NCBI GenBank assembly: GCA_015064415.1
Contig: SVSG01000011.1
Span: forward strand, 1 to 61,914
Reading direction: 5' to 3'
DNA length: 61,914 bases
Source of the DNA: Oscillospiraceae bacterium
GTDB lineage: Bacteria; Bacillota; Clostridia; Oscillospirales; CAG-272
The position numbers were made by a program, and so were the translations under genes. Within the stretch, counting starts at the first letter, position 1. Every line of letters begins with the position of its first letter. Below the pieces are notes generated by a model. The model was not told the DNA's origin, ran no database searches, and worked only from the letters and a program-made list of their open reading frames with translations. Positions 1 through 61,914 of the stretch are shown in pieces.

Positions 1-135
1 CCCTATGACATTTTCATTTGCTATAAAGACAGTGATCTTGCAAACGGAATTGAGCGCACCCAAGACAGCATTGCAGCGCAAGAACTCTATATCCACCTTA
101 TTGAGCAAGAAGAAGTAACTCTGTTATATAATTAA
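1..135 (+). pseudogene. TIR-domain protein remnant (5' end outside window)
   Basis: An open frame enters from the window edge and stops at TAA 133-135 after 44 codons. Its residues YDIFICYKDSD, then RTQDS and AQELYIHL, match the first strand and first helix of the bacterial TIR domain common in Clostridia (consensus YDVFICYKETD...RTxDSxxAQxxYxxL). In intact members the next stretch reads EGYKVFFSRITLE and carries the domain on for about 100 residues. Here it turns into EQEEVTLLYN and stops, so the domain is cut after roughly 40 residues. Either the gene is broken or the protein ends in a minimal TIR start. TIR domains act in NAD cleavage or signalling in immunity; no such activity is expected from this fragment. 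Confidence 0.6.
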
Positions 136-162
136 ACTCAAAACTTATTAAAAAGGTGTATT

Positions 163-1020
163 ATGTACGAACTAAAAACCTGCTCTGTTTGCGGAGCTAC
201 AGAACTTAAAAGAATAGGTGTCGAAGAAAAAGACGGACAGGTATTTGGTATCTACAAATGTCCTTCATGCGACACGCAATTATCAGCTTACGATAAGTTT
301 CTAAAAACAGTTAAGAAAGCAACACCTGTTGTCCCTCAACCCGAAGCAGCAGAAGAAAAAATCACTTCTTCTACTGAAGAAACTCCTCGTCACACAGCAG
401 TCGTTAATATTGCTGCCGATGTCTATAAAAAGGCAATCGGCAGCACCATAGAACTTGTTGCTCAAATGGGGGAAATGTCTGCCCAAGGCACAGGAACGGT
501 GATCTCGGATAGCGGTTATTTCATCACTAATGCTCACGTGGTTGCAGAGCTCGAACAAAACAGACGCGCTGTTGTGAATTTCTGCGACAATGTCTTCGGC
601 GAAAACGAAAAACACTACCGCTTCGTTGCAGATCTTGTGTACGTTGATCCTTCTTGTGATCTGGCCCTCTTAAAGACCGATCCCGACAAATCCTTGAAGC
701 CCGTTGAATTCTGCTATGCAGAAGCATTCCCCGGCGAAGATGTCTATGCGATTGGAAACAGCAAAGGCGAAGGATTGTGTATCGTCGAAGGTATCGTAAG
801 CGATATACATAGAAGCATTGGCGGTAGAGATCACATTATGATTTCCGCGCCTGTCACCCAAGGAAATTCCGGCGGCCCCGTATTCAACAGCGAAGGAAAA
901 TTCATTGGAATTGTGAGAGGCGGACACGCCGACGTTAGCGCAATGAACTACGTTATCCCGATAAAGACCATTGTTGACTTTTTGCAGGATGCCAAAGACA
1001 AGGAAGGCTGTATTCTTTAA
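163..1020 (+). CDS. Zinc-ribbon, trypsin-like (HtrA-type) serine protease
   Basis: The 285-residue protein starts with a zinc ribbon (Cys7, Cys10, Cys33, Cys36), followed by a polar linker to about residue 85 and a chymotrypsin-fold protease domain. The catalytic triad is visible as His125 in ITNAHVV, Asp166 in DPSCDLALLK and Ser236 in TQGNSGGP. There is no signal peptide, membrane segment or PDZ domain, so unlike classic HtrA/DegP it should work in the cytosol. The start is set by AAAAAGGTG about 8 bases before ATG 163. It follows the TIR remnant by 27 bp and may have shared its transcript; zinc-ribbon plus TIR or protease combinations suggest a stress or defence role, which is inference. 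A strong terminator follows directly. Confidence 0.85.
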   Translation: MYELKTCSVCGATELKRIGVEEKDGQVFGIYKCPSCDTQLSAYDKFLKTVKKATPVVPQPEAAEEKITSSTEETPRHTAVVNIAADVYKKAIGSTIELVAQMGEMSAQGTGTVISDSGYFITNAHVVAELEQNRRAVVNFCDNVFGENEKHYRFVADLVYVDPSCDLALLKTDPDKSLKPVEFCYAEAFPGEDVYAIGNSKGEGLCIVEGIVSDIHRSIGGRDHIMISAPVTQGNSGGPVFNSEGKFIGIVRGGHADVSAMNYVIPIKTIVDFLQDAKDKEGCIL

Positions 1021-1030
1021 AAAAACAAGT

Positions 1031-1082
1031 ACAATCCTCACGAACGGTTATTACATCGTTCGCGGGGATTGTCTTTTTTTAT
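1031..1082 (+). terminator. Rho-independent terminator after the protease gene
   Basis: A 16-bp stem (ACAATCCTCACGAACG against CGTTCGCGGGGATTGT, with two G-T pairs) closes a short loop and is followed by seven T. It starts 11 bp after the stop codon. Confidence 0.9.
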
Positions 1083-1088
1083 TCATAT

Positions 1089-1235
1089 CTAATAAATTCT
1101 ACAACGCTTGCATTTTCGTTGCATAACCTATTAGAAGTGGTAAATCAAGAACTTGAGGGTGGTTTCACGGATGCCGTAATCTGTGAGCAAAGCACCGTCG
1201 TGCTTGGTGCGACGCCTATTTGCGGCAGTATCTAA
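1089..1235 (+). pseudogene. Possible 3' remnant of a small gene upstream of the recombinase
   Basis: An open frame with no ATG ends at TAA 1233-1235 and reads ...LLEVVNQELEGG, then FTDAVICEQSTVVLGATPI. Its stop lies just upstream of the ribosome site of the next small gene, the spacing expected for an upstream partner in one operon. The absence of a start codon suggests that the left part was lost, perhaps at an element boundary near 1085. I do not recognise the family. Confidence 0.3.
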
Positions 1236-1245
1236 GGGGGATTTT

Positions 1246-1371
1246 ATGAGTGAATATTATGATTTGAAGCAACGGCCTTTTGCCATTACGCAAAGCGTTT
1301 TGCACTCGGAAAACCGCGCTGAAACCGAGGAGGAGATCGTAAACCAGCTTTATAAGATTTTTGCCAAGTAA
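1246..1371 (+). CDS. Small protein preceding serine recombinase
   Basis: A 41-residue protein (MSEYYDLKQRPFAITQSVLH...) with no recognisable domain. ATG 1246 is chosen over the in-frame ATG 1183 because AAGGGGG sits 5 bp upstream and the 1183 start has no ribosome site. It ends 45 bp before the recombinase start, in the same direction. Short ORFs of this kind often accompany large serine recombinases in clostridial integrative elements, as regulators or directionality factors. That role is inferred from position only. Confidence 0.5.
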   Translation: MSEYYDLKQRPFAITQSVLHSENRAETEEEIVNQLYKIFAK

Positions 1372-1416
1372 GTGTAAGCAGGCGATCAAATTTTAACAGA
1401 AAGGGGGTGAAACCAT

Positions 1417-2931
1417 ATGATCGTGCTTTATGCCAGAAAGTCGGTGGAAAATCTGCAGAGCGTTTCCTGTGAGACCCAGATTCAGTATTGCAAGGCGATG
1501 ATTCGTCCCGAAGAGCGGGATGAAGAAGTCGTAACGTTAGTGGATAACGGGTTCTCGGGTGGCAATACCGACCGCGCGGGGTATCAGCAGCTTTTGCAAT
1601 TTGTCAGACTTGGCAAAGTATCTCGCGTAATCGTGTACCGCTTAGACAGAATCAGCCGCTCGCTCGCGGACTTTGTTTCCTTTTTGAGTGAGCTGAAGGC
1701 GCACAACGTGTCATTTACGTCCTCACAAGAGGCGTTCGACACCTCCAGCCCTTACGGCTCGTTGGTCTGTCAAATATTGGCTGTATTCGCAGAATTTGAG
1801 CGGAACAGCATTATAGAACGTGTAAAGCAGGCATACCAACACCGCTCAGAGCTTGCCTTCTACATGGGCGGGCGGCGACCGTATGGTTTCACTCTTGTTG
1901 ACACCGTGATCCGCGGCATCAAAACTAAGATGCTGCAACCCGACGAGAGGGAGATGGCCTACGTCCGTCAGATGTTTGACCTCTATTCCGTGGCGGGCGT
2001 TTCTCTTCGACGGGCGATGGATAACCTGATCAAAGAGAACGCCCCCGCTACCGAGGGTGGTTGGTCTACGGCAAAAATATCCGCCATTCTTCGCAATCCC
2101 ATCTACGTGCAAGCAGATGCTAAGATCTACGAATATTTCGCATCGATGAATACGAAAATCGTCGGTAGCCCGGCAGATTTTGACGGCACACACGGCTTGC
2201 AGTTATACGGTAAAACCATGCACGAAGCTGAGGATTGGTCGGACATTAAGGCAGTCTTGATGCAACACGAAGGCGTGATTCCGTCTGAGGTTTGGCTTGC
2301 ATGCCAGCGCAAGCTTGCCAAAAACAAGCAAATTAATAAGTCGATGAGCAACCAGACCTCTTGGTTGGGTGGCAGAGTTATATGCGCCCAATGCGGCAAA
2401 AAAATGACCGTCACGCGCGGTGGCAAGCGTGTTGACGGCACTTCGTTGCGATATTTTAACTGCGTAGGACGCGCAAATCGGGCTTGCAAGGGCTCGAAAG
2501 CTACGATCTATGCCGACAGCTTGGAACAGATGGTTTCCGCGCTTGTTGCAGAGAAATTGGCTGCTTTAAAGAATTACCGCCGGCAGGTTTCCAACGAGAA
2601 TGGAGCCAAGATCAATCAGCTAAGGTGCAAGCTTGTCGAAAATCGCACCGCGCAAGATAAGTTGGCGATGCTGGTGATGACGGACGGCTTGGAGGCTGAT
2701 ATGCTGTCTGTGCTCAATGAAAAAGCGAAGCAGTTGGCTGCAGAGCGTCGCAAGCTGACAGAGAAAATCGAGGCTTTGGAAGCCACAGAGCAAGAAATCG
2801 TCAATGTGTTGGATTTCGGCAAAGCGTGGGAGAAAGCTACATATGACGAGAAGAAAGCTGTCGTGGGTGTACTAATTGATAAGCTGCTGGTCGCCGAGGA
2901 CGGTAGCATAGAAGTTGTGTGGAATATTTGA
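1417..2931 (+). CDS. Large serine recombinase (site-specific integrase)
   Basis: A 504-residue protein of the phiC31/TndX-type large serine recombinases. The N-terminal resolvase domain (about 1-140) carries YARKS with nucleophile Ser9, and YRLDRISRS and FAEFERNSIIERV further on. A recombinase DNA-binding domain follows (about 150-290), then a zinc ribbon with CAQCGKK near residue 322 and a second cysteine pair near 350. A coiled-coil segment of about 80 residues lies near 390-470, as used for synapsis control. The ribosome site AAAGGGGGTG precedes ATG 1417. Length and domain order are normal, so it is probably functional. It would integrate or excise the element that carries the downstream toxin-antitoxin genes. 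No att core could be assigned with confidence. Confidence 0.93.
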   Translation: MIVLYARKSVENLQSVSCETQIQYCKAMIRPEERDEEVVTLVDNGFSGGNTDRAGYQQLLQFVRLGKVSRVIVYRLDRISRSLADFVSFLSELKAHNVSFTSSQEAFDTSSPYGSLVCQILAVFAEFERNSIIERVKQAYQHRSELAFYMGGRRPYGFTLVDTVIRGIKTKMLQPDEREMAYVRQMFDLYSVAGVSLRRAMDNLIKENAPATEGGWSTAKISAILRNPIYVQADAKIYEYFASMNTKIVGSPADFDGTHGLQLYGKTMHEAEDWSDIKAVLMQHEGVIPSEVWLACQRKLAKNKQINKSMSNQTSWLGGRVICAQCGKKMTVTRGGKRVDGTSLRYFNCVGRANRACKGSKATIYADSLEQMVSALVAEKLAALKNYRRQVSNENGAKINQLRCKLVENRTAQDKLAMLVMTDGLEADMLSVLNEKAKQLAAERRKLTEKIEALEATEQEIVNVLDFGKAWEKATYDEKKAVVGVLIDKLLVAEDGSIEVVWNI

Positions 2932-2936
2932 TAAAT

Positions 2937-2989
2937 TAACATCACGATGTTATTTTTCCGTTGACAAATTGACATCGTGATGTTATAAT
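2937..2989 (+). promoter_or_regulatory. Toxin-antitoxin promoter with two inverted-repeat operators
   Basis: TTGACA at 2961-2966 and TATAAT at 2984-2989 are separated by 17 bp, a consensus promoter for the gene at 3011. Two copies of the dyad ACATC-NN-GATGT lie at 2939-2950 and 2972-2983. The second fills the space between -35 and -10; the first lies upstream. Their centres are 33 bp apart, about three helical turns, so dimers would bind the same face. This is the expected layout for autorepression by the HTH protein at 3678. The first operator begins 5 bp after the recombinase stop codon. Confidence 0.85.
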
Positions 2990-3010
2990 AATAGCAAGGA
3001 AGGTGACACT

Positions 3011-3697
3011 ATGAAAAAGGAATTGATTATTTATCACGGTTCGGAAAATATTATCGAGGTGCCCGAACACGGCAAGGGAAAGCCCTATAATGATTACGGA
3101 CTTGGCTTTTATTGTACTGAGTACGTGGATCTTGCGAAGGAATGGGCGTGCGATGATAAGCACGGCGGCTATGCCAATAAATACGTTTTGAATATGAACG
3201 GATTAAAAGTGCTCGATCTCAATGGCAAGGATTTTTGCATTATCCACTGGATATCCGTGCTTTTGAAAAACAGAAGGTTCACCATAGACAACGATTTTGG
3301 GCAAAGCGCGAAAGAATACATTTTGGAAAACTTTCCCGTTGACACAGAAGGGTATGACGTGATCAAGGGCTACCGCGCGGACGATTCTTATTTTTCCTAC
3401 GCGAGAGATTTCCTTCAGAACGGCATTTCCGTCGGGCGTTTGTCTCAGGTGATGAAGCTGGGCAATCTTGGAAACCAGATCGTGCTGATCTCACCTAAGG
3501 CGTTTGAGCAAATCAAATTCGTCGGCTACGAGGAAGCGCCGCAGGAGGTGCATTTCCCGCTTCGAAAGAAGAGGGACGAATTGGCGAGATTGTCGTATCT
3601 GTCCGACAAAAAGGGCGGTGCCTTTGATCCCAACGATATTTTGATGATCGATATTATGAGAGGAGCGATAAAAGCGGATGATCCACGCCTACAGTGA
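3011..3697 (+). CDS. DUF3990 family protein, probable toxin
   Basis: A 228-residue protein beginning IIYHGSENIIEVPE, followed by YNDYGLGFYCTEYVDLAKEW, the signature of DUF3990. This family is linked to ADP-ribosyltransferase-like folds and occurs as the toxin of two- or three-gene toxin-antitoxin modules. The YHG motif with the downstream GLGFYCT block corresponds to the expected nucleotide-binding region. ATG 3011 is preceded by AAGGAAGGTG. The gene overlaps the next one by 20 bp, so the two are translationally coupled, and the promoter carries palindromic operators. No signal peptide or membrane helix is present. The substrate is unknown. Confidence 0.75.
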   Translation: MKKELIIYHGSENIIEVPEHGKGKPYNDYGLGFYCTEYVDLAKEWACDDKHGGYANKYVLNMNGLKVLDLNGKDFCIIHWISVLLKNRRFTIDNDFGQSAKEYILENFPVDTEGYDVIKGYRADDSYFSYARDFLQNGISVGRLSQVMKLGNLGNQIVLISPKAFEQIKFVGYEEAPQEVHFPLRKKRDELARLSYLSDKKGGAFDPNDILMIDIMRGAIKADDPRLQ

Positions 3698-4289
3698 GCT
3701 ATATTTGAACACCGTTATGCACAATCTTGCCGCGCTGTTTGATATTGCCATCAACGCCGAGGGGCTCGATACAGATGCCTTTGCGGACAAGTTTTCCGAT
3801 TCGGAAATTGCAAGTGGGATCGAAGCGGGCGTGCCGGATATGCTGGCGGGGAAATCTGCCACCGAAATGCTGACGATCATTCTCGGGCGAGAGGTGGATT
3901 ACACCCTTGTACCCGTAGATCGCACTCCGGAATATTGGGCCGGATGGGTGTTGGCGAAGGCGCAATGGTATTTGAATAAGCCCTTCAAGGAGATCCTTTC
4001 CGTGATGCCGTTCAGCGAGATCGTGGCAATGTATTACCCTTATCACGAAGCGGACGAAATGAAAACCGTGGAAAAGATTAAAGCGTGTTTCCCATCCGTG
4101 TCAACCTTGAAGATAATTCGCCAAAAAAGAAAACTGACACAAGAGCAGCTTGCCATGCTGAGCGGAGTGAACGTGCGCTCGATTAGGTCTTACGAGCAGG
4201 GCGACAATGACATTGCGAAAGCACAGGGCGATACGTTGCAAATGCTTGCCAAAGCATTGGATTGTTCCATCGAGGAGCTACTGCAATAA
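3678..4289 (+). CDS. HTH-XRE antitoxin/autoregulator of the DUF3990 pair
   Basis: A 203-residue protein. Residues about 140-203 form an XRE/Cro helix-turn-helix (LKIIRQKRKLTQEQLAMLSG, then VNVRSIRSYEQGD), ending with a typical XRE tail (LQMLAKALDCSIEELL). The N-terminal 135 residues are helical and acidic and do not match a family I can name; a toxin-neutralising role is likely from position. ATG 3678 lies inside the toxin frame behind GAGAGGAGCG, giving coupled translation. It is the obvious candidate to bind the two dyads at 2939-2983. A partner gene in this place is normal for DUF3990 loci, often with DUF3791; here the antitoxin appears fused to the HTH. Confidence 0.75.
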   Translation: MIHAYSELYLNTVMHNLAALFDIAINAEGLDTDAFADKFSDSEIASGIEAGVPDMLAGKSATEMLTIILGREVDYTLVPVDRTPEYWAGWVLAKAQWYLNKPFKEILSVMPFSEIVAMYYPYHEADEMKTVEKIKACFPSVSTLKIIRQKRKLTQEQLAMLSGVNVRSIRSYEQGDNDIAKAQGDTLQMLAKALDCSIEELLQ

Positions 4290-4300
4290 CACCCGTTTGA

Positions 4301-4417
4301 AAGAGCCATTTCGCCGACGCCCTGCGCATCGCGCAGGATAGGATGGACAGCAAGAACTTTTACGCCTACAACCCCGCGTTTGACAAGGCACGCGGCGTGT
4401 TCCGTAAAGGGAAATAA
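4301..4417 (+). pseudogene. Gene remnant, C-terminal fragment
   Basis: An in-frame 38-codon stretch (SHFADALRIAQDRMDSKNFY...FRKGK) ends at TAA 4415-4417 and is preceded in frame by TGA 4298-4300, with no start codon. Composition and reading look protein-like, so this is probably the tail of a mobile-element gene left after a deletion next to the toxin-antitoxin module. I cannot name the parent family. Confidence 0.4.
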
Positions 4418-4433
4418 GTACCGTAACGGTATC

Positions 4434-4468
4434 AAAAAACACCGAGGATCTTCCTCGGTGTTTTTTTG
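4434..4468. terminator. Bidirectional terminator
   Basis: AAAAAACACCGAGGA and TCCTCGGTGTTTTTTT form a stem with T runs on both strands. It separates the plus-strand accessory genes from the convergent minus-strand gene ending at 4471. Confidence 0.9.
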
Positions 4469-4470
4469 TG

Positions 4471-6354
4471 TTATTTATGCTTTTTTTTCGCCAGGTGCAT
4501 GAACTGCAAGCCCATCAGGATCTGGCCCATCGTCCAGCCGGTCTCGATGCAGCAGGGGGCCCAGCCCACGTCGTGCGGAACGCCGTGCGCCTCGCCGTGC
4601 TTCATATCAAACGCGCGCGACCACGCGCCGTCAAGCAGCGTGTCCTCGCTGTGGATCTGACAGGACAAGAGGAAGGAGGCGATGTCGCACCATAGCGCGC
4701 GGAAGCGCTCCTCGCCCGTTGTGAGATAGGCGTGCGCAAACGCCAGCGGCAGCCAGTTGTTGGAGTAAAGCAGGTCTGCCACGGGGTCGCCGTTGTTGGC
4801 AAGCAGGGCGCACTCGCCCGTGTGATTGCGCGCACACTTGGCCTGATAGCCCGTGTCCCACTCGGCATAGCCGCCGCGTGTGTGACGGCGCAGGGCAAGA
4901 TTTTCCAGCACCGTATCCAGCCATTTGCGGTATTCCGCCTTGCCCGTTACCTCACAGAGGATGGAAAGGGGAAGCACCAGACGGCAATTTTCCTCGGTCT
5001 CGCTTGTCTCGCGCAGGGTGTTCGGGTAGGTCGCCATGATCGAGCAAAGCCCCTTCTCGCCGACCTCTAAAAAGCGCTTGTCCGCGCCCGCACGATAGGC
5101 AAGCAACAGCATTGCCAGATAGTAGGCGTTGTGGTGTGCGCAGGGAATGCCCACGCCCGCTTTTTTCAGCTCCGCGCGCTTGTTGTCATCCAAACGGCAC
5201 CAATCCGTACGGGAGACGCGCAAGCCGTCCTCGCCCGTGGTGTCCATCAGGTAGGTAAGTCCTGCCTTGATCTCGTCAAAATAGGGCACCTCGCCGTTGA
5301 TGTACTGTTGCATCAAAAGCGGCTGTACCGCGCGCGCCACGTCATCCTGATAGCAGGTCTCCCACGCGACCTCGCTCCAGCGGATCATGCCCTTGTGCGC
5401 GCCCTCCTTTTCCTGCATCCAGTCAAAGCAGAATTTGAACAGCGCGTCGGCGGTTTTTTTGCTTTCCGTGTTGCCGCGCAAAAGCGCATCGTAAAGGAAG
5501 ATGCCGCCCGTTTCCGCGGTGCAGTCGGTACGAATGTCATTGCGGCGTTTTTGCGTACCGTCTATGGCCTTAATGTGGTGCGAGAAGCCCTCGAAGGCGC
5601 CCGCGCTGCCGCCGTTTTTCAGCATACCCGCGCGCTTAAACCACTCGATGCCGCGTGTGACGGCCGCGTCGGTATCGGAGGCGCAGGTGACCTTTGTTTG
5701 CTTATAGGTGCAAACAGGTGCTTGGAATGCGGGCGTGACCTTTTCGCCCGAGAGGAAGGAAATAATTTCTGTAATCAGGGATTGCCAATAGCTTGTCGGC
5801 ACCAGTCGCGCGCGACGGAAGTTGCAAAGGCGGAAGGCGCAAAGCAGGGTGTTATCGGAAAGCCACCACAGCGCCCAGATGCCCTTTTCCAGCTCCTCCT
5901 CGCTCATGTCGATCTGATCGTGCGCGCAAACGTAGTTGTGGCAGGTGAGGATGGGTGCCTTCGCGTGATTGCGGAAGGCGTAGGTGATGCAATCGTTGTT
6001 GTGATCGTCCAATACCGCGCCCGCGGGCAAGTTCTCCACGGGGAAATCGGCGGGGTTGTAGACAAGGCGGTGGTGCGTGGTCTCGGTGATACTGTTTTGC
6101 ACGCTGCCGCCGATCGCCTCCACGTACTCCGCGAACACGGGCTTGCCCATGTGGCGCATTTTTTCGATACAAGCGCGCACGGGAGAGGGATAGGTGATCG
6201 AGATCTGCTCGTTGCCGCCAAGCAGGCACAGCGCGTCAAATTCCGCCGCATCAAAGGGTTTGTCGGGCGCGCGCAGCTCGGAGCCCTTGCATGTGGCAAG
6301 GATCAGATCGGAAAGATCACTCGGCTTGGTCGATAAAATGAGGATACGGTTCAT
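4471..6354 (-). CDS. Two-domain protein: GATase-like N-terminus and alpha/alpha-toroid (six-hairpin glycosidase-like) C-terminus
   Basis: A 627-residue cytoplasmic protein. Residues 1 to about 200 look like a flavodoxin/class-I amidotransferase-like domain (MNRILILSTKPSDLSDLI, then LCLLGGNEQISITYPSP), as found in ThuA-like and sugar-enzyme accessory domains. Residues about 225-627 are helical with repeated Trp and His motifs, for example IRWSEVAWETCYQDDVARA, CAHHNAYYLAML and GYAEWDTGYQAKC, consistent with an (alpha/alpha)6 toroid as in GH88, GH105, GH127 or AGE-type enzymes. No signal peptide. It starts 10 bp after the oxidoreductase stop, in the same operon. The order suggests processing of a sugar released in the same pathway; the reaction is not determined. 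ATG 6354 has only a weak ribosome site and is probably coupled. Confidence 0.6.
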   Translation of the reverse strand: MNRILILSTKPSDLSDLILATCKGSELRAPDKPFDAAEFDALCLLGGNEQISITYPSPVRACIEKMRHMGKPVFAEYVEAIGGSVQNSITETTHHRLVYNPADFPVENLPAGAVLDDHNNDCITYAFRNHAKAPILTCHNYVCAHDQIDMSEEELEKGIWALWWLSDNTLLCAFRLCNFRRARLVPTSYWQSLITEIISFLSGEKVTPAFQAPVCTYKQTKVTCASDTDAAVTRGIEWFKRAGMLKNGGSAGAFEGFSHHIKAIDGTQKRRNDIRTDCTAETGGIFLYDALLRGNTESKKTADALFKFCFDWMQEKEGAHKGMIRWSEVAWETCYQDDVARAVQPLLMQQYINGEVPYFDEIKAGLTYLMDTTGEDGLRVSRTDWCRLDDNKRAELKKAGVGIPCAHHNAYYLAMLLLAYRAGADKRFLEVGEKGLCSIMATYPNTLRETSETEENCRLVLPLSILCEVTGKAEYRKWLDTVLENLALRRHTRGGYAEWDTGYQAKCARNHTGECALLANNGDPVADLLYSNNWLPLAFAHAYLTTGEERFRALWCDIASFLLSCQIHSEDTLLDGAWSRAFDMKHGEAHGVPHDVGWAPCCIETGWTMGQILMGLQFMHLAKKKHK

Positions 6355-6364
6355 CTTTTACCTC

Positions 6365-7600
6365 TCAGAGCTTGACGGTTTCGCCCGTGTGGCGGGAGCG
6401 CTCGGCGGCAAAGCCGATATAGTGGCTTTGCATCGACACGGCAAGCGTGGTGACGTTCGGGTTCTCCTTGCCCTCGTAGCACTCCAGCACGGAGCGCAGA
6501 AGGTGATAGTCGCCGCCGCCGTGATAGCCGCTGACGGCGTTGATCTCGTCGTTGAGGTCAATGTCATAGCTCTCGCCGCCGAAAATGCGGCAATGCAGCA
6601 CGTTTTCCATCATATTGCCGTAGATCTCGCCCTGCTCGCCGTGCAGATGGATCTCGCGATAGCATTTGTCGGAGAAGGCGGTCATCGTCAGGTGCGCGGT
6701 GGTGCCGTTTGCAAACAGCATATTGACGACCTGGTGATCCACCACGTCATTGTCCAGCTTGAAGGCGCAGATGCCCCAGCGCGAGGTCTCCAGCTCCTTT
6801 GCCATCGTCTCGGCGGTGGCGTTGGGCATCACCACGTGGCAGGCCCAGTTCGGCTTGCCGCGCTCGATGATCTTTTGCACGTAGTGCTTTTTCGCGCTGT
6901 AAGCACAGCTGTCCTGCAGGTCGCAGAACATGCAGCGCTCTGCCGCGCCCTCGGGCGCGTTTTCGGGGGTGAAATAGCGCAGAGAGCCAAAGGAGCTCAC
7001 CGCGGTGCATTTATCGTTCACGAACCAGGAAATGAGGTCAAGATCGTGACAGCACTTGGAGATCAGCATCGGCGTTGCAAGATCCTCTCGGCGGGTGTTG
7101 CCGCGCACGTAGCTGTGCGCCTGATGCTCGTAGCCCACGTTTTCCGTCAGATTGATGGTAGAGATGCGGCCGTATTTTCCCGTGTCCAACTCTTTTTTGA
7201 GCACCGAGAAAAAGGGCGCATAGCGCAGCACGTGGCACACGAACACGCGGCGTCCCAAGCGCTCGGCGGTCTCTTCGATCTCGCGGCATTCCTCGGCGGA
7301 TCTTGCGATCGGCTTTTCCAGAATGAGGTCATAGCCAAGCGTGAGCGCGCGGATGGCTTGACGGATGTGAAATCTGTCCCAGGTGGCGATAATGAGAATG
7401 TCGGAGAGCTTGCCCGCCGCAAAAAAAGCGTCCTCGTCCGCATAAAGTGCGCTTGCCTCCAGACCGCAAAGCGCCGCCGCGTTGGCGCGTTTTTCTTCGT
7501 TTTCATCACAAACGGCAAGCACGCGCTCGCCCATTTCCGTGAGGATGGCGGCATAGGTCATGCCGCGGTTTCCGTAACCGATCAGAGAAAAAGTTGGCAT
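6365..7600 (-). CDS. Gfo/Idh/MocA family NAD(P)-dependent oxidoreductase
   Basis: A 411-residue protein with an N-terminal Rossmann fold (SLIGYGNRGMTYA) and the family motif ILEKPIARS near residue 95 containing the catalytic-type Lys. It carries a cysteine-bearing insert, ERCMFCDLQDSCAYSAKKHY, near residue 230, seen in one branch of this family in Clostridia and Bacteroidota. ATG 7600 has CGGAGG 10 bp upstream and a good promoter at 7630-7659. It is cotranscribed with the toroid protein. The family oxidises or epimerises sugars and sugar acids. Because NanA and a sialidase are close by, a role like the YjhC/NanOx conversion of 2,7-anhydro-sialic acid is possible but unproven; other hexosamine substrates fit equally well. 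Confidence 0.88.
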   Translation of the reverse strand: MPTFSLIGYGNRGMTYAAILTEMGERVLAVCDENEEKRANAAALCGLEASALYADEDAFFAAGKLSDILIIATWDRFHIRQAIRALTLGYDLILEKPIARSAEECREIEETAERLGRRVFVCHVLRYAPFFSVLKKELDTGKYGRISTINLTENVGYEHQAHSYVRGNTRREDLATPMLISKCCHDLDLISWFVNDKCTAVSSFGSLRYFTPENAPEGAAERCMFCDLQDSCAYSAKKHYVQKIIERGKPNWACHVVMPNATAETMAKELETSRWGICAFKLDNDVVDHQVVNMLFANGTTAHLTMTAFSDKCYREIHLHGEQGEIYGNMMENVLHCRIFGGESYDIDLNDEINAVSGYHGGGDYHLLRSVLECYEGKENPNVTTLAVSMQSHYIGFAAERSRHTGETVKL

Positions 7601-7629
7601 ATAAAAAACCTCCGAGTTTTGATGCCCCC

Positions 7630-7659
7630 ATTATACCACACGCGCCCGCGCGCGGTCAA
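7630..7659 (-). promoter_or_regulatory. Promoter of the oxidoreductase operon
   Basis: On the minus strand TTGACC (7654-7659) and TATAAT (7630-7635) are separated by 18 bp. The distance to ATG 7600 leaves a leader of about 20-25 bases with CGGAGG. Confidence 0.8.
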
Positions 7660-7680
7660 TGACGGATTTATTTTAAAACA

Positions 7681-8376
7681 TTACAATTTTTGCGCGCGCT
7701 GACGGCGGCGCATTTTCATCCAGTTGTAAAAGCTGTAAAGATCGTTGACAAGAAAGACCGCAAAGCAGATCACCATAGAAAAATACGCGGGCTCGCGGAT
7801 GGCGACCAGCGTCCACATCACGATCAGCACCACGTCGTTGAGGGCGTAGGCAAGCGCAAAGTAGGGGATGCGCAAAAAAGTGAGCGAGGCCGCAAAAAAG
7901 CTGGTGGTGACCGAGAGCGTGCTGATCATCAGATTTTGCGTGTCAAGGGCGCCGAGCAGAAAGTAAAGCCCCACGCTGACAATGCCGCTGAGCGGCACCA
8001 AAACAGCCATGTGCAGGGGGCGCAGGACGGCGATCTGCACCTCGGTGGTCTCACGGTAAGGGTGACGAAGCCAGGAGATCAGCGCAAACACCGCCATCGG
8101 CAAGGACATGCCAAGATAGGTGATCATTTCGCCGAAATAGCGTTGCTCGAAGGACACGATGCCGTAAAGCGTAGCGAAAATGACCATCAGGATCTGCCCC
8201 TGCCACGAGCCCTTTGCGATGAAGATCAGCGACGTCACGCCGATCAGCGAGGCGATCAGAGAGAGCACGTGGAACTCGGGCGAGAGCAACGTGCAAATAA
8301 GCACCCCCACAAGCGAGGAGAGCCACAGCCCCCATTCGAATTTTGTCAGCGTGGAAAAGAATTGAAAGAATTTCAT
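7681..8376 (-). CDS. pnuC: PnuC-type vitamin/nucleoside transporter
   Basis: A 231-residue integral membrane protein with seven to eight predicted helices. It has the PnuC hallmarks: a short N-terminal segment before LTKFEWGLWLSS, GSWQGQILMVIFATLYGIVS, and the C-terminal NDLYSFYNWMKMRRRQ, which corresponds to the conserved ND(I/L)YGxxxW motif. The family moves nicotinamide riboside, thiamine or riboflavin by facilitated diffusion, followed by intracellular phosphorylation. The ligand cannot be read from sequence. ATG 8376 is chosen because CGGGGG precedes it and because the longer frame to 8511 runs through a promoter and structured leader. Regulation by the 100-nt leader is likely. Confidence 0.85.
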   Translation of the reverse strand: MKFFQFFSTLTKFEWGLWLSSLVGVLICTLLSPEFHVLSLIASLIGVTSLIFIAKGSWQGQILMVIFATLYGIVSFEQRYFGEMITYLGMSLPMAVFALISWLRHPYRETTEVQIAVLRPLHMAVLVPLSGIVSVGLYFLLGALDTQNLMISTLSVTTSFFAASLTFLRIPYFALAYALNDVVLIVMWTLVAIREPAYFSMVICFAVFLVNDLYSFYNWMKMRRRQRAQKL

Positions 8377-8476
8377 AATACCCCCGAAAAAAGCACCCGC
8401 TCCGACACATCTTCCAAGACCTAACGATGTGCGAAACGGGTGCTTGCACCCACCGCCCGGTGGCGGCGTTTGTTCT
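8377..8476 (-). ncRNA. Structured 5' leader of pnuC, candidate riboswitch/attenuator
   Basis: The leader between the predicted start of transcription (about 8476) and the ATG can fold in two exclusive ways. On the minus strand, GCACCC (8443-8438) can pair with GGGTGC just upstream (8451-8446), or as GCACCCG (8443-8437) with CGGGTGC downstream (8399-8393). The second pairing encloses an inner CACATC/GATGTG stem and is followed by six U (8392-8387), so it resembles a terminator. A further CCGCC/GGCGG hairpin lies at 8453-8466. I see no TPP consensus (CTGAGA) or T-box motif, and I cannot match it to a known NAD or other class by eye. Confidence 0.55.
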
Positions 8477-8482
8477 GCTTTT

Positions 8483-8511
8483 ATTATAGCATCAAGCGCG
8501 CTTTTTGTCAA
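8483..8511 (-). promoter_or_regulatory. Promoter of pnuC leader transcript
   Basis: TTGACA (8511-8506) and TATAAT (8488-8483) on the minus strand with a 17-bp spacer. It lies directly after the stop codon of the sialidase-like gene. Confidence 0.85.
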
Positions 8512-8514
8512 GTA

Positions 8515-9543
8515 TTATGCCAAAAGCCAGGCAAGATCAAAGGTGCAAAGGTGGCACTTGGCACCATAGTCCTCTTCGTAAAGCAGGTAGATGCGCGCGG
8601 CGCTCTCGGCATTGATCTCCACGTACCCGCCGCGCTCGGCGTCGATCAGCTTGTGGGCAAACCAGTGAAGCCCCCCGTCGCGGCTCAGATGCACCGTGAC
8701 GTTTTTGCGCTCGTCGTTGTGGACACAGTTGGCAAACAGCAAGATCTGCTCACCGTTCTCGCCCTTTACCGTGGTGAGCGAGCCGAAGCAACGCGCATCG
8801 GTCAGCGCGTAATCGGGCGCAAGGCCCTCCCACGTGTTGCCGCCATTTTTGCTGTAGGCGCGCGAGCGATAGCTTGCCTGCGAGCGGATGTTGAGGTAAA
8901 CGCGTCCGTCCGCAAGCTCGGCGGCGGCGGTCTCATTGGGGGAGACGACCTCGGCCGTGCTCCAGATCCACTCACCAAGCGACCACGTTTCACCGCTATC
9001 GTGGCTTTGGAATGTTGTCACCACGGAGGGGCCGTGCTTGCGCGTGGGCTGACCGTAAATGCGCGGTACCAGCCAAACGGGTACCAGCAGCGTGCCGTCC
9101 GCAAGGCAGATGCCGTGCCCCGGGCCCAGCGCAAAGCAGGTGCGCTCGTCGGGGGCGGTGAAGGGCGTGATGTCGATCGCGTCGCTCCACGTGATGCCGT
9201 CATCGTCCGAGAAGCGGCGCAGGACGCGCCCGCCCCTTGTGCCGTAGCATTCGCAGTACAGAAAATGGATGCGCCCGTTTTGATCCTGCATCATCACGGG
9301 GTTGTTCACCGTGGGAAGCGCCTCGGTGCCGCAGGCAAGTGGGAAAAAGTCGGAAAAGCTTTTTCCCCCGTCCGTCGAGCGCTGGCAGAGAATATCCATC
9401 AGCGCCCAGTCCTCGGCGGTGCGGCGGGATTCGTTGTAGGCAAGAAGCGTACCCTTTTTCGTCACAAGCAAGCCGGGGATGCGGTGCTTTTCGTAGGCTT
9501 CGCCACCGCACCACAGCTCTTTTCTTTCAAAATATGCGCTCAT
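8515..9543 (-). CDS. Cytoplasmic sialidase-like protein (GH33-type beta-propeller)
   Basis: A 342-residue six-bladed propeller protein. The HRIPGL motif near Arg21 matches the FRIP arginine of sialidases. At least five Asp-boxes are readable: STDGGKSF, SDDDGITW, SHDSGETW, SKNGGNTW and SRDGGLHW. There is no signal peptide, so it would act on imported small sialosides or be a related BNR-repeat hydrolase rather than a secreted sialidase. ATG 9543 lies 5 bp after the nanA stop, giving tight coupling; the longer reading would need TTG 9552. Next to nanA, cleavage of a sialic-acid-containing substrate is the best guess. Whether the catalytic Tyr/Glu pair and all three arginines are present needs an alignment. 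Confidence 0.8.
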   Translation of the reverse strand: MSAYFERKELWCGGEAYEKHRIPGLLVTKKGTLLAYNESRRTAEDWALMDILCQRSTDGGKSFSDFFPLACGTEALPTVNNPVMMQDQNGRIHFLYCECYGTRGGRVLRRFSDDDGITWSDAIDITPFTAPDERTCFALGPGHGICLADGTLLVPVWLVPRIYGQPTRKHGPSVVTTFQSHDSGETWSLGEWIWSTAEVVSPNETAAAELADGRVYLNIRSQASYRSRAYSKNGGNTWEGLAPDYALTDARCFGSLTTVKGENGEQILLFANCVHNDERKNVTVHLSRDGGLHWFAHKLIDAERGGYVEINAESAARIYLLYEEDYGAKCHLCTFDLAWLLA

Positions 9544-9548
9544 CACGA

Positions 9549-10427
9549 TCAAAGCAGGGGCATGACGCGCTCGGCGATCTCACGCTTGCCCTCCTCGCTG
9601 ATGGGAGCGAAGGGACGGCGGCAGTCACCAAAGGCAAGACCCTTCTGGTTGAGGACCTCCTTCTCTGCGGCCATGACGCCGTGCTTGATGAAGATGTTGA
9701 TGATGAAGTTGACCTCCTTCTGGACGGCCTGCGCCTCAGCCATCTTGCCTTGTTCAAACAGCTTCTTGATCTTGACGTACTTGTCCACCATGCAGTTGTA
9801 GGTGGAGCCGATGCCGCCGTCAGCGCCCATCGAAAGGCCTGCAAGGAAGGTCTCGTCATAGCCGTTGTAGATGACCTTGTTCGGGAACGCGGTCTTGATC
9901 TGCTCCATGAGGAAGTAGTCGTTTGCGGTGTACTTGACGCCGGCAAAACGGTCGTCGGTGAGGAATTTTTCAAAGGCGGCGGCACCCAGCGCTACACCCG
10001 AAAGGGCGGGGATGTGGTATACGATCATGGGAAGGGAGACCTCGTTCACGATGTCAAAATAGTAGTTGGTGATCTGCTCGGCGCCGAACTTGTAGTAGAA
10101 GGGCGCGACAGAGGAGATGGCATCGTAGCCGAGCTTCTCGCAAAGCTTGGCGTACTCGATCGCCTGGTCGGTGGAGATGGCGCCGATCTGTGCAAGCAGG
10201 GTGCATTTGCCCTTGGCCTCAGCGGCGACAAGCTCGTAGATGTACTTGCGCTCTGCCTCGGTCAAGAGGAAGGACTCGGCGGTGGAGCCGTTGACGTAGA
10301 AGCCGGTAGCGCCTGCGGCGATGTTCTGGTGAATGTGGTCGACAAGGGCCTTTTCGTTGATCTTGCCGTTCTGATCGAAGGGAGTGAGAAGCGCGGTATA
10401 GATGCCGCTGAATTTAACGTCTGCCAT
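9549..10427 (-). CDS. nanA: N-acetylneuraminate lyase
   Basis: A 292-residue (beta/alpha)8 enzyme of the DHDPS/NAL family that splits N-acetylneuraminate into N-acetylmannosamine and pyruvate. The Schiff-base lysine is Lys165 in FAGVKYTAND and the catalytic tyrosine is Tyr137 in IVYHIPAL, both at the numbering used for the E. coli enzyme. The substrate loop NGSTAESFLL (GSTAE rather than the GTTGE of DHDPS) favours the lyase. The ribosome site AGGAAA lies upstream of ATG 10427. It leads the nanA-sialidase unit and is divergent from an AraC regulator with a short shared intergenic region, so AraC-type control by a sugar is likely. Confidence 0.92.
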   Translation of the reverse strand: MADVKFSGIYTALLTPFDQNGKINEKALVDHIHQNIAAGATGFYVNGSTAESFLLTEAERKYIYELVAAEAKGKCTLLAQIGAISTDQAIEYAKLCEKLGYDAISSVAPFYYKFGAEQITNYYFDIVNEVSLPMIVYHIPALSGVALGAAAFEKFLTDDRFAGVKYTANDYFLMEQIKTAFPNKVIYNGYDETFLAGLSMGADGGIGSTYNCMVDKYVKIKKLFEQGKMAEAQAVQKEVNFIINIFIKHGVMAAEKEVLNQKGLAFGDCRRPFAPISEEGKREIAERVMPLL

Positions 10428-10530
10428 AATGCAATTTCCTTTCTTTGACGGCCGTGGCCGTTTTTCCTCCTTATTTTATCACAGTTTTCATAGCAATAAA
10501 AGCAAAATATTGCATAAAATCTGTTTTATA

Positions 10531-10559
10531 TTGACTTTTTGGGCAAGTCGTGCTATAAT
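10531..10559 (+). promoter_or_regulatory. Promoter of araC-manA unit
   Basis: TTGACT (10531-10536) and TATAAT (10554-10559) with a 17-bp spacer, upstream of AAGGAGG (10577-10583) and GTG 10590. The 162-bp region between nanA and this gene must also hold the nanA promoter, for which I see only a weak candidate. Confidence 0.8.
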
Positions 10560-10589
10560 GCCGATAATAGATAGGGAAGGAGGCGCGCT

Positions 10590-11360
10590 GTGAAGGTCAA
10601 AATCATTTACCGCGAGCGCGGCAGGGATCCGTATACCGACGTGCCGCATGCGCACGAGAGCGAGTTTGAGCTGATCCACGTGCTGTCGGGAAAGGGCAAG
10701 GTGTTTATCGGCGAGCGCGTGCTGCCCTTTTGCGGGGACACCGTGCTTTTGCTGGATGCGGCGGTGCTGCATTACGTGTCACCCGACGCGGACATGCCCT
10801 ACGTGCGCACCAAGCTGTTGATCGACAAGAGTTTGACGGGCGGGATGGTCGCGCCGCTTTTAGAGGCGGGATACGTATATCGCGTTCCCTCACCGGAGCT
10901 TTCCGCCAAGGCGGACCGCGCCCTTGCCGCGCTGAACCGCATGGCTCTGCAGGATGCAAGCTTGCTGGAAATGATGTCACACGTGTTAGAGCTTTTGCAC
11001 CTTTGCACCGCGCAGATGCAGGAGAAAAAAAGCGAGGAGGGTGGCACCGTGGCCGAGGTGGTCGGGTATATTCACGAGCATCTGGAAACCGGCGTGACGC
11101 TTTCCGACGTGGCGGTGGCGCTGCACATCAACAAGCATTATCTGTGCCGCCTTTTCAAGGGGGAGACGGGGCTTACCGTGGGGGAATATATCAATTCCGC
11201 GCGCATCGTGCGCGCCAAGCAACTGTTGCGAGACGGCAAGGAGCCGATCGCCTTTGTGGCAAGCGAGTGCGGATATAACGAGCCATCGGTATTCGCCAAA
11301 AGCTTTAAAAAAGAAACGGGCATGACGCCCAGCGCATACAGAAATCTGACAAGGAGCTGA
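10590..11360 (+). CDS. AraC-family transcriptional regulator
   Basis: A 256-residue protein with an N-terminal cupin-like ligand domain (HAHESEFELIHVLSGKGKVF) and a C-terminal double helix-turn-helix (about 155-256) with the AraC signature ending FAKSFKKETGMTPSAYRN. The GTG start is fixed by AAGGAGG 7 bp upstream. It is divergent from nanA and followed 4 bp later by manA. The most direct reading is a sugar-responsive activator of the nanA unit and its own operon. The effector is not known; an N-acetylated amino sugar would fit the context. Confidence 0.9.
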   Translation: MKVKIIYRERGRDPYTDVPHAHESEFELIHVLSGKGKVFIGERVLPFCGDTVLLLDAAVLHYVSPDADMPYVRTKLLIDKSLTGGMVAPLLEAGYVYRVPSPELSAKADRALAALNRMALQDASLLEMMSHVLELLHLCTAQMQEKKSEEGGTVAEVVGYIHEHLETGVTLSDVAVALHINKHYLCRLFKGETGLTVGEYINSARIVRAKQLLRDGKEPIAFVASECGYNEPSVFAKSFKKETGMTPSAYRNLTRS

Positions 11361-11364
11361 ACAA

Positions 11365-12279
11365 ATGGAGATCTTGAAACTGTATCCCGCCTGCAAAAAT
11401 TATATCTGGGGCGGCACGAAATTGCGCGAACGGTATGGCAAAAAGACGGATATGGATCCCGTGGCAGAGTCCTGGGAGCTGTCCTTTCACAAGGACGGCG
11501 AAACGCGTCTTTCGGACGGCCGCACACTCTCACAGGCACTGACAAGCGCCGAGCTTGGCACCGCTTGTGCCGATTTCCCGTTCTTCCCGATGCTGATCAA
11601 ATTCATCGACGCGAAGCAAAATCTTTCCGTGCAGGTGCACCCCTCGGACGAGTACGCGCTTGCAAACGAGCAAAGCTTCGGCAAGACCGAGATGTGGTAC
11701 GTGGTCGAGGCCGAGGAGGGCGCGGGGCTTTACGTGGGCTTTTCCCGCGACGTCAGCAAAACGGAGTATGAAAATGCCATTGCCAACGGCACGTTGTGCG
11801 AGCTGCTTAATTTTTATCCTGTGAAAAAAGGGGAGTGCTACTTCATCCCCGCAGGCACCATCCACGCCATCGGCGCGGGATGCCTGATCTGCGAGATCCA
11901 GCAAAACAGCAACCTCACCTACCGCGTGTTCGACTACGGGCGTGTGGGAGCCGACGGTAAGCCGCGTGAGCTGCACGTGGAGAAGGCGCTTCGTGTCACA
12001 GACCTCAAAAAGTACGAAAAACTCATACCGTCCGGGGGGCAATTTGGCGAAGAGGTGCTTGGCAGCTGCCGCTATTTCCACGTCACGCGCCATAAGATCC
12101 ATGGCGAAGCGCAGATCGCAACCGATGCGCGCTCGTTTAAGTGTCTTACCTGTGTTTCGGGCGAAGGAAAGATCGGCACCGCGCAAATTTGCCGCGGTGA
12201 CAGCTTCCTTGTACCGGCAAACTACGGTACGGTGTCGCTTTTTGGCGACATGGAGCTCATTTGCTCTGAGGTGAAATAA
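11365..12279 (+). CDS. manA: Mannose-6-phosphate isomerase, class I
   Basis: A 304-residue zinc cupin enzyme that interconverts mannose 6-phosphate and fructose 6-phosphate. Metal ligands are visible: Gln and His in SVQVHPSDEYA, Glu in GKTEMWYV and His in GTIHAIGAG. The N-terminus LYPACKNYIWGGTKL is typical of the short Firmicutes form, which lacks the helical insert of the larger enzymes. It starts 4 bp after the regulator, with AAGGAG inside the regulator's end. It feeds mannose or mannosamine-derived carbon into glycolysis, in keeping with the sialic-acid genes. Confidence 0.93.
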   Translation: MEILKLYPACKNYIWGGTKLRERYGKKTDMDPVAESWELSFHKDGETRLSDGRTLSQALTSAELGTACADFPFFPMLIKFIDAKQNLSVQVHPSDEYALANEQSFGKTEMWYVVEAEEGAGLYVGFSRDVSKTEYENAIANGTLCELLNFYPVKKGECYFIPAGTIHAIGAGCLICEIQQNSNLTYRVFDYGRVGADGKPRELHVEKALRVTDLKKYEKLIPSGGQFGEEVLGSCRYFHVTRHKIHGEAQIATDARSFKCLTCVSGEGKIGTAQICRGDSFLVPANYGTVSLFGDMELICSEVK

Positions 12280-12284
12280 CAAAA

Positions 12285-12313
12285 AGGGCATCGGCTAACT
12301 GCCGGTGCCCTGT
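12285..12313 (-). terminator. Hairpin with T run on the minus strand
   Basis: GGGCATCGG and CCGGTGCCC pair around a 7-base loop. On the minus strand five T follow, so it suits the SLOG gene ending at 12470; on the plus strand it closes the manA unit without a T run. The 150 bp between it and 12470 hold a small CATTGG/CCAATG hairpin and no coding sequence I can support. Confidence 0.6.
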
Positions 12314-12469
12314 ATCAACAAACGCTCCTCTTCTCATAACTTGTGGCTAAAACAATAGCTATAGTTCACCTTTTCTCATTGGCAAGCCAATGTTTAGAAC
12401 GCACTATTTGTTACCCACTATTTTAATTCAATAAAATAAAAAATGTGTGTGAGCGTTGAGATACCAAAA

Positions 12470-12925
12470 TTAAAGTTCCTTATTCGTAATATTAAAAATG
12501 TACTTTCCTCGGCGCTTGGCATAGAGATAGGTCTGATATGCACCGCCCCAGGCGTGATCGATATAGGCAATTACACAATCGGCTTGCTCCGCCATCCACT
12601 TGTTGCGCCGCGATATGGCAAATCTGGGCGGTACGTTCTCAAGCCCCGCGTAAAGGATGCCGTCATAAAGCTCCTGCTTATATGCCAAGTGGTTTTTCTG
12701 ATATTCCGGTGTGATGTACGGGGTAACGAAGAGCAGCTGTGTGCGGGGGTGTGTTTCTTGAAATTTTCTGCCGCATTTGCGTGCAAAAGCGTCAAATTCA
12801 CCGTAGCCGCCCAGATAGAGCGCGGCGTCGCCGTCCCCGACCTTCTCTGTCAAAAAAGCAAGAATTTTTCGCTCATCCTCTTCGCTTTCCGTGTAATGCG
12901 CGTGACCGCAAAACGTCACGATCAT
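12470..12925 (-). CDS. SLOG-superfamily (DUF1273/YpsA-like) protein
   Basis: A 151-residue protein starting MIVTFCGHAHY, with LYLGGYGEFDAFARKC, LLFVTPYITPEY, then FAISRRNKWMAEQADCVIAYI and WGGAYQTYLYAKR. These are the glycine-rich and RN motifs of the SLOG Rossmann-like fold that binds nucleotide-related ligands. ATG 12925 has GGAG 8 bp upstream; the ATG at 12931 is too close to it. The frame upstream to 12967 is therefore untranslated. Function is unknown; relatives are single genes near transport or stress genes. It is transcribed away from the repeat cluster at 13.0-13.7 kb. Confidence 0.8.
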   Translation of the reverse strand: MIVTFCGHAHYTESEEDERKILAFLTEKVGDGDAALYLGGYGEFDAFARKCGRKFQETHPRTQLLFVTPYITPEYQKNHLAYKQELYDGILYAGLENVPPRFAISRRNKWMAEQADCVIAYIDHAWGGAYQTYLYAKRRGKYIFNITNKEL

Positions 12926-12996
12926 TGTCATCACTCCAAAATAAAAAAGTGCGCCAACCGAAGTCAACGCACCGAAAAACGCAAACCCCGATTGTC

Positions 12997-13150
12997 GCCA
13001 AACAAACCGAATGAAATTACAGCATTTCTGCCATACTCACCCTTAGGGATTTACGTTTTTACCAAATCCTAAAAGTAAGTATGGCTAAAAGAAGGTATAT
13101 TCATCCCTTTTGGAGAAACTACCGTAATTTCATTATTCAGTTTGTTTGGC
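12997..13150. repeat. 154-bp imperfect palindrome (hairpin element)
   Basis: The segment begins GCCAAACAAACCGAATGAAA and ends with its near reverse complement (TTCATTATTCAGTTTGTTTG then GC). Inner arms also pair: GCCATACT with AGTATGGC and CCTTAGGGATTT with AAATCCTAAAAG around a short centre near 13058. It therefore folds into one long hairpin on either strand. It carries no gene. A MITE-like or hairpin-forming intergenic element is likely; clear target duplications are not visible. Confidence 0.7.
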
Positions 13151-13245
13151 ATTATCTATCATAACATATTTTGGCGGGTTTGTCAATCGGCAATTTGAAA
13201 TAATACTTTGCGGCGCGGTGTTGTTTTTGCCAACAATGCGGCTAC

Positions 13246-13543
13246 GTGTCATTCTGAGCGGAGAAAACGCCACCGTGCGGCGTTTTCGAAGTCGAACTGT
13301 GAAAAACGCGCCATCGTTGGCGCGCTTTTTCATAGTGGCAAGCGTAGCGCAGACAGAATCTAAGCAGGGAGCTTTCGCAAATCTTTTTTTGCAAGCAAAA
13401 GTTACTTTTTGACATTGAATTGCAACGCCTATGCTTAGATCCCGCCCCGGCTTCGCCTTGCGGTTTTCTCGCTTGCTTTGCCGCGCCTCGAAAACTTCGA
13501 CTCCGTGCCAACGCGATGCGTTGGCACTCCGCTCAGGATGACA
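13246..13543. repeat. Intergenic repeat element with inverted ends
   Basis: TGTCATTCTGAGCGGAG at the left end is matched by CTCCGCTCAGGATGACA at the right, an inverted repeat with one mismatch about 300 bp apart. Inside are strong hairpins (AAAACGCC/GGCGTTTT and AAAACGCGCCA/TGGCGCGCTTTT). The CATTCTGAGCGGAG...GTCGAA wording is a recurring intergenic repeat in gut Clostridia genomes. No ORF in it looks protein-like. Confidence 0.6.
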
Positions 13544-13616
13544 CAGACGGAATGTTTGATAAACAAACAAAACGGATGTTGTTACCGTCTGTTGACAAGA
13601 AGTAACAGCTTTTGAT

Positions 13617-13672
13617 GCCTTCCCTTGTGAGGGAAGGTGGCACGGCAATGCCGTGACGGAAGAGTAGTCTCG
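13617..13672. repeat. Short intergenic palindromic repeat (CCTTCCC type)
   Basis: CCTTCCCTTGTGAGGGAAGG is a hairpin, followed by GGTGGCACGGCAATGCCGTG, a second one, and GACGGAAGAGTAG. This wording is a dispersed intergenic repeat in clostridial genomes. It lies between the larger element and the terminator of the GH20 gene. Confidence 0.55.
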
Positions 13673-13688
13673 TAGCGTAAAGAAATAA

Positions 13689-13719
13689 GGCATCGGCGAA
13701 AGCCGATGCCTGTTTTCGC
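13689..13719 (-). terminator. Terminator of GH20 gene
   Basis: GGCATCGGC-GAAA-GCCGATGCC forms a 9-bp stem just after the stop codon at 13721. The T run on the minus strand is interrupted (TTATTTCTTT). Confidence 0.7.
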
Positions 13720-13720
13720 G

Positions 13721-15613
13721 TTATGCGCGGGGGTCGATGTGAGAGGGGGAGACGTAGGTGCCGTAGCGGTTGAGACCGCGCGGGCCGGCCTTTTCGAAAT
13801 ACAAGCGCTCGGCGGCAAGCTCCTCGATGCAGTCGATCTCGCCGTCAAGGTACGCGCGCACCTCGCGGATCGCGCTGTCGATGCGCGCCATCAGCGAGCC
13901 GTAGCGCATATCCATCACGTCCCAGCCGAAGGGCTTGTAGATCGCCATCCAGTTTTTCATATGGCAAAGGCGCTGCGCGCGCACACGCTCCAAGAGGTCG
14001 GGGAGCTCGATTTCGCAAAGACGGGTCAGCGTTTCTCTGTCTCCCGTGCGATAGGCGGCTGTGAGACGCAGGCCCATTTCCGACTTTTTGGCAAGGGTGT
14101 GTGCCACCAGATACGCGTACTCAAACATGCTGTCATACGCGCCGTTGCGCCCGATGGCCGCTTTCAGCTTTTCGGCAACCTTTTCGTAATGCGCGTCCAG
14201 ATGCGCGTCCTCGTAGTTCTTGTCCAGAAGCCCCGTCAGAATATCCTGCCACATCATCACCTTGGAGGTGTTGTAGGAGGAGGGATCGTCCGGCTTTTGC
14301 GCCTTCACCCAATCGTTGAGGTCCAGCAGCTCCAGATTTTCAAAGTCCTCTAAGTTGCCGCCCGTGCAGAAGCGGAAGCGGCGAGCGAAATCGTCGCGGT
14401 CATACGCGCCCTTATAGGCAAGCTCGGCAAACAGCTGTGCGCCGATCAGCGTGACGCTTGCCAGAGATTCGGTGCCGTTGTCGCCCCAGGTGGTCATAAA
14501 GATCTCCTTTACGCCGTGCGCGCGACAGGCGGCAAGGGCGTTCACCGTGGTGTTCAGCGTCTTGGACCAGGCAAGGCCGAAGCCGCGCCAGCTCCACACA
14601 CCGCCCGCAAAAACCATATGGGGGTCAAGGGCAAGGTGCTGCGCCAGAAGCGTGTCGTACTGAGATCTTTCCAAGTGGTAATAATCCCAGTATACGCATT
14701 GCATTTCGGCGGGGCGCATGGCGATCGCCTCGGGGGTGAGACCCTTTTCCAGATTGTAATATTTGCCGTTTCCCGAGGCGCGGAAGAACATATCGTCCCA
14801 CATCATCGGGGAAAGCCCCAGCTCGCGGACGATCTCCATCACGCGCGCAAGATGCTTTTTCATGATCTCCAGCGGCTTTTCGTGTCCGAAAACGTCCAGA
14901 TATTGCCCGCGACCGAGATTCCACGCCTCGTCCATGCCGATGTGGATGCGCCTTGTGCGGAAGGGGGTGCTGGCGGCAACCAGCAGGTCGCGCACAAAGT
15001 CATAGGTCTCCTCCTTGCCGACAAGCAGGCAAGCGTCATAGTCGCGGATGTCCTTGAAGCAATCCCAATGCAACGCGTCCGGCATATGCGCCAGCGTCTG
15101 GATGCAGGGAATCATCTCAATGCCAAGCGAGAAGGCGTAATCGTCCAGCTCACGCAGCTCCTTTTGCGTGTAGGTGGGGCGCATATAGCCGAAGTAGGGG
15201 TGACTAGGCACCTCGTAATTGTCCTCGGTATAAAGCATTACGGTATTGAGCCCCATCAGGGCAAGGCGGCGCAAAATGACCTTCAAGGCCTTCACGTTGA
15301 AGGCGGCGTTGCCCTGCGACATATCAAACATTGGGCCGTTCATTTCGAAGGCGGGTTGCTCGGTGATGGCAAAGCACGCCTTGCCCGCGCGCAGCTGCTC
15401 CACGGCAAGGCCCATGGCGCGGTAGAACTGACACGGCTCGTGGTAGCGGATCTCACCCTTTTGGTTTTCAAGCGAAACACAGAGCGCGGGTGCGTTCTCA
15501 CGCACGGCGGTGAAGGTGTAACCACCCTTCTCGACGGTCACGTTCAGATCCTTGGCAAGCAGGGAAATGCCCGTTTCAAGCCCCTTGAGGGCGCCTTCAA
15601 AAAATAGCTTCAT
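13721..15613 (-). CDS. GH20 beta-N-acetylhexosaminidase-like protein
   Basis: A 630-residue glycoside hydrolase. The (beta/alpha)8 domain begins near residue 95 (MNGPMFDMSQGNAAFN, then RLALMGLNTVMLYTEDNYE). The catalytic Asp-Glu pair is in HIGMDEAWNLGRG near residue 225. An N-terminal GH20b-like alpha/beta domain (1-90) and a helical C-terminal domain flank it. No signal peptide is present, so it acts on imported oligosaccharides, releasing GlcNAc or GalNAc. ATG 15613 has GGAGG 8 bp upstream and a promoter at 15643-15671. It is a single-gene unit that complements the sialic-acid genes in host-glycan use. Confidence 0.9.
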   Translation of the reverse strand: MKLFFEGALKGLETGISLLAKDLNVTVEKGGYTFTAVRENAPALCVSLENQKGEIRYHEPCQFYRAMGLAVEQLRAGKACFAITEQPAFEMNGPMFDMSQGNAAFNVKALKVILRRLALMGLNTVMLYTEDNYEVPSHPYFGYMRPTYTQKELRELDDYAFSLGIEMIPCIQTLAHMPDALHWDCFKDIRDYDACLLVGKEETYDFVRDLLVAASTPFRTRRIHIGMDEAWNLGRGQYLDVFGHEKPLEIMKKHLARVMEIVRELGLSPMMWDDMFFRASGNGKYYNLEKGLTPEAIAMRPAEMQCVYWDYYHLERSQYDTLLAQHLALDPHMVFAGGVWSWRGFGLAWSKTLNTTVNALAACRAHGVKEIFMTTWGDNGTESLASVTLIGAQLFAELAYKGAYDRDDFARRFRFCTGGNLEDFENLELLDLNDWVKAQKPDDPSSYNTSKVMMWQDILTGLLDKNYEDAHLDAHYEKVAEKLKAAIGRNGAYDSMFEYAYLVAHTLAKKSEMGLRLTAAYRTGDRETLTRLCEIELPDLLERVRAQRLCHMKNWMAIYKPFGWDVMDMRYGSLMARIDSAIREVRAYLDGEIDCIEELAAERLYFEKAGPRGLNRYGTYVSPSHIDPRA

Positions 15614-15642
15614 AAAAAACCTCCACAGGTGTCTTTTTCATC

Positions 15643-15671
15643 ATTTTATCAAAAAAATGCGGGAAAGTCAA
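15643..15671 (-). promoter_or_regulatory. Promoter of GH20 gene
   Basis: TTGACT (15671-15666) and TAAAAT (15648-15643) on the minus strand with a 17-bp spacer. Confidence 0.75.
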
Positions 15672-15673
15672 GT

Positions 15674-15709
15674 GAAAAAACGGGCATCCGTACGGATGCC
15701 CGTTTTTTC
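15674..15709. terminator. Bidirectional terminator after glnA
   Basis: AAAAAACGGGCATCCG and CGGATGCCCGTTTTTT form a near-perfect stem directly after the glnA stop codon, with T runs on both strands. Confidence 0.92.
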
Positions 15710-17137
15710 TTACAGATTGTAATATTTGTCGAATTCTGCGGGGTGCGGGATCTTGGAAAGCTCGGCGCACTCGGCACGCTTGGTGGCAATGAACTTGGCC
15801 AAAAGCTCCTTGGGGAATACGCCTCCCGCGGTGAGGTAATCGTTGTCGGCCTCCAGGGCATCCAGTGCCTCGGGCAGGGAGGTGGGCAGACCCTTGAGCT
15901 TTTTCTTTTCCTCCTCGGGCAGGTTGTAAAGGTTGAAGTCATAGGGACCCCAGCCCTCGGCAGCAGGATCGATCTTATTTTTGATGCCGTCCAGACCCGC
16001 CATCAGAATGGCGGCGTAGCAGAAGTAGGGGTTGCAGGTCGCATCGGGGTTACGGAGCTCAAAACGGCGCTTGTCGGGGGATTTGGCGTAGGCGGGGATA
16101 CGGATGACCGCCGAACGGTTAGAGGTCGCGTAGCCCACGGTTACGGGCGCCTCAAAGCCGGGCACCAGACGCTTGAAGGAGTTGGTGCTGGGGTTTGTGA
16201 TGGCGCAAAGCGACGCGATGTGCTTGAGAAGGCCGCCCATGAAGTAATGTGCCTCGCGGGAAAGATGCGCGTAATCGTCATCGCCGCCCGCAAACACGGG
16301 CACACCGTCCTTAAAGAGCAGCATATGCACGTGCATACCGCTGCCCGCCTCGCCGTAGATGGGCTTGGGCATAAAGGTGGCGCTCTTGCCGTATTTGAGT
16401 GCGGTGTTGTGGATGATATACTTGATCATCATCGTGGCGTCCGCCATATGCACGACCTCGCCAAGCTGGGGCTCGATCTCAAACTGACCGGAGGCGGCCA
16501 CCTCGGGGTGGTGATAGTTGATCTCAATGCCCGCGTCCTTCATGTGCATGCACATTTCGCTGCGGCATTCATAGGAAATATCAAACGGCTTTGCAATGTG
16601 ATAATTCTTCTGCTTGGGTACGACCACGCCTTTGCCCTCTGTCGCGCTGTTCCAGTAGGACTGCACCGCATCCACGCTGGCGCTGATCTCACGGCCGCTG
16701 ACCTCCCAGCCGACCTGATCGAAAAGATAGAACTCGAACTCGGGCAGGATGTTCATCGTGTCCGCAATGCCGAGATCCTTCATGTACTGCACGGCGGCGC
16801 GGATGATGTTGCGGGGGTACTGGGGCAGGGGTCTGTTCTCGGGGTAGTCGATGATCATGGCGTTGCCGCTCATCGAAAGGGTGGGAATCGAGCAGAACGG
16901 GTCGATCACCGCGGTGTCGGGGTCGGGGATGAACACCATATCGCTTTTTTCCACCACGGCGTAGCCGTAGTTGGAGGCATCGAAGCCGATGCCGCTTTTG
17001 AGCGTCTCCTCAGAAAAGTTTTCGGCGGGGATGGTCACGTGGCGGTACTGGCCGTTGATGTCGACCATCTTGAAATCCACCATTTTGATGCCATGCTCTT
17101 CGATGAGCGCGAGAATGTCCTTGACTGTTTTTGCCAT
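15710..17137 (-). CDS. glnA: Glutamine synthetase, type I
   Basis: A 475-residue GSI enzyme making glutamine from glutamate, ammonia and ATP. Visible motifs are PEFEFYLFD (metal site), MHVHMLLFKDG and NPYFCYAAIL; the ATP-site region is NRSAVIRIP. The C-terminal segment NLYNLPEEE...GGVFPKELL aligns with the NLYDLPPEE adenylylation loop of the GSI-beta type, so the modifiable Tyr is present. ATG 17137 is chosen for GAGGT 7 bp upstream; the frame to 17227 is leader. It lies 86 bp after the HAD gene in the same direction and may be partly cotranscribed. I see no GlnR box. Confidence 0.95.
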   Translation of the reverse strand: MAKTVKDILALIEEHGIKMVDFKMVDINGQYRHVTIPAENFSEETLKSGIGFDASNYGYAVVEKSDMVFIPDPDTAVIDPFCSIPTLSMSGNAMIIDYPENRPLPQYPRNIIRAAVQYMKDLGIADTMNILPEFEFYLFDQVGWEVSGREISASVDAVQSYWNSATEGKGVVVPKQKNYHIAKPFDISYECRSEMCMHMKDAGIEINYHHPEVAASGQFEIEPQLGEVVHMADATMMIKYIIHNTALKYGKSATFMPKPIYGEAGSGMHVHMLLFKDGVPVFAGGDDDYAHLSREAHYFMGGLLKHIASLCAITNPSTNSFKRLVPGFEAPVTVGYATSNRSAVIRIPAYAKSPDKRRFELRNPDATCNPYFCYAAILMAGLDGIKNKIDPAAEGWGPYDFNLYNLPEEEKKKLKGLPTSLPEALDALEADNDYLTAGGVFPKELLAKFIATKRAECAELSKIPHPAEFDKYYNL

Positions 17138-17223
17138 GATTTTTACCTCTTTCGTTTTTTTGTTGGAATATCTGTTATTTTCGCAAAAAAGGGATACGTA
17201 TGTCGGTTTTCGGCGCATTTGGC

Positions 17224-17856
17224 TCAAATTAACTCGTTAAAATCACAGATGTAACGGTCGCACAGCGCCTTCATCTCCGTCGCGTATTCTGCGGAGGATT
17301 CGTCATATACGCCGTATACGGTCATGCCCGCCTCCTTGGCGGTCTTGTCGGCGTTGTAGTTGTCATCCAGAAAGATCACGTCCTTCACATCAGCCCCCAT
17401 TCGCTTCGCCGCGGCGCGGTAGATGGCGGGATCGGATTTTCCCGTACCGAAGTCCTCGCAGGACCACACGTGATCGAAAAGATCAAAGATGCCAAGCCGC
17501 TTGAGGCACGGATCCAGCATCGTGTGCGGGCTTGCCGTCAGCACGTTCAGGGAGCACCCCCGTTGCTTGAGCGCGCGCAATACCTCGGGCACGTGCGGCT
17601 TTGCGGGAATGCGCGTGGCGTAGGCCTCCTTGGCGATCTCTGTCATACGGGCGACCAGCGCCTCCCGGGGCTTTTGTACGCCGCAATGCTCGATGAAATA
17701 TTCAGCCGTCAGCGCGTAGCCAAGCGGCGTGATGATCTTCAGAATATCCTCGCCGTACGTGGCGTGCTCCTCGTCAAGGATGCGCAGCATCATGCCGCCG
17801 TACGTGGGCATTGAGTCCACCAGCGTGCCGTCAAAATCAAATAAATAGGTCTTCAT
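17224..17856 (-). CDS. HAD-superfamily phosphatase (phosphoglycolate phosphatase-like)
   Basis: A 210-residue haloacid-dehalogenase-type hydrolase. Motif I is YLFDFDGTLVDS with nucleophile Asp8, motif II is NVLTASP, the motif III lysine is in GTGKSDPAIY and motif IV is DVIFLDDNYNAD. A helical cap lies between motifs I and II. It would dephosphorylate a small metabolite; the substrate is not predictable. ATG 17856 has AAGGAG and lies 2 bp after the stop of the acetyltransferase gene, so the two form one operon. Confidence 0.9.
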   Translation of the reverse strand: MKTYLFDFDGTLVDSMPTYGGMMLRILDEEHATYGEDILKIITPLGYALTAEYFIEHCGVQKPREALVARMTEIAKEAYATRIPAKPHVPEVLRALKQRGCSLNVLTASPHTMLDPCLKRLGIFDLFDHVWSCEDFGTGKSDPAIYRAAAKRMGADVKDVIFLDDNYNADKTAKEAGMTVYGVYDESSAEYATEMKALCDRYICDFNELI

Positions 17857-17858
17857 AG

Positions 17859-18668
17859 TTACTCCTTGTCGCAAAACCATTGGGGCGGAATCGGCTTTTC
17901 CGTGGCGAGCGGGTCTTTGTCACCGCAGCGCGAGAGGATCAGCTCCACGACCTCCTTCATTTTCACGGCATCGCACAGCTGTGCGGGCGCGTTGCCGAGA
18001 AAACCGTCCGTGATTGCGCGATGATAGCGGAAGGCGGTGTCATATTTGGCAAAGCGCTCCGAGATGTCGCGGGAGTGCGAGCACTCGAAAAGAATAAGCT
18101 CTCTTTGCACGATCTCGCCGTTTTGGCGGCGTACGGTGGTACTGATCGGCTTATTGTCCATGCGGTCGGGTACGTTCAGTATCTCGTCCACGGTGTGCAG
18201 ATAGGTGTTTTTGCATTGTGATACACCGACAAGCAGCACAAAGCCGTGTTCGGTGAACAATTTGCCGTAGCAGCTGTTGGGTGCTGTGGGGGAGGTGACA
18301 AAGGCGTCGTCCTTCACAAACGCCTCGGCACGCGCTTTCTCGCCGAACACCATCATCGAATGGCAGGGATTTTCCGAGCGCACGCCGTCTGTGCGTTTTG
18401 CGGCCAGCACCGAAAACGCACCCAGATTGCTGTCGGGGTTTTGCAGATCCAGCGTGATACGGTCTGTGCCGAGCTTGTCCCAGGTGTGGGTGGGCACGCA
18501 AAAAAGCCCGCCCTTTGCGGTGAAATACCCGATCAGGGTGTCCAGCAGTGCCTCGGCACCGCCCTGTACCTTGCCGATGGCGCGCAGGGAGGTGTGCATC
18601 AGCACCACGCTGTCTTGCGGCGCGTGCATGTCGCGCAGCTGTTGTAGGATATCGTTTGCGGTAAACAT
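17859..18668 (-). CDS. AAC(3)-family N-acetyltransferase
   Basis: A 269-residue protein of the Antibiotic_NAT (AAC(3)/YokD/FrbF) family. Signature segments are VVLMHTSLRAIGKVQGGAEA near the N-terminus, LFCVPTHTW, and GVRSENPCHSMMVFG, which matches the family's HPxxSxxxxG catalytic region. The C-terminal half contains the paired His and acidic residues that bind acetyl-CoA and amine. Chromosomal members often acetylate sugars or other amines rather than aminoglycosides, so resistance should not be assumed. ATG 18668 is preceded by GCGAGG, with a good promoter at 18698-18726; the in-frame start at 18707 overlaps that promoter. Confidence 0.85.
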   Translation of the reverse strand: MFTANDILQQLRDMHAPQDSVVLMHTSLRAIGKVQGGAEALLDTLIGYFTAKGGLFCVPTHTWDKLGTDRITLDLQNPDSNLGAFSVLAAKRTDGVRSENPCHSMMVFGEKARAEAFVKDDAFVTSPTAPNSCYGKLFTEHGFVLLVGVSQCKNTYLHTVDEILNVPDRMDNKPISTTVRRQNGEIVQRELILFECSHSRDISERFAKYDTAFRYHRAITDGFLGNAPAQLCDAVKMKEVVELILSRCGDKDPLATEKPIPPQWFCDKE

Positions 18669-18697
18669 AAGCGGCCTCGCTTTCCCATGATACCACC

Positions 18698-18726
18698 AGT
18701 ATACCACAAAACGGGAAAATAGTAAA
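18698..18726 (-). promoter_or_regulatory. Promoter of aac(3)-HAD operon
   Basis: TTTACT (18726-18721) and TATACT (18703-18698) on the minus strand with a 17-bp spacer. Confidence 0.75.
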
Positions 18727-18749
18727 GAGAATTCAAAAGAAAAGAGAAA

Positions 18750-18789
18750 TGACCCTTGACCGCGGTTGTCAGCCCACGATCAAGGGTCA
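18750..18789. other. Inverted repeat upstream of aac(3)
   Basis: TGACCCTTGA and TCAAGGGTCA form a perfect 10-bp inverted repeat around a 20-base loop, about 25 bp upstream of the -35 box. It may be an operator or the end of an upstream transcript; no good T run follows on either strand. The stretch from 18790 to 18955 holds nothing else I recognise. Confidence 0.5.
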
Positions 18790-18955
18790 CTTCTGTTCGC
18801 TCTTGATATCTAACATCTTTTGTGATCCTCACTTTCTTTTGTCTACCTCATGCTACGCGTCACAATTCGCAAAACTTCCATCCCATCTCTTCATTCTTTA
18901 ACAAGAATACCGTTATGTTTTTGCTGTTATTGCTTGGTGCAAAAGGCGAATTTCT

Positions 18956-19111
18956 GATCTTTACAAGCTGTTTTTATTCAGCTCCCCGTGAGCTGTTTTC
19001 TTCTTCTATCCAATTCCTTTTTGGCTTTGTAAAGATCCTTGCTTACTTGTTCATTGGTGTGTACCTCCTTTACTGTGTCTTTAGTATATCACATTTTTTG
19101 CGGGAATGCAA
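18956..19111 (-). other. Minus-strand promoter, three-codon ORF and nested hairpins
   Basis: TTGCAT (19111-19106) and TATACT (19088-19083) with a 17-bp spacer form a minus-strand promoter. AAAGGAGGT (19071-19063) follows, then ATG at 19054, which reads only Met-Asn-Lys-stop. Shifted by one base the frame would run on as EQVSKDLYKAKKELDRRR, so this may be a broken small gene or a start-stop leader. Downstream, GATCTTTACAAAGC pairs with GCTT-GTAAAGATC (19037-18956) around an inner CAGCTC/GAGCTG hairpin. No larger gene follows before 18750. Confidence 0.4.
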
Positions 19112-19185
19112 TATGCAAACTGTAAGAAATAAACAATTTATAATTGTGTAAAACGCAGAAATTATACTATTCTGTCAAAAAGCCC

Positions 19186-19283
19186 TTTACAAGCATTAAA
19201 AAATGTGATATACTGAATATGTTGTGGTGCTTCAAACACCGCAAAAAAGAACGCGCGCCCCGCGGGGCGCGCGTTCTTTTTGT
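19186..19283 (+). ncRNA. Candidate small RNA: promoter directly followed by terminator
   Basis: TTTACA (19186-19191) and TATACT (19209-19214), 17 bp apart, are followed within 30 bp by a GTGGTG/CACCGC hairpin and then by the terminator at 19244-19281. The transcript would be about 60 nt, with no ORF. The last 17 bases of this promoter (AAAAAATGTGATATACT) are identical to those of the divergent promoter at 19083-19099. Confidence 0.4.
19244..19281. terminator. Bidirectional terminator after the sipW operon
   Basis: AAAAAGAACGCGCGCCCC and GGGGCGCGCGTTCTTTTT pair almost perfectly, with T runs on both strands. It closes the minus-strand secretion operon whose last gene ends at 19294. Confidence 0.92.
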
Positions 19284-19293
19284 GCTTTTTTGA

Positions 19294-19866
19294 TCAGTTG
19301 GGGCTCAGAATGCCGTTCACAACGTTAACACCCCAAACGGAGGTTACAACGCTTTCCGGTGCGGACTGAATGCCCGCGGTGATGATCTCCATTGACACCT
19401 CATAGTGCGCGAGGTGCTCGCCGATGCGCTCAAAGGAGAGGATCAGCGGCGGGGTGACACCGCCGGCGGCCACGGCTCTGGTATAGTACCAGTAACCGTC
19501 GTTCCCCTTGACCCAGCCGTTTGCCGTGCCGTAGGTCACAACGTAATCGGTGCCGAACTGCGGCTCAAAGGGCACGCGCGTGTTGGTGGGGGCATCGTTT
19601 TCATCCAGTGCGACCCAGTCGAATACCACGGCGGTGCGCAGATATGCGGACGTGTTGCCCAGATTTTTCACAGAGACGGCAGTGCCGTCCTGCACGGGGG
19701 CGCTGTCCACCATGGTGGGGTGGAAGGTATTATCCAAGGGGGGCGTGCGGGTGACCAGATAGGCAACCGTACCGCCGACCGTGGCAAGGATCAGCACAAG
19801 GCAAAGGGCAAACAAAACCACCGACTTTTTGCTGCCAAAAATTTTCTTGAAGAATGCTTGGGGCAT
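19294..19866 (-). CDS. SipW-dependent TasA/camelysin-like secreted protein
   Basis: A 190-residue protein. After basic residues (FFKKIFGSKK) a hydrophobic helix (about 14-37) ends in GGTVAYLVTRTPPLDNTF, the pattern of SipW-dependent signal peptides (GTxAYLT...xNxFT). The mature part is beta-rich, with SVKNLGNTSAYLRTAVVFDW, like TasA/CalY-type domains. It is the last gene of the operon, 25 bp after the giant protein gene. Likely role: structural or capping subunit of an extracellular fibre. Confidence 0.75.
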   Translation of the reverse strand: MPQAFFKKIFGSKKSVVLFALCLVLILATVGGTVAYLVTRTPPLDNTFHPTMVDSAPVQDGTAVSVKNLGNTSAYLRTAVVFDWVALDENDAPTNTRVPFEPQFGTDYVVTYGTANGWVKGNDGYWYYTRAVAAGGVTPPLILSFERIGEHLAHYEVSMEIITAGIQSAPESVVTSVWGVNVVNGILSPN

Positions 19867-19891
19867 TTGCCTGCCCTCCTTTCGTCATGCT

Positions 19892-22800
19892 TTACGGCAT
19901 CAGAATTTGCGAATAACCGTTGCCGGCCAACCACTTATCGTTGGTCAGCGTTTGTGTGAAGGTCAGCACGCGGGCCGCAGGGTTGGGGTTGACGTTGGTC
20001 AGCGAGATCTCCTGCACGGCGGCGCTTGGCGTGTATCGCCAGGACCAGTTGGTCGCCTGTGTGACGCGGTAGCCACCCGTTTGCAGGTGCTCCAGACGCA
20101 CGGTGCCGTTCCCCTTGATGGAAATGACCAGATGCACGTTGCTGTTGTAGGCCTCAAGACCCGTGATGTAGAACAAGAAGATCTGCTCGGGGTCATCGCA
20201 CCCCTCTACCGTGATCGTCAGATCCACGTACTTATAATCAAACAGGATATAATAGGTGGTGCTTTCGTAGACCTCCACCGTCTGCCCCTCCACCACCTTG
20301 GTGGTTTTGGTCGGCGTCAGATTGTAATACTCGTCGAAGATCACGGGGTCTACGGCGGGATCCACGGGAACGGTGCACGCCTCGTCCTTGTACCATCCGA
20401 CAAATTCATAATCGTTCGATCCAAACGAGGTACAGCCGCTCGGTGAGCCGCTGACGGCCTTGACCGCGTCAATGCCGTAATTGGGAATCACGGTGTCCTC
20501 CACGCGTGCCACGTAATAGATGTTGACGTAGCGCTCCTGATAGGTGAAGGTGATCAGATTGTAGCCGCTGCTTTTCAGCGTGATGGATTTTTCGGGCACA
20601 CTGGTGCGATCGTAACCGATGGCGGTAAGATCCTTGGCTATTTCCTTGACAGACGTGCCGAAAATGCCGGTTTTGGTGATAGCGGGGAAGAGGTGCTTGG
20701 TGGGATCGTCGAAATCCACGAATTCGACGGTGTACTCCACCTCCACGCGGTCATAATAGAAGGCGATCAGCATGCCGTCCTTGGGCAACGTCGCGCTGAC
20801 GGTGCCGTTCGCGTCGGGCGTTACGGGCTCGCCGTCGATCTCCACGCGGGCAAGGGCAAAGCCCTCGATCAGAATAGAGCTTGCGGTGCAAAGCTCACCG
20901 ATGATACCCGTGATCTCGGTTTTGAAGCGCTCGGTATAGCCGGTCCCGCTGACGTCCTGCTGATAATGCAGGATCAGATAGCGGGCGTGTACGGTATCCT
21001 CCGTATACTCGAAGATCAGAACGTTCTCGGCGGGGTCGGAGGATACGACCAGACGCTTCTGGTAGCTGTCCGGCATATAGCCGTTGATGGGAACAAAGGT
21101 TTCGGTGACAAGTGCCAGACGGTTATCGTCCACAACCTTATCGGGGGCAAGGGCGTTACCTGCCTTGTCCTGATATTTGACGGTGTAGGGGGAAACGTCC
21201 TTATAAATATAATAGAAGGTATAGGTGTTCAGCTCCGTGGCCTTCATGACCAAGCTGTGGCTGCGGGTCTCGGGGAAATAGTTCTCAGCGTACGCGGCGT
21301 ACAGCTCGTGCGCGCCCTTGGCCTCAAAGGTGCGGTTCTGTCCCGCCAGCGTACTGCCAAGCGTGGGGGCGGCGATCTCGATCTCGGTGCCGTCCTCAGT
21401 CACCGTGGCGTAACGGATGATGTACTGCACAGGCGTGCTGGAGCTCCATTTTGCGTAGATCTTCATATCACTCTTGACGGGGATGGCGTTAAAGACGAAT
21501 GCTTTTTCCACGCCGTACTCATCCAGATAGAACCAGCCCGTGAAGGAAAGATTGCCGTTGGTGGGGTGAGAGGGCTCGTTGATCAGCGTGCCGTGGGGCA
21601 CGCTGAGGGTCTCACCGATCTGCGTCGTATACTGCGCATCGGCATAGATCTCAACAACGTGGTTGATGGGCTTCCACTTGGCGTAAAGCTGCAGCTCGCC
21701 GTCGGGCACCGTCAGGGTGTCCCAGTTCACCTCGGTGCCGGGGGCGCAGGCGTTGGAAAGGTACCAGCCCGCGAACACGTAGGCGTTTGGCTCGTACGTA
21801 GAGGGATAAGGGGGAACGTAATTGCGATAAGCGGAAAGCGGCGCGCCGTATACGATGTCGCCGCCGTGATGTCTTGCAACCTCGGCGTTGACGTTGTAGA
21901 AGGAAAGCGCGATCTCCTCGCCCGTGTTTCTGGTGTAATAGAAATACGCAATGCGGTTGCTGGGGGTCATCTGTCCGTTCGAGAAGGAGGGGTTAGAGGT
22001 CCATTGGGTATAACCCTTGATGTCGAAGAAGTCCTCTTTTTCCGTGATACGGCTGTAGCGGGCACTGACCTCAAAGGCCTCCTTGAAATAGCGGCCGTTG
22101 TAGGTCGTTACGCCCTCGTCATTGCGCTCGGAGGGAAGGACCTCCAGCATATAGTTCATCGTGAAGGGCTTGTTGGTGGAGGTGCTTAGAGTCAACGTGA
22201 TGTTTGCGGGGGGCATGTTTGCAAGATAAACGAGCACCTCGTCATAATAGTTCGAGGGGTCCCAACGCTGGCCGTCGGTATAGCTGACGCCGTTATCGTC
22301 GGTGATGGGCCAAAGGTCGGCAAGCGATTGCTCGTACTTGCGCGTCACGGTCTTGACCGTGTTGGTCCTGCTTGCATTGGTGCAGTTGTTGTCATGCTTG
22401 TGATTGGTGGGGAAGGCGCACACAAGCAGGCGGGCATCCGCCTCGTGCGTGTGCTCGATGCACTCGTAACACTCAGCGGTGTGGGTGTGAATTTCCAAGT
22501 CGCAGCAATAATCCATGTGGACGTGTGCCACGTCCTTGTAGCAGGAAAGATGGTGGACGTGCTCGGCGATATCGCAGTATTGGCACTCCTCGTCTGCGGC
22601 GTGGGTATGCTGCTCGATGCCGCAGATGGCATCGCACTTACCGTCACCGTGCGTGTGTGCCTCCTTGTTGTCGGCACAGTAGGTGCACTTGCCGTCACCG
22701 TGGATGTGGTGGGTGTTGTCGGTACAGGCAGAGGCAGCTAAGACCCTGCCGGTATCAGAGGTGCCGTATTGGGTGTCGTCGAAGTTGTACCACTGGCCGT

Positions 22801-24868
22801 TGATATGAATATAGCGATAGGTCTTGCGGCTGAAGATCCATTCTCTCACCTCCACAATGTACAGCTCGCCGTCCTCCGGGTCTTGCGGGAAGGAGCCGGC
22901 CGAGGAGGCGGGGGCACTGACCGCAGAGCCCACGTTGACGCCGTAGCAGGCTTTGACGTGACGGGGCGCGGTACAGCAGGCATTGCCGTGAACGTGCTCC
23001 TCCTTGGTGCAGCAGGCATCGATATGCGTATGCAAGGGCAGCTGACAGCAGCTGGCGTTGTGCAGGTGCTCCTCATGTTCGCAGATCAGACAGTCCGCGG
23101 TGTGATAAGGGTGCTCGACTTCGATGTTACAAATATAATGACAGTTGACTTTATCGTGCGCGGTGTGCTGGGGAAGACCGCAGATGGGGTTCAGATTACA
23201 CGTTTCATCGTGTACGTGTGCGGTCAATCCGCACAGATCAAGGTAGCACGCGTCGGTGTGCACGTGGTTTTCGGGGATCGTGCACTTGCCGGGTGCTTTG
23301 AACGTCAGGGTGTAGCGGTTACGGGTGTAATAGGCATTCAACACGGTGGAGCCGTCACCCTCAAGCTCTATGTTTTTGTCGGAGCGCACCGCGTTAAAGG
23401 TGTAGTACACGCTTTCATCCTTGATGGCCTGAATGGTGGTTTCCGAGATACGGTCCTGCGCGCTGACCACGCTGCCCATTTTCAACGGATTGCCGTTTTC
23501 GTCGGTGGAAATGGTGATCGAGGTCCAGTAGCCATAGTTGTCATCGTCTGCATTTTCCCGCCAGAACACCAGCGTATAGGAGGTGACGCCCAGCGTCCAG
23601 AGTGCCCTGTAGACCAGATTGTAGCGCACCACGATCGTGTGCTTGGTGGCGGTGAAGGAGAATTCAAGCATCTGATCCGGCGTGGGGAGCTGGTCATTTG
23701 CAATGGTCAGCTCCCAGTCATTGAAAACGTAACCGGGGCGTTGGGCATCGTTGACCGAGACCTCGGAGCCGTAGCGGGTGTAGATCGGCTCCTGGCCGTA
23801 TCCGCCGCCAAGGTCAAAATCGATCAGATAATATTCGCGGTCATAGTAAATTTCAAGCTGAGTACTGCCGTCTGCGGCAATGGTCATGCGCTCGTAGTAA
23901 AGGGCGTAGAAGCCCTCGATCTCAAGCTGGCAGTTGTCACCGACCGAGCTGCCCGTCACGCCCTGCATTGTCACGGTGGCATAAGCTTCGGGGTTGTATT
24001 GGTCATCCAACAGATTTTGCAGGTGATGGTGTACGGTGAAATTTACCACCGTGGGCTCGTAGATCACGTAAAAATCCATCGGGCCCGTCACCTGCGAGAT
24101 GGTGACCTGCATCTGCAGGGTCTCGGGATCAAAATAAACGTTGGGATAGTCCTCCTGCAGCTTGGGGGCGTAACCTACGATACGTTCCACGGGAACGGAT
24201 TGGTTGACAGAGCTGCCGGGAGAGAAGCTCATGATATGGGCTGCTTTGGCAATGGAGCCGTCGGTATATACGAAATGGACGGTCACGTTGTACGTGATGA
24301 TGCCGCCCTGGTTTTCCGCCGCAGGAGCGGGCGTGTCCGCGGACATCACGGCGGCCGGAGCGGGCTCAGCCGCATACGTTACGGCTTGTGCCGCAGGGGT
24401 GAGTTGCGGCGTGGCGGTGTCTTTCGTTTGCGATTCGGCGTAGGAAAGCACGACCAGCACGGGCTCGGAGGCGTATTCGGCGCCTGCCGAGGTGATAACA
24501 CAGCGCAGCTGTACTCTGCCGGAGGCATCCAGCATGCTGCCCACAAGGGCGTAGGTCACGTCGCAGGACTTTTGGGTCTTGCCGTTGATGTCCACCCACG
24601 GGGCGTTGGCGCGGTTGCGGCGGATCTGCCAATGATAGGAAAGCTCACCCATCATGGGCGAATCTACGCTAAGGGTTTCTTTGCCATCCTGTTGCAAGAG
24701 CAGCTCGCCCACGGGCGCGCCCTCGTGCAGGATGCGGATATCGGGGAGACTCGTTATTTCATCTGTGGGCTCTGCGGAAAAGACCTGTATCGGAAATACG
24801 GGTAGCAGTGTGAGCAACGCAAGAAAAAACGAGAGGATTTTCCATTTTAATTTCAACTTCATTTTCAT
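19892..24868 (-). CDS. Giant secreted protein with MucBP/InlB-like repeats and a His/Cys-rich segment
   Basis: A 1658-residue secreted protein. Residues 1-31 form a Sec signal peptide (hydrophobic core WKILSFFLALLTLLPVF, end VFSAEP). Residues about 190-520 and 930-1500 contain MucBP-like (VTVHFVYTDGS, YTVKYQDKAGN) and InlB B-repeat-like modules (LYAKWKP, IYAKWSS). Residues about 520-830 are packed with roughly fifteen HxHxxxxC-type units such as HVHTDACY, HTHIDACC, HVHGNACC and HTHTAECY. No LPXTG signal or C-terminal membrane helix is present, so attachment must be through partners, perhaps the TasA-like proteins beside it. AAAGGAGG lies 7 bp before ATG 24868. The His/Cys block probably binds metal (inference). 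Confidence 0.85.
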   Translation of the reverse strand: MKMKLKLKWKILSFFLALLTLLPVFPIQVFSAEPTDEITSLPDIRILHEGAPVGELLLQQDGKETLSVDSPMMGELSYHWQIRRNRANAPWVDINGKTQKSCDVTYALVGSMLDASGRVQLRCVITSAGAEYASEPVLVVLSYAESQTKDTATPQLTPAAQAVTYAAEPAPAAVMSADTPAPAAENQGGIITYNVTVHFVYTDGSIAKAAHIMSFSPGSSVNQSVPVERIVGYAPKLQEDYPNVYFDPETLQMQVTISQVTGPMDFYVIYEPTVVNFTVHHHLQNLLDDQYNPEAYATVTMQGVTGSSVGDNCQLEIEGFYALYYERMTIAADGSTQLEIYYDREYYLIDFDLGGGYGQEPIYTRYGSEVSVNDAQRPGYVFNDWELTIANDQLPTPDQMLEFSFTATKHTIVVRYNLVYRALWTLGVTSYTLVFWRENADDDNYGYWTSITISTDENGNPLKMGSVVSAQDRISETTIQAIKDESVYYTFNAVRSDKNIELEGDGSTVLNAYYTRNRYTLTFKAPGKCTIPENHVHTDACYLDLCGLTAHVHDETCNLNPICGLPQHTAHDKVNCHYICNIEVEHPYHTADCLICEHEEHLHNASCCQLPLHTHIDACCTKEEHVHGNACCTAPRHVKACYGVNVGSAVSAPASSAGSFPQDPEDGELYIVEVREWIFSRKTYRYIHINGQWYNFDDTQYGTSDTGRVLAASACTDNTHHIHGDGKCTYCADNKEAHTHGDGKCDAICGIEQHTHAADEECQYCDIAEHVHHLSCYKDVAHVHMDYCCDLEIHTHTAECYECIEHTHEADARLLVCAFPTNHKHDNNCTNASRTNTVKTVTRKYEQSLADLWPITDDNGVSYTDGQRWDPSNYYDEVLVYLANMPPANITLTLSTSTNKPFTMNYMLEVLPSERNDEGVTTYNGRYFKEAFEVSARYSRITEKEDFFDIKGYTQWTSNPSFSNGQMTPSNRIAYFYYTRNTGEEIALSFYNVNAEVARHHGGDIVYGAPLSAYRNYVPPYPSTYEPNAYVFAGWYLSNACAPGTEVNWDTLTVPDGELQLYAKWKPINHVVEIYADAQYTTQIGETLSVPHGTLINEPSHPTNGNLSFTGWFYLDEYGVEKAFVFNAIPVKSDMKIYAKWSSSTPVQYIIRYATVTEDGTEIEIAAPTLGSTLAGQNRTFEAKGAHELYAAYAENYFPETRSHSLVMKATELNTYTFYYIYKDVSPYTVKYQDKAGNALAPDKVVDDNRLALVTETFVPINGYMPDSYQKRLVVSSDPAENVLIFEYTEDTVHARYLILHYQQDVSGTGYTERFKTEITGIIGELCTASSILIEGFALARVEIDGEPVTPDANGTVSATLPKDGMLIAFYYDRVEVEYTVEFVDFDDPTKHLFPAITKTGIFGTSVKEIAKDLTAIGYDRTSVPEKSITLKSSGYNLITFTYQERYVNIYYVARVEDTVIPNYGIDAVKAVSGSPSGCTSFGSNDYEFVGWYKDEACTVPVDPAVDPVIFDEYYNLTPTKTTKVVEGQTVEVYESTTYYILFDYKYVDLTITVEGCDDPEQIFLFYITGLEAYNSNVHLVISIKGNGTVRLEHLQTGGYRVTQATNWSWRYTPSAAVQEISLTNVNPNPAARVLTFTQTLTNDKWLAGNGYSQILMP

Positions 24869-24883
24869 CTGCGGCCTCCTTTC

Positions 24884-25486
24884 TTACTCGCCCATTGGCC
24901 AAAGTGCCGTATCGTAAACGGTGTTGGCGTTCGGGTTGGCGGGTACGGCGGCAGCATCCACAAGGAACGTGATGGTGCTGTTGGTATAGGTGTTGTCCAT
25001 GGTCTTGTCAAAGGTGACGTTGGTAAAGATGGGGGGCGTTTCCTCGCCCGGGGCAAGCGCGCGGTAGAAATAGTAATAGTCGCCCTGCAGTAACCAATAA
25101 CGGTGATCCACGTCACAGCTGATCAGCGAGGGGTCCACGGGCTTTCCCGCGTTCTCCTCGGAAAGGGTGAATTGCGGATACATCTTCACACGCACGAAAA
25201 CGTTCATGGGGCCCGTGTTCTTCACGGTGACCTGCTTGCTGGCGACCTCGCCAGGGCGGATCTGTATCGGGGCGTTGCCAAGAACGGGCTTGCTCCCCCC
25301 TTTGGGGATGCTGCTTTCGCGCAGCTCGATCTCCAGCTTACCGCTTTGAATAACGGTGATGCCGGATGTGGCTACGGGCGGCGCGTAAGCAAGGGTGAAG
25401 GCCCCGATCGCGGCAACGATTGCCACCACCAGTGCACAAACGGCAAATATGAACTTTTTCAGATGCGATTGCAAAAGTGCGCGCAT
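24884..25486 (-). CDS. TasA/camelysin-like secreted protein
   Basis: A 200-residue protein with an N-terminal signal/anchor helix (FIFAVCALVVAIVAAIGAFT) followed by LAYAPPVATSG. The mature part has Ig-like features, with IQIRPGEVASKQVTVKNTG, then FVRVKMYPQF, as in CalY/TasA-family fibre proteins. The SipW motif is less clear than in its neighbours, and GAFTLAYA could be cleaved by a standard signal peptidase. GGAGG precedes ATG 25486; the stop lies 15 bp before the giant gene. Likely co-subunit of the same surface structure. Confidence 0.65.
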   Translation of the reverse strand: MRALLQSHLKKFIFAVCALVVAIVAAIGAFTLAYAPPVATSGITVIQSGKLEIELRESSIPKGGSKPVLGNAPIQIRPGEVASKQVTVKNTGPMNVFVRVKMYPQFTLSEENAGKPVDPSLISCDVDHRYWLLQGDYYYFYRALAPGEETPPIFTNVTFDKTMDNTYTNSTITFLVDAAAVPANPNANTVYDTALWPMGE

Positions 25487-25574
25487 ATCGGGACCTCCTT
25501 TCTATTATTTAGGGGGGGCAAGCTTTCACTTGCGCGGAAGACAAATAAAAATTGTGTTAGATGATACTGTTTTA

Positions 25575-26315
25575 TCAGTTAGTGGGGATGGTGAGGCCAG
25601 CAAAAACTTGGAACTGCTCGTTGAAGGAGGAAAGCATTGCCTCCTGACAAGAGCCAAGGCCCTGAGCCTGTACGGCAAATACGGAAATGTTCAGCTGCAA
25701 CTTGGAGCAAGTGACAAATTCCGCATTTGACCATGTGTTGGGGAAATTCAGGGAGTCAAGGAAGATCACGGACTCGTTTGCGGCTTTTGCATCTCTAATC
25801 AGAACGTAGACCGCAAAGCCGTCGGGAATCTCTTCGTAGTATACGGCGTAAGTGCTGTTTGACCACAGCTTTTCATTTTCGCTGGATTTAGCGAGAGAGC
25901 CATTCCAAGGGCCACCCTGCAGGAAGGCATCTAGCTTGGTCTTGCTGTCGGAGGTGCCGGGACGGCAGAGAATGCTGTGAATGTCATACTCGCTTCCACC
26001 GTCAGTGATCACGATCTTGGCGGCAAGGTACGCGGGCATAGAGCCATCCACGTCCAGTACCTTAATGGTGGACTTCTTTTCCACCCTGCGTCCGGGATAG
26101 ATAACACCGTAGTTGATGGCGGGTGTGGTGCCCGTGACGTCAATGGGGGTTTTGCCGTCGGCAGCCAATTCGGTGAACTGGATGGTGACGTTGCCCGCGG
26201 TAAAGATGTTTTGCGAAGTTGCTTGTGCCGTGAAGTATGCCACGGTTAAACCGGTTGCCGTGCCCACCAAAAGGCAGGCAGCCAATACGATCAAAAGGAG
26301 CTTTGTTTTTTTCAT
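25575..26315 (-). CDS. SipW-dependent TasA/camelysin-like secreted protein
   Basis: A 246-residue protein starting MKKTKLLLIVLAACLLVGTA, then TGLTVAYFTAQATSQNIFTA, a clear SipW-dependent signal peptide (AYFT...NxFTAGNV). The mature domain has repeated beta segments and the family wording GNVTIQFTE. ATG 26315 is chosen over 26360 because the upstream residues are hydrophilic and GAGGT lies about 11 bp before it. It starts 14 bp after the stop of the previous gene. Fibre-forming or matrix role inferred from family and operon. Confidence 0.8.
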   Translation of the reverse strand: MKKTKLLLIVLAACLLVGTATGLTVAYFTAQATSQNIFTAGNVTIQFTELAADGKTPIDVTGTTPAINYGVIYPGRRVEKKSTIKVLDVDGSMPAYLAAKIVITDGGSEYDIHSILCRPGTSDSKTKLDAFLQGGPWNGSLAKSSENEKLWSNSTYAVYYEEIPDGFAVYVLIRDAKAANESVIFLDSLNFPNTWSNAEFVTCSKLQLNISVFAVQAQGLGSCQEAMLSSFNEQFQVFAGLTIPTN

Positions 26316-26329
26316 AGTTTTAAACCTCA

Positions 26330-26875
26330 TTATCTTGCAAACTTCTCGGCTTCCACCCACGCGGCCTGCGGGGTGTCAAAGCCCAATTGCTGAACGGCAT
26401 AACCGATAAAGGTCAGCTTGGGGTAATTTGCGCTTGTTAAGACATCCATTTGCGCTTTTGTCACCTCAGGCTTCACGGTGATCGTGTTGTCCTCAAGGAT
26501 GTAATAGGCAACGTCGGATGCTGTTTCAGCTTGTTGGCGGTAATAGACGTTGGGGTGGTCGGGAAGCGGTGTCCACAGAGAATTGACGGCATAAGAAAGA
26601 AAGCTTGTCGCATCATTCGTTTCCTCAATCTCCAAAAAGATCCAACACGCTTCGCTTCCGCCGATGACAGTAAGCTTGGGATCCTCGCTTACCGTGGCGG
26701 CAGGTACCATTTTGTAATCAGAGCCAGTCGATTCTGTCAACGTAATGTTTACGTTACCTGCGACAAATGTGTTGGAGAGCTGATCGGAATCACCAAGCCA
26801 CGCCAACGTGACAAACAGCGTACTGCCGCAAAGCAGAACACCCGCCAAAACAAGCAGAAGGATTTTCTTTTTCAT
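26330..26875 (-). CDS. SipW-dependent TasA/camelysin-like secreted protein
   Basis: A 181-residue protein starting MKKKILLLVLAGVLLCGSTL, then FVTLAWLGDSDQLSNTFVAG, matching SipW-dependent signal peptides with the AWL variant of the AYF motif. GNVNITLTES opens the mature beta-domain. It is the shortest member of the set. It ends with YAVQQLGFDT, similar to YAVQGAEI and FAVQAQGL in the two neighbouring paralogues, suggesting tandem duplication. GAGAGG-like sequences lie upstream. Confidence 0.8.
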   Translation of the reverse strand: MKKKILLLVLAGVLLCGSTLFVTLAWLGDSDQLSNTFVAGNVNITLTESTGSDYKMVPAATVSEDPKLTVIGGSEACWIFLEIEETNDATSFLSYAVNSLWTPLPDHPNVYYRQQAETASDVAYYILEDNTITVKPEVTKAQMDVLTSANYPKLTFIGYAVQQLGFDTPQAAWVEAEKFAR

Positions 26876-26903
26876 AAAGGGATCCTCGCTTGTGAGAGGT
26901 CAA

Positions 26904-27647
26904 TTAATTGGTGGCACTGAGAGGGAAGAATACGTTTGCGGCCTCTTTAACGTTTGCGATTTCCGCGCCCTGTACAGCGTATGCGGTGATGGAGAAGCTT
27001 GTACGAGCTGCGACGGTAAAGTCTGCCTCGCGGAATTGCGATCCAACGTTGAAATGGTCGAAGACGGTGACGTCAACGACGGACTTGATTCCATTGGAGT
27101 CGGTAGTGGTAACAGTGCCGGCAGTAGTAACTGCGGGATTCACACCCGCTACCGTCGGGCCGACATAATAATAAATGTTTGCATATGTAGCAGCTTCGTA
27201 TCCGGCTATAGTTTGGAGGCTGCGCCAACCGAAGTATTCCAGTTGCTGGGCAATCGTCATCTTGCTGGTGTCGTTGTTAGGATTGGCATTGGATACTTGG
27301 ATATTCGTCAAGTCTGCGCTCATATCGATCTTTACGAACAGGAAAGAGTCCTCACTGTCAGAGGAAATATGGATAACGGGGTCCTTGACAAAGGACTTGC
27401 CGGCAACCAGCTTGTATTGGTTACCCTGTACTCTCAGTCCGTAGTTGGGTTCACCGTTGACAGGAACATCGCCGGTGGTGGGGTTTACATAGCTTTCATC
27501 CAGCGTGATCTTCACTGTGCCGTAAGTAAAGCTGTTGGTGATGGTTGCCTCAGCACGCAGATACGCGATGGTACCGGCGATAGAGCCGACGACCAGCAGT
27601 ACAGCGCACATAACGACAGCCGCGGTGAGTAAGAGTTTCTTTTTCAT
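26904..27647 (-). CDS. SipW-dependent TasA/camelysin-like secreted protein
   Basis: A 247-residue protein with signal MKKKLLLTAAVVMCAVLLVV, then GSIAGTIAYLRAEATITNSF, the canonical SipW pattern (GTIAYL...NSFTYG). The mature part contains Ser/Thr-rich beta segments and GTVKITLDES. It is the first substrate gene after sipW, the place of the main fibre subunit in Bacillus tapA-sipW-tasA, though the order differs here. GGAGG lies about 7 bp before ATG 27647. Secretion, polymerisation and matrix function are inferred from the family. Confidence 0.82.
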   Translation of the reverse strand: MKKKLLLTAAVVMCAVLLVVGSIAGTIAYLRAEATITNSFTYGTVKITLDESYVNPTTGDVPVNGEPNYGLRVQGNQYKLVAGKSFVKDPVIHISSDSEDSFLFVKIDMSADLTNIQVSNANPNNDTSKMTIAQQLEYFGWRSLQTIAGYEAATYANIYYYVGPTVAGVNPAVTTAGTVTTTDSNGIKSVVDVTVFDHFNVGSQFREADFTVAARTSFSITAYAVQGAEIANVKEAANVFFPLSATN

Positions 27648-27702
27648 TTTTTTGTCCTCCTAAAAAATGATTTTGAATTTATGTGGTAAAGCCAGATGGC
27701 GT

Positions 27703-28305
27703 TTACTCCAAGGGTTGGGTGGGGGAGTCATCCTCGCAGGTTTCGGGGGAGTCCTCCGTTTCGGTGGTGTTGTCGGTGTCGGGCGGGTCCTTTTTCCAGA
27801 TCAGCTTCAAAAGATCGACCAAAAAGACGGCGGCCAGCACCGCAAGGCAGGTGCCCAGCGCCACGTAGCGGCCGGGCGGTGTTTGGATATACACGGAAAG
27901 ATAGCCGAGATAGGGGATGGAAAAGACGGGCTTGCCGATGATCTGATCCGAGCGGATCGGGTCGCCGTCGGGCGTTTCATTGGCATCGCCCTGCGTGCGG
28001 TAATACATCACGTTCGGGTTGCTTTCATCGGGGATGACCTCAATGATGCGGTGTGTGGCAACCGTGTTGTCGTTCAGGTAGAAGGTGACGGGCTCATCGA
28101 CCTGCATCTTCAGTGGGTCGACCTCCTTCACGTAGATCATCGATCCCACGTGGTAGGTCGGCTCCATCGAGCCGGAGATCACCGTGTAGGGCTGAAGGCC
28201 GATCAGTCGCACGCCCACCATCAGCACAGCAAGGGTGAGAACTGCCACAATGATCACAATAATGGCAACGTTCCATATGCGCTTACATATCGCCGTGGCG
28301 ATCAC
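27703..28305 (-). CDS. sipW: SipW-type (ER-type) signal peptidase I
   Basis: A 200-residue membrane protease. A transmembrane helix (about 9-35) precedes the catalytic serine in VISGSMEPTYHVGS. The general base is histidine in VATHRIIEV, not lysine, which defines the archaeal/ER/SipW type. A second helix (about 145-170) and a Thr/Glu/Asp-rich cytoplasmic tail follow. It cleaves the special signal peptides of the TasA-like proteins encoded downstream. The start appears to be GTG 28305: an in-frame stop lies just upstream and no ATG follows in the N-terminal region, although the ribosome site is close. It is the first gene of the seven-gene operon. Confidence 0.92.
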   Translation of the reverse strand: MIATAICKRIWNVAIIVIIVAVLTLAVLMVGVRLIGLQPYTVISGSMEPTYHVGSMIYVKEVDPLKMQVDEPVTFYLNDNTVATHRIIEVIPDESNPNVMYYRTQGDANETPDGDPIRSDQIIGKPVFSIPYLGYLSVYIQTPPGRYVALGTCLAVLAAVFLVDLLKLIWKKDPPDTDNTTETEDSPETCEDDSPTQPLE

Positions 28306-28370
28306 CCCTTCCGAAAATTAAGTCTATATAAATACGCGCGTCATACGCGCGCGAGTATACACGCGCTTAC

Positions 28371-28440
28371 ATTATAAACCTCTTTACCCCATTTGGCAAG
28401 GGGTTTCTGTCAAGTTTGTTGAAGTTTGTTGAAAGTCAAC
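28371..28440 (-). promoter_or_regulatory. sipW operon promoter with upstream direct repeats
   Basis: On the minus strand TTGCCA (28399-28394) and TATAAT (28376-28371) are separated by 17 bp. A CCCC/GGGG dyad overlaps the -35 box. Upstream, the 10-bp unit GTTTGTTGAA is directly repeated at 28414-28423 and 28424-28433, followed by the dyad GTTGA-AAG-TCAAC (28428-28440). Such an array upstream of -35 suits an activator or repressor of matrix genes. I see no match to the Bacillus SinR box. Confidence 0.65.
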
Positions 28441-28466
28441 AGAAAAGTCATCGTCTTTTGTGCACT

Positions 28467-28495
28467 TTTTAAGCTTTGCTTAAGTTTATTGTCAA
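28467..28495 (-). promoter_or_regulatory. Possible second upstream promoter of sipW operon
   Basis: TTGACA (28495-28490) and TTAAAA (28472-28467) with a 17-bp spacer on the minus strand; the palindrome TTAAGC-TTT-GCTTAA (28469-28483) overlaps the -10 end. The rest of 28496-28645 shows a TTGCG/CGCAA hairpin and AT-rich sequence but no gene I can support. Confidence 0.35.
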
Positions 28496-28649
28496 ATATT
28501 TTTCCACCGGTCGCTATTTGCGGAATTTTTCGCAAAAATGATGCGCTTGACAAAAAAACGGAGGAGGATGCCCCGCGTTTCTTTGTTTTCTTGTTTAAAA
28601 ATTTCTCAAAAAATCAATTTACCCCCAAAACGGTATGAGTTTTCGCGAA

Positions 28650-28676
28650 AAAAGCCCGCCAAACGGCGGGCTTTGC
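28650..28676 (-). terminator. Terminator of the alpha/beta hydrolase gene
   Basis: AAGCCCGCC and GGCGGGCTT form a 9-bp stem with six T following on the minus strand, directly after the stop codon at 28686. Confidence 0.88.
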
Positions 28677-28685
28677 AAGCTGTTT

Positions 28686-29630
28686 TCAGCTCAGAAGCGG
28701 CTTAAAAAAGGCATCCGCCTCGGCAAGATAGGTCTCGCGGTCAAGCGGGAAGCAGAGGCCGTGCCCCGCGCCGGGCGTGACGATCAGCTTTTTGTGCGCG
28801 GAGGTGCAGGCGGCATAATTTTTTTCACTCATGGCGCAGGGCACAAAATCGTCGGTGTCGCCGTGGAAAAAGATCACGGGCAGGCGGCATTTTTTCATGG
28901 ACTCGATGGGGGAGAGGGCATCGGGGTCAAAGTGCCCGAACAAGATCGCGCCAAGGCGGGCAAAGGGGTACAGAAGCCCTGCGGGCAGCCCCATGTCGCG
29001 CATCACCTTTTTGACGATCTCACGCGTGGAGGTATAGCCGCAATCCGCCAGCACGCCGACCACGTTCGGGGGCAGGGGGAGGGTAGCGGCCGTCAGCACG
29101 GTGGCGGCACCCATTGAGATGCCCGTGAGGATGATCCTGGCATCGGGGTCGATGTTTTGGATGACGAAATCCACCCACGCAAGGCAATCGCGGCTCTCCA
29201 GCGCGCCGAAGCTGATGACGTGGCCCTCGCTCTCGCCGCTGGCGCGGTGATCCACGATCAGGGCGTTACGCCCCAGTGAAAAGCAACGGAAAACGCCGCC
29301 GCCAAGGTCCGCGTCGGCACACCCGCGATAGCCGTGGAACAAGATCTCGATGGGCGCACCCTTTTTGTGCTCGTAATACTTGCCGACAAGCTTCAGCCCG
29401 TCGTGCGAGGTGATCGTCACCCGTCTGTGCGGCATGGCGCGGATCTGTTTGATCCATTCGATCATCTGCGGGCGGTAGGGCTCGTAGATCTCCCCCTTCG
29501 GGGTGGGGAACTCCTCACGCGGGCCCTTGCGCGAGGCGTAGAAGATGCGGAAAAAGCAGATGGAGGCGGCGGTCAGCGCGGCAACAAGCAGAAAACCGAG
29601 CACACAAAGCGGGATCAACCAATAAAGCAT
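28686..29630 (-). CDS. Membrane-anchored alpha/beta hydrolase
   Basis: A 314-residue protein with an N-terminal transmembrane helix (about 2-28) and an alpha/beta-hydrolase domain. The nucleophile Ser is in LTGISMGAAT, the acid Asp is in FFHGDTDDFVP and the His is in TPGAGHGLCF. IEILFHGYRGCADAD supplies the oxyanion-loop HG motif. It resembles the YqkD/BD-FAE-like 'alpha/beta hydrolase' group common in Firmicutes. ATG 29630 is chosen since AAGGAG is 9 bp upstream; GTG 29639 would touch it. Substrate unknown. Confidence 0.88.
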   Translation of the reverse strand: MLYWLIPLCVLGFLLVAALTAASICFFRIFYASRKGPREEFPTPKGEIYEPYRPQMIEWIKQIRAMPHRRVTITSHDGLKLVGKYYEHKKGAPIEILFHGYRGCADADLGGGVFRCFSLGRNALIVDHRASGESEGHVISFGALESRDCLAWVDFVIQNIDPDARIILTGISMGAATVLTAATLPLPPNVVGVLADCGYTSTREIVKKVMRDMGLPAGLLYPFARLGAILFGHFDPDALSPIESMKKCRLPVIFFHGDTDDFVPCAMSEKNYAACTSAHKKLIVTPGAGHGLCFPLDRETYLAEADAFFKPLLS

Positions 29631-29721
29631 TCGGAACACTCCTTTTTTGTGAAAACGTTCATGATATTATATTTTAACACAAAAAAGAAAACAATTCAAC
29701 TTTTTTACAAAAAACAAAAGC

Positions 29722-29750
29722 TTGCAATTTTCGCGAAAATGCGATATAAT
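29722..29750 (+). promoter_or_regulatory. Promoter with internal palindrome, acyltransferase gene
   Basis: TTGCAA (29722-29727) and TATAAT (29745-29750) with a 17-bp spacer. The perfect palindrome ATTTTCGCGAAAAT (29727-29740) occupies most of the spacer, a good place for a repressor. Confidence 0.75.
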
Positions 29751-29795
29751 GTTAAATATGCGCAAAGACAACAAAAAATTTACGCAGGAGTACGT

Positions 29796-31103
29796 ATGAC
29801 GCCAAAGGAAAATATTGAGGTCAATTACAAGAACAAAAAACGCTACAATAACGCAAAATATCCCATACGTCAGCCGAAATTTTTGACATGGCTGATCTGG
29901 TTTCTTTCCAAAATTCTGCTTTTCGGCAAGAAATATAAGATCGAAAAGGTGGGGATGGAGGGGCTGAAGCCGCCGTATCTGTTGCTCTCCAATCACATGT
30001 ATTTTATTGATTTCGAGCTGGCGGCGATGGTGACCTGGCCGCACCGCGTGAACAACGTGGTCAATCTGGACGGCTATTATCGCCGCCCGTGGCTGATGGA
30101 GCTGATCGGTGCCATCGGCACGCGCAAATTCACCACCGATCTGCACCTGTACCGCTCGATCCGCGAGGTGCTCTCGCGCGGCGATATTCTTTGCATGTAC
30201 CCCGAGGCGCGTTATTCCCCCTGCGGCATTACCTCCTATCTGCCCGACTCGCTCGGCACGCTGGTGAAGCGCTGTAAGGTGCCCGTGGTGGTCATCATTC
30301 ACCACGGCAATCATCTGCACTCGCCCTTCTGGAACTTCCGCAAAAAGCGCAAGGTGCCGCTCCATACCGTGGCGACCAAGCTCCTCACGCCCGAGCAGAT
30401 CGAAGAGATGTCGGTGGACGAGATCAACGCCGCCTTGAAGGAGGCGTTCGCCTATGACGATTACCGCTATCAGAAGGGAAACGGCATTCTGATCACGGAG
30501 AAAACGCGCGCCGAGGGGCTGCACAAAATTTTGTATCAGTGCCCGCACTGTATGGCGGAATCGAAGATGGACTCCAAGGGTACGGAGATCTTTTGCACCG
30601 CATGCGGCAAGCGCTGGACGCTTTGCGAAAACGGCGAGTTGCAGGCGTGCGAGGGGGAGACGGAATTTGTTCGCGTGCCCGATTGGTTCTTGTGGGAGCG
30701 CGAGCAGGTGAAGCAAGAGATCACGCGCGGCGAGTACGCGTTTTGCGATGACGTGGACGTGTTTTCGCAACCACGTTGCTGGAAATTTGAGCATCTCGGC
30801 GCGGCCAAGCTCTCGCACGATCCCGAAAACGGCTTCCTGCTGGAGGGGGAATATCGCGGCGAAAAATACTACGTCCACCGCGCACCCTGGCAGAATAACA
30901 GCTTGCATATCGAGTACGATTGGTGCTACGTCAAGCCCTTTGATTGTCTGGATATCTCCACCGAAAATGACTCCTTCTACTGCTATCCGACAAAGCAGAA
31001 CGTGGTGACCAAGCTTGCCTTTGCCACCGAGATCATCTACGAGCGTCAGCTGCAACAAAAGGAAGCGGAAAGAACTGCGCGGCGCGAGCAGGTACGCTCT
31101 TGA
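29796..31103 (+). CDS. PlsC-like 1-acylglycerol-3-phosphate acyltransferase with zinc ribbon
   Basis: A 435-residue protein. The acyltransferase domain (about 25-215) has a membrane-associated helix (FLTWLIWFLSKILLF), block I as NHMYFIDFE (NHX4D) and block III as YPEARYS in place of the usual EGTRS. Residues about 245-275 are a zinc ribbon (CPHC...CTAC), and the C-terminal 150 residues form a domain I cannot name. It would transfer an acyl chain in phospholipid synthesis, but the added ribbon and altered block III make the substrate uncertain. ATG 29796 has GCAGGAG 5 bp upstream; longer in-frame reading runs through the promoter. Confidence 0.82.
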   Translation: MTPKENIEVNYKNKKRYNNAKYPIRQPKFLTWLIWFLSKILLFGKKYKIEKVGMEGLKPPYLLLSNHMYFIDFELAAMVTWPHRVNNVVNLDGYYRRPWLMELIGAIGTRKFTTDLHLYRSIREVLSRGDILCMYPEARYSPCGITSYLPDSLGTLVKRCKVPVVVIIHHGNHLHSPFWNFRKKRKVPLHTVATKLLTPEQIEEMSVDEINAALKEAFAYDDYRYQKGNGILITEKTRAEGLHKILYQCPHCMAESKMDSKGTEIFCTACGKRWTLCENGELQACEGETEFVRVPDWFLWEREQVKQEITRGEYAFCDDVDVFSQPRCWKFEHLGAAKLSHDPENGFLLEGEYRGEKYYVHRAPWQNNSLHIEYDWCYVKPFDCLDISTENDSFYCYPTKQNVVTKLAFATEIIYERQLQQKEAERTARREQVRS

Positions 31104-31128
31104 CAAAATTCGCGTTATGGTATATAAT
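31100..31128 (+). promoter_or_regulatory. Promoter of DUF1622 gene
   Basis: TTGACA (31100-31105) and TATAAT (31123-31128) with a 17-bp spacer; the -35 box overlaps the stop codon of the previous gene. Confidence 0.85.
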
Positions 31129-31161
31129 AATATAATCACCAATACTTAGAAAGGGAATCAT

Positions 31162-31506
31162 ATGAATATCCTTCATCAGGCAATCGCCATTGTATTGCCA
31201 TATATCATTTCCGTTTTAGAGATCATAGGCATCCTTGTGGTGACCTGGTCGGGCATTAAGGGGTTTTGGGAGTTTATCCAGAACACCTTCATGAAAAAGA
31301 AGCTGGACCTGCACACGCATCTGGCCAAGGGCCTTGCCGCGGGGCTGGAGTTCAAAATGGCGGCAGAGATCCTCAAGACCGTGCTGATCCAGAATTTGGA
31401 GGAGCTTTACGTACTGGCGGCGGTGATCCTTTTGCGCGCCCTGCTCAGCGTTCTCATTCACTTTGAAATGAAAAAGCCGCACGAGCAGAAAAAAGAAGAG
31501 GAATAA
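31162..31506 (+). CDS. DUF1622 family membrane protein
   Basis: A 114-residue protein with two transmembrane helices (about 8-36 and 76-98) separated by a basic amphipathic loop (FMKKKLDLHTHLAKGLAAGL). The pattern and the ILKTVLIQNLEELYVLAAVI stretch are typical of DUF1622. The family is small, widespread and of unknown role. AGAAAGGG lies 8 bp before ATG 31162. It is a single-gene unit with its own promoter and a strong terminator. Confidence 0.85.
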   Translation: MNILHQAIAIVLPYIISVLEIIGILVVTWSGIKGFWEFIQNTFMKKKLDLHTHLAKGLAAGLEFKMAAEILKTVLIQNLEELYVLAAVILLRALLSVLIHFEMKKPHEQKKEEE

Positions 31507-31508
31507 AG

Positions 31509-31548
31509 AAAGTCCCGACAGCCACGCTGTCGGGACTTGTTTTTTATT
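31509..31548. terminator. Terminator between convergent genes
   Basis: AAGTCCCGACAG and CTGTCGGGACTT form a 12-bp stem followed by a T-rich run on the plus strand. The minus-strand symporter gene ends within it at 31544. Confidence 0.9.
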
Positions 31549-32947
31549 TTTCCAAGCTTAGCGGATCCGTTTTCTTGGCGAAATGCTCCTTGGTGGCGGT
31601 CATGATGACCTTGGAGAGCGCGATCAGCGCGATCAGGTTGGGCAGTGCCATCAGCGCGTTGAAGCAATCGGCAATCAGCCAGACGACGTTGATCTCCGCC
31701 ACGGCGCCAAGAAACACGAACCCCACGTACACAAGGCGATAGACCGTGACCGCCGTTTTGCGGTGTCCGCGGAACAGATACCCCGCGCAGACCTCGCCGT
31801 AATATGCCCAGCCGAGAATGGTGGAAAGGGCGAAGAAAACGGTGGAGACGGCGATGCCGATGCCGCCGACGAAGGGGAGTGCCTCGTCAAATGCGGCGCT
31901 GCTGAGTGCCGCACCGTTGACGGCGGGCGTGGCACCCGCCCCAAAGGGCGTGAGATACACGTCCGAGGTCAGTACGACAAGCGCGGACATGGTGCAGATC
32001 ACAATGGTGGTGATAAAGACCTCAAACATGCCCCAAAATCCCTGCTTAACGGGGTCCTTGGTGCTGGAGGCCGAGTGCGCGATGGGCGCGCTGCCAAGTC
32101 CCGCCTCGTTGGAAAAAACGCCCCTGCCAATGCCGTATCGCATGGCCGCGAGGATGCCGTAGCCCGCCGCGCCGCCGAAGGCGGCCTTGAAGTTGAACGC
32201 CTCCTTGAAGATCAGCCCGAAGGCCATAGGGATCTTCTCCACGTTGAAGATGAGTGAAAGGATCGAGGCAAGAATGAAGAATATTGCCATCACGGGTACC
32301 AGCTTTTCGTTGACGGAGGCGATGCGCTTCACACCGCCAAGGATCACCACACCGACAATGAGGGTGAGGACGATGCCCGTGATCCAGGGGGCGATATGAA
32401 AGTTGCTTTCCATCACGCCGGAGATCGAGTTGGATTGCGTCGCGTTGCCCGTGCCGATGCAGGCGATCATGGCAAACACCGCAAACAGCGCGGCCAGCCA
32501 CTTCGCGCCAAGGCCGTTTTTGATGTAGTACATGGGGCCGCCCATAAAGGCACCGTTTTCATCCTTTTCGCGGTACTTGATGGCAAGGACGATCTCCGCA
32601 TACTTGGTGAACATGCCAAGCAGGGCGCTGACCCACATCCAGAACACCGCACCGGGACCGCCCAGCACCAGCGCCGTGGCAAGGCCTGCGATGCTGCCCG
32701 TGCCGATGGTACCCGCCAGCGCCGTGGTGACCGCCTGGAAGGGGCTGACACTGCCCTTGTCTCTTGCGTGCAGATTTTTTTGAAAGAGCTGCCCGACGGT
32801 GTTTTTCAGCACGTAGCCGAATTTTCTGAATTGCAGAAAGCCGGATCTCGCGGACAAAAACGCTCCTACTGCGATCAGCAGCACCATCATGGCAATGCTT
32901 AAAACGTTATCGTAAACAAAGCCCAATACTCGGTTAATAACATCCAT
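31544..32947 (-). CDS. Alanine/glycine:cation symporter (AGCS family)
   Basis: A 467-residue transporter with about ten transmembrane helices. The AGCS signature GTIGTGSIAGLATALVLGGP (near residue 80-100) and GGPMYYIKNGLG are present, as is GRGVFSNEAGLGSAPIAHS. The family imports alanine, glycine or, in some members, glutamine with Na+ or H+. ATG 32947 has GGGGAG 8 bp upstream and is preferred over the in-frame start at 33022, which lies in the promoter. Single-gene unit with its own leader hairpin. Confidence 0.93.
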   Translation of the reverse strand: MDVINRVLGFVYDNVLSIAMMVLLIAVGAFLSARSGFLQFRKFGYVLKNTVGQLFQKNLHARDKGSVSPFQAVTTALAGTIGTGSIAGLATALVLGGPGAVFWMWVSALLGMFTKYAEIVLAIKYREKDENGAFMGGPMYYIKNGLGAKWLAALFAVFAMIACIGTGNATQSNSISGVMESNFHIAPWITGIVLTLIVGVVILGGVKRIASVNEKLVPVMAIFFILASILSLIFNVEKIPMAFGLIFKEAFNFKAAFGGAAGYGILAAMRYGIGRGVFSNEAGLGSAPIAHSASSTKDPVKQGFWGMFEVFITTIVICTMSALVVLTSDVYLTPFGAGATPAVNGAALSSAAFDEALPFVGGIGIAVSTVFFALSTILGWAYYGEVCAGYLFRGHRKTAVTVYRLVYVGFVFLGAVAEINVVWLIADCFNALMALPNLIALIALSKVIMTATKEHFAKKTDPLSLEK

Positions 32948-32961
32948 TCTTTTGCTCCCCT

Positions 32962-33022
32962 GTAAAATGCAAAGCATTTTAAATACTATCAAGATTATAT
33001 AAGAAAACTGTCGATTTGTCAA
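32962..33022 (-). promoter_or_regulatory. Promoter and leader hairpin of the symporter gene
   Basis: TTGACA (33022-33017) and TATAAT (32999-32994) on the minus strand with a 17-bp spacer. In the short leader, TAAAATGC-AAA-GCATTTTA (32963-32981) is a perfect inverted repeat just upstream of the ribosome site and may limit translation initiation. Confidence 0.75.
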
Positions 33023-33074
33023 TATGGGCGTGCAGAAAGATGAGGCCAGGATGTCGACGATGCATAGAATTGAA

Positions 33075-33106
33075 AAAAGGACGGCGTTACGCCGTCCTTT
33101 TTGTAA
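33075..33106 (-). terminator. Terminator of esterase gene
   Basis: AAAAAGGACGGCG-TTA-CGCCGTCCTTTTT is a perfect 13-bp stem with T runs on both strands, 30 bp after the esterase stop codon. Confidence 0.9.
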
Positions 33107-33136
33107 AGATCAGTTCTTTTGGGGCTCGTTGCTCGG

Positions 33137-33886
33137 TCAGTCACACAAAGCCCATTCCAGCGCGCTTTGAATGTGAAGATCCCACCATTTCCAGGAGTGA
33201 TCGCCCTCGGAGGTCTCAAATTTGTGGTCGATGCCAAGCTCGGTCAGGTGACGGTCAAACGTGCGGTTTATCTCGATCAGATGATCCTCGGTCCCGCACC
33301 ACAGATACAGGCGAGGGAGCTGCTTGCCCTCGCTTTTGGCTTTTTCGGCCAGTGCAAACAGATCGTGTCGGCTACCCTCCAGCTCAAGGGGATCCTTCAT
33401 GTCGAAGCCGAAAATGCTCTGCCATTCGTTCAAATTGCAGGGACGTCCTTTTCTTGTGATGTCCAGTGAGCCGGAAAGCGAGATGCAGGCGTCGTACTGC
33501 TCGGGGCAACAAAGCGCCGCCTTGATGGCACCGTAGCCGCCCATCGAAAGCCCGGCCACGATGTTGTCCTCACGCTTTCGGCTCATTTGGCGGAAGGTCT
33601 TGAAGCACACCTCGGGCAGTTCCTTGGTCACGAAGGAAAAATAATTGGCGCCGTAGGCGGTGTCGGTGTACCAGCTTCTGTCCACGTTAGGCATCACAAC
33701 GGCAAGGCGGTGCTTTCTTGCGTACCGCTCAATGGCGGTGTAGCGCATCCAGCCGGTGTGATTGTCCGAAAGCCCGTGCAGCAGCCACAGCACCTTGCAA
33801 GGGGCGTCATTGTCATCGGGGAGCAGAACGTAAACCTGCGTCTGGCGGTTCAGCTCGGCGGATTTGAGATTCATTTCCAAAAACAT
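33137..33886 (-). CDS. Tributyrin-esterase/esterase D-like hydrolase
   Basis: A 249-residue cytoplasmic alpha/beta hydrolase of the esterase D (PF00756) type. Nucleophile Ser in VAGLSMGGYGA, acid Asp in WCGTEDHLIE, and His in EGDHSWKWWD are all present. VLWLLHGLSDNHTGWMR supplies the HG oxyanion region. Relatives (EstA, FGH) cleave short-chain esters or S-formylglutathione. GGAGG lies 8 bp before ATG 33886. Single gene with terminator. Confidence 0.9.
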   Translation of the reverse strand: MFLEMNLKSAELNRQTQVYVLLPDDNDAPCKVLWLLHGLSDNHTGWMRYTAIERYARKHRLAVVMPNVDRSWYTDTAYGANYFSFVTKELPEVCFKTFRQMSRKREDNIVAGLSMGGYGAIKAALCCPEQYDACISLSGSLDITRKGRPCNLNEWQSIFGFDMKDPLELEGSRHDLFALAEKAKSEGKQLPRLYLWCGTEDHLIEINRTFDRHLTELGIDHKFETSEGDHSWKWWDLHIQSALEWALCD

Positions 33887-34031
33887 ATTTCAAAGCCTCC
33901 CAAGAAATAAGCATCTGCTTGCATTATAGCACAAAATTGCCGATTTGAAAATAGGATTGTAAAAAATGTTGTCTTCCGCAAACGGATGTGCGGGAAAAAT
34001 CTTGAAAGCGAAGTGTCGGTGTACGAGGGCC

Positions 34032-34232
34032 TTGTGGCGGGTGAGAGGACTTACCCCGCTTTCTGCGGCAGAGCCGCAGTATCACGGCGAAGCCGTGTAT
34101 GGCATCCGCCGTAAGGCGGAATGGAATCAATGCAACGCGTGTGGCGGTGCATTGTATGGCATCAAGCCGCGAAAATGCGCCTGCGGTGATGCCATGCGCG
34201 CTGACGCATGATTCCATACCAAGCCACGCGGC
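34032..34232. repeat. Cluster of short nested palindromes
   Basis: A chain of hairpins in a non-coding stretch: CTGCGGCAGAGCCGCAG, ACGGCGAAGCCGT, TCCGCCGTAAGGCGGA, and longer-range pairs such as ATGGCATC with GATGCCAT and TGGAATCA with TGATTCCA. The wording resembles REP-like arrays found between genes in gut Clostridia. The left end (34032-34052) also recalls the tRNA-Leu 3' end on the minus strand. The 33887-34031 part is AT-rich, with nothing recognisable. Confidence 0.5.
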
Positions 34233-34238
34233 TTGGAT

Positions 34239-34278
34239 AAAACAAAAACGGCACCCGATCGGGTGCCGTTTTTGTTTT
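34239..34278. terminator. Perfect bidirectional hairpin terminator
   Basis: AAAACAAAAACGGCACCCGA and TCGGGTGCCGTTTTTGTTTT are exact reverse complements, with T runs on both strands. It lies downstream of the tRNA-like fragment on the minus strand. Confidence 0.85.
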
Positions 34279-34376
34279 GGTGCAGTTAATAAAGATAAAT
34301 CCGAACCCCACCATCGTGTGATAAGGTTCGGAATTTTGCTGTCGCCACCCGAGCTTTGGGTGCCGACACTGTCGGC

Positions 34377-34513
34377 TGGTGCGGGTAAGAGGACTTGAAC
34401 TCTCCAGAACGCACGCGAAGCGTGCTCCAAGAATGTTTTCTTGCGGCTTCAAAAGCCGCATTTTGCTTTGCAAAACCGAAAAATTCGGTATCGGTTCAAG
34501 AAACCAGTTGCCC
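34377..34513 (-). pseudogene. tRNA-Leu 3'-end copy with insertion
   Basis: The 24 bp at 34377-34400 are identical to the 3' end (T arm, acceptor strand, CCA) of the tRNA-Leu gene at 34564-34587. At 34506-34513 AGTTGCCC matches its variable arm. About 100 bp of unrelated sequence with small hairpins separates the two parts, so no functional tRNA can form. It may be a footprint of an integration event or of a degraded second tRNA-Leu copy. Confidence 0.5.
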
Positions 34514-34520
34514 TCACAGC

Positions 34521-34562
34521 AAAAAGAAAACCCGCACCCTAACGGGCGCGGATTTCCTTTTT
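34521..34562 (-). terminator. Terminator of tRNA-Leu
   Basis: On the minus strand CCGCGCCC and GGGTGCGG pair across TTA-type loop bases, followed by TTTTCTTTTT, starting 2 bp after the tRNA CCA end. Confidence 0.8.
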
Positions 34563-34563
34563 G

Positions 34564-34650
34564 TGGTGCGGGTAAGAGGACTTGAACCTCCACGAAGTTG
34601 CCCCCACTAGAACCTGAATCTAGCGCGTCTGCCAATTCCGCCATACCCGC
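34564..34650 (-). tRNA. tRNA-Leu (anticodon CAG)
   Basis: The minus strand reads GCGGGTATGGCGGAATTGGC in the acceptor and D arms, has the anticodon loop TTCAGGT (CAG), a long class-II variable arm, the T arm GGTTCAAGTCC, and an acceptor strand TACCCGC followed by A and an encoded CCA. All stems pair. A consensus promoter lies at 34694-34722 and a terminator follows. Confidence 0.97.
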
Positions 34651-34693
34651 ATATGTGGCCCGAAGAAATCCTTGGATTTTTTCGAACATATAT

Positions 34694-34722
34694 ATTATAT
34701 GCGAAAACCCTTCTTTTGTCAA
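34694..34722 (-). promoter_or_regulatory. tRNA-Leu promoter
   Basis: TTGACA (34722-34717) and TATAAT (34699-34694) on the minus strand with a 17-bp spacer. Confidence 0.85.
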
Positions 34723-34836
34723 GTGGTTTTTTGAGTTTTTTTAAAATTTTTTCGGTGTGTTACAAAAAACGCAAAAGTGAAACGCGAGAGACGGCAAAAA
34801 CGCGTATATTTTAAAAGCAAGCGTGTCGGCTGTGCC

Positions 34837-34865
34837 TTGACAGGCACCCGGAAAATGTGTAAAAT
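34837..34865 (+). promoter_or_regulatory. Promoter of SDR-phosphoesterase operon
   Basis: TTGACA (34837-34842) and TAAAAT (34860-34865) with a 17-bp spacer; the leader to ATG 34967 is about 95 nt. Confidence 0.7.
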
Positions 34866-34966
34866 ATAATTGGGGTGTTATACCTTTTATATGAGAAGCA
34901 AGCCCTCGCGGCTTGAAGGAGCGCGTTGCCTTTGGCCGCGTGCATTTTGGTGAAGGGAGAACGGGG

Positions 34967-35701
34967 ATGTTTGATTTTAAAAATAAGATCGCCGTCGTCA
35001 CGGGCGGCGCGCGCGGCATCGGTCGGTGTATCCGCGAGCAATTTGAAAAAGCGGGCGCAACGGTATGCGTGATCGATCTTCTGGATAACGATTACTTTGT
35101 GGGGGATCTGGCAAACAAGGAGACGCTGGAGCATTTCGCCGCCAAGGTGATTGCCGAGCACGGGCGGGTGGATTATCTGATCCACAACGCCGCGCCCGTG
35201 TCCTGCGGTCTCGCGAACGGGAGCTACGAGGATTTTGAGTACGCCCTGCGCGTGGGGGTGACGGCGCCCTTTTACCTCACTAAGCTTTTTGCGCCGTATC
35301 TGGCAAGCGGTGCCTGCATTGTGAATATTTCCTCCTCCCGCGACCGCATGAGTCAGCCCGAGACCGAGAGCTATACGGCGGCGAAGGGCGGCATTGCCGC
35401 CCTGACGCATGCGCTGGCGGTCACGCTTGCGGGCAAGGCGCGCGTAAACTCGATCTCACCCGGTTGGATCGACAATCACTATACCGTGTACGAGGGCCCC
35501 GACGCGACGCAACAGCCCGTGGGCAGAGTCGGCGTTCCGACGGATATTGCCCATATGGTGCTGTATCTTTGCTCGGACATGGCGGGCTTTATCACGGGGG
35601 AAAATATCTGCATCGACGGCGGTATGACAAAGCAAATGATCTACCACGGCGATCACGGTTGGCAGCTTTCGTCAGGCGAAGATCAACGCGAAGAGCGTTG
35701 A
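34967..35701 (+). CDS. Short-chain dehydrogenase/reductase
   Basis: A 244-residue classical SDR. The cofactor motif is VVTGGARGIGR (TGxxxGIG), the NAG-type motif is LIHNAAP, and the catalytic Ser-Tyr-Lys are in ISSSRDRMS and ESYTAAKGG. ISPGWIDN and ICIDGGMTKQM close the fold. The acidic residue at the end of strand 2 (CVIDLLDND) favours NAD over NADP. ATG 34967 has GAAGGGAG upstream and is preferred over ATG 34913. Substrate unknown. The next gene follows 16 bp later. Confidence 0.92.
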   Translation: MFDFKNKIAVVTGGARGIGRCIREQFEKAGATVCVIDLLDNDYFVGDLANKETLEHFAAKVIAEHGRVDYLIHNAAPVSCGLANGSYEDFEYALRVGVTAPFYLTKLFAPYLASGACIVNISSSRDRMSQPETESYTAAKGGIAALTHALAVTLAGKARVNSISPGWIDNHYTVYEGPDATQQPVGRVGVPTDIAHMVLYLCSDMAGFITGENICIDGGMTKQMIYHGDHGWQLSSGEDQREER

Positions 35702-35717
35702 GAAAGGAAGGGACTTT

Positions 35718-36416
35718 ATGATTTACGTATCATCCGATTGGCACGGTTACCCGCTTGAGCGCGTGAAGGAGCTGCTTGGGAAGGCGGGCTTTGGCTCTGG
35801 GGATTATTTGTTTTTGCTTGGCGACGTCATCGACCGAGGCGAGGAGGGCATTGCCCTTTTGAAGTATCTGATGTATCAGCCGAATATCGAGCTGATCCGC
35901 GGCAATCACGAGCAAATGATGCTGGATTGCAGCTTTCTTTTCAACGAGGTGACAGACGAAACGGTCGACGCCCTGGATTCGGATCAGATGCGGGCGATGG
36001 CCATTTGGAACCGCAACGGGGCGCGCCCGACGCTGGAGAGCTTGGCGCGGGAGCTGCCCGACGTCAGACGAATGATCCTGGAGTACGTGGAGGACACGCC
36101 GCTTTACGACAGCGTTTCGGTCGGCGGGCGGGATTTTTTTCTGACGCACGCGGGGCTGGGCGGTGCCGATGGCGGCTCGCTTCAGGACTGCACCGACTAT
36201 GATTTCCTTTGGACCAGACCGCGCCTTGAGACGCGTTATTCCTCCGAGTTTACCACGATATTCGGGCATACGCCCACGTGGTTTTACGGCGAGGAGTACA
36301 AGGGAAAAATACTGACGACCGACACCTGGATCGACATTGACGTCGGTGCCGCCTCGGGGATCGCGCCCGCACTGCTCCGTCTGGACGATAGGAAGGAGTT
36401 CTATCTGGATGCATAA
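35718..36416 (+). CDS. PPP-type metallophosphoesterase
   Basis: A 232-residue protein with the calcineurin-like motifs DWHG near residue 8, GDVIDRGEE, RGNHEQMM, THAGLGG and GHTP. The order and GDVIDRG/RGNHE wording match bacterial Ser/Thr or bis-nucleoside tetraphosphatases of the PPP group. Two metal ions bind to the Asp/His/Asn residues listed. It follows the SDR by 16 bp with AGAAAGGAAGGG upstream. It is the first of three related genes in this stretch. Confidence 0.9.
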   Translation: MIYVSSDWHGYPLERVKELLGKAGFGSGDYLFLLGDVIDRGEEGIALLKYLMYQPNIELIRGNHEQMMLDCSFLFNEVTDETVDALDSDQMRAMAIWNRNGARPTLESLARELPDVRRMILEYVEDTPLYDSVSVGGRDFFLTHAGLGGADGGSLQDCTDYDFLWTRPRLETRYSSEFTTIFGHTPTWFYGEEYKGKILTTDTWIDIDVGAASGIAPALLRLDDRKEFYLDA

Positions 36417-36418
36417 AA

Positions 36419-36453
36419 CAACGCTCATACGCCGTGTGGCGTATGAGCGTTAA
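36419..36453. terminator. Bidirectional terminator
   Basis: AACGCTCATACGCC-GTGT-GGCGTATGAGCGTT is a perfect 14-bp stem between convergent genes. Confidence 0.85.
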
Positions 36454-36454
36454 A

Positions 36455-37102
36455 TCACTTGACGTTGGCTTTGATCGCGTCTGTGACGACCTCGGCGATG
36501 ATGCGCATGCCGTCCTCGTCGGGGTGCAGGCCGTCCACCGTGTTCCTATAGTAGAAATCGTTGTTCAGGCGGCTGTGGAACAGATCCGCGATGAAAAAGC
36601 GTTCGCCCGCGCGTCGGGCGGCCTCCTCGATCGCCGCGTTGAACTGCTCGGTCAGGTGTTTTAGCACGGCCGCTCTGTCGGGCAGATTGATGCAGCACAC
36701 GGCCGCGTGAGGGTATTTTTCCCCGATCGTCAGCAGCGTTTTTTCGTAATCGGCGGCAAACACCTCAAGGGGAACGCACCGCCCCAGATCGTTGATGCCC
36801 ATAAAGACGATGACTACGTCCGGCTCCTCGCCGCTGTCACGGGAAAGCTGATGGACGCGATTAACACCGGAGTCGGGATCTTCCGCACCGCTGAGATTGC
36901 CGCCCGACCAGGAGTTGTTCACGCAAAGTGTCATGCCAAAGGTGTTCATCACTTGCATCCAATAGGTTTTTTCCAAGGGAAACGGATCTCTGTAAAAATA
37001 GGGGTTATAGTAGGTGGTGGCGTTGGCGGCGGTGTTGTTGGAGGCATCCCGATAGGTCGAGATGCTGTCGCCGAGAATGGATAATTTTTTGCCTTTCAGC
37101 AT
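36455..37102 (-). CDS. SGNH/GDSL hydrolase
   Basis: A 215-residue esterase-fold protein. Block I is KLSILGDSISTY with the nucleophile Ser, block II Gly lies near NSWSGGNLSG, block III is FMGINDLGR with Asn, and block V is VDGLHPDEDGM with the Asp-His pair. No signal peptide. Substrates of this group are acetylated sugars or lipids. ATG 37102 has AAAGGAG 9 bp upstream; the in-frame start at 37147 lacks one. Single gene with a terminator shared with the convergent unit. Confidence 0.9.
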   Translation of the reverse strand: MLKGKKLSILGDSISTYRDASNNTAANATTYYNPYFYRDPFPLEKTYWMQVMNTFGMTLCVNNSWSGGNLSGAEDPDSGVNRVHQLSRDSGEEPDVVIVFMGINDLGRCVPLEVFAADYEKTLLTIGEKYPHAAVCCINLPDRAAVLKHLTEQFNAAIEEAARRAGERFFIADLFHSRLNNDFYYRNTVDGLHPDEDGMRIIAEVVTDAIKANVK

Positions 37103-37252
37103 GGCTTTGCGCTCCTTTCGTTTTTTTGTCGGCGCGGGCAATGACAAGGACGCAATTGCCGCACGCGTTTCTATACTATCATTATATCACACCTGCAGGC
37201 GTAAATCAAGGGGGCGTGCTTTGATTTTCGTGCGGGAGGAGGGAGATACGAA

Positions 37253-37945
37253 ATGAGATATATTGCATCGGATATACACGGCGAATACGATCTTTTCATG
37301 GCGCTTTTGGAACGGATCGGTTTCTCAAACTCGGATACGTTATACGTTTGCGGCGACATGATGGATAAGGGGCTGCAATCGATGCGCCTGGCAAGCTATA
37401 TGTGTGACAAGGACAACATCCGTTGCATCCTCGGCAATCACGAGTATGCCTTTTTGAAGTATTATCGCGGCATCATGGAGCGCTCGCCCGATGATTTTGA
37501 CGACGTTCTGCTCAGATTGAGCACCTATTTTCCGGGGGATGGCCGTCGGATAAGCTGGGAGATCGTCGACTGGCTGGAGGAGCTGCCCTCCTACATCGAA
37601 GAAGAGGATTTTATCTGCGTGCACGCGGGGATCCCACTGGATGGCGAAGGGTATCTGCAGCCCCTTGAAAGGGTCCCCTTGGAGCAGCTTTTGTACGGCC
37701 GCGGATTCAAGGAGCCCGAGGTCGTGCACAAAAGTCCGAAATGCGTGTTTTTCGGGCACACGTCGACCGATTGTGTGTGCGGCAGGAACGAGATCCTGAT
37801 CTATCCCAGAGAGTGTGTGGAAAGGACCGGAACGGTGCGGGATTTTCACAAGATCCATCTGGACACAGGGGCATGGAAAAGCGGCGTGCTTGGATGCTTT
37901 TGCGTGGATACGTTAGAGACTTTTTACGTCAAAAAGGAGAAATGA
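37253..37945 (+). CDS. PPP-type metallophosphoesterase
   Basis: A 230-residue phosphoesterase with ASDIHGEYD, YVCGDMMDKG, CILGNHEYAF, VHAGIP and FGHTST. It is a diverged paralogue of the protein at 35718 (same length and motif spacing). GDMMDKG replaces the usual GDxxDRG. GGGAG-type sequences precede ATG 37253. It ends with ATGA overlap into the HAD gene, so the two are coupled. Confidence 0.88.
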   Translation: MRYIASDIHGEYDLFMALLERIGFSNSDTLYVCGDMMDKGLQSMRLASYMCDKDNIRCILGNHEYAFLKYYRGIMERSPDDFDDVLLRLSTYFPGDGRRISWEIVDWLEELPSYIEEEDFICVHAGIPLDGEGYLQPLERVPLEQLLYGRGFKEPEVVHKSPKCVFFGHTSTDCVCGRNEILIYPRECVERTGTVRDFHKIHLDTGAWKSGVLGCFCVDTLETFYVKKEK

Positions 37946-38439
37946 ACGCGATGCAAGCACAGCGAAACAACATTGTGTTTCTGGATATCGACGGGGTGCT
38001 GAATTCCGTGAAATATGACCGCGAGAGAACGGCGACACAGGGCAATATCGACGAGAGCAGAATGCCGCTGCTGCAAGCGCTGTTTGCCGCGTGCCCGGCG
38101 CAGATCGTGCTGAGCTCAAGCTGGCGCAAGCACTGGGGGCCCACCCCTTACGAGTGCGACGGGATCGGGGAGGAGCTGAATCGGCTGTTTGCCAAATACG
38201 GTTTGAAGATCTTCGACAAAACGCCTGTTTTAAGCACCCACGGGCGGGCACAGGAGATCGGGGCGTGGCTTGACGCGCACGCCGCCGAGGTCGACCGCTT
38301 TGTGATCTTGGATGACGAATTCGGCGGCTGGGGAGAGCTTTCGGAGCATCTTGTCAGAACCAATCCAAGGATCGGGCGCGGGCTGGAGGAACGGCATGTG
38401 CAGGAGGCAATTTCCCTCTTACGTGTGCCCGAAACGTGA
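37942..38439 (+). CDS. HAD-domain protein (Swiss-army-knife RNA repair-like)
   Basis: A 165-residue protein with HAD motif I as FLDIDGVLNSVKYD, motif II as IVLSSSWRKHW and a motif IV-like FVILDDEF. The DIDGVLN...SSSWR wording is that of the HAD family found in RNA-repair-like proteins and in free-standing nucleotide phosphatases. ATG 37942 overlaps the previous stop (ATGA); ATG 37951 is also possible, with a better distance to AAAGGAG. Sits between two metallophosphoesterases, so a phosphate-removing module on nucleic-acid ends or nucleotides is plausible but not shown. Confidence 0.8.
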   Translation: MNAMQAQRNNIVFLDIDGVLNSVKYDRERTATQGNIDESRMPLLQALFAACPAQIVLSSSWRKHWGPTPYECDGIGEELNRLFAKYGLKIFDKTPVLSTHGRAQEIGAWLDAHAAEVDRFVILDDEFGGWGELSEHLVRTNPRIGRGLEERHVQEAISLLRVPET

Positions 38440-38465
38440 AAAAATAAAGCAAAAGAGGTGATCGT

Positions 38466-39068
38466 GTGGATCTGTTTTTATCGGATCTTCATCTGGGGCA
38501 TGGCAATATCATTCGCCTTTGTGAACGGCCCTTTGCAAGCGTGGAGGAAATGGACGCCGCGCTGATAGAAAATTGGAACAGGAAAGTAAAAAAGGAGGAC
38601 GTGGTATACGTTCTTGGCGACGTGGTATGGGATAAACGGAAGGTCGCGTACTATATGGAGCAGCTTGCGGGCAGAAAAATACTCATTACGGGCAATCATG
38701 ATGTCGGTTGGGCGAAAAGGGAGGAGTGCCAAAGGTATTTCGAGCTGGTGGCCCCCTATCTGGAGCTCCGTCTTGACGGGCACCCGATCACGCTGTGCCA
38801 CTACCCGCTGCTGGAGTGGAATTTCAGCAGGGAAGAGGAGAAAAAAAGACTGGGCTATCTCATACACGGCCATATCCACAATCGGGTATCGGAGGAATAT
38901 TTGCCGCTGTTTTTGCGCTTCAACGCGCTGAATGCGGGGGCGGACGTCAACGGCTTTGCGCCCGTGAGCTTTGCGGAATTGATGGAAAACAACCTGCAAT
39001 TCAAGCTTGCGGCGCTGCAGGATCAGGCACACAAAGAACGCCTTCTTGCGGAATACGAAAGCGAATAA
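38466..39068 (+). CDS. Calcineurin-like metallophosphoesterase
   Basis: A 200-residue protein with LSDLHLGHGN, VYVLGDVVW, ILITGNHD, CHYPLLEW and IHGHIHN, all five metal-binding blocks. It belongs to the predicted phosphoesterase group whose members carry DLHxGH...GDxxW...GNHD. The start is GTG 38466 behind AAGAGGTGATC. It is 26 bp after the HAD gene, in the same operon. Substrate unknown. Confidence 0.88.
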   Translation: MDLFLSDLHLGHGNIIRLCERPFASVEEMDAALIENWNRKVKKEDVVYVLGDVVWDKRKVAYYMEQLAGRKILITGNHDVGWAKREECQRYFELVAPYLELRLDGHPITLCHYPLLEWNFSREEEKKRLGYLIHGHIHNRVSEEYLPLFLRFNALNAGADVNGFAPVSFAELMENNLQFKLAALQDQAHKERLLAEYESE

Positions 39069-39116
39069 CGAAAAAAGCACGGCGCACATGCGACGTGAGC
39101 TCCGAGGGGGGCGCTG

Positions 39117-39293
39117 GTCTCAAAGCTTCAGGCGTATATTTCCGCCACCTGCTATACCTGCACCGCAAGAGTGCTGACCTCTCTTGGCAAAATGTACGTT
39201 TCCGACGCGCGATTTCAAAATAATATCGACAGATTCGGGGCGGGAACGGCAGAGTTCGTCGCGGGTGCGATCGAGGTCTATTGCCGAAAATAA
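39117..39293 (+). pseudogene. TipAS (MerR-type regulator) C-terminal remnant
   Basis: The frame ending at TAA 39291-39293 reads LQAYISATCYTCTARVLTSL, then GKMYVSDARFQNNIDRFGAG and TAEFVAGAIEVYCRK. This matches the last 55-60 residues of the TipAS antibiotic-recognition domain of MerR-family TipA regulators (LxxMYVxDxRFxxNIDxxGxGTAxFxxxAIxxYC). An in-frame stop at 39096 precedes it and no DNA-binding domain is left, so it is a truncated gene. Confidence 0.75.
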
Positions 39294-39327
39294 GCAAATT
39301 CCGCGCAAGGTCAAGGAGAGTAAAAGT

Positions 39328-39816
39328 ATGAAAAAAGTCATTGTCATCGGCTGTCCGGGGGGCGGCAAAAGCACGTTTTCGCGGGCGTTGCACGATAAAA
39401 CGGGACTCCCGCTTCATCATCTGGATCTGATGTATTGGAACGCGGACAAGACCACGGTGGAAAAAAGCGTTTTTCTGGAGCGCCTTGCCGCCGTGCTTGA
39501 AAAGGACGCGTGGATCCTTGACGGCAACTACGCCTCCACGATGGAGATGCGGATGGCGGCGTGCGACACGGTCATTTTTCTGGATTATCCGCTTGACGTC
39601 TGCCTTGACGGGGTGCGCAGGCGGCGCGGCAAGCCACGGGCGGATATGCCGTGGGTGGAGCAGGAGAGCGATGCGGAATTTATCGCATTCATCCAAAGCT
39701 ATCGCGCGCAGCAGCGCCCGCAGGTGCTGGCATTGCTTGAAAAATACGGCGAAAAGAACGTGCTTGTTTTTACAAGCAGAGCGCAGGCGGACAACTTTTT
39801 GTCGTGCCTGTTATGA
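39328..39816 (+). CDS. P-loop small-molecule kinase-like ATPase (FlaR/topology-modulation type)
   Basis: A 162-residue protein with Walker A GCPGGGKST at residues 8-16, followed by LPLHHLDLMYWN and DGNYASTMEMRM. This matches the 'DNA topology modulation protein FlaR' group, which is structurally an adenylate-kinase-like P-loop kinase. The name FlaR is historical and the substrate is unknown. ATG 39328 follows CAAGGAGAG. The gene runs 20 bp ahead of the methyltransferase gene. Confidence 0.85.
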   Translation: MKKVIVIGCPGGGKSTFSRALHDKTGLPLHHLDLMYWNADKTTVEKSVFLERLAAVLEKDAWILDGNYASTMEMRMAACDTVIFLDYPLDVCLDGVRRRRGKPRADMPWVEQESDAEFIAFIQSYRAQQRPQVLALLEKYGEKNVLVFTSRAQADNFLSCLL

Positions 39817-39835
39817 CAAAAAAGGAGGGGAACGT

Positions 39836-40498
39836 ATGCTTCTTTTACGTGCATTGCTCAAATTTTTGCTGGGGCTTTTTTTGGTGGGCGCGTTGCTGTT
39901 TTTGCCTGCGGGGAGTATCCGCTATCCAAACGGCTGGCTTTTCATCGGGCTATTGTTTATCCCGATGCTGATACTCGGCGCGGTCTTGCTGATCAAGGCG
40001 CCCGCGCTGTTGGAAAAACGGCTTGATGCAAAGGAAAAGCAGGGCGCACAAAAGGGCGTGGTCGCCGCATCGGGGCTTTTGTTTGTCGCGGGCTTTGTGG
40101 TGGCGGGGCTTGATTTTCGCTTCGGTTGGTCACAGGTGCCGACGTGGGCGGTGATCGTCGCCTGCGCCGTGCTGCTCCTTTCCTACGCGCTGTATGCCGA
40201 GGTCATGCGGGAGAACGCCTATCTTTCCCGCACGGTCGAGGTGCAACAGGGGCAAAAGGTGATCGACACGGGGCTTTACGGCATCGTCCGTCACCCGATG
40301 TACGCGGTAACGATCTGGCTCTTCCTTTCGATCCCCGTGGTGCTTGGCTCGTGGTGGTCGCTTCTTTGCTTTGCCCCTTACGTTGCGGTGATCGCCGTGC
40401 GCATTTGTAACGAGGAAAAGGTACTGGAGGCGGGGCTTGCGGGCTATGCGGCGTATAAAAAGCGGGTGAAATACAGAATTTTGCCGTTTATCTGGTAA
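39836..40498 (+). CDS. Isoprenylcysteine methyltransferase-like membrane protein
   Basis: A 220-residue membrane protein with five predicted helices. The C-terminal GLYGIVRHPMYAVTIWLFLS and the later EEKVLEAGLAGYAAYKKRVK form the SAM-binding signature of the ICMT/PEMT family (RHPxY...EExxLxxxxxxxYxxY). Bacterial members methylate small lipids or amines. AAAGGAGG lies 7 bp before ATG 39836. Cotranscribed with the P-loop kinase gene. Confidence 0.85.
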   Translation: MLLLRALLKFLLGLFLVGALLFLPAGSIRYPNGWLFIGLLFIPMLILGAVLLIKAPALLEKRLDAKEKQGAQKGVVAASGLLFVAGFVVAGLDFRFGWSQVPTWAVIVACAVLLLSYALYAEVMRENAYLSRTVEVQQGQKVIDTGLYGIVRHPMYAVTIWLFLSIPVVLGSWWSLLCFAPYVAVIAVRICNEEKVLEAGLAGYAAYKKRVKYRILPFIW

Positions 40499-40509
40499 AG
40501 GAAAATGAT

Positions 40510-40563
40510 ATGAAAAAGGCAGAAAAGCGTGCTGCGATCTTTTTGATCGACCTTGTGTTCTGA
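40510..40563 (+). CDS. 17-codon ORF, possible truncated gene start
   Basis: ATG 40510, behind TAAAGGAAAA, opens MKKAEKRAAIFLIDLVF and stops at TGA 40561. The wording looks like the N-terminus of a normal cytosolic protein that was cut. A terminator follows directly. It may be a remnant or chance. Confidence 0.2.
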   Translation: MKKAEKRAAIFLIDLVF

Positions 40564-40575
40564 CGGTCACGCGAC

Positions 40576-40618
40576 AAAAGAAAACCCGGAGGTTCGAGGA
40601 ACCTTCGGGTTTTCTTTA
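40576..40618. terminator. Bidirectional terminator
   Basis: AAAGAAAACCCG-GAGGTTC and GAACCTT-CGGGTTTTCTTT form a long stem with T runs on both strands, between convergent genes. Confidence 0.9.
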
Positions 40619-40622
40619 TGAT

Positions 40623-43208
40623 CTATCCCTTGCTTTGCGACAGCTTGCGCATAAATTCCGTGATCTCGTTGCCGATGCGGGTCAGTTCCTCCAAAAATTC
40701 CTTGGCGGTCATGCGCGACACACCTGCGTGCACGGCAGAGAACTGCAGCAGCTTGTCGTTTGTCACCGTGCGGATGCTATAATCGGGGCCAAGATCATGC
40801 ATCATTTTTTCAATGTACGCGTCGGCGGTCTGGTCCTCCTTGGTGTATACGACGCGATAGCCGTCGTGCACAAATTCCGAGCCCGCGCCGTCCCTCACCA
40901 GATACGCGTCGAACACCAGCACCAGCTCGGTCTTGGTGTAATTCACGTAGTTGCTGAGCAGATCCATCAGCTCCTCGCGCGCCTTTTCCAAGCTGAATGC
41001 GGCGGTCTTGGTCAGCGTCTCGTCCGAGTAGATCAGGTTGTAGCCGTCCACGATCACCATGTTGCGCTGTGAGCGCACCGTTTTTTGTTTGTGGGGCTTT
41101 TCGCTTTTGCCTGCGGACACGATCTTCGGCTCGCTGTATTGCTTGCGCTTGATGGGGCCGAATAAGCGGAGCATCAGCGCGTCCAGCTCCTCGTCGCTGA
41201 TGTTGTATTTGCGCGAGAGCGCCGAGGGCTTGGGCAGGATCGCGGCACCGTCGGCCGTCTCCTTCACGTTGGCCTCCAGATGCTTGTAGGCATCCACCTC
41301 GCTCCAATGCACGGTAAAGCCCGCGCCGTGGGCGCAAAATACCGAGTGCGGCGGGTTGTCAAGGTCTGCCTCGGGATCGTATCCCACGTCGGCCACGATC
41401 TCGTCCTGGTTGTGGCAGGGCTCGTAGCCGTCCGAGGTGCAGAACAGCCGCCCCTCGCCGCGCGTGTAGGCAATGACCTCCTTGGTGTAATCAAACAGTG
41501 TGGAAACGGGCGCCCTGCCGCAAAGGGTGGTGCGCTCCGTGTCCGAGCCCTTTACCTCAAACTCCGCAAAGCGCGCCTGCAGGTCGGACATCGCGCGGCC
41601 CACTGCGGGGGTGGGGATCTCTAAGGTGAACTTGTAGTACGGCTCCAGCAGCGTGCAGCCCGCCTTCATCAGCCCGTGGCGCACCGCACGGTAGGTCGCC
41701 TCGCGGAAGTCACCGCCCTCGGTGTGCTTCTGGTGCGCCTTGCCCGCCACAAGCGTGATCTTCGTGTCGGTGAGCAGCGCCCCCGTCAGTGTGCCGCGGT
41801 GGTCCTTTTCGTAAAGATGCGTCAGTACCAGACGTTGCCAGTTCAGATCCAGCATGTTTTCGGGCAGGTGCGTGTCAAAGATCAAGCCCGTGCCCTTGGG
41901 CTGGGGCTCGATCAGCAGCTGTACCTCCGCATAGTGGCGCAATGGCTCAAAGTGACCGACACCGACCACCCGTTTCGCCGCCTTTTCTTTATAAAGGATC
42001 CTGCCCGCGCCAAGCGTGCAGTCAATCGAGAAGCGGTCGCGGATCAGCCGCCGGATCAGCTCGGTCTGTACCTCGCCCATCAGGCGCGCCTCAATCTGGG
42101 AAAGCTCCTCGTTCCACAAAAGATGCAGCGAGGGTTCTTCCTCCTCCAACTCCTTGAGCTTTGGGAAATAGACCCGCGTGTCGCAGTCGGGAGGGAGCTC
42201 GATGGCGTAAGAGAGCACCGGCTCAAGCAATGGCTTTGGGGTGTCCTTTTCCAGCCCAAGACCTTGCCCCACGTACGTGGCGGAAAGCCCGATCACGGCG
42301 CAGATCTCCCCGGCCGCGGCCACGTCGGTCTGCTCAAATTTGTCGCCCGAATACAGTCGGATCTGGCTGACCTTTTCCGTGATGCGCGTGCCGTTTTCCG
42401 AAAGATAGCTGATCTCGTCTCGCGCGGCCAATTGGCCGCTGGTGATCTTCATATAGCAAAGGCGCGTGGCACCAACGCGTGCGATCTTATAGACCCTTGC
42501 GCCAAAGCCCTCCTTGTCATAGACGGGCGGCAGGGTGTATTTGTCCAGCGTGTCCAGTAAATATTCGATGCCCTGCATCCGCAACGCGGAGCCAAACAGG
42601 CACGGGAAGAGCTTGCGGCGGCTGATCAGATCGGAAACGTCGCCGTCGTCGATGCCCTCGCCCGCAAGAAAGCTTTCCATAAAATCCTCGTGCACGAAGG
42701 CGAGCTTTTCCTCCAGCTCCGCGCGGCTTTCCGACTCTAAAAAGCCGACGCACAAGGGGGAGAGCGTGTCCGCAAGCTCCTTTTCCAGCTCCTCCTTGCG
42801 CTTGATGGCAAGGTCGCATTTGTTGACAAAAAGGAAGGTGGGCACGCCGTAATGCTCCAACAGCTGCCAGAGCGTGCGCGTGTGGTTTTGCGCCCCGTCC
42901 GAGGCACTGATCACAAGGATCGCGTAGTCCAATAGCGCGAGTGTCCGCTCGGTCTCCGCAGAAAAATCCACGTGCCCCGGGGTGTCAAGGAGGATGAAGT
43001 CGCAATGCTCGCTTGAAAACCTTGCCTGCTTGGAAAAAATGGTGATGCCGCGCTCGCGCTCGATGGCGTTGGTGTCAAGATAGGTGTTTTTGTGATCCAC
43101 GCGCCCCAGCGTGCGGATCCTGCCCGAGATGAAAAGCAACGCCTCGCTGAGCGTGGTCTTGCCCGCATCCACGTGCGCAAGAATGCCAATGGTGATCTTC
43201 TTTTTCAA
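40623..43208 (-). CDS. TetM/EF-G-like translational GTPase fused to YacP/Rae1-type NYN domain
   Basis: An 861-residue two-part protein. Residues 1 to about 640 follow the ribosomal-protection (TetM/TetW/TetO) layout: G1 AHVDAGKTT, switch II DTPGHVDF, G4 NKCD, and EF-G-like domains II-V including a domain IV-like EPYYKFTLEIPTPAVGRAMS. Residues about 690-861 (MVIVDGYNLIYSDETL, then ELVLVFDAYLV and DQTADAYIEKM) match the YacP NYN nuclease domain; B. subtilis YacP is Rae1, a ribosome-associated A-site mRNA endonuclease. The start is TTG 43208 with AAAGGAGG 9 bp upstream. The fusion suggests a GTPase that delivers a nuclease to ribosomes. Tetracycline resistance should not be assumed. Confidence 0.88.
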   Translation of the reverse strand: MKKKITIGILAHVDAGKTTLSEALLFISGRIRTLGRVDHKNTYLDTNAIERERGITIFSKQARFSSEHCDFILLDTPGHVDFSAETERTLALLDYAILVISASDGAQNHTRTLWQLLEHYGVPTFLFVNKCDLAIKRKEELEKELADTLSPLCVGFLESESRAELEEKLAFVHEDFMESFLAGEGIDDGDVSDLISRRKLFPCLFGSALRMQGIEYLLDTLDKYTLPPVYDKEGFGARVYKIARVGATRLCYMKITSGQLAARDEISYLSENGTRITEKVSQIRLYSGDKFEQTDVAAAGEICAVIGLSATYVGQGLGLEKDTPKPLLEPVLSYAIELPPDCDTRVYFPKLKELEEEEPSLHLLWNEELSQIEARLMGEVQTELIRRLIRDRFSIDCTLGAGRILYKEKAAKRVVGVGHFEPLRHYAEVQLLIEPQPKGTGLIFDTHLPENMLDLNWQRLVLTHLYEKDHRGTLTGALLTDTKITLVAGKAHQKHTEGGDFREATYRAVRHGLMKAGCTLLEPYYKFTLEIPTPAVGRAMSDLQARFAEFEVKGSDTERTTLCGRAPVSTLFDYTKEVIAYTRGEGRLFCTSDGYEPCHNQDEIVADVGYDPEADLDNPPHSVFCAHGAGFTVHWSEVDAYKHLEANVKETADGAAILPKPSALSRKYNISDEELDALMLRLFGPIKRKQYSEPKIVSAGKSEKPHKQKTVRSQRNMVIVDGYNLIYSDETLTKTAAFSLEKAREELMDLLSNYVNYTKTELVLVFDAYLVRDGAGSEFVHDGYRVVYTKEDQTADAYIEKMMHDLGPDYSIRTVTNDKLLQFSAVHAGVSRMTAKEFLEELTRIGNEITEFMRKLSQSKG

Positions 43209-43240
43209 GGCACGTCCTCCTTTCCGTTCGTTTCCTACTG

Positions 43241-43269
43241 ATTATACCACATTCCCGCCGTTTTTTCAA
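43241..43269 (-). promoter_or_regulatory. Promoter of the GTPase-NYN gene
   Basis: TTGAAA (43269-43264) and TATAAT (43246-43241) on the minus strand with a 17-bp spacer. It is divergent from the promoter at 43297. Confidence 0.8.
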
Positions 43270-43296
43270 TATCGTATATCACAGCCGCGCCCATGA

Positions 43297-43325
43297 TTGA
43301 CAGATTTTTGCAAATAAGGTATAAT
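43297..43325 (+). promoter_or_regulatory. Promoter of the lipoprotein-like gene
   Basis: TTGACA (43297-43302) and TATAAT (43320-43325) with a 17-bp spacer. Confidence 0.85.
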
Positions 43326-43361
43326 AAAGGTGAGAATAGCGTGACGGAAAGGGGGAATCGA

Positions 43362-43634
43362 ATGATCATGATGCCGGTAACATTTATCATTATATCTCTC
43401 GTGCTTGTGGTATGTTTTACTTCTTGTCGGCAAGATAACACTCAGTTGGCCAAAGATGAATTTTCCAGATACGATCAAGGGCAAAATGAGGTTGCACTGG
43501 TTTTGGATGATACCGTATATTTTGAAGAAGGTGAAATCGATTTAAAAGCGTTAAAGCCCGACGAAGAACCAAATAAAAAGGCCTTTCCGAAAGCGGAACA
43601 TCCCCGCTTTCGGAAAGGCCTTTTTCGTATATAA
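43362..43634 (+). CDS. Small putative lipoprotein whose frame runs through a terminator
   Basis: A 90-residue product. MIMMPVTFIIISLVLVVCFT followed by SC is a lipoprotein signal peptide with the lipobox VCFTSC. The mature part is acidic (LDDTVYFEEGEIDLKALKPD). The last 20 codons lie in the arms of a strong terminator hairpin, which is unusual and suggests that the original gene was truncated and fused to an intergenic terminator. ATG 43362 has AAGGGGGAA 5 bp upstream and a consensus promoter. I do not recognise a family. Confidence 0.55.
   Translation: MIMMPVTFIIISLVLVVCFTSCRQDNTQLAKDEFSRYDQGQNEVALVLDDTVYFEEGEIDLKALKPDEEPNKKAFPKAEHPRFRKGLFRI
43575..43626. terminator. Long-stem bidirectional terminator
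   Basis: AAAAAGGCCTTTCCGAAAGC and GCTTTCGGAAAGGCCTTTTT pair perfectly; T runs on both strands. It would stop the plus-strand lipoprotein transcript and the minus-strand ten-gene operon ending at 43664. Confidence 0.92.
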
Positions 43635-43663
43635 GTTTTTGTTTATCGCTATTACAGCAGCAC

Positions 43664-43957
43664 CTATATTTGAGGAAATTTTTCTGCGTGTTGCAAATAC
43701 TTGGTTGCCAACGGAATCACGTCGCTTATGGCGTAAACGTCGTCACCGTTGGTAATCAATTGAAGGGCTTTCGCCAGCTCTTTGCCGATAGCGTTCATTT
43801 GCTCGATCAATGCGTCATAGTTGGCGTCCTCCCACTGTATCTTCTCGATTTCTTTTTTGATATGGTGAAAGGCGTTAAGTTGTCTTTTATAAGTGAAAAT
43901 TACCGCATTTTTTTCGTTTTCCATAGCGTCAAGCTTTATTTTTAGCACGTTATCCAT
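43664..43957 (-). CDS. WXG100-like helical hairpin protein
   Basis: A 97-residue all-helical protein. Trp42 in IQWEDANYDALIEQ lies at the turn between two long helices, as in WXG100 proteins. The WED-A-NYD motif is shared with the WDDSNYD of the protein at 45568-45837, marking them as paralogues. There is no signal peptide and no clear C-terminal YxxxD/E export motif. The start overlaps the end of the upstream gene by 8 bp. It is the last gene of the operon. Expected role: a partner or substrate of the EccC-like ATPase encoded at the operon start. Confidence 0.6.
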   Translation of the reverse strand: MDNVLKIKLDAMENEKNAVIFTYKRQLNAFHHIKKEIEKIQWEDANYDALIEQMNAIGKELAKALQLITNGDDVYAISDVIPLATKYLQHAEKFPQI

Positions 43958-44957
43958 CTTTTTTCTCCCAATGAATCATACCGTTTACGTCTATTGTTGC
44001 ACCATCCGGCTGGGGAACGGTAACAAACCCTTTGTCGCTCATTTTGGCAAGGAAGGTCTTGCCTCCCAGCTTGTGTAAATTCGCACTTGGCATTCTGAAA
44101 CGGGTAATAGCTTCGGCTTTTTCGAAAAATGAAGCTTCGTCTCGTTCTTTTAACAAAACTTCATCGCAGGCGGAGTCGAAGCTTTCGGATGAGTTTGCGG
44201 ATACCGCGTTCGCATCGTTTACGCTCTTTCCGAAAAAAGCACTTGAAGTTGCGTTGTGATGGTGAGTGTTTTTTATTTGAAACAGCCGAGTGACGTAAGA
44301 GTATTCGCGCAGGTTACTTGGACGCATCATATAAAGCTCTTGCGCAGTCTCATATAGGTGATCGAATACGAAACAAAACTCGCTCATTGTTGCGTTCACT
44401 TTTTTGTTTGAGTTGGAGAAGTTATGGAGCGTGCTCAAAAATTCTCGTGTCCGAGCCGTGGTTGTCTCCATCTCGCTTCTGACGGATGCTTCCAGTTGAT
44501 AAAGCTTTGAAAGGATGTCCTCAAGCTCTGACTTTGCGGCGGCGCATTGGGACACGTAGTTGTCAATACGATGGTTTTTCTCGCAAATTCTTGCGTTTTG
44601 TTCTTCGATTTGCGCCGCTTGCTTTTGATATGCATTGGAAATAGCTTCCTTATCGTTTTGAGAAGCGTTGGAAGGTATCAACGGTTTTGCGGGAGGGGGT
44701 AATGTCTGACATTTTTGATTTTGTGCATCAATGCTTTTTTTGTCGGCGGTTGCTATCAGACCCGCAACGTTTGAAATAGAGTTCTGAATACTCGCAATAA
44801 TGTTATTCTCATGGGCGATAAAGTCTGCAATTTCTGTTTCTGTTTTGCATGTAATTTCGTCAAGGGCACGGATGCTTTCTTGAATTTTATTTTCTGCCTC
44901 TATGCAAGAGCTTGGAATCATGGAAAGAGCGTTCAGCTCAAAGCAAACGTCGTTCAT
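43950..44957 (-). CDS. Coiled-coil protein of the EccC/WXG100-like operon
   Basis: A 335-residue protein, mostly helical. It has a long N-terminal coiled coil (about 10-90), a proline spacer (LPPPAKPLIPS), a second coiled coil (about 115-215) and a C-terminal beta-like tail, LHKLGGKTFLAKMSDKGFVT, then MIHWEKKD. The layout (helical hairpin region plus small C-terminal domain) is reminiscent of LXG or PPE-like effectors, but no known toxin domain is visible. ATG 44957 forms an ATGA overlap with the previous stop. No membrane segment. Function unknown. Confidence 0.65.
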   Translation of the reverse strand: MNDVCFELNALSMIPSSCIEAENKIQESIRALDEITCKTETEIADFIAHENNIIASIQNSISNVAGLIATADKKSIDAQNQKCQTLPPPAKPLIPSNASQNDKEAISNAYQKQAAQIEEQNARICEKNHRIDNYVSQCAAAKSELEDILSKLYQLEASVRSEMETTTARTREFLSTLHNFSNSNKKVNATMSEFCFVFDHLYETAQELYMMRPSNLREYSYVTRLFQIKNTHHHNATSSAFFGKSVNDANAVSANSSESFDSACDEVLLKERDEASFFEKAEAITRFRMPSANLHKLGGKTFLAKMSDKGFVTVPQPDGATIDVNGMIHWEKKDG

Positions 44958-45274
44958 ATTTCCCCAAGCTCCTTGATGATTAAATTCGCGCGGGCACAAA
45001 GATTCTCGGCGTGGGTAAAAAGGACGTCCGATTTGTTGTAGCCCGTATCCAAAGCATCTGTTGCGCGCGTGGCGGCGGTTAGGCCGCTATCCATGTTCAA
45101 GGCAAAGCGATCGGTTATTTTGCGAAGACTTTCGCCGGCGCTTTTTCCGACCCTGTCATCGAGAGTGTTGGATATAATTTTGGCAAGGGCGTTTAAGCTG
45201 TTTTGCGTATCGCTTGCAATATCTTTTTCCGTATGAATATCGCTTTTGAGGACGGTTAACGTAATTTGGGACAT
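44954..45274 (-). CDS. Small helical protein (DUF5082/LXG-partner-like)
   Basis: A 106-residue protein, helical, without Trp (ITLTVLKSDIHTEKDIASDT...ENLCARANLIIKELGEI). Length and position between WXG-like genes and a coiled-coil protein resemble the small LXG-associated partners of Firmicutes T7SS loci. That is a position-based comparison only. It starts 3 bp after the stop of the preceding gene and overlaps the next by ATGA. Confidence 0.55.
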   Translation of the reverse strand: MSQITLTVLKSDIHTEKDIASDTQNSLNALAKIISNTLDDRVGKSAGESLRKITDRFALNMDSGLTAATRATDALDTGYNKSDVLFTHAENLCARANLIIKELGEI

Positions 45275-45277
45275 AAA

Positions 45278-45571
45278 TTACCTCACGTCAACGCCTTGTA
45301 ACTTCTTTAATTGCTTCGCGTCTTTCTCCACATCTTGGGAGATGGTAAGAAGCTTTTCCGCCTGCGTTTGAATAACTGCATTGACCTCTTCAATTACCTT
45401 GGAAAAGTCATCGTACTGCTTACCGGACCAGCACGAATGCATTTCCTGATGAGTGTTCAACAGCTTTTTCATATCTTGTTTCAAATCATTCGCATACGTG
45501 GTGATTTTCTTGGAGAGCTTCAGCATTTCGTCGGGATCTGAATTGTTTATCAGCGTATTCTTATTCATCAT
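45278..45571 (-). CDS. WXG100-family protein
   Basis: A 97-residue helical hairpin with Trp48-Ser-Gly50 in HSCWSGKQYDDFSK at the centre, the true W-x-G motif and the usual length of about 100. Flanking helices are amphipathic (LKLSKKITTYANDLKQDM and EVNAVIQTQAEKLLTI). WXG100 proteins are substrates or partners of EccC/EssC ATPases. AAGGAG lies 7 bp before the second ATG (45568); the first ATG (45571) overlaps the previous stop. No obvious YxxxD/E tail. Confidence 0.75.
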   Translation of the reverse strand: MMNKNTLINNSDPDEMLKLSKKITTYANDLKQDMKKLLNTHQEMHSCWSGKQYDDFSKVIEEVNAVIQTQAEKLLTISQDVEKDAKQLKKLQGVDVR

Positions 45572-45837
45572 CTTCTCCTTAAATATTTCGTACCTTCTTC
45601 GTGCAATTGCTTCAGCTTTTTGACGGATTTGTCAATCGCTTCAACCAGCTTTTTCTGTTCGTTCAGAACCTGCTCCTTGGCTTCGATTATAAGGTCATAG
45701 TTGCTATCATCCCAATGACTGTGGGCATCCTTCAACGTTTTATCGAAGTTATCAAGGTCTTTTTCCAACTTTTTTTTGAAATTTCTGAGGTAAATGACAT
45801 ATTCTTCGATTTTAGCTACGTCGATCTTGTACGGCAT
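45568..45837 (-). CDS. WXG100-like helical hairpin protein
   Basis: An 89-residue protein (MPYKIDVAKIEEYVIYLRNF...) with Trp42 in HSHWDDSNYDLIIEAK between two charged helices. The W-D-D-x-NYD turn replaces W-x-G and is shared with the protein at 43664. It lies 11 bp after the zinc-ribbon/DUF6273 gene and overlaps the next gene by 4 bp. A strongly basic end (LHEEGTKYLRRR) is distinctive. Confidence 0.65.
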   Translation of the reverse strand: MPYKIDVAKIEEYVIYLRNFKKKLEKDLDNFDKTLKDAHSHWDDSNYDLIIEAKEQVLNEQKKLVEAIDKSVKKLKQLHEEGTKYLRRR

Positions 45838-45848
45838 ACAAAGACTCC

Positions 45849-47267
45849 TTATTTATCAAATTTGATCCACATTGCGGGACGGACGCCGCGGACCTCTGTC
45901 GCGGTTTCATATCCGTCAAGGACAATCCTATCCCCTGAGAAGCGCGCAGAGTGAAAGAGATTTTTGTCATCCCGAAAACTCCATCTGCGGTCACGTAGCC
46001 ACCATCGTACTTGTCCGTCGCCGTTATTGGGAAAACCGTGGCTTTTTGCATAATTGCTTGCAGAACAACTGCCAAGGTCACCTGTAAAATATTTGAACAC
46101 TTCGTCACTGTTTAAGAGGAACAAGCGGTCGGACGTGTCCATGCAATCATCGGTTGTTACGGTTGTGGTGCAGATTTGAGCTTGTTCCTGCGAATTAAAG
46201 GAATTATTCAAGAACTCATTATTAAGCCACGCGCGCAGATGGCAGTTTTCCCATGTTACGTTCTTGCTTTTTAAATTATTGTGAAAAGGTCGGCCTTCAA
46301 GTGCGTATTTACTTATTACCAAAGCTTTGCGACCTTCTTGTTCGAGTACGATCCATTCAATGGGGACGCCACCGTGTACACCAAAGGTTACGGTTTTGCC
46401 GGCGGACCAGCTTTCAAGAAATTGTTTGCGCTTTTTTGCCTCGGCAGCTTTGCGCGCTTCTTCTGCTTTTTTGAACTCCTCCGCTTTGCGCGCTTCTTCT
46501 GCTTTTTTGAGCTCCGCCGCTTTGCGTGCCGCTTCTGCTTTTTTTGCCTCAGCCGCATTGCGTGCCGCTTGTTCAAGTTTAAGAAGGTGGATCGTAATGC
46601 ATCCATTTTGATTTTCAAGGTAGGGATCTATATTATCGTCAACGCTTAAAAAATCCCTTGCGGTAGGGGAAAGGAGCTTGTTTAAAGTATCCCGGTTATA
46701 TTCGGTTAAGATCAGCTTCTCAAGTTTGACACCCTCAAATGAATCGTCGTATATTTTCTCTACCGATGCGGGAATGTTGATTTTTACAAGAGAGTTGCAG
46801 TTTGCAAAAGCTCTTTTGCCGATGATTCTGATGCCGTTTTCAATTTCCACAAACGTGATGACGTCGTTGTTTTCGAAGGCGCTGTCATAGATCTCCTCAA
46901 TAGGGGAGCGAATGACGATACTTCTTTTCTTGCCCGTGTAGCCGAGCAGCACCTCATTTTCTACAATAAAGCCCTCTTTTGCATAAAGCTGATCCTGCGC
47001 CATGGCATTCATGGTATCAAGATCAATGACGGCGTCCATTGGATTTGTTTGGGCGGGGGGCAGGGGGGTGTCAGCCATAAGATCTTTCGCAATGTCATAT
47101 CCGCATTCCGGGCAGAAGGTCCCACCCGAAAACTTGGTTCCGCATTCCGTACAAAAATGTTCTGCGTTTTGGTTTTCTTCTTCAAATTTCTTGATGTTGA
47201 AGCCACACTTGACGCAAAATTTTGCCGTGCTGCCTACGCTTGCTCTGCATTTTGGACAGGTTTTCAT
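45849..47267 (-). CDS. Double zinc-ribbon, LRR, helical-linker and DUF6273 protein
   Basis: A 472-residue modular protein. Two zinc ribbons occupy 1-65 (CPKCRAS...CVKCG and CTECGTK...CPECG). BspA-type LRR units follow at about 100-190 (VEIENGIRIIGKRAFANCNS). A strongly charged helical stretch of AAEAKKAEAARK-type repeats spans about 230-280, and a C-terminal DUF6273 domain (WENCHLRAWLNNEFL, DRLFLLNSDEVFKYF, WWLRD, VRGVRPAMWIKF) ends it. DUF6273 is a lectin/FGE-like fold usually seen on surface or sensor proteins; here no signal peptide is present. ATG 47267 follows AAAGGTGG. Likely scaffold or sensor within the operon. Confidence 0.8.
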   Translation of the reverse strand: MKTCPKCRASVGSTAKFCVKCGFNIKKFEEENQNAEHFCTECGTKFSGGTFCPECGYDIAKDLMADTPLPPAQTNPMDAVIDLDTMNAMAQDQLYAKEGFIVENEVLLGYTGKKRSIVIRSPIEEIYDSAFENNDVITFVEIENGIRIIGKRAFANCNSLVKINIPASVEKIYDDSFEGVKLEKLILTEYNRDTLNKLLSPTARDFLSVDDNIDPYLENQNGCITIHLLKLEQAARNAAEAKKAEAARKAAELKKAEEARKAEEFKKAEEARKAAEAKKRKQFLESWSAGKTVTFGVHGGVPIEWIVLEQEGRKALVISKYALEGRPFHNNLKSKNVTWENCHLRAWLNNEFLNNSFNSQEQAQICTTTVTTDDCMDTSDRLFLLNSDEVFKYFTGDLGSCSASNYAKSHGFPNNGDGQVRWWLRDRRWSFRDDKNLFHSARFSGDRIVLDGYETATEVRGVRPAMWIKFDK

Positions 47268-47289
47268 AATGTTTTCCACCTTTGCTTTA

Positions 47290-48396
47290 TTAATATCTTA
47301 TAACGCTAAAATTACTGCCGATGAAATACGGGGGTGTAAGATGCATAGGAAGCTTTACGGTGCGCAGATTATCACATCTTCGGAAGGCGAGATCATCGAT
47401 TTTCGTTACGCTTTGCGGAATCGTAATGGTTGTCAAGGCCTTGCAGTTTGCAAATGCACATTCGCCGATATGCGTCAATCCCTCGGGAAGTGTGACATCG
47501 GTCAGATTGGTGCAGGAATCAAAAGCTTGGATTTCTATTTTCGTTACTCCGCGCGGAATCTCAATACGAGCCAGATTGCTGCAATAAGAAAATGCTCTTG
47601 CCGGAATCGTCGTAATATTGCACGGTAATTGAATGCTAGGCAAGCTTTCGCACTTGTAAAATGCTTCAAAATCTATTCCCGCTACACTATTGGGTATGGT
47701 AACACTTCTCAGGTTTTTGCAGTCTTGAAACATTCTATAATGGATCCATTTAAAACCGTTTTCTATCGTAACGTATTGCAGGTTTGTGCAGTTGTGAAAG
47801 GCTCCGCTTCCGCCAAACCAATTCGTTTTTTCAAAAATTGCGTCTCCGGGAATAGTTATACTCGTCAGTTTAGAGAAAGCGAATGCGCCGTCGCTTATGA
47901 ATACTCCGCCACGGGGCAATTCGAGGGTTGTTGCTCCAAGGCATGCAAAGGCATCTTTGCCGATTTTTTTTAGACTTTGGGGCAAAACCATGCTTTTTAT
48001 ATTGTAGCAGCCTTCAAACGCAGCATCACCGATCTCGGTAACTTGTCCTTCAAAGGATACCTCTGTTATTTCACTGCGCATGATCCTATCGTGGGAAAAA
48101 GCGTTCTTTCCCACGACCGTAACCTCCTTCGGCACAACCACCTTGCCGCCCTTGCCCTTGTATTTTATCAGTACGCCGTCTTTTATTTCAAAGTCTTTTT
48201 TGATCTTTTCGAGCGCCTGTTGCTTTTTGAGCTGCTTTGAGGCCTCGTTCTCCAAGGCGGAGAAGTCTAATCCGGCAAGACCGCCGGAGCTTTCGGCGTT
48301 GTTTTTGTTGTTTAAGTATTTGCTGATGTTGGCGCCGCATTCCTGACAGAATTTCTGTGTGATCAGTTTCGCGCCGCATTCGGGACAGAATTTCAT
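47290..48396 (-). CDS. Zinc-ribbon plus BspA-type leucine-rich-repeat protein
   Basis: A 368-residue cytosolic protein: zinc ribbon (CPECGAKLITQKFCQECG) at 4-21, a short coiled coil (QLKKQQALEKIKKDFEI) near 60-75, then ten or more LRR_5 units (for example YVTIENGFKWIHYRMFQDCK). Its first 90 codons are nearly identical in DNA to those of the gene at 48410-49957. ATG 48396 has AAAGGAGAAG 6 bp upstream; longer in-frame reading enters the neighbouring gene. LRR_5 proteins bind other proteins; a role as scaffold for the WXG-like proteins is inferred. Confidence 0.82.
   Translation of the reverse strand: MKFCPECGAKLITQKFCQECGANISKYLNNKNNAESSGGLAGLDFSALENEASKQLKKQQALEKIKKDFEIKDGVLIKYKGKGGKVVVPKEVTVVGKNAFSHDRIMRSEITEVSFEGQVTEIGDAAFEGCYNIKSMVLPQSLKKIGKDAFACLGATTLELPRGGVFISDGAFAFSKLTSITIPGDAIFEKTNWFGGSGAFHNCTNLQYVTIENGFKWIHYRMFQDCKNLRSVTIPNSVAGIDFEAFYKCESLPSIQLPCNITTIPARAFSYCSNLARIEIPRGVTKIEIQAFDSCTNLTDVTLPEGLTHIGECAFANCKALTTITIPQSVTKIDDLAFRRCDNLRTVKLPMHLTPPYFIGSNFSVIRY
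48118..48396 (-). repeat. Direct repeat, copy 1 (5' part of zinc-ribbon/LRR gene)
   Basis: About 280 bp at the 5' end of this gene match 49679-49957 with only a few differences, in the same orientation, 1561 bp apart. Codons outside the repeat have diverged fully, so the N-terminal part has been kept alike by recent duplication or gene conversion. Confidence 0.85.
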
Positions 48397-48409
48397 AATA
48401 TCTTCTCCT

Positions 48410-49957
48410 TTAATATTCAATAAGCCTCCAATCACTTCGTCTAAATTCATAGTCCTCGCTGAAGCAATGCGACACAAGGTGGCTGGGGATTTTTATCGTT
48501 GTTTTTCCGCTAATAGCGAGCGCATAGTCTCCTATTTCCGTTACACTGTAAGGAATTTCAAGGCTTGTTATGGAATCACAACTCGTAAAGGCAGCTTCTC
48601 CTATTTTTCTTACGCCATACGGAATGGTGATAGCCTGCAGATTCTTGCAGCCGACGAAGGTGTGACTCGCTATTTCTGTGAGATAAGGGGGCAGTGTAAC
48701 GCTTGTCAGACTTTCGCAGTTGGCGAATGCACTTGAACCAATCTCGGTGACGCTGTTTGGTATTTGTATGCTTTTTACCATTGAGCACATACAAAAGGCG
48801 TATTCGCCTATTCTTTTGCAATTACTGCCATTTTCGAAGGAAATGCTTGAAATTTTACAATTTTTGAACAGACGGTCGGGAACACAAACAACGCTTGCTC
48901 CAAACGTTACGCTTATTCCTCTACTCTCAGAACCTGCGTTTTTAAATATATCGGAGGAGATCTTGGCCGATTTCGCGTTATACTGCATTCTTTCAAGAGC
49001 AACGCAGTCGACAAACGCGTGGTCAGCGATGGTGGTGACGTTTTGCGGGATTGTGATGTCCGTCAGACTTCTGCACCCGCGAAATGCATCAGGGTGGATT
49101 TCGGTTATACTTTCCGGGAGGTTGACTTTCGTCAAGCTTCTGCAATTTTCGAATGAAGCGCATCTTATCGTTGTTACTCCATAGGGGATTGTAACGTTTT
49201 TCAGACTTACACAGTTGCAGAATGCACTGTTTTCGATAGATTTGACACTATTGGGTATCGTCACGCTTTCCAAAGCTCCGCAGTCGCAAAACATATTCAT
49301 CGGTATAAAGGTCACACCGTTTTCAAAGATAACGCTCTGCAGATTTTGGCAGCGATTGAAAATGGAACCGCGATTTCCTGTGAGTTCTGCGCGTCCAGAC
49401 ATTGCTCCACCGGGAACCGTGATGGTTCTCAGCTTGGAATATGAAAACGCTGATGCACCTATCTCTTTAAGATTGCTTGGCAAAGTCATTTCGGCCATAC
49501 CTGCGTGGCAAAAAGCAAGGTCTCCGATTTTGGTGACGGTGTTGGGAAGTTTTATACTCTTTAAATTGATACAGCCCATAAATGCTTCGCTCTGTATTTC
49601 CGTTACTTTGCCTTCAAAAACCACCTCTGTTACCTGCGATGAGCCGCCCAGTGCTTTGAAGGCCGATTTACCTATAACCGTAACCTCCTTCGGCACAATC
49701 ACCTTGCCGCCCTTGCCCTTGTATTTTATCAGTACGCCGTCTTTTATTTCGAAGTCTTTTTTGACCTTTTCGAGGGCCTTTTGCTTTTTGAGCTGCTTTG
49801 AGGCCTCGTTCTCCAAGGCGGAGAAGTCTAATCCGGCAAGACCGCCGGAGCTTTCGGCGTTGTTTTTGTTGTTTAAGTATTTGCTGATGTTGGCGCCGCA
49901 TTCCTGACAGAATTTCTGTGTGATCAGTTTCGCGCCGCATTCGGGACAGAATTTCAT
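48410..49957 (-). CDS. Zinc-ribbon plus long BspA-type leucine-rich-repeat protein
   Basis: A 515-residue protein with zinc ribbon CPECGAKLITQKFCQECG at 4-21, coiled coil near 60-75 and about sixteen LRR_5 units of 23 residues (pattern F-xxC-xxLxxVxIPxSVxxIGxxAF). It is the long paralogue of the next gene. Two adjacent ATGs exist (49960 and 49957); AAGGAG fits the second better. No signal peptide, in contrast to the usual surface-exposed BspA proteins, which points to an internal scaffold. 13 bp separate it from the next gene. Confidence 0.82.
   Translation of the reverse strand: MKFCPECGAKLITQKFCQECGANISKYLNNKNNAESSGGLAGLDFSALENEASKQLKKQKALEKVKKDFEIKDGVLIKYKGKGGKVIVPKEVTVIGKSAFKALGGSSQVTEVVFEGKVTEIQSEAFMGCINLKSIKLPNTVTKIGDLAFCHAGMAEMTLPSNLKEIGASAFSYSKLRTITVPGGAMSGRAELTGNRGSIFNRCQNLQSVIFENGVTFIPMNMFCDCGALESVTIPNSVKSIENSAFCNCVSLKNVTIPYGVTTIRCASFENCRSLTKVNLPESITEIHPDAFRGCRSLTDITIPQNVTTIADHAFVDCVALERMQYNAKSAKISSDIFKNAGSESRGISVTFGASVVCVPDRLFKNCKISSISFENGSNCKRIGEYAFCMCSMVKSIQIPNSVTEIGSSAFANCESLTSVTLPPYLTEIASHTFVGCKNLQAITIPYGVRKIGEAAFTSCDSITSLEIPYSVTEIGDYALAISGKTTIKIPSHLVSHCFSEDYEFRRSDWRLIEY
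49679..49957 (-). repeat. Direct repeat, copy 2 (5' part of zinc-ribbon/LRR gene)
   Basis: Partner of the repeat at 48118-48396. The last identical blocks encode KGKGGKV and VPKEVTV before the LRR parts diverge. Confidence 0.85.
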
Positions 49958-49976
49958 CATCGTTCTCCTTCGGTTG

Positions 49977-50339
49977 TTATTCGTTGTTTGTGTTGTTCAT
50001 AAAGTCCATCATTGCGTCGACGCCTTGCGAGCGAAGCAGATCTTGGCACTTTTCGACGTATGCTAATGCCTTTTCGAGCTCGTCATCATCCAGATTCAGT
50101 ATAGAGTCGATTAAATTATCAATCGAGTCTGAGGTATTTTCACTATCCTCTTCGTCCTCGCAGTCTTCTTCGTCCTCGCAGTCTTCTTCGTCCTCGCGGT
50201 CTTCTTCGTCCTCGCAGTCTTCTTCGTCTTCGTAGTCTTCTTCATCCGCAAGGTACTGACTCAGATTGCTTCCGCATTCCTGACAGAATTTTTGCGTGAT
50301 CAACTTTGCGCCGCATTCGGGACAGAATTTTAATGCCAT
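49977..50339 (-). CDS. Small zinc-ribbon protein with acidic hexapeptide repeats
   Basis: A 120-residue protein: the same zinc ribbon (CPECGAKLITQKFCQECG) as the two LRR proteins, then about seven repeats of DEED-C/Y/R-E, then a helical tail (LDDDELEKALAYVEKCQDLL). The acidic run could bind metal or basic partners. The ribbon identity shows that the three proteins diverged from one cassette. AAAGGAG lies before ATG 50339. It stands 24 bp after the ATPase gene. Confidence 0.75.
   Translation of the reverse strand: MALKFCPECGAKLITQKFCQECGSNLSQYLADEEDYEDEEDCEDEEDREDEEDCEDEEDCEDEEDSENTSDSIDNLIDSILNLDDDELEKALAYVEKCQDLLRSQGVDAMMDFMNNTNNE
50130..50245 (-). repeat. 18-bp tandem repeat within the acidic protein
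   Basis: GACGAAGAAGACTGCGAG-type units (18 bp, six codons) are repeated about six to seven times with single-base changes. Copy number could vary between strains without shifting the frame. Confidence 0.8.
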
Positions 50340-50363
50340 GATATTATATCTCCTTTCAATTAG

Positions 50364-53300
50364 TTAGTCTACTATGTTTTTTAAATATTCCTCGTCATAT
50401 TCGTATGGTACGAAGATGGAAATTTTATTGTCGTTGCACAAAATATGGAGCCTGTGGTCAAGTGCCGAGGTGGAAGCATTGTATATCAGCTTTTTCCCCT
50501 TCGCGCTGGCTCCGGCGGGCATCGCTTCAAGCGCGGCACACAGCGCGGAAGAGGAATAAGAATCTTCCTCCTCGTTGTACCTATCCGGGAAAATAATGGC
50601 ATCGTGCAAATACTTCTCGGATCTAAAGAATTTTATCGGTTCGCTGCACTGGATCGCAAAATAAACGTTGTTTTCTTTTCCCGACGTGATCAAGTCACAA
50701 AGGGCTTCGCACAAATCGTCATCCTTAAATATCTCGTCGGCCTTTGCAATCAAAACGAGAATGGGATAAAGCTCGCACTCGTCATCTTCCTCCCGTGTTT
50801 TTATGAGAGCTTGTATGTCCTCAAAAGCATCATCAATGCCGTCGCTTCCGATATAGGACATTTTCCCCGATAACAGCCAGGGATCAAGCATTCTTTTGAT
50901 CACGGTTTTGTTGCGCTTCAAAAATGCGTTTTTGTTGTAATCGATATAATAGACAACGGGCCCTTCAATACCTTTTGATAAAACTATCGTGTCTTTGATC
51001 AAAGATGCCTCCATCATTTTGGTGTCAAGATAGTGACCGAACAAGAACAGCAGATTGTTTTTGGAGTCAAACGGATATTCAAGCGGTGTGCTGGAGAGAT
51101 AAGTCTTGCCGAGTCTCATACGAATGACACCCTCCTCACTGTAGTTGCTTTTGGCACACCTTACCGCGAAGGGAACGTCGCTTTCCTTTGCGATTCGCAC
51201 AGCACGGATGTTGCTTTGGAGTTCCATTTTATACTCGGGGTATTTGGCTTTTATCTCCTCAATATGATGCTTGAGTTTTTCACCCTCTTCGGAATAAGCC
51301 GTTCTGACGCTATGTAAATTGCCGCCACACGCGAAGAAACAACTTCCTTTGATTTTCTCAAGCTCGGGCTGTCTGTTTGTCGCGTGAGGAATCAACTGGC
51401 CCGCATTTTCATGTGCTTTGAACTCGATTCTGTTGCCAAACAATGCGATGATAGAATTCACTTCCGCAGGGAATTTGATGGAAGAGATCACGAGGCTGAT
51501 TCCGTAAGCACGTCCGACCTGGGCTATTCTGTTGATCCTGCTGACTGCTTCGCTGCTATCTTGAACAAGCTGATAAAATTCGTCGATTATTATCATGCAT
51601 CGAGGCAGAGGGGCTTCAGCTACCTCGTTATAGGCATATATATTTCCGTGTGAGCCAATGAGGTCGCCTCTGCGCTTCATTTCGCCGTCAATGAGGTCCA
51701 AAACGTCATTTGCGGCAAAGATGCGGTCGCCCGTTACCACCGTTTTCAGATGCGGGAGCTTTTCTTCCTCAAATATCTTAAAGTCACCCTTGACCATAAC
51801 GATCAGGTGCAGTTCAAGCTCGGCGGGGGAATACAGCTTGCTTGCCGACAGTATCAAGCTGTTGATAAATGCTGTTTTGCCCGATCCGGTTGTGCCGATC
51901 AAAGCAAGATGAGCTTCGGGACCGTCAGCGCTCAGATTTACCGAAATGGGGTTTGAGCCCTGTTTGCCGAATGGAATGGACAGGACTTTGGAATATTTTG
52001 TTCTTCGTGGGCTGGTTTTGAAGTCCTCTTTTTCAACAACGCTGTCAAGATAGATGACCTTGTTCGTGTCGCGCTTGATTTCTACCTTAAATGCGCTCAA
52101 AATTGCATTTATGTCATAGCCGTCACCGCAGGTGTTTGACAAATATTCCACCCCGTTTTGAAGTAGGATTCCTTTGCCGTTTATGATTTTAAACTCTACC
52201 GTTTGGGCATTCATACTTTCAAGCTCCGGGAGGTATCTTCGCTGATATTTGGTGTCTTCATCCGTGTGTGTGTTTTCCGTGATCAGAAAGAATACGCCGG
52301 CGGCTTGTCCGTTTTTTAATGCGCTTGTTATTTCGTCGTAAGCGTTTTCATATTTGCTCGGATATCCGTTCAAAAGTACAAGAATGATAGGCTGCGGATT
52401 GTCTTGATTTTTGTAATTGTATTCCAAGACGTTGGAGCAACGCGATTGACCTAAGAGCATGATCCTTTGATTAATGATTTTGTTAAGAGCAGCCAAAGAA
52501 TTCCTTATTTCCTCACCCGTGTTTTTTACGAAAATGTCGTGAGCGTTGTCGAAGAACAGAGCGGCATTGCCGTTTTTCAAAATCCCCGCAAACGTGGTGA
52601 CGGCGTTGGAGGAACGGCTGTCACAAAGCAAAAGCTGCTTGTTTGTGGAGGGATATGAGAAAAGGAATTTTATAACCGTGTTTACCGCGCAAACAGAAAG
52701 CTCAGCGGTATCGATATCTTTTTCGGTAGTTTTTATTACCATAATGCCGCTCTTGTGCAATTCCCAGTTGAGCAAGGACGTTATGACCTGATTCTTCTGA
52801 GAGGAATCGGACATGATTATTTCGTCAACCTCGTAACCCACCGACAAGGAGATCTCCGGTACGAACTTCTTTTCTATCTCCATTGGGGCTTCGATCATAG
52901 TCTTGCGGTGAAGCGTGTCAGAAGTGGTTATAATTTCGCTCACCATGTCATTGAATTCTTTTTTGCTTTTGCATATGGCGTTACGCTTGGCGTTTAGGGC
53001 GTCTATATTGTCTTGGTATTCCTTTAACGACGACTTGATCGCTTGAGAGGTGAGATTCTTGATGTTTTCGTATATTTGAACCACGGTGTTATATCTGAGG
53101 GCAAACTCGTACAAGTTGGTGTCGATGTTGATTCTTTTAATGACGAAAGACAGGAAAGCGACACTTTCTTGTCCGCATTTGAGCGCGACCTCGTATGCAT
53201 TCAGGAAGTTGTATTCTTGCAGCGGTGTACCGTTGTGCAAGCTTATCTTGTTGCCGGATGGCAAAATCTTAGATTTGTAAAGGTTGCAAACCGTGTCCAC

Positions 53301-53471
53301 CGTCGGCTTGATTTTGCTTATATATATACCCAATTCTCTCTCAAGGGACGAGAATTCGGTATTGTATTTTTGCTCGACCTCTTTCTTTTTTGCGTCATAC
53401 GAAGACTCAAGCTCGGAGATCTCCCTTGACAACTTGAAAAAAAGGTTAAGTTTGTCTGATTTATTGATCAT
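50364..53471 (-). CDS. EccC/FtsK-SpoIIIE-like ATPase without membrane helices
   Basis: A 1035-residue protein. Residues about 10-190 are coiled coil (LSREISELESSYDAKKKEVE). Three RecA-like modules seem to follow: about 200-440, 490-740 and 790-1035. Only the central one has an intact Walker A (LIGTTGSGKTAFI, near 530) and Walker B (CMIIIDEFYQLV, near 627). VSRINRIAQVGRAYGISLVI matches the FtsK/EccC sensor region. Three-module ATPases are typical of EccC/EssC of type VII secretion, but the usual membrane helices and FHA domains are missing. ATG 53471 has GAGGAA 7 bp upstream; GTG 53477 is less likely. It leads the ten-gene operon. Confidence 0.8.
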   Translation of the reverse strand: MINKSDKLNLFFKLSREISELESSYDAKKKEVEQKYNTEFSSLERELGIYISKIKPTVDTVCNLYKSKILPSGNKISLHNGTPLQEYNFLNAYEVALKCGQESVAFLSFVIKRINIDTNLYEFALRYNTVVQIYENIKNLTSQAIKSSLKEYQDNIDALNAKRNAICKSKKEFNDMVSEIITTSDTLHRKTMIEAPMEIEKKFVPEISLSVGYEVDEIIMSDSSQKNQVITSLLNWELHKSGIMVIKTTEKDIDTAELSVCAVNTVIKFLFSYPSTNKQLLLCDSRSSNAVTTFAGILKNGNAALFFDNAHDIFVKNTGEEIRNSLAALNKIINQRIMLLGQSRCSNVLEYNYKNQDNPQPIILVLLNGYPSKYENAYDEITSALKNGQAAGVFFLITENTHTDEDTKYQRRYLPELESMNAQTVEFKIINGKGILLQNGVEYLSNTCGDGYDINAILSAFKVEIKRDTNKVIYLDSVVEKEDFKTSPRRTKYSKVLSIPFGKQGSNPISVNLSADGPEAHLALIGTTGSGKTAFINSLILSASKLYSPAELELHLIVMVKGDFKIFEEEKLPHLKTVVTGDRIFAANDVLDLIDGEMKRRGDLIGSHGNIYAYNEVAEAPLPRCMIIIDEFYQLVQDSSEAVSRINRIAQVGRAYGISLVISSIKFPAEVNSIIALFGNRIEFKAHENAGQLIPHATNRQPELEKIKGSCFFACGGNLHSVRTAYSEEGEKLKHHIEEIKAKYPEYKMELQSNIRAVRIAKESDVPFAVRCAKSNYSEEGVIRMRLGKTYLSSTPLEYPFDSKNNLLFLFGHYLDTKMMEASLIKDTIVLSKGIEGPVVYYIDYNKNAFLKRNKTVIKRMLDPWLLSGKMSYIGSDGIDDAFEDIQALIKTREEDDECELYPILVLIAKADEIFKDDDLCEALCDLITSGKENNVYFAIQCSEPIKFFRSEKYLHDAIIFPDRYNEEEDSYSSSALCAALEAMPAGASAKGKKLIYNASTSALDHRLHILCNDNKISIFVPYEYDEEYLKNIVD

Positions 53472-53518
53472 TGTCACATTCCTCTTCTCATAATGGGCAT
53501 ATGCATATGTTAATATTG

Positions 53519-53547
53519 ATTATAACATCAACAATGCGGTTTGTCAA
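53519..53547 (-). promoter_or_regulatory. Promoter of the ten-gene EccC/WXG100-like operon
   Basis: TTGACA (53547-53542) and TATAAT (53524-53519) on the minus strand with a 17-bp spacer, about 45 bp upstream of the ATPase start. Confidence 0.88.
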
Positions 53548-53620
53548 CTTGATTTATAAATAAAAAGAGGCCTCTGTGAAGTTGATGGGCTCACGCGTGA
53601 AGAAAATGTTTTCTTTATAT

Positions 53621-53757
53621 ATTGCGGTCGAAAAAGGAGAAAAATAATGACATAATAAGATGTCTGAAATCAGGAGGTAATTATACTTACCTACACATAC
53701 ATGTCAAAAGGGAAATTCGGCTTGCTGGAGAAGCCAAAGCCGCGGGCACTGCACGAG
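53621..53757 (+). pseudogene. Degenerate copy of the start of the downstream alcohol dehydrogenase gene
   Basis: This stretch is clearly similar to 58269-58405: the same AGGAGGTAATTAT leader, then CTTACCTACACATACAT, and codons for SKGKFGLLEKPKP against SKGNFGLVEKPKP. The start codon has changed from ATG to ATA and the reading frame is lost after the HE residues. Weak further similarity (a GHEF-like GTCATGAATTTGG near 53896) suggests that a larger part of the gene once lay here. It stands between the two divergent operons. Confidence 0.8.
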
Positions 53758-53982
53758 TTGAATGGGATAAAATGCATATATATTCCAAAAATGTGTCTTC
53801 GTTAAATTTGACAAAAGTAAATGAAACGGTTTGGCTAAAATGCGATATCGTCTTTCCCGGAGTTCACGGCCTTTCTTGCGGACAAGAAAAATGCAGGTCA
53901 TGAATTTGGTGGCAATTGATAAAAGCGGGGAGCGGCGGTTACGGAATACGGCACGAATGACCAATAAATATGCCACTACTTA

Positions 53983-54011
53983 TTGACAAAAGTCAAAATA
54001 TGTAGTACAAT
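53983..54011 (+). promoter_or_regulatory. Promoter of the AAA-protease/YbjN operon
   Basis: TTGACA (53983-53988) and TACAAT (54006-54011) with a 17-bp spacer. The dyad TTGAC-AAAA-GTCAA overlaps the -35 box and is a possible operator. The leader to ATG 54101 is about 80 nt. Confidence 0.8.
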
Positions 54012-54100
54012 GTTTGATAATGAAGTTATAAGAGGATTTTGCTTTTTTTGAACCTATGGCTTTATTATTTCATGCAAAAAAGTGAAAGGATATTCGTTGT

Positions 54101-57100
54101 ATGCCGAAAAAAAGTTGTTTGCTGGAATATTTGATTTCAGTTGCCGATGTCATAAAGCAAAACGACGGCAAAAAGGTGTTGACCGCCGACTATTTTATGG
54201 TCGCTGTGTTAAAGACCATGGAGGCAATGGATCACAATCAGCTTCCGGATGAAATAGACGAAGAAGCAAAAAAAGAACTGGCAGTCGTGTGCGACCTGCT
54301 GAAAAAATACAATATCGGTGGGAGTGGGGAAATACAAGATATAGCCAAGGCGCTTTCGTCTTCTGAGAAGGCGTCGTTTATGGACTCGATCATCTTTGAC
54401 AAAATTCGCAAAAATGCAGAGGAAAAAGCCAAGGCGAAGGGGCAGGATATCATTGCTACCCCGCTTTATCTCGAATTGATTATTGCGGAACCGACGAAGG
54501 CCATCCGTGAGCATATTTTGTCTCGCGTACCGAAAGAAAGCGACAAGGGAGAGGATAGTGCGTCCGAGAGTCCGGCTAAGAGCTCTGACAATGATTTCTC
54601 CTCTTCTTCGGTTGATCTCCCTGACGATGATTGGTTTCTTGATCTCCCCGAGGAAACGTCGGATGAGGTAAAGGGCGCGCAGTCTCGTGCACAGAAGGAC
54701 GTTCCTCCGAAAGAGCAAAAGCTTTCCGATATTGTTCAGACAATGCGCAACGTCCGAAGCGTCCTGCTTAAAAATGTATATGGACAGGATCAGGCGATAA
54801 ACACCTTCATATCCGGATATTTTCAGGCGCAACTGATGGCTTGCTCCCGCAAGGAGATAAAGAAGCCGCAGGCAACGTTCTTGTTTGCGGGCCCTCCCGG
54901 CGTGGGAAAGACCTTCCTTGCGGAAAAGGTGGCAGAAGCATTAGGATTGCCGTATATGCGCTTTGATATGAGCGAATACGCCAACGAGCAATCCACGTTC
55001 GACTTTTACGGTACGGACAAAAGCTATAAGGCGCCCAAGCCCGGAAACGTTACCGGCTTTGTGGCGGACAATCCCAAATGCGTCTTGCTTTTTGATGAAA
55101 TTGAAAAGGCGCACATAAATATCATCCATCTGTTTTTGCAGCTTCTTGATGCAGGACGCCTGAGAGACAGTTACAGTAACGAGGAGGTCTCGTTTTCCGA
55201 CGCGGTGATCATTATTACAACGAACGTCGGCAAAAACTTGTATGAAGATCCTTCTATTGTCAATCTCTCCGCCGTTCCGCGCAAGAAAATTCTGAAAGCG
55301 TTGGCATCCGATAGGAATCCGATGACAAATGCGCCGCTGTTTCCTGCTGCGATCTGTTCCCGTTTTGCTTCCGGAAATGTGGTTATGTTCAATCATTTGG
55401 AAGCCAACAATTTGTATACGATCGCCAAAAGAGAGCTTGAGAAAAATATCGAGGGGTTTGAAGCTTCAAGTGGCATAAAAATTTCTATTGACGAGAAAGT
55501 CCCCAGCGCCATTATGTTTTCCGAAGGCGGAAAAGCTGATGCTCGAACGGTGAAGGGAAGAGCAAATGCCTTTTTCCACGAGGAATTATATGAGCTGTTT
55601 CGGCTTCTGTCATCCGGCAGAGGTGCAGATCCTGTAGAAAAAATCAAACAGATCGACATCACGGTTCCTTTGAGCGGTTTAAGTGGCGAAATTTCTGCGA
55701 TGTTTGAGAGCTCTGCAAAGCCCGAGGTCCTGATATTTGCAAGCGGCGATATGGCATCGATTTGTGAGCAAAAGCTCAACGGACAAGCAGTATGCCATGT
55801 TGCAGAGTGTGTGGAAGCGGCTAGCGAGGTCTTGTTTAACCACGATATCAGCGTTGTCTTGTGTGACATAGAGTGCGGTATCAAGGATACGGACGTCACG
55901 GTACTCAACGCCGAAGATATCAATTCGGTCGGACATGATTTCTTGACCTGCGTTTTGGAAAAATACTCGCTTCCGGTCTATATATTGCAGTCAAAGGAAG
56001 ATGATATCAGCCAGGAAGAATTCCTTTCTTTCGCCAAGATCGGTGTTAGAGATGTGCTGACAGTAAGGGCGCGTAACAATACTTTTGCAAATCAGGTCGT
56101 TGCCAAGTGCAAGGTTGCATACCAGCAAAACCATATGATGAAGTTGGCGCGAGAAAACAAGGCACTCTCCTACAAGACCGCTCAGACGATTTCAAAGAAC
56201 AAAAAAACAGCAACGATCAATTTGTTTGACTTCCGATTGAGCTTGATCACGGACGTTGATGACTCTAAGAGCATCTTGGATAGTGTTTCGAGACCTGATC
56301 TTCATTTTGAAGACGTCATAGGCGCCGAGGACGCTAAGCAAGAACTGAAATACTTTGTGGAATACTTAAAGAATCCCGTTAAGTATATGCGCAAGGGTGT
56401 TCGTGCACCCAAGGGCGTTCTTCTTTACGGCCCTCCCGGTACCGGTAAAACGCTTCTTGCAAAAGCGATGGCCGGCGAATCCGGTGTTACCTTCTTGAAA
56501 GCTGAAGGCAATGAATTTTTGAAACGGTATGTAGGTGAAGGTGCCGAAGCCGTTCACGCCTTGTTCAATGCGGCGCGCAAGTATGCACCCTCCATTGTAT
56601 TTGTTGATGAAATAGACGCAATCGGAAAAGACAGAAACTTGTTGGGATCGGAAGATCATACCAGTGACGTTTTGACCGCGTTCCTGACTGAAATGGATGG
56701 TTTCAATACGGATACGTCTAAACCGGTGTTTGTTCTTGCCGCCACGAATTATGGGGTTGATTCCGAAAAAGGAAAAAGCCTGGATGCCGCGCTGTTGAGA
56801 AGATTTGATCGCAGGATCTACATTGATCTTCCCAACAAAGACGAACGCAAGCGCTATCTTGAAATGAAGTTGAGCAAGCACTCATCTGTTAAACTCAGCG
56901 AGGAGCAGTTGGATAACATTGCAATGCGTTCGACCGGAATGAGCTTGGCACAACTGGAATCGATATTCGAAATGGCGCTGAGAAGTGCCATTCGTTCCGA
57001 AAACGGTTGTGTGAGTGACGCTGAATTCGAAGAAGCATTCGAGACCTTTAACAGCGGCGAAAAGAAGGAATGGAATCCTGATACTTTAAAGAGAACTGCC

Positions 57101-57631
57101 CGTCACGAAGCAGGGCACGCTTTGATTTGTTGGCTGGGAGGAGAGAAACCTTCCTACATAACGGTCGTTGCGCGCGGTGATCATGGCGGCTACATGCAGC
57201 ATGCCAACAGTGAGGGGAAATGCTTGTATACCAGATCTGAGCTTCTTGGTAGAATTCGCACGTCTCTTGGCGGCCGTGCCTGTGAGATCGTGTATTACGG
57301 CGAGGAGGGCGGAATGTCTACCGGAGCAAGCGGGGACTTGTATTCGGCAACCAAAACCGCCGAGCAGATGATATGTAATTACGGCATGGATCAAAGTGTT
57401 GGAATGGCTTACATTGACCCCAAGGCGGCTAACAGCGCTGTGAATCAGGTCGTGCGCGATAGAGTAAATGCGATGCTTGAGCAGGAGCTTGAGACGGCGA
57501 TCAAACTCATTAAGACGAATAAGCGTGCTATCGATGCAATGGTGGACGCTCTGATGGAGAAGAATCATCTGAAAGAGAATGAGATCGATGATATCTTCGG
57601 GCGAACCGTGGTATCCACGGAATTATCATAA
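54101..57631 (+). CDS. Giant AAA+ protease: Clp_N-like, ClpB-type AAA, receiver-like, FtsH-type AAA and M41 peptidase
   Basis: An 1176-residue protein with an unusual order. Residues 1-155 are helical and Clp_N-like, followed by an acidic Ser-rich linker. A Clp/HSP100 D2-type AAA module has Walker A GPPGVGKT near 264-271 and Walker B LLFDEIEKAH. Residues about 540-690 resemble a receiver-type alpha/beta domain (VLIFASGD, VVLCDIECGI). An FtsH-type AAA module has GPPGTGKT near 777-784, FVDEIDAIG and LLRRFDRRI. The M41 peptidase has HEAGH at about 1002-1006 and the third ligand Asp in STGASGDLYSAT. No transmembrane helix, so unlike FtsH it is soluble. It leads a two-gene operon. Confidence 0.88.
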   Translation: MPKKSCLLEYLISVADVIKQNDGKKVLTADYFMVAVLKTMEAMDHNQLPDEIDEEAKKELAVVCDLLKKYNIGGSGEIQDIAKALSSSEKASFMDSIIFDKIRKNAEEKAKAKGQDIIATPLYLELIIAEPTKAIREHILSRVPKESDKGEDSASESPAKSSDNDFSSSSVDLPDDDWFLDLPEETSDEVKGAQSRAQKDVPPKEQKLSDIVQTMRNVRSVLLKNVYGQDQAINTFISGYFQAQLMACSRKEIKKPQATFLFAGPPGVGKTFLAEKVAEALGLPYMRFDMSEYANEQSTFDFYGTDKSYKAPKPGNVTGFVADNPKCVLLFDEIEKAHINIIHLFLQLLDAGRLRDSYSNEEVSFSDAVIIITTNVGKNLYEDPSIVNLSAVPRKKILKALASDRNPMTNAPLFPAAICSRFASGNVVMFNHLEANNLYTIAKRELEKNIEGFEASSGIKISIDEKVPSAIMFSEGGKADARTVKGRANAFFHEELYELFRLLSSGRGADPVEKIKQIDITVPLSGLSGEISAMFESSAKPEVLIFASGDMASICEQKLNGQAVCHVAECVEAASEVLFNHDISVVLCDIECGIKDTDVTVLNAEDINSVGHDFLTCVLEKYSLPVYILQSKEDDISQEEFLSFAKIGVRDVLTVRARNNTFANQVVAKCKVAYQQNHMMKLARENKALSYKTAQTISKNKKTATINLFDFRLSLITDVDDSKSILDSVSRPDLHFEDVIGAEDAKQELKYFVEYLKNPVKYMRKGVRAPKGVLLYGPPGTGKTLLAKAMAGESGVTFLKAEGNEFLKRYVGEGAEAVHALFNAARKYAPSIVFVDEIDAIGKDRNLLGSEDHTSDVLTAFLTEMDGFNTDTSKPVFVLAATNYGVDSEKGKSLDAALLRRFDRRIYIDLPNKDERKRYLEMKLSKHSSVKLSEEQLDNIAMRSTGMSLAQLESIFEMALRSAIRSENGCVSDAEFEEAFETFNSGEKKEWNPDTLKRTARHEAGHALICWLGGEKPSYITVVARGDHGGYMQHANSEGKCLYTRSELLGRIRTSLGGRACEIVYYGEEGGMSTGASGDLYSATKTAEQMICNYGMDQSVGMAYIDPKAANSAVNQVVRDRVNAMLEQELETAIKLIKTNKRAIDAMVDALMEKNHLKENEIDDIFGRTVVSTELS

Positions 57632-57680
57632 AAATAATTGGGTTAGACCAACTATTATTAATTTTTTGGAGGAACAAAAA

Positions 57681-58160
57681 ATGGCAGAAGAAATGAACAT
57701 GCAAAAGGCAAAAGAAGTATTTGCTACCCTTATCAACATGCTGGACACGCGCGGCTGGAAATATACGAAGCACGAAGACAAGCTTCTTATCAAGAGCGGT
57801 GTCAAGAGTGAAGATCTTCCCGTTGAATTTATCGTTGTAGTTAATCCCAGAAACGAGGTCGTACAGTTTCTTTCGGCTATGCCCTTCAATATGCCCGAAG
57901 ATAAGCGTGTTGACGGTGCGATTGCAGTATGTGCCGCTAACTATGGTCTTGTTGACGGTTCTTTCGACTATGATTTGAATGACGGAGAGATCAGATTCAG
58001 ACTGACCTCCAGCTATCGCGAAAGCACTCTTAGTGAAGCTGTGTTTGAGTATATGATCATGGTATCTGCCCTCACTGTTGATCAGTACAATGATAAGTTC
58101 TTCATGATCGCTAAGGGGATGATGACTGTTCAGCAGTTCCTTGAGCAGGAAGAGGCATAA
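57681..58160 (+). CDS. YbjN-like (T3SS-chaperone-fold) protein
   Basis: A 159-residue protein whose centre (FIVVVNPRNEVVQFLSAMPF, then YGLVDGSFDYDLNDGEIRFR) matches the YbjN/DUF1790-type fold related to type III secretion chaperones. ATG 57681 is behind TTGGAGG; the frame further upstream is the end of the protease gene. It lies 49 bp after the protease and is followed by a terminator, so the two form one unit. The fold often binds short helical segments of partners; an adaptor role for the protease or for the WXG-like proteins is a reasonable guess. Confidence 0.75.
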   Translation: MAEEMNMQKAKEVFATLINMLDTRGWKYTKHEDKLLIKSGVKSEDLPVEFIVVVNPRNEVVQFLSAMPFNMPEDKRVDGAIAVCAANYGLVDGSFDYDLNDGEIRFRLTSSYRESTLSEAVFEYMIMVSALTVDQYNDKFFMIAKGMMTVQQFLEQEEA

Positions 58161-58231
58161 TCGCCTTATTTCCAAATCTTAAAGTATTCATTTTATCATT
58201 CATTTGTTAAAATTGCACTGCAATACTCAAA

Positions 58232-58265
58232 GAACACGGCGACGGAGAAATCCGTCGCCGTGTTC
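58232..58265 (+). terminator. Terminator of protease/YbjN operon
   Basis: GAACACGGCGACGG and CCGTCGCCGTGTTC form a perfect 14-bp stem. The following T run is poor (ATATACT). Confidence 0.7.
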
Positions 58266-58276
58266 ATATACTACGG

Positions 58277-58305
58277 TTGAAAAAGGACGAAAATTATGGT
58301 ATAAT
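58277..58305 (+). promoter_or_regulatory. Promoter of the alcohol dehydrogenase gene
   Basis: TTGAAA (58277-58282) and TATAAT (58300-58305) with a 17-bp spacer. In the degenerate copy at 53621 the corresponding -10 box has become CATAAT. Confidence 0.8.
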
Positions 58306-58331
58306 AAGGTATCGAAATTCAGGAGGTAATT

Positions 58332-59366
58332 ATGCTTACCTACACATACATATCAAAAGGAAATTTCGGCTTGGTTGAGAAACCGAAGCCGACGATACAG
58401 CACGAGAGGGATGCGATTGTCAAGGTTACGCTTGCGAGCATCTGTTCGAGCGATTTGCACATCAAACACGGCAGCGTGCCGAGAGCAGTAGAAGGAATCA
58501 CGGTTGGCCACGAGATGGTCGGCATCGTGGAGCAGGTCGGTTCTGCGGTCACTCACGTAAAGCCCGGAGATCGAGTCACGGTCAACGTGGAGACCTTCTG
58601 CGGCGAGTGCTTCTTCTGCAAGAAGGGATTCGTCAACAACTGCACCGACAAGAACGGCGGTTGGGCGCTTGGTTGCCGCATTGACGGCGGTCAGGCAGAG
58701 TATGTTCGCGTGCCGTTTGCGGATCAAGGGCTGAACAAGATTCCCGATAGCGTGACCGACAGACAAGCTCTGCTTGTGGGCGACGTTCTCGCCACGGGTT
58801 ATTGGGCGGCGAAGATATCCGAGTTCACCGAGGACGATACCGTTCTCATCATCGGCGCAGGCCCCACAGGAATCTGCACGCTCCTGTGCGTAATGTTGAA
58901 GAATCCCAAGCGCATCATCGTGTGCGAGAAAGACGAGAATCGAATCAAATTTGTCAATGAGCACTATCCCGACGTGCTGACGGTTACGCCCGAAAAATGC
59001 CTTGATTTTGTTCGCGAGAACAGCGATCACGGCGGTGCGGATGTGGTGCTTGAGGTGGCAGGAGCAGAGAACACCTTTGAGCTTGCGTGGCAGTGCGCGC
59101 GCCCGAATGCCATCGTCACGGTGGTGGCGCTTTACGACAAGGCGCAGACCTTGCCTCTGCCGGATATGTACGGCAAGAATCTGACTTTCAAGGCCGGCGG
59201 CGTGGACGGTTGCGACTGCGAGGAAACGCTGAAGCTGATTGCTGAGGGCAAGCTCGATACCGAGCCGCTGATCACGCATACCTATCCGCTCTCAAAGATT
59301 GACGAGGCGTATGAGCTGTTTGAAAATAAACGCGACGGAGTGATTAAGGTCGCGGTTGAGTGCTAA
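58332..59366 (+). CDS. Zinc-dependent medium-chain alcohol dehydrogenase
   Basis: A 344-residue MDR enzyme. The catalytic zinc ligands are in CSSDLHIKHG and GHEMVG. The structural zinc lobe is CGECFFCKKGFVNNC, with four Cys. The Rossmann motif is IIGAGPTGICTLL. VCEKDENR at the end of strand 2 favours NAD. Closest in wording to class III-like clostridial secondary-alcohol or sorbitol-type dehydrogenases; substrate unknown. AGGAGG lies 8 bp before ATG 58332. The start of this gene is duplicated in broken form at 53621. Confidence 0.93.
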   Translation: MLTYTYISKGNFGLVEKPKPTIQHERDAIVKVTLASICSSDLHIKHGSVPRAVEGITVGHEMVGIVEQVGSAVTHVKPGDRVTVNVETFCGECFFCKKGFVNNCTDKNGGWALGCRIDGGQAEYVRVPFADQGLNKIPDSVTDRQALLVGDVLATGYWAAKISEFTEDDTVLIIGAGPTGICTLLCVMLKNPKRIIVCEKDENRIKFVNEHYPDVLTVTPEKCLDFVRENSDHGGADVVLEVAGAENTFELAWQCARPNAIVTVVALYDKAQTLPLPDMYGKNLTFKAGGVDGCDCEETLKLIAEGKLDTEPLITHTYPLSKIDEAYELFENKRDGVIKVAVEC

Positions 59367-59427
59367 AAGTCCTTTTTATCGGACACGAGATGTGTTATAA
59401 TTAAAATGCGATTGGAGGTGTACAAAC

Positions 59428-60423
59428 ATGTCGAAATCTTTTCAAATAAAAATTGAGCCATATGAGTTTTATAATAAGTACGCATCGCAGGATTATGTTC
59501 TTTGTGGTATAAGATTTGATTTCTTTGAAAAGGAGAAACATAGTTTCCATAGCGAATGTAGCAACAAATGCTTGTCCGAAATAATGTCGGCAATAGACGA
59601 GTATTTTAACGGCGAAATTACGAAAGATACAGAGCTTTATTACGATGTCCCTTGGATTATGGGAGGAGCTGATTACCCGTTTTCATTTGAGATAAACGTT
59701 GAGAAAAAGCAGTGGATTTTCAGATATAAGAAGCAGACAAATGCGGCAGAATTTGATTTTGAATATCCGATGGATGAGAGCGCTATTCGTGATATGTATG
59801 CTCAAATTGAAAAGCAATATGCAGAAATGGAATGGTCATTGCTCGGAAAATCGCATTTGTACACTTTTGATTTGCCGCAAAAGGAATTTAAATGGTGTTA
59901 TTCTGCCAAGGCATTTAATGAAGCCTTAAACGAGCTTTGCAAAGGCAGGAAGATCGAAGCTATTTACGTAAGTGCAACCAATTATGCTAATCCGCTTAGA
60001 GTGAGCGAAAACTATGTTAACTATTATGTAGGATCAGAGATTTTCATTCAAATGGAAGGCGTTCTTCTAAATCTTTTAATATTTGCATGCGGGTTATTTA
60101 AGTGGAGGTCTTTTGATAATAGCGAGATAACCGTGACCGGTCCTCGCCTTGATTTCATTCAAAACGGTGACGAGGAATTTTGTAAAATCGATGACGTCTA
60201 TCGGGCATTTAAGTTAGGGTATCGCAATGCGAAGATTGCAAATGTGACGGTTAATGATACTGATTGCTGGCCTTGGGATGCAAACGGCTTTGATGAATCG
60301 CAATTAGGCGATCCAATCGAACTTCCGGAAGAAATATTCTTCAATTTGGAGAATGGTAATACATTGTCATTTGTAGGTTGGGATGATGATTTTGCGATTA
60401 GGATAAAAGGTGTGAACGGTTAG
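59428..60423 (+). CDS. Protein of unknown function, AT-rich, possible immunity-type
   Basis: A 331-residue acidic protein (MSKSFQIKIEPYEFYNKYAS...) with no signal peptide or membrane helix. It contains many Trp, Tyr and Asp residues and no motif I know. GGAGGTG lies 9 bp before ATG 59428; a TATAAT at 59396-59401 may serve as -10. Codon use is more AT-rich than that of the metabolic genes upstream. It is followed 11 bp later by another orphan gene. Small acidic orphan proteins in such places are often immunity proteins of polymorphic toxins, but no toxin gene is seen here. Confidence 0.6.
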   Translation: MSKSFQIKIEPYEFYNKYASQDYVLCGIRFDFFEKEKHSFHSECSNKCLSEIMSAIDEYFNGEITKDTELYYDVPWIMGGADYPFSFEINVEKKQWIFRYKKQTNAAEFDFEYPMDESAIRDMYAQIEKQYAEMEWSLLGKSHLYTFDLPQKEFKWCYSAKAFNEALNELCKGRKIEAIYVSATNYANPLRVSENYVNYYVGSEIFIQMEGVLLNLLIFACGLFKWRSFDNSEITVTGPRLDFIQNGDEEFCKIDDVYRAFKLGYRNAKIANVTVNDTDCWPWDANGFDESQLGDPIELPEEIFFNLENGNTLSFVGWDDDFAIRIKGVNG

Positions 60424-60434
60424 GAGGTTTATGA

Positions 60435-61226
60435 ATGAGTGAATTCAAATATAGAAACGACTACGAACGAGATGAAACTCAAAAATATGAAGGAACTTAT
60501 ACATCCGAAGAAATAGAACTCAACAAAAAATTGTTTGATGAGTGCGCCAAAGAACCTATTGATTTTCAGGTCGTAGAAAAATTGCTGAAGCAGGGAGCAG
60601 ATCCACTTGGAGGAACGGAAATATGTGGTTGGGGGTTGCTTGATCATGTTTATGGAGATCTTGTAGGTGGATCACAGGAAAACGAAAGTGTTGACTTGCC
60701 CCAAATCACAGAACTATTTTTGAAATACGGAATGGATATAGATAAGCCTAAAATACCGTATGATGGTTCAAATAGTATAAATCCTATGTGGGAGTTTGCC
60801 TTTGTTACAAATGAGAACGCGATTTATGCGTTAAAGATGTTATTGGATAAAGGTATATCTGTTGAATCTTTTGGAGAGTTTTGGGGGCATGCAATAGGCG
60901 ACTTAATACAAATTAAATGTGGAGATCCTGTTAATGACGAATTTTGGAATAGCACATGTGTTTGGACTTTAAAAATGCTAATGTTGGCGTCATCGTATGA
61001 TTACATTCTTGAAAATGACAAGGATTTGAAGGATTTTATAGGATGCTCATATAATAATTATGATGTTCGTAATTTTAGAGAATGGAATAATTATCGCTAT
61101 GAGTTTGATACATCCCGTTGTGAGAAGTATCGAGAACTATACAAATCAGTTTTACATATTTACGAAATAAGTAGCAATAAAGAAGTTTGGAAAATTGGCG
61201 TGTGCTTAAAAGCAGGAGAATTTTAA
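60435..61226 (+). CDS. Ankyrin-repeat-like orphan protein, possible immunity-type
   Basis: A 263-residue acidic protein. VVEKLLKQGADPLGG near residues 46-60, then ITELFLKYGMDIDKP and ALKMLLDKGISVESF are ankyrin-repeat-like helical units. Ankyrin-type immunity proteins and effectors are known in bacteria. GGAGG lies 8 bp before ATG 60435. AT-rich codon use matches the previous gene, with which it forms an operon. No membrane segment. Role not determined. Confidence 0.6.
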   Translation: MSEFKYRNDYERDETQKYEGTYTSEEIELNKKLFDECAKEPIDFQVVEKLLKQGADPLGGTEICGWGLLDHVYGDLVGGSQENESVDLPQITELFLKYGMDIDKPKIPYDGSNSINPMWEFAFVTNENAIYALKMLLDKGISVESFGEFWGHAIGDLIQIKCGDPVNDEFWNSTCVWTLKMLMLASSYDYILENDKDLKDFIGCSYNNYDVRNFREWNNYRYEFDTSRCEKYRELYKSVLHIYEISSNKEVWKIGVCLKAGEF

Positions 61227-61288
61227 GTAGAAGGGCGATAATCACAGTTCGCGATTACCGCCATAAAACTATCGAAAAGTAGCCGAAA

Positions 61289-61633
61289 TTGAACCAAAAA
61301 TCTCCGCAAGTGGTCAAACATGTGGTCAAAGGCGAAAAATGGGCTTGTTCAACCCTCAAAGCAGGGAAGAACAAGCCCATTCTTTATATCACGAAAACGC
61401 GAGATTTCGCGAGTATTTGCGAGGAAATAAAAGAAAAATCGGGAATCTTACGACTCCCGATTTTTGGCCTGAGTGACAAGCTTACGAACTTAGTTTTGCG
61501 CCGAAAGGTGTCGATCATCCACAATTTAGCGGAGCGCAAAACAGGCAAATGCGTTCCGCATTTGCGAAGCTCGTCGTCGTGAAATTCAAATAAGAAAAAG
61601 CAGAACAGACACAAGGTCTATTCTGCTTTTTCT
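61289..61633. other. Hairpin-rich non-coding tail with three terminator-like stems
   Basis: Three strong stems follow one another: AATGGGCTTGTTC/GAACAAGCCCATT (61338-61382), AAAAATCGGGA/TCCCGATTTTT (61434-61465) and AGAAAAAGCAGAA/TTCTGCTTTTTCT (61593-61633). GTGGTCAAA is directly repeated at 61311-61319 and 61323-61331. Frames across the stretch read through the hairpin arms and do not look like proteins. It may be the end or attachment region of an element. From 61634 to 61860 I see AT-rich sequence only. Confidence 0.5.
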
Positions 61634-61871
61634 GCCTACTGACATCAATATTGATACAGTCAAAAAGCGGTGCATTTTCAAGAGAAAATCGTAACATTAT
61701 AAAGTTGCGTAACATTGCAAAAAAACAAATCGTTTACGAGGGCGTGTAATCGTTCATAAAAAAGTATCATTCGTTTACCTACCTATACATTATATAATTC
61801 GAGTCAAGGTTGAAATAGGGCCTTGACTTTTTTGCGTTTTAGAGTGATAGATATAAGCGGAGGTGAACGAA

Positions 61872-61914
61872 ATGAAACGAAAAGATGCAGAGGCAGAAAC
61901 AAGATACCGCCTGG
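61872..61914 (+). CDS. Start of a gene cut by the window edge
   Basis: ATG 61872 follows GGAGGTGAACGAA and opens MKRKDAEAETRYRL before the window ends. The ribosome site is excellent. The first residues recall short SHOCT-type proteins encoded ahead of serine recombinases in clostridial elements, but 14 codons are too few to decide. Confidence 0.55.
   Translation, partial: MKRKDAEAETRYRL

Follow-up and report, generated by a model that had tools for sequence, protein, structure and literature searches.

What does an EssC/EccC-like FtsK ATPase do in an operon with WXG100-type hairpin proteins, immediately beside a Clp-FtsH fusion protease? Here, we describe a locus of this kind in a 61,914-nucleotide stretch of DNA (the window). 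The host is probably a gut Clostridium. On balance, the locus is probably its family's branch of a group of T7SS-related (type VII secretion system) cassettes, the stand-alone or "mobile" FtsK/WXG100 cassettes, standing beside an independent Clp-FtsH/YbjN cassette. The FtsK/WXG100 branch with its zinc-ribbon partners looks new, in a class that is already known in outline.

An ORF check of the window recovered all twelve open reading frames at the coordinates given in a first-pass annotation of this DNA, and ORF and Pfam searches agree with its gene content (ATPase, hairpins, coiled-coil and zinc-ribbon/LRR proteins, and a divergent Clp-FtsH protease with YbjN). The ATPase operon (minus strand) and the Clp-FtsH/YbjN operon (plus strand) are divergent. 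Intergenic gaps in the minus-strand operon are between -68 and +24 bases, and its two big overlaps are artefacts of start sites called too far out. The coiled-coil protein likely begins at 44957, the second zinc-ribbon LRR protein at 48396 and, in the other operon, YbjN at 57681.

The soluble EssC/EccC-like FtsK ATPase (50364..53477, minus strand; 1037 aa; Pfam FtsK_SpoIIIE, 3.7e-18) has a degenerate module at residues ~205-480 and an active module at ~485-760, with the single Walker A motif found by motif scan (GTTGSGKT at 528); residues ~765-1037 may form a third FtsK-like module. Its N-terminus has few prolines and glycines (0.04) and no significant heptad a/d excess (equalled by 23 of 100 shuffles), and no FHA domain match was found on the protein. 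Kinship to EccC/EssC, as annotated at first pass, is supported by the closest solved structures, which are EccC proteins; the EssC model TIGR03928 matches residues 504-943 at 2e-27, below the model cut-off, a span that hints at the third module. In profile-profile comparison, four window-type ATPases pair with those of the Caballeronia and Helicobacter cassettes through modules 1 and 2 (99.5%, E 2.5e-23). Against five stand-alone ATPases, the best partner of each of the first two modules is its own counterpart (97%, 9.5e-11 for module 1; 99.8%, 2.4e-30 for module 2), and module 3 of the window ATPase has no match to their third module. The best tree of the active module places the window group beside ordinary FtsK/SpoIIIE proteins (81/85) and apart from the other soluble ATPases; a tree constrained to hold the window group and the other soluble ATPases as one clade is not rejected (p-AU 0.116). 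The active module also matches the FtsK/SpoIIIE-like phrog_1358 in PHROGs (7.3e-35), and PADLOC matches on the ATPase (SspH, mad8, HerA) lie in shared ATPase or helical regions only. The idea that the host has a second T7SS was considered and rejected, the other FtsK matches being two ordinary-looking FtsK/SpoIIIE paralogues.

The downstream part of the operon encodes small helical proteins. Of at least three WXG100 hairpins annotated at first pass, one is clear (45278..45571, minus strand; 97 aa, W-S-G; PF06013, 3.7e-9, 37.2 bits against a cut-off of 27.3) and one is weak (45568..45837, minus strand; 89 aa, W-D-D-x-x-Y stretch; WXG100 0.0072, below cut-off); the third, hp97 (43664..43957, minus strand; 97 aa), is placed by its W-E-D-x-x-Y stretch (W-E-D-A-N-Y) and gene order only. 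The clear protein is the sole PF06013 match in the host genome (E 0.001), and in G000, G196 and G1024 the single match of each genome is inside the ATPase gene cluster. The WXG100 family has no Pfam match on hp97, on hp106 (44954..45274, minus strand; 106 aa, small, helical-looking and without tryptophan) or on the coiled-coil protein (43950..44957, minus strand), and hp97 and hp106 match no Pfam family at all. The five small genes are nevertheless kept in the same order in the window, G334 and G196, with 36-71% identity to the window (homologues of the 45568, 44954 and 43664 proteins included), a conservation that exceeds chance; this five-gene helical cassette, identical in order in three genomes, is new. 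In G334, the cassette and the ATPase are on separate contigs. The heptad a/d excess of the coiled-coil protein is equalled by 3 of 100 shuffles, and its alignment across three genomes reaches 0.43 identity at columns 121-150. PADLOC matches on the helical proteins (JetB, DndD, PDC-S06) are weak and lie in shared helical parts only.

Also new are the operon's proteins that share an N-terminal zinc ribbon and differ in their rear parts (LRR, DUF6273, acidic), all encoded on the minus strand. The 49977..50339 protein (120 aa) joins an N-terminal Zn_ribbon_Nudix (26 bits against a cut-off of 25.6) to an acidic repeat, and locus L130 encodes a 224-aa acidic zinc-ribbon-type counterpart. The 48410..49960 protein (516 aa; BspA-type LRR_5, 1.8e-117) and the 47290..48396 protein (368 aa from an internal ATG, the ORF running to 48477; LRR_5, 3.6e-69) have near-identical N-termini, with zinc ribbons that score below the Pfam cut-off and CxxC pairs visible in the ribbon region of the former. 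The 45849..47279 protein (476 aa) has a double zinc ribbon (Zn_Ribbon_1 and DZR above cut-off), LRR_5 (5.9e-14) and DUF6273 (3.2e-21).

Membrane-like segments were scored by hydropathy only, as 19-residue Kyte-Doolittle means. As claimed at first pass, none of the twelve window proteins has such a segment, the maximum being 1.49 (ATPase), compared to 2.62 (the host's own FtsK), 2.77, 3.20 and 2.71 for four membrane controls and 1.81 for the host's second FtsK; the scale is rough because a soluble-type dehydrogenase (58332) reaches 2.19. G334, G196 and G237 gave the same result, both for their ATPases and for such other proteins of their operons as were scanned. Searches for EssB (PF10140) and EsaA (TIGR03929) were negative in all five draft genomes with such an ATPase (the host, 81% complete, and four others) and positive in the B. 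subtilis control, in line with the first-pass claim that these counterparts are missing.

A true secretion system that uses another membrane channel and exports its WXG100-type proteins without EssB/EsaA is, on this evidence, unlikely. The kinship of the ATPase to EssC speaks for it, as do the secretion of WXG100 proteins elsewhere and the export without EssB/EsaA suggested for CoCoNuT-linked homologues in PMC11090510, and small cassette proteins at L138 and L140 do have membrane-like segments, as do two proteins of the G1024 cluster (2.52 and 2.61), one of which adjoins the WXG100 gene. A YxxxD motif in hp97, conserved across the window, G196 and G334, could be an export signal; hp106 also carries one, and the clear WXG100 protein has no YxxxD/E. 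Against secretion, the operon proteins scanned in the window, L129, L130, L131 and L166 are all free of membrane-like segments. Less probable still is polymorphic toxin delivery, in which the motor would carry the coiled-coil protein as its LXG-like effector. The gene order of the operon, which we take to resemble that of LXG operons, counts for it, and the coiled-coil protein of the Helicobacter relative ends in a WHH nuclease (1.1e-11), beside an SMI1/KNR4 gene; a coiled-coil-nuclease fusion is also reported in PMC11090510. However, the C-terminal ~55 residues of the window protein (PSA-LH-LGGK...TID-NGM-H) are one of its two best conserved parts (0.33-0.43 identical columns in three genomes) rather than hypervariable, Pfam gives no nuclease match and LXG at only E 0.51, and no immunity gene was recognised.

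The first-pass annotation had instead coupled the ATPase to the protease, so that the FtsK motor and hairpins would thread substrates into the adjoining Clp-FtsH fusion with YbjN as chaperone. The fusion (54101..57631, plus strand; 1176 aa; AAA_2, AAA and Peptidase_M41 in Pfam) consists of a helical N domain, AAA_2, an alternating strand/helix domain (~515-655) and an FtsH AAA with M41 (HEAGH at 1002). Its predicted model (pLDDT 74.9, pTM 0.46) has FtsH as top fold match, and its maximum hydropathy of 1.18 leaves the N-terminal membrane helices of FtsH without a counterpart; it is an FtsH-derived fusion and not FtsH, with the catalytic part present and the membrane-like segment absent. A receiver assignment for the middle domain fits the strand/helix order and was rejected, with no Pfam match. 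PADLOC matches (IetA, DolB and others) cover shared ATPase or helical parts only. The YbjN-family protein (57681..58160, plus strand; 159 aa; PF10722 4.1e-7, 30.7 bits against a cut-off of 22, scored on the longer ORF) has a predicted model (pLDDT 88.5) with fold matches to E. coli YbjN (6vu7) and T3SS chaperones, and is a partner of the fusion protease, being present at 12 of 22 other fusion loci. In favour of threading, the two operons lie 623 bases apart and neither has membrane-like segments. However, the fusion is absent from G334, G196 and G237, the three further genomes of the family that have the ATPase (in assemblies 69-93% complete), the ATPase is absent from 22 of 22 other fusion loci, whole-genome searches of six fusion genomes gave short matches in the ATPase active module only, and the fusion has AAA modules of its own. 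Linkage of the two operons, whose loss had been set beforehand as refuting the coupling, is not conserved on these data. Threading into the protease is thus very improbable; Clp-FtsH/YbjN is an independent cassette that is not tied to the ATPase operon.

Known systems place the ATPase operon more closely. A table footnote in PMC3482391 describes stand-alone three-module FtsK-like ATPases, the middle module alone active, with WXG100 partners as "mobile versions of T7SS", and section 10 of PMC11090510, citing Anantharaman 2012 for stand-alone FtsK-WXG100 cassettes, puts such cassettes in CoCoNuT/TerY-P operons. The first-pass statement that no description was known therefore fails for the class (PMC3482391, PMC4978471, PMC11090510) and holds, in the relevant parts of these sources, for the window's branch. 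As in the mobile T7SS, TerY-P and CoCoNuT cassettes described there, the window has an EssC-like ATPase without a membrane-like segment and with a single Walker A module after a degenerate one; it also shares with mobile T7SS cassettes the WXG100-type hairpins and coiled-coil protein in the operon and a sporadic distribution. It differs in its probable Clostridia origin (the lineages in the PMC3482391 footnote do not include Firmicutes), in encoding zinc-ribbon LRR, DUF6273 and acidic proteins where the CoCoNuT/TerY-P type described there has nuclease, CARF, VWA and kinase, and in lacking the TerY-P triad and a match for the third ATPase module. Similarly, the H. pylori HP0062/HP0066 locus, as outlined in PMC4978471 and PMC3397514, clusters a W-x-D hairpin (WRD there) with an FtsK/SpoIIIE protein, but its HNH/ENDO VII nuclease and DnaK-homologue genes have no recognised counterpart in the window. 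Type VIIb systems (EssC, EsxA, EssB, EsaA) share the EssC-related ATPase and one WXG100 protein, whereas the window ATPase has no membrane segment or FHA match, and EssB and EsaA were not found genome-wide. The fusion protease resembles FtsH and the FtsH of ternary conflict systems (PMC7159879, as summarised there) in its AAA and M41 with HEAGH. Unlike FtsH, it has no membrane helices and is joined to a Clp-type AAA_2 and, in the middle, an alpha/beta domain. In PMC7159879, by contrast, the protein carries a pair of FtsH-type ATPase domains, and its partner is MoxR-vWA.

Under the stand-alone cassette reading, the ATPase would assemble into a soluble hexamer and pump polypeptide or DNA with its one active module. 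Dimers of WXG100-type hairpins, and the coiled-coil protein, would bind its degenerate modules and may serve either as adaptors or to trigger ATP hydrolysis. EsxB triggers ATP hydrolysis by EccC. The N-terminal zinc-ribbon proteins would be interchangeable subunits for recognition or scaffolding (LRR, DUF6273, acidic; Sel1-like in G237) that the ribbon brings to the motor, and the entire machine would be cytosolic and serve in the response to stress or conflict. More tentatively, and with perhaps a third of our belief, this would be, in the window's family, a WXG100/EssC machine fully outside secretion, the clear WXG100 protein and motor being cytosol-only and the zinc ribbon a common docking tag for swappable domains (the same rear parts). 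If the WXG100 hairpins and their ATPase need no membrane to work, type VII secretion has at its core a motor-adaptor pair of more general use, and what stand-alone cassettes do could be tested in a system that is compact, soluble and expressible, where bearing a zinc ribbon, as a handle, should predict motor binding.

The branch is sporadic in our searches. A four-row profile at 1e-35 found the window alone among 394 sampled genomes of the order (including family genomes searched before) and the window and G1024 only among 391 genomes of the class, and one scan of viral contigs gave no confirmed relative. On plasmids, 422 records match the query and none covers >80% of it; among seven inspected of the best 10 of these 422 matches, only those of Caballeronia and Helicobacter are cassette-like. 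No VWA, PP2C, kinase or coiled-coil-nuclease neighbour was found by Pfam among the 17 proteins of 40623-61226 (the contig ends at 61914), and a PP2C named by eye at L046 has no Pfam match at 0.001 and no PDB sequence match. An island boundary was considered and rejected. The gene at 40623 is common to the window and G1074, whose DNA diverges after that gene, yet GC drops there as well, and the GC step is therefore no proof of an island.

The observation is confirmed: ORF and domain scans of the window verify all twelve ORFs of the first-pass annotation, ten on the minus strand and two on the plus. The window is one entire contig (61,914 bases) of a draft host genome (2.25 Mb, 81% complete). 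Its soluble EccC/EssC-like FtsK ATPase (1037 aa, 50364..53477, minus strand) has a single FtsK_SpoIIIE domain (Pfam; residues 484-665, 3.7e-18) and one Walker A motif (GTTGSGKT at 528), with a degenerate module preceding the active one. Residues 504-943 match the NCBIfam EssC model (2e-27), scoring 95 bits where the cut-off is 778, and EccC proteins are the best solved relatives of window-type ATPases (four-row profile; 4nh0, 2.6e-31).

Counting the host, window-type ATPases occur in 4 of 345 sampled family genomes: the host, G334 (66%), G196 (59%) and G237 (27%). A five-gene minus-strand cassette, WXG89 (45568), WXG97 (45278), hp106 (44954), a coiled-coil protein (43950) and hp97 (43664), keeps one order across three genomes (the host, G196 and G334); its linkage to the ATPase is seen in two genomes, because the G334 ATPase lies on a separate contig. 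The five proteins share 36% to 72% pairwise identity (dN 0.19-0.71, dS mostly saturated), and in the coiled-coil protein one of the two best conserved parts is the C-terminal stretch of ~55 residues. G237 carries a divergent version with, by eye, three hairpin-like proteins (214, 80 and 91 aa), a coiled-coil-like protein of 229 aa, and zinc-ribbon proteins bearing LRR-like and Sel1-like repeats. Zinc-ribbon genes share a gene run with the ATPase in all four family genomes. One window zinc-ribbon protein (49977-50339) contains a long Asp/Glu repeat, a possible parallel to the DNA-mimic-like protein that matched passages of PMC11090510 place in CoCoNuT-type cassettes.

The earlier reading of an operon with neither membrane helices nor EssB/EsaA counterparts is supported. 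Maximum 19-residue hydropathy over the 12 window proteins is 1.49, compared with 2.62 for the host FtsK and 2.77 for a CPBP-like membrane protein, but a soluble-type dehydrogenase encoded outside the operon also reaches 2.19, so this measure is coarse. Scanned operon proteins of loci L129, L130, L131 and L166 reach at most 1.45; G1024, from the same class as the host, differs in that two of its cluster proteins have membrane-like segments (2.52 and 2.61). EssB and EsaA were found in none of the five genomes with such an ATPase (the host, G334, G196, G237 and G1024), while the B. subtilis control was positive. At E 0.001, PF06013 has a single match in each of the host, G196, G334 and G1024, and G237 has none; the matched protein sits within the ATPase gene cluster in the host, G196 and G1024, and on the 3.5-kb contig carrying the five-gene cassette in G334. 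The G1024 locus (L161, 5536-17778) encodes a soluble EssC-like ATPase (1460 aa) with a WXG100-like protein near recombinase-like genes, a 328-aa protein whose N-terminus resembles a W-K-D hairpin, and ThiF (1.8e-24) and Prok-JAB (1.8e-7) genes.

Kinship with the stand-alone FtsK/WXG100 ATPases was weighed by profiles and trees. The four-row window-type profile aligned to a two-row Caballeronia/Helicobacter profile across modules 1 and 2 (99.5%, 2.5e-23, columns 264-691), and when cut into modules and compared with five stand-alone ATPases, module 1 matched best with 1 and module 2 with 2, module 3 finding no partner. The active-module tree, from which two long rows (Cab_160 and NocEccC_1096) were removed beforehand, groups the window, G334 and G196 at 100/99, joined by G237 at 94/95; a second group (97/94) consists of Caballeronia, Helicobacter, two Rhodococcus, Deinococcus and G1024. 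In the best tree the neighbours of the window group are ordinary FtsK/SpoIIIE proteins (81/85), which counts against such kinship; a constraint uniting the ten soluble ATPases was not rejected (p-AU 0.116). The class of stand-alone FtsK/WXG100 cassettes is already described: matched passages report mobile versions of T7SS (PMC3482391), a CoCoNuT-linked EssC-like ATPase with three modules, D2 alone active, an N-terminal coiled coil, no transmembrane domains and two accompanying WXG100 proteins (PMC11090510), a minimal type VII set of WxG plus FtsK in H. pylori (PMC4978471), and the H. pylori WRD hairpin HP0062, clustered with an FtsK/SpoIIIE protein (PMC3397514; related literature, PMC7159879, PMC1779556). 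Open-licence matches listed for the zinc-ribbon/LRR combination do not name the window-type branch, which reads as new within this class. A Helicobacter plasmid locus (L133, 5749-10151) encodes a small W-G-D hairpin protein, a coiled coil with a terminal WHH nuclease, an SMI1/KNR4 protein, a small protein and a soluble FtsK.

Coupling of the ATPase cassette to the divergent Clp-FtsH fusion protease (54101..57631, plus strand), as first proposed, is rejected on present evidence. None of 22 other fusion loci contains the ATPase (upstream sequence is under 1.1 kb in three, and in three the sequence stops no more than 0.8 kb past the fusion; L041 is short and L040 split, the latter from the same genome as L039). 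YbjN occurs in 12 of them, next to the fusion in 10 and ~5 kb away in 2. At 1e-50, the fusion search gave nothing but FtsH-region matches in G334 (93% complete) and G237 (69%) and no match in G196 (78%); six fusion genomes searched for the ATPase gave only active-module matches (171-292 positions). The host is therefore alone in having both, one of ten genomes with either cassette. The fusion-YbjN pair is not named among open-licence matches listed for YbjN with FtsH, VWA or TerY.

In the 1176-aa fusion, Walker A motifs lie at residues 264 and 777 and HEAGH lies at 1002. In its model (pLDDT 74.9, pTM 0.46) the N domain is helical and a domain at ~515-655 alternates strands with helices; FtsH is the top fold match. 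This middle domain (55613-56170), with its predicted strand/helix alternation and an invariant D589, is reminiscent of a (pseudo)receiver, but has no Pfam match. The modelled YbjN protein (57681..58160, plus strand; pLDDT 88.5) matches VecA, ExsC and E. coli YbjN. Long fusions occur in five other genomes of 146, leaving out G089 (36%, 963 aa) and G066 (305-aa piece), and on at least 15 named contigs (L046-L060, from the best 80 of 200), from Clostridia/Oscillospiraceae MAGs, several of herbivore-gut origin, which makes a gut Clostridium the probable host.

At L046 (14038-19242) and L049 (13975-19422), downstream of the fusion and YbjN genes come two VWA-type genes, one gene of 702/707 aa whose start looks PP2C-like by eye, and a kinase gene (clusters C13-C15; VWA_4 8.7e-11 and Pkinase 1.5e-21, tested in L046), a run resembling the TerY-P triad. 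Cluster C3 genes lie near the fusion in 4/22 loci (L035, L039, L049, L055), one member matching Card1 endonuclease (1.2e-7), and cluster C2 genes in 8/22 (591-1503 aa, e.g. L052 8171-9958), the single member tested having no Pfam match. Because of these VWA/PP2C-like/kinase and Card1-matching neighbours, and because EssC-like and CDC48-like ATPases occupy the same slot between VWA genes in matched passages of PMC11090510, the two cassettes resemble accessory modules of stress/conflict loci. This role is inferred for the window, where neither a VWA gene nor a kinase or nuclease gene was recognised next to the cassettes. The window also encodes an EF-G-family GTPase fused to a YacP-type NYN domain (40623-43208), and elsewhere in the host two FtsK/SpoIIIE paralogues are arranged head to tail (L043, 8152-13757, G000:C16).
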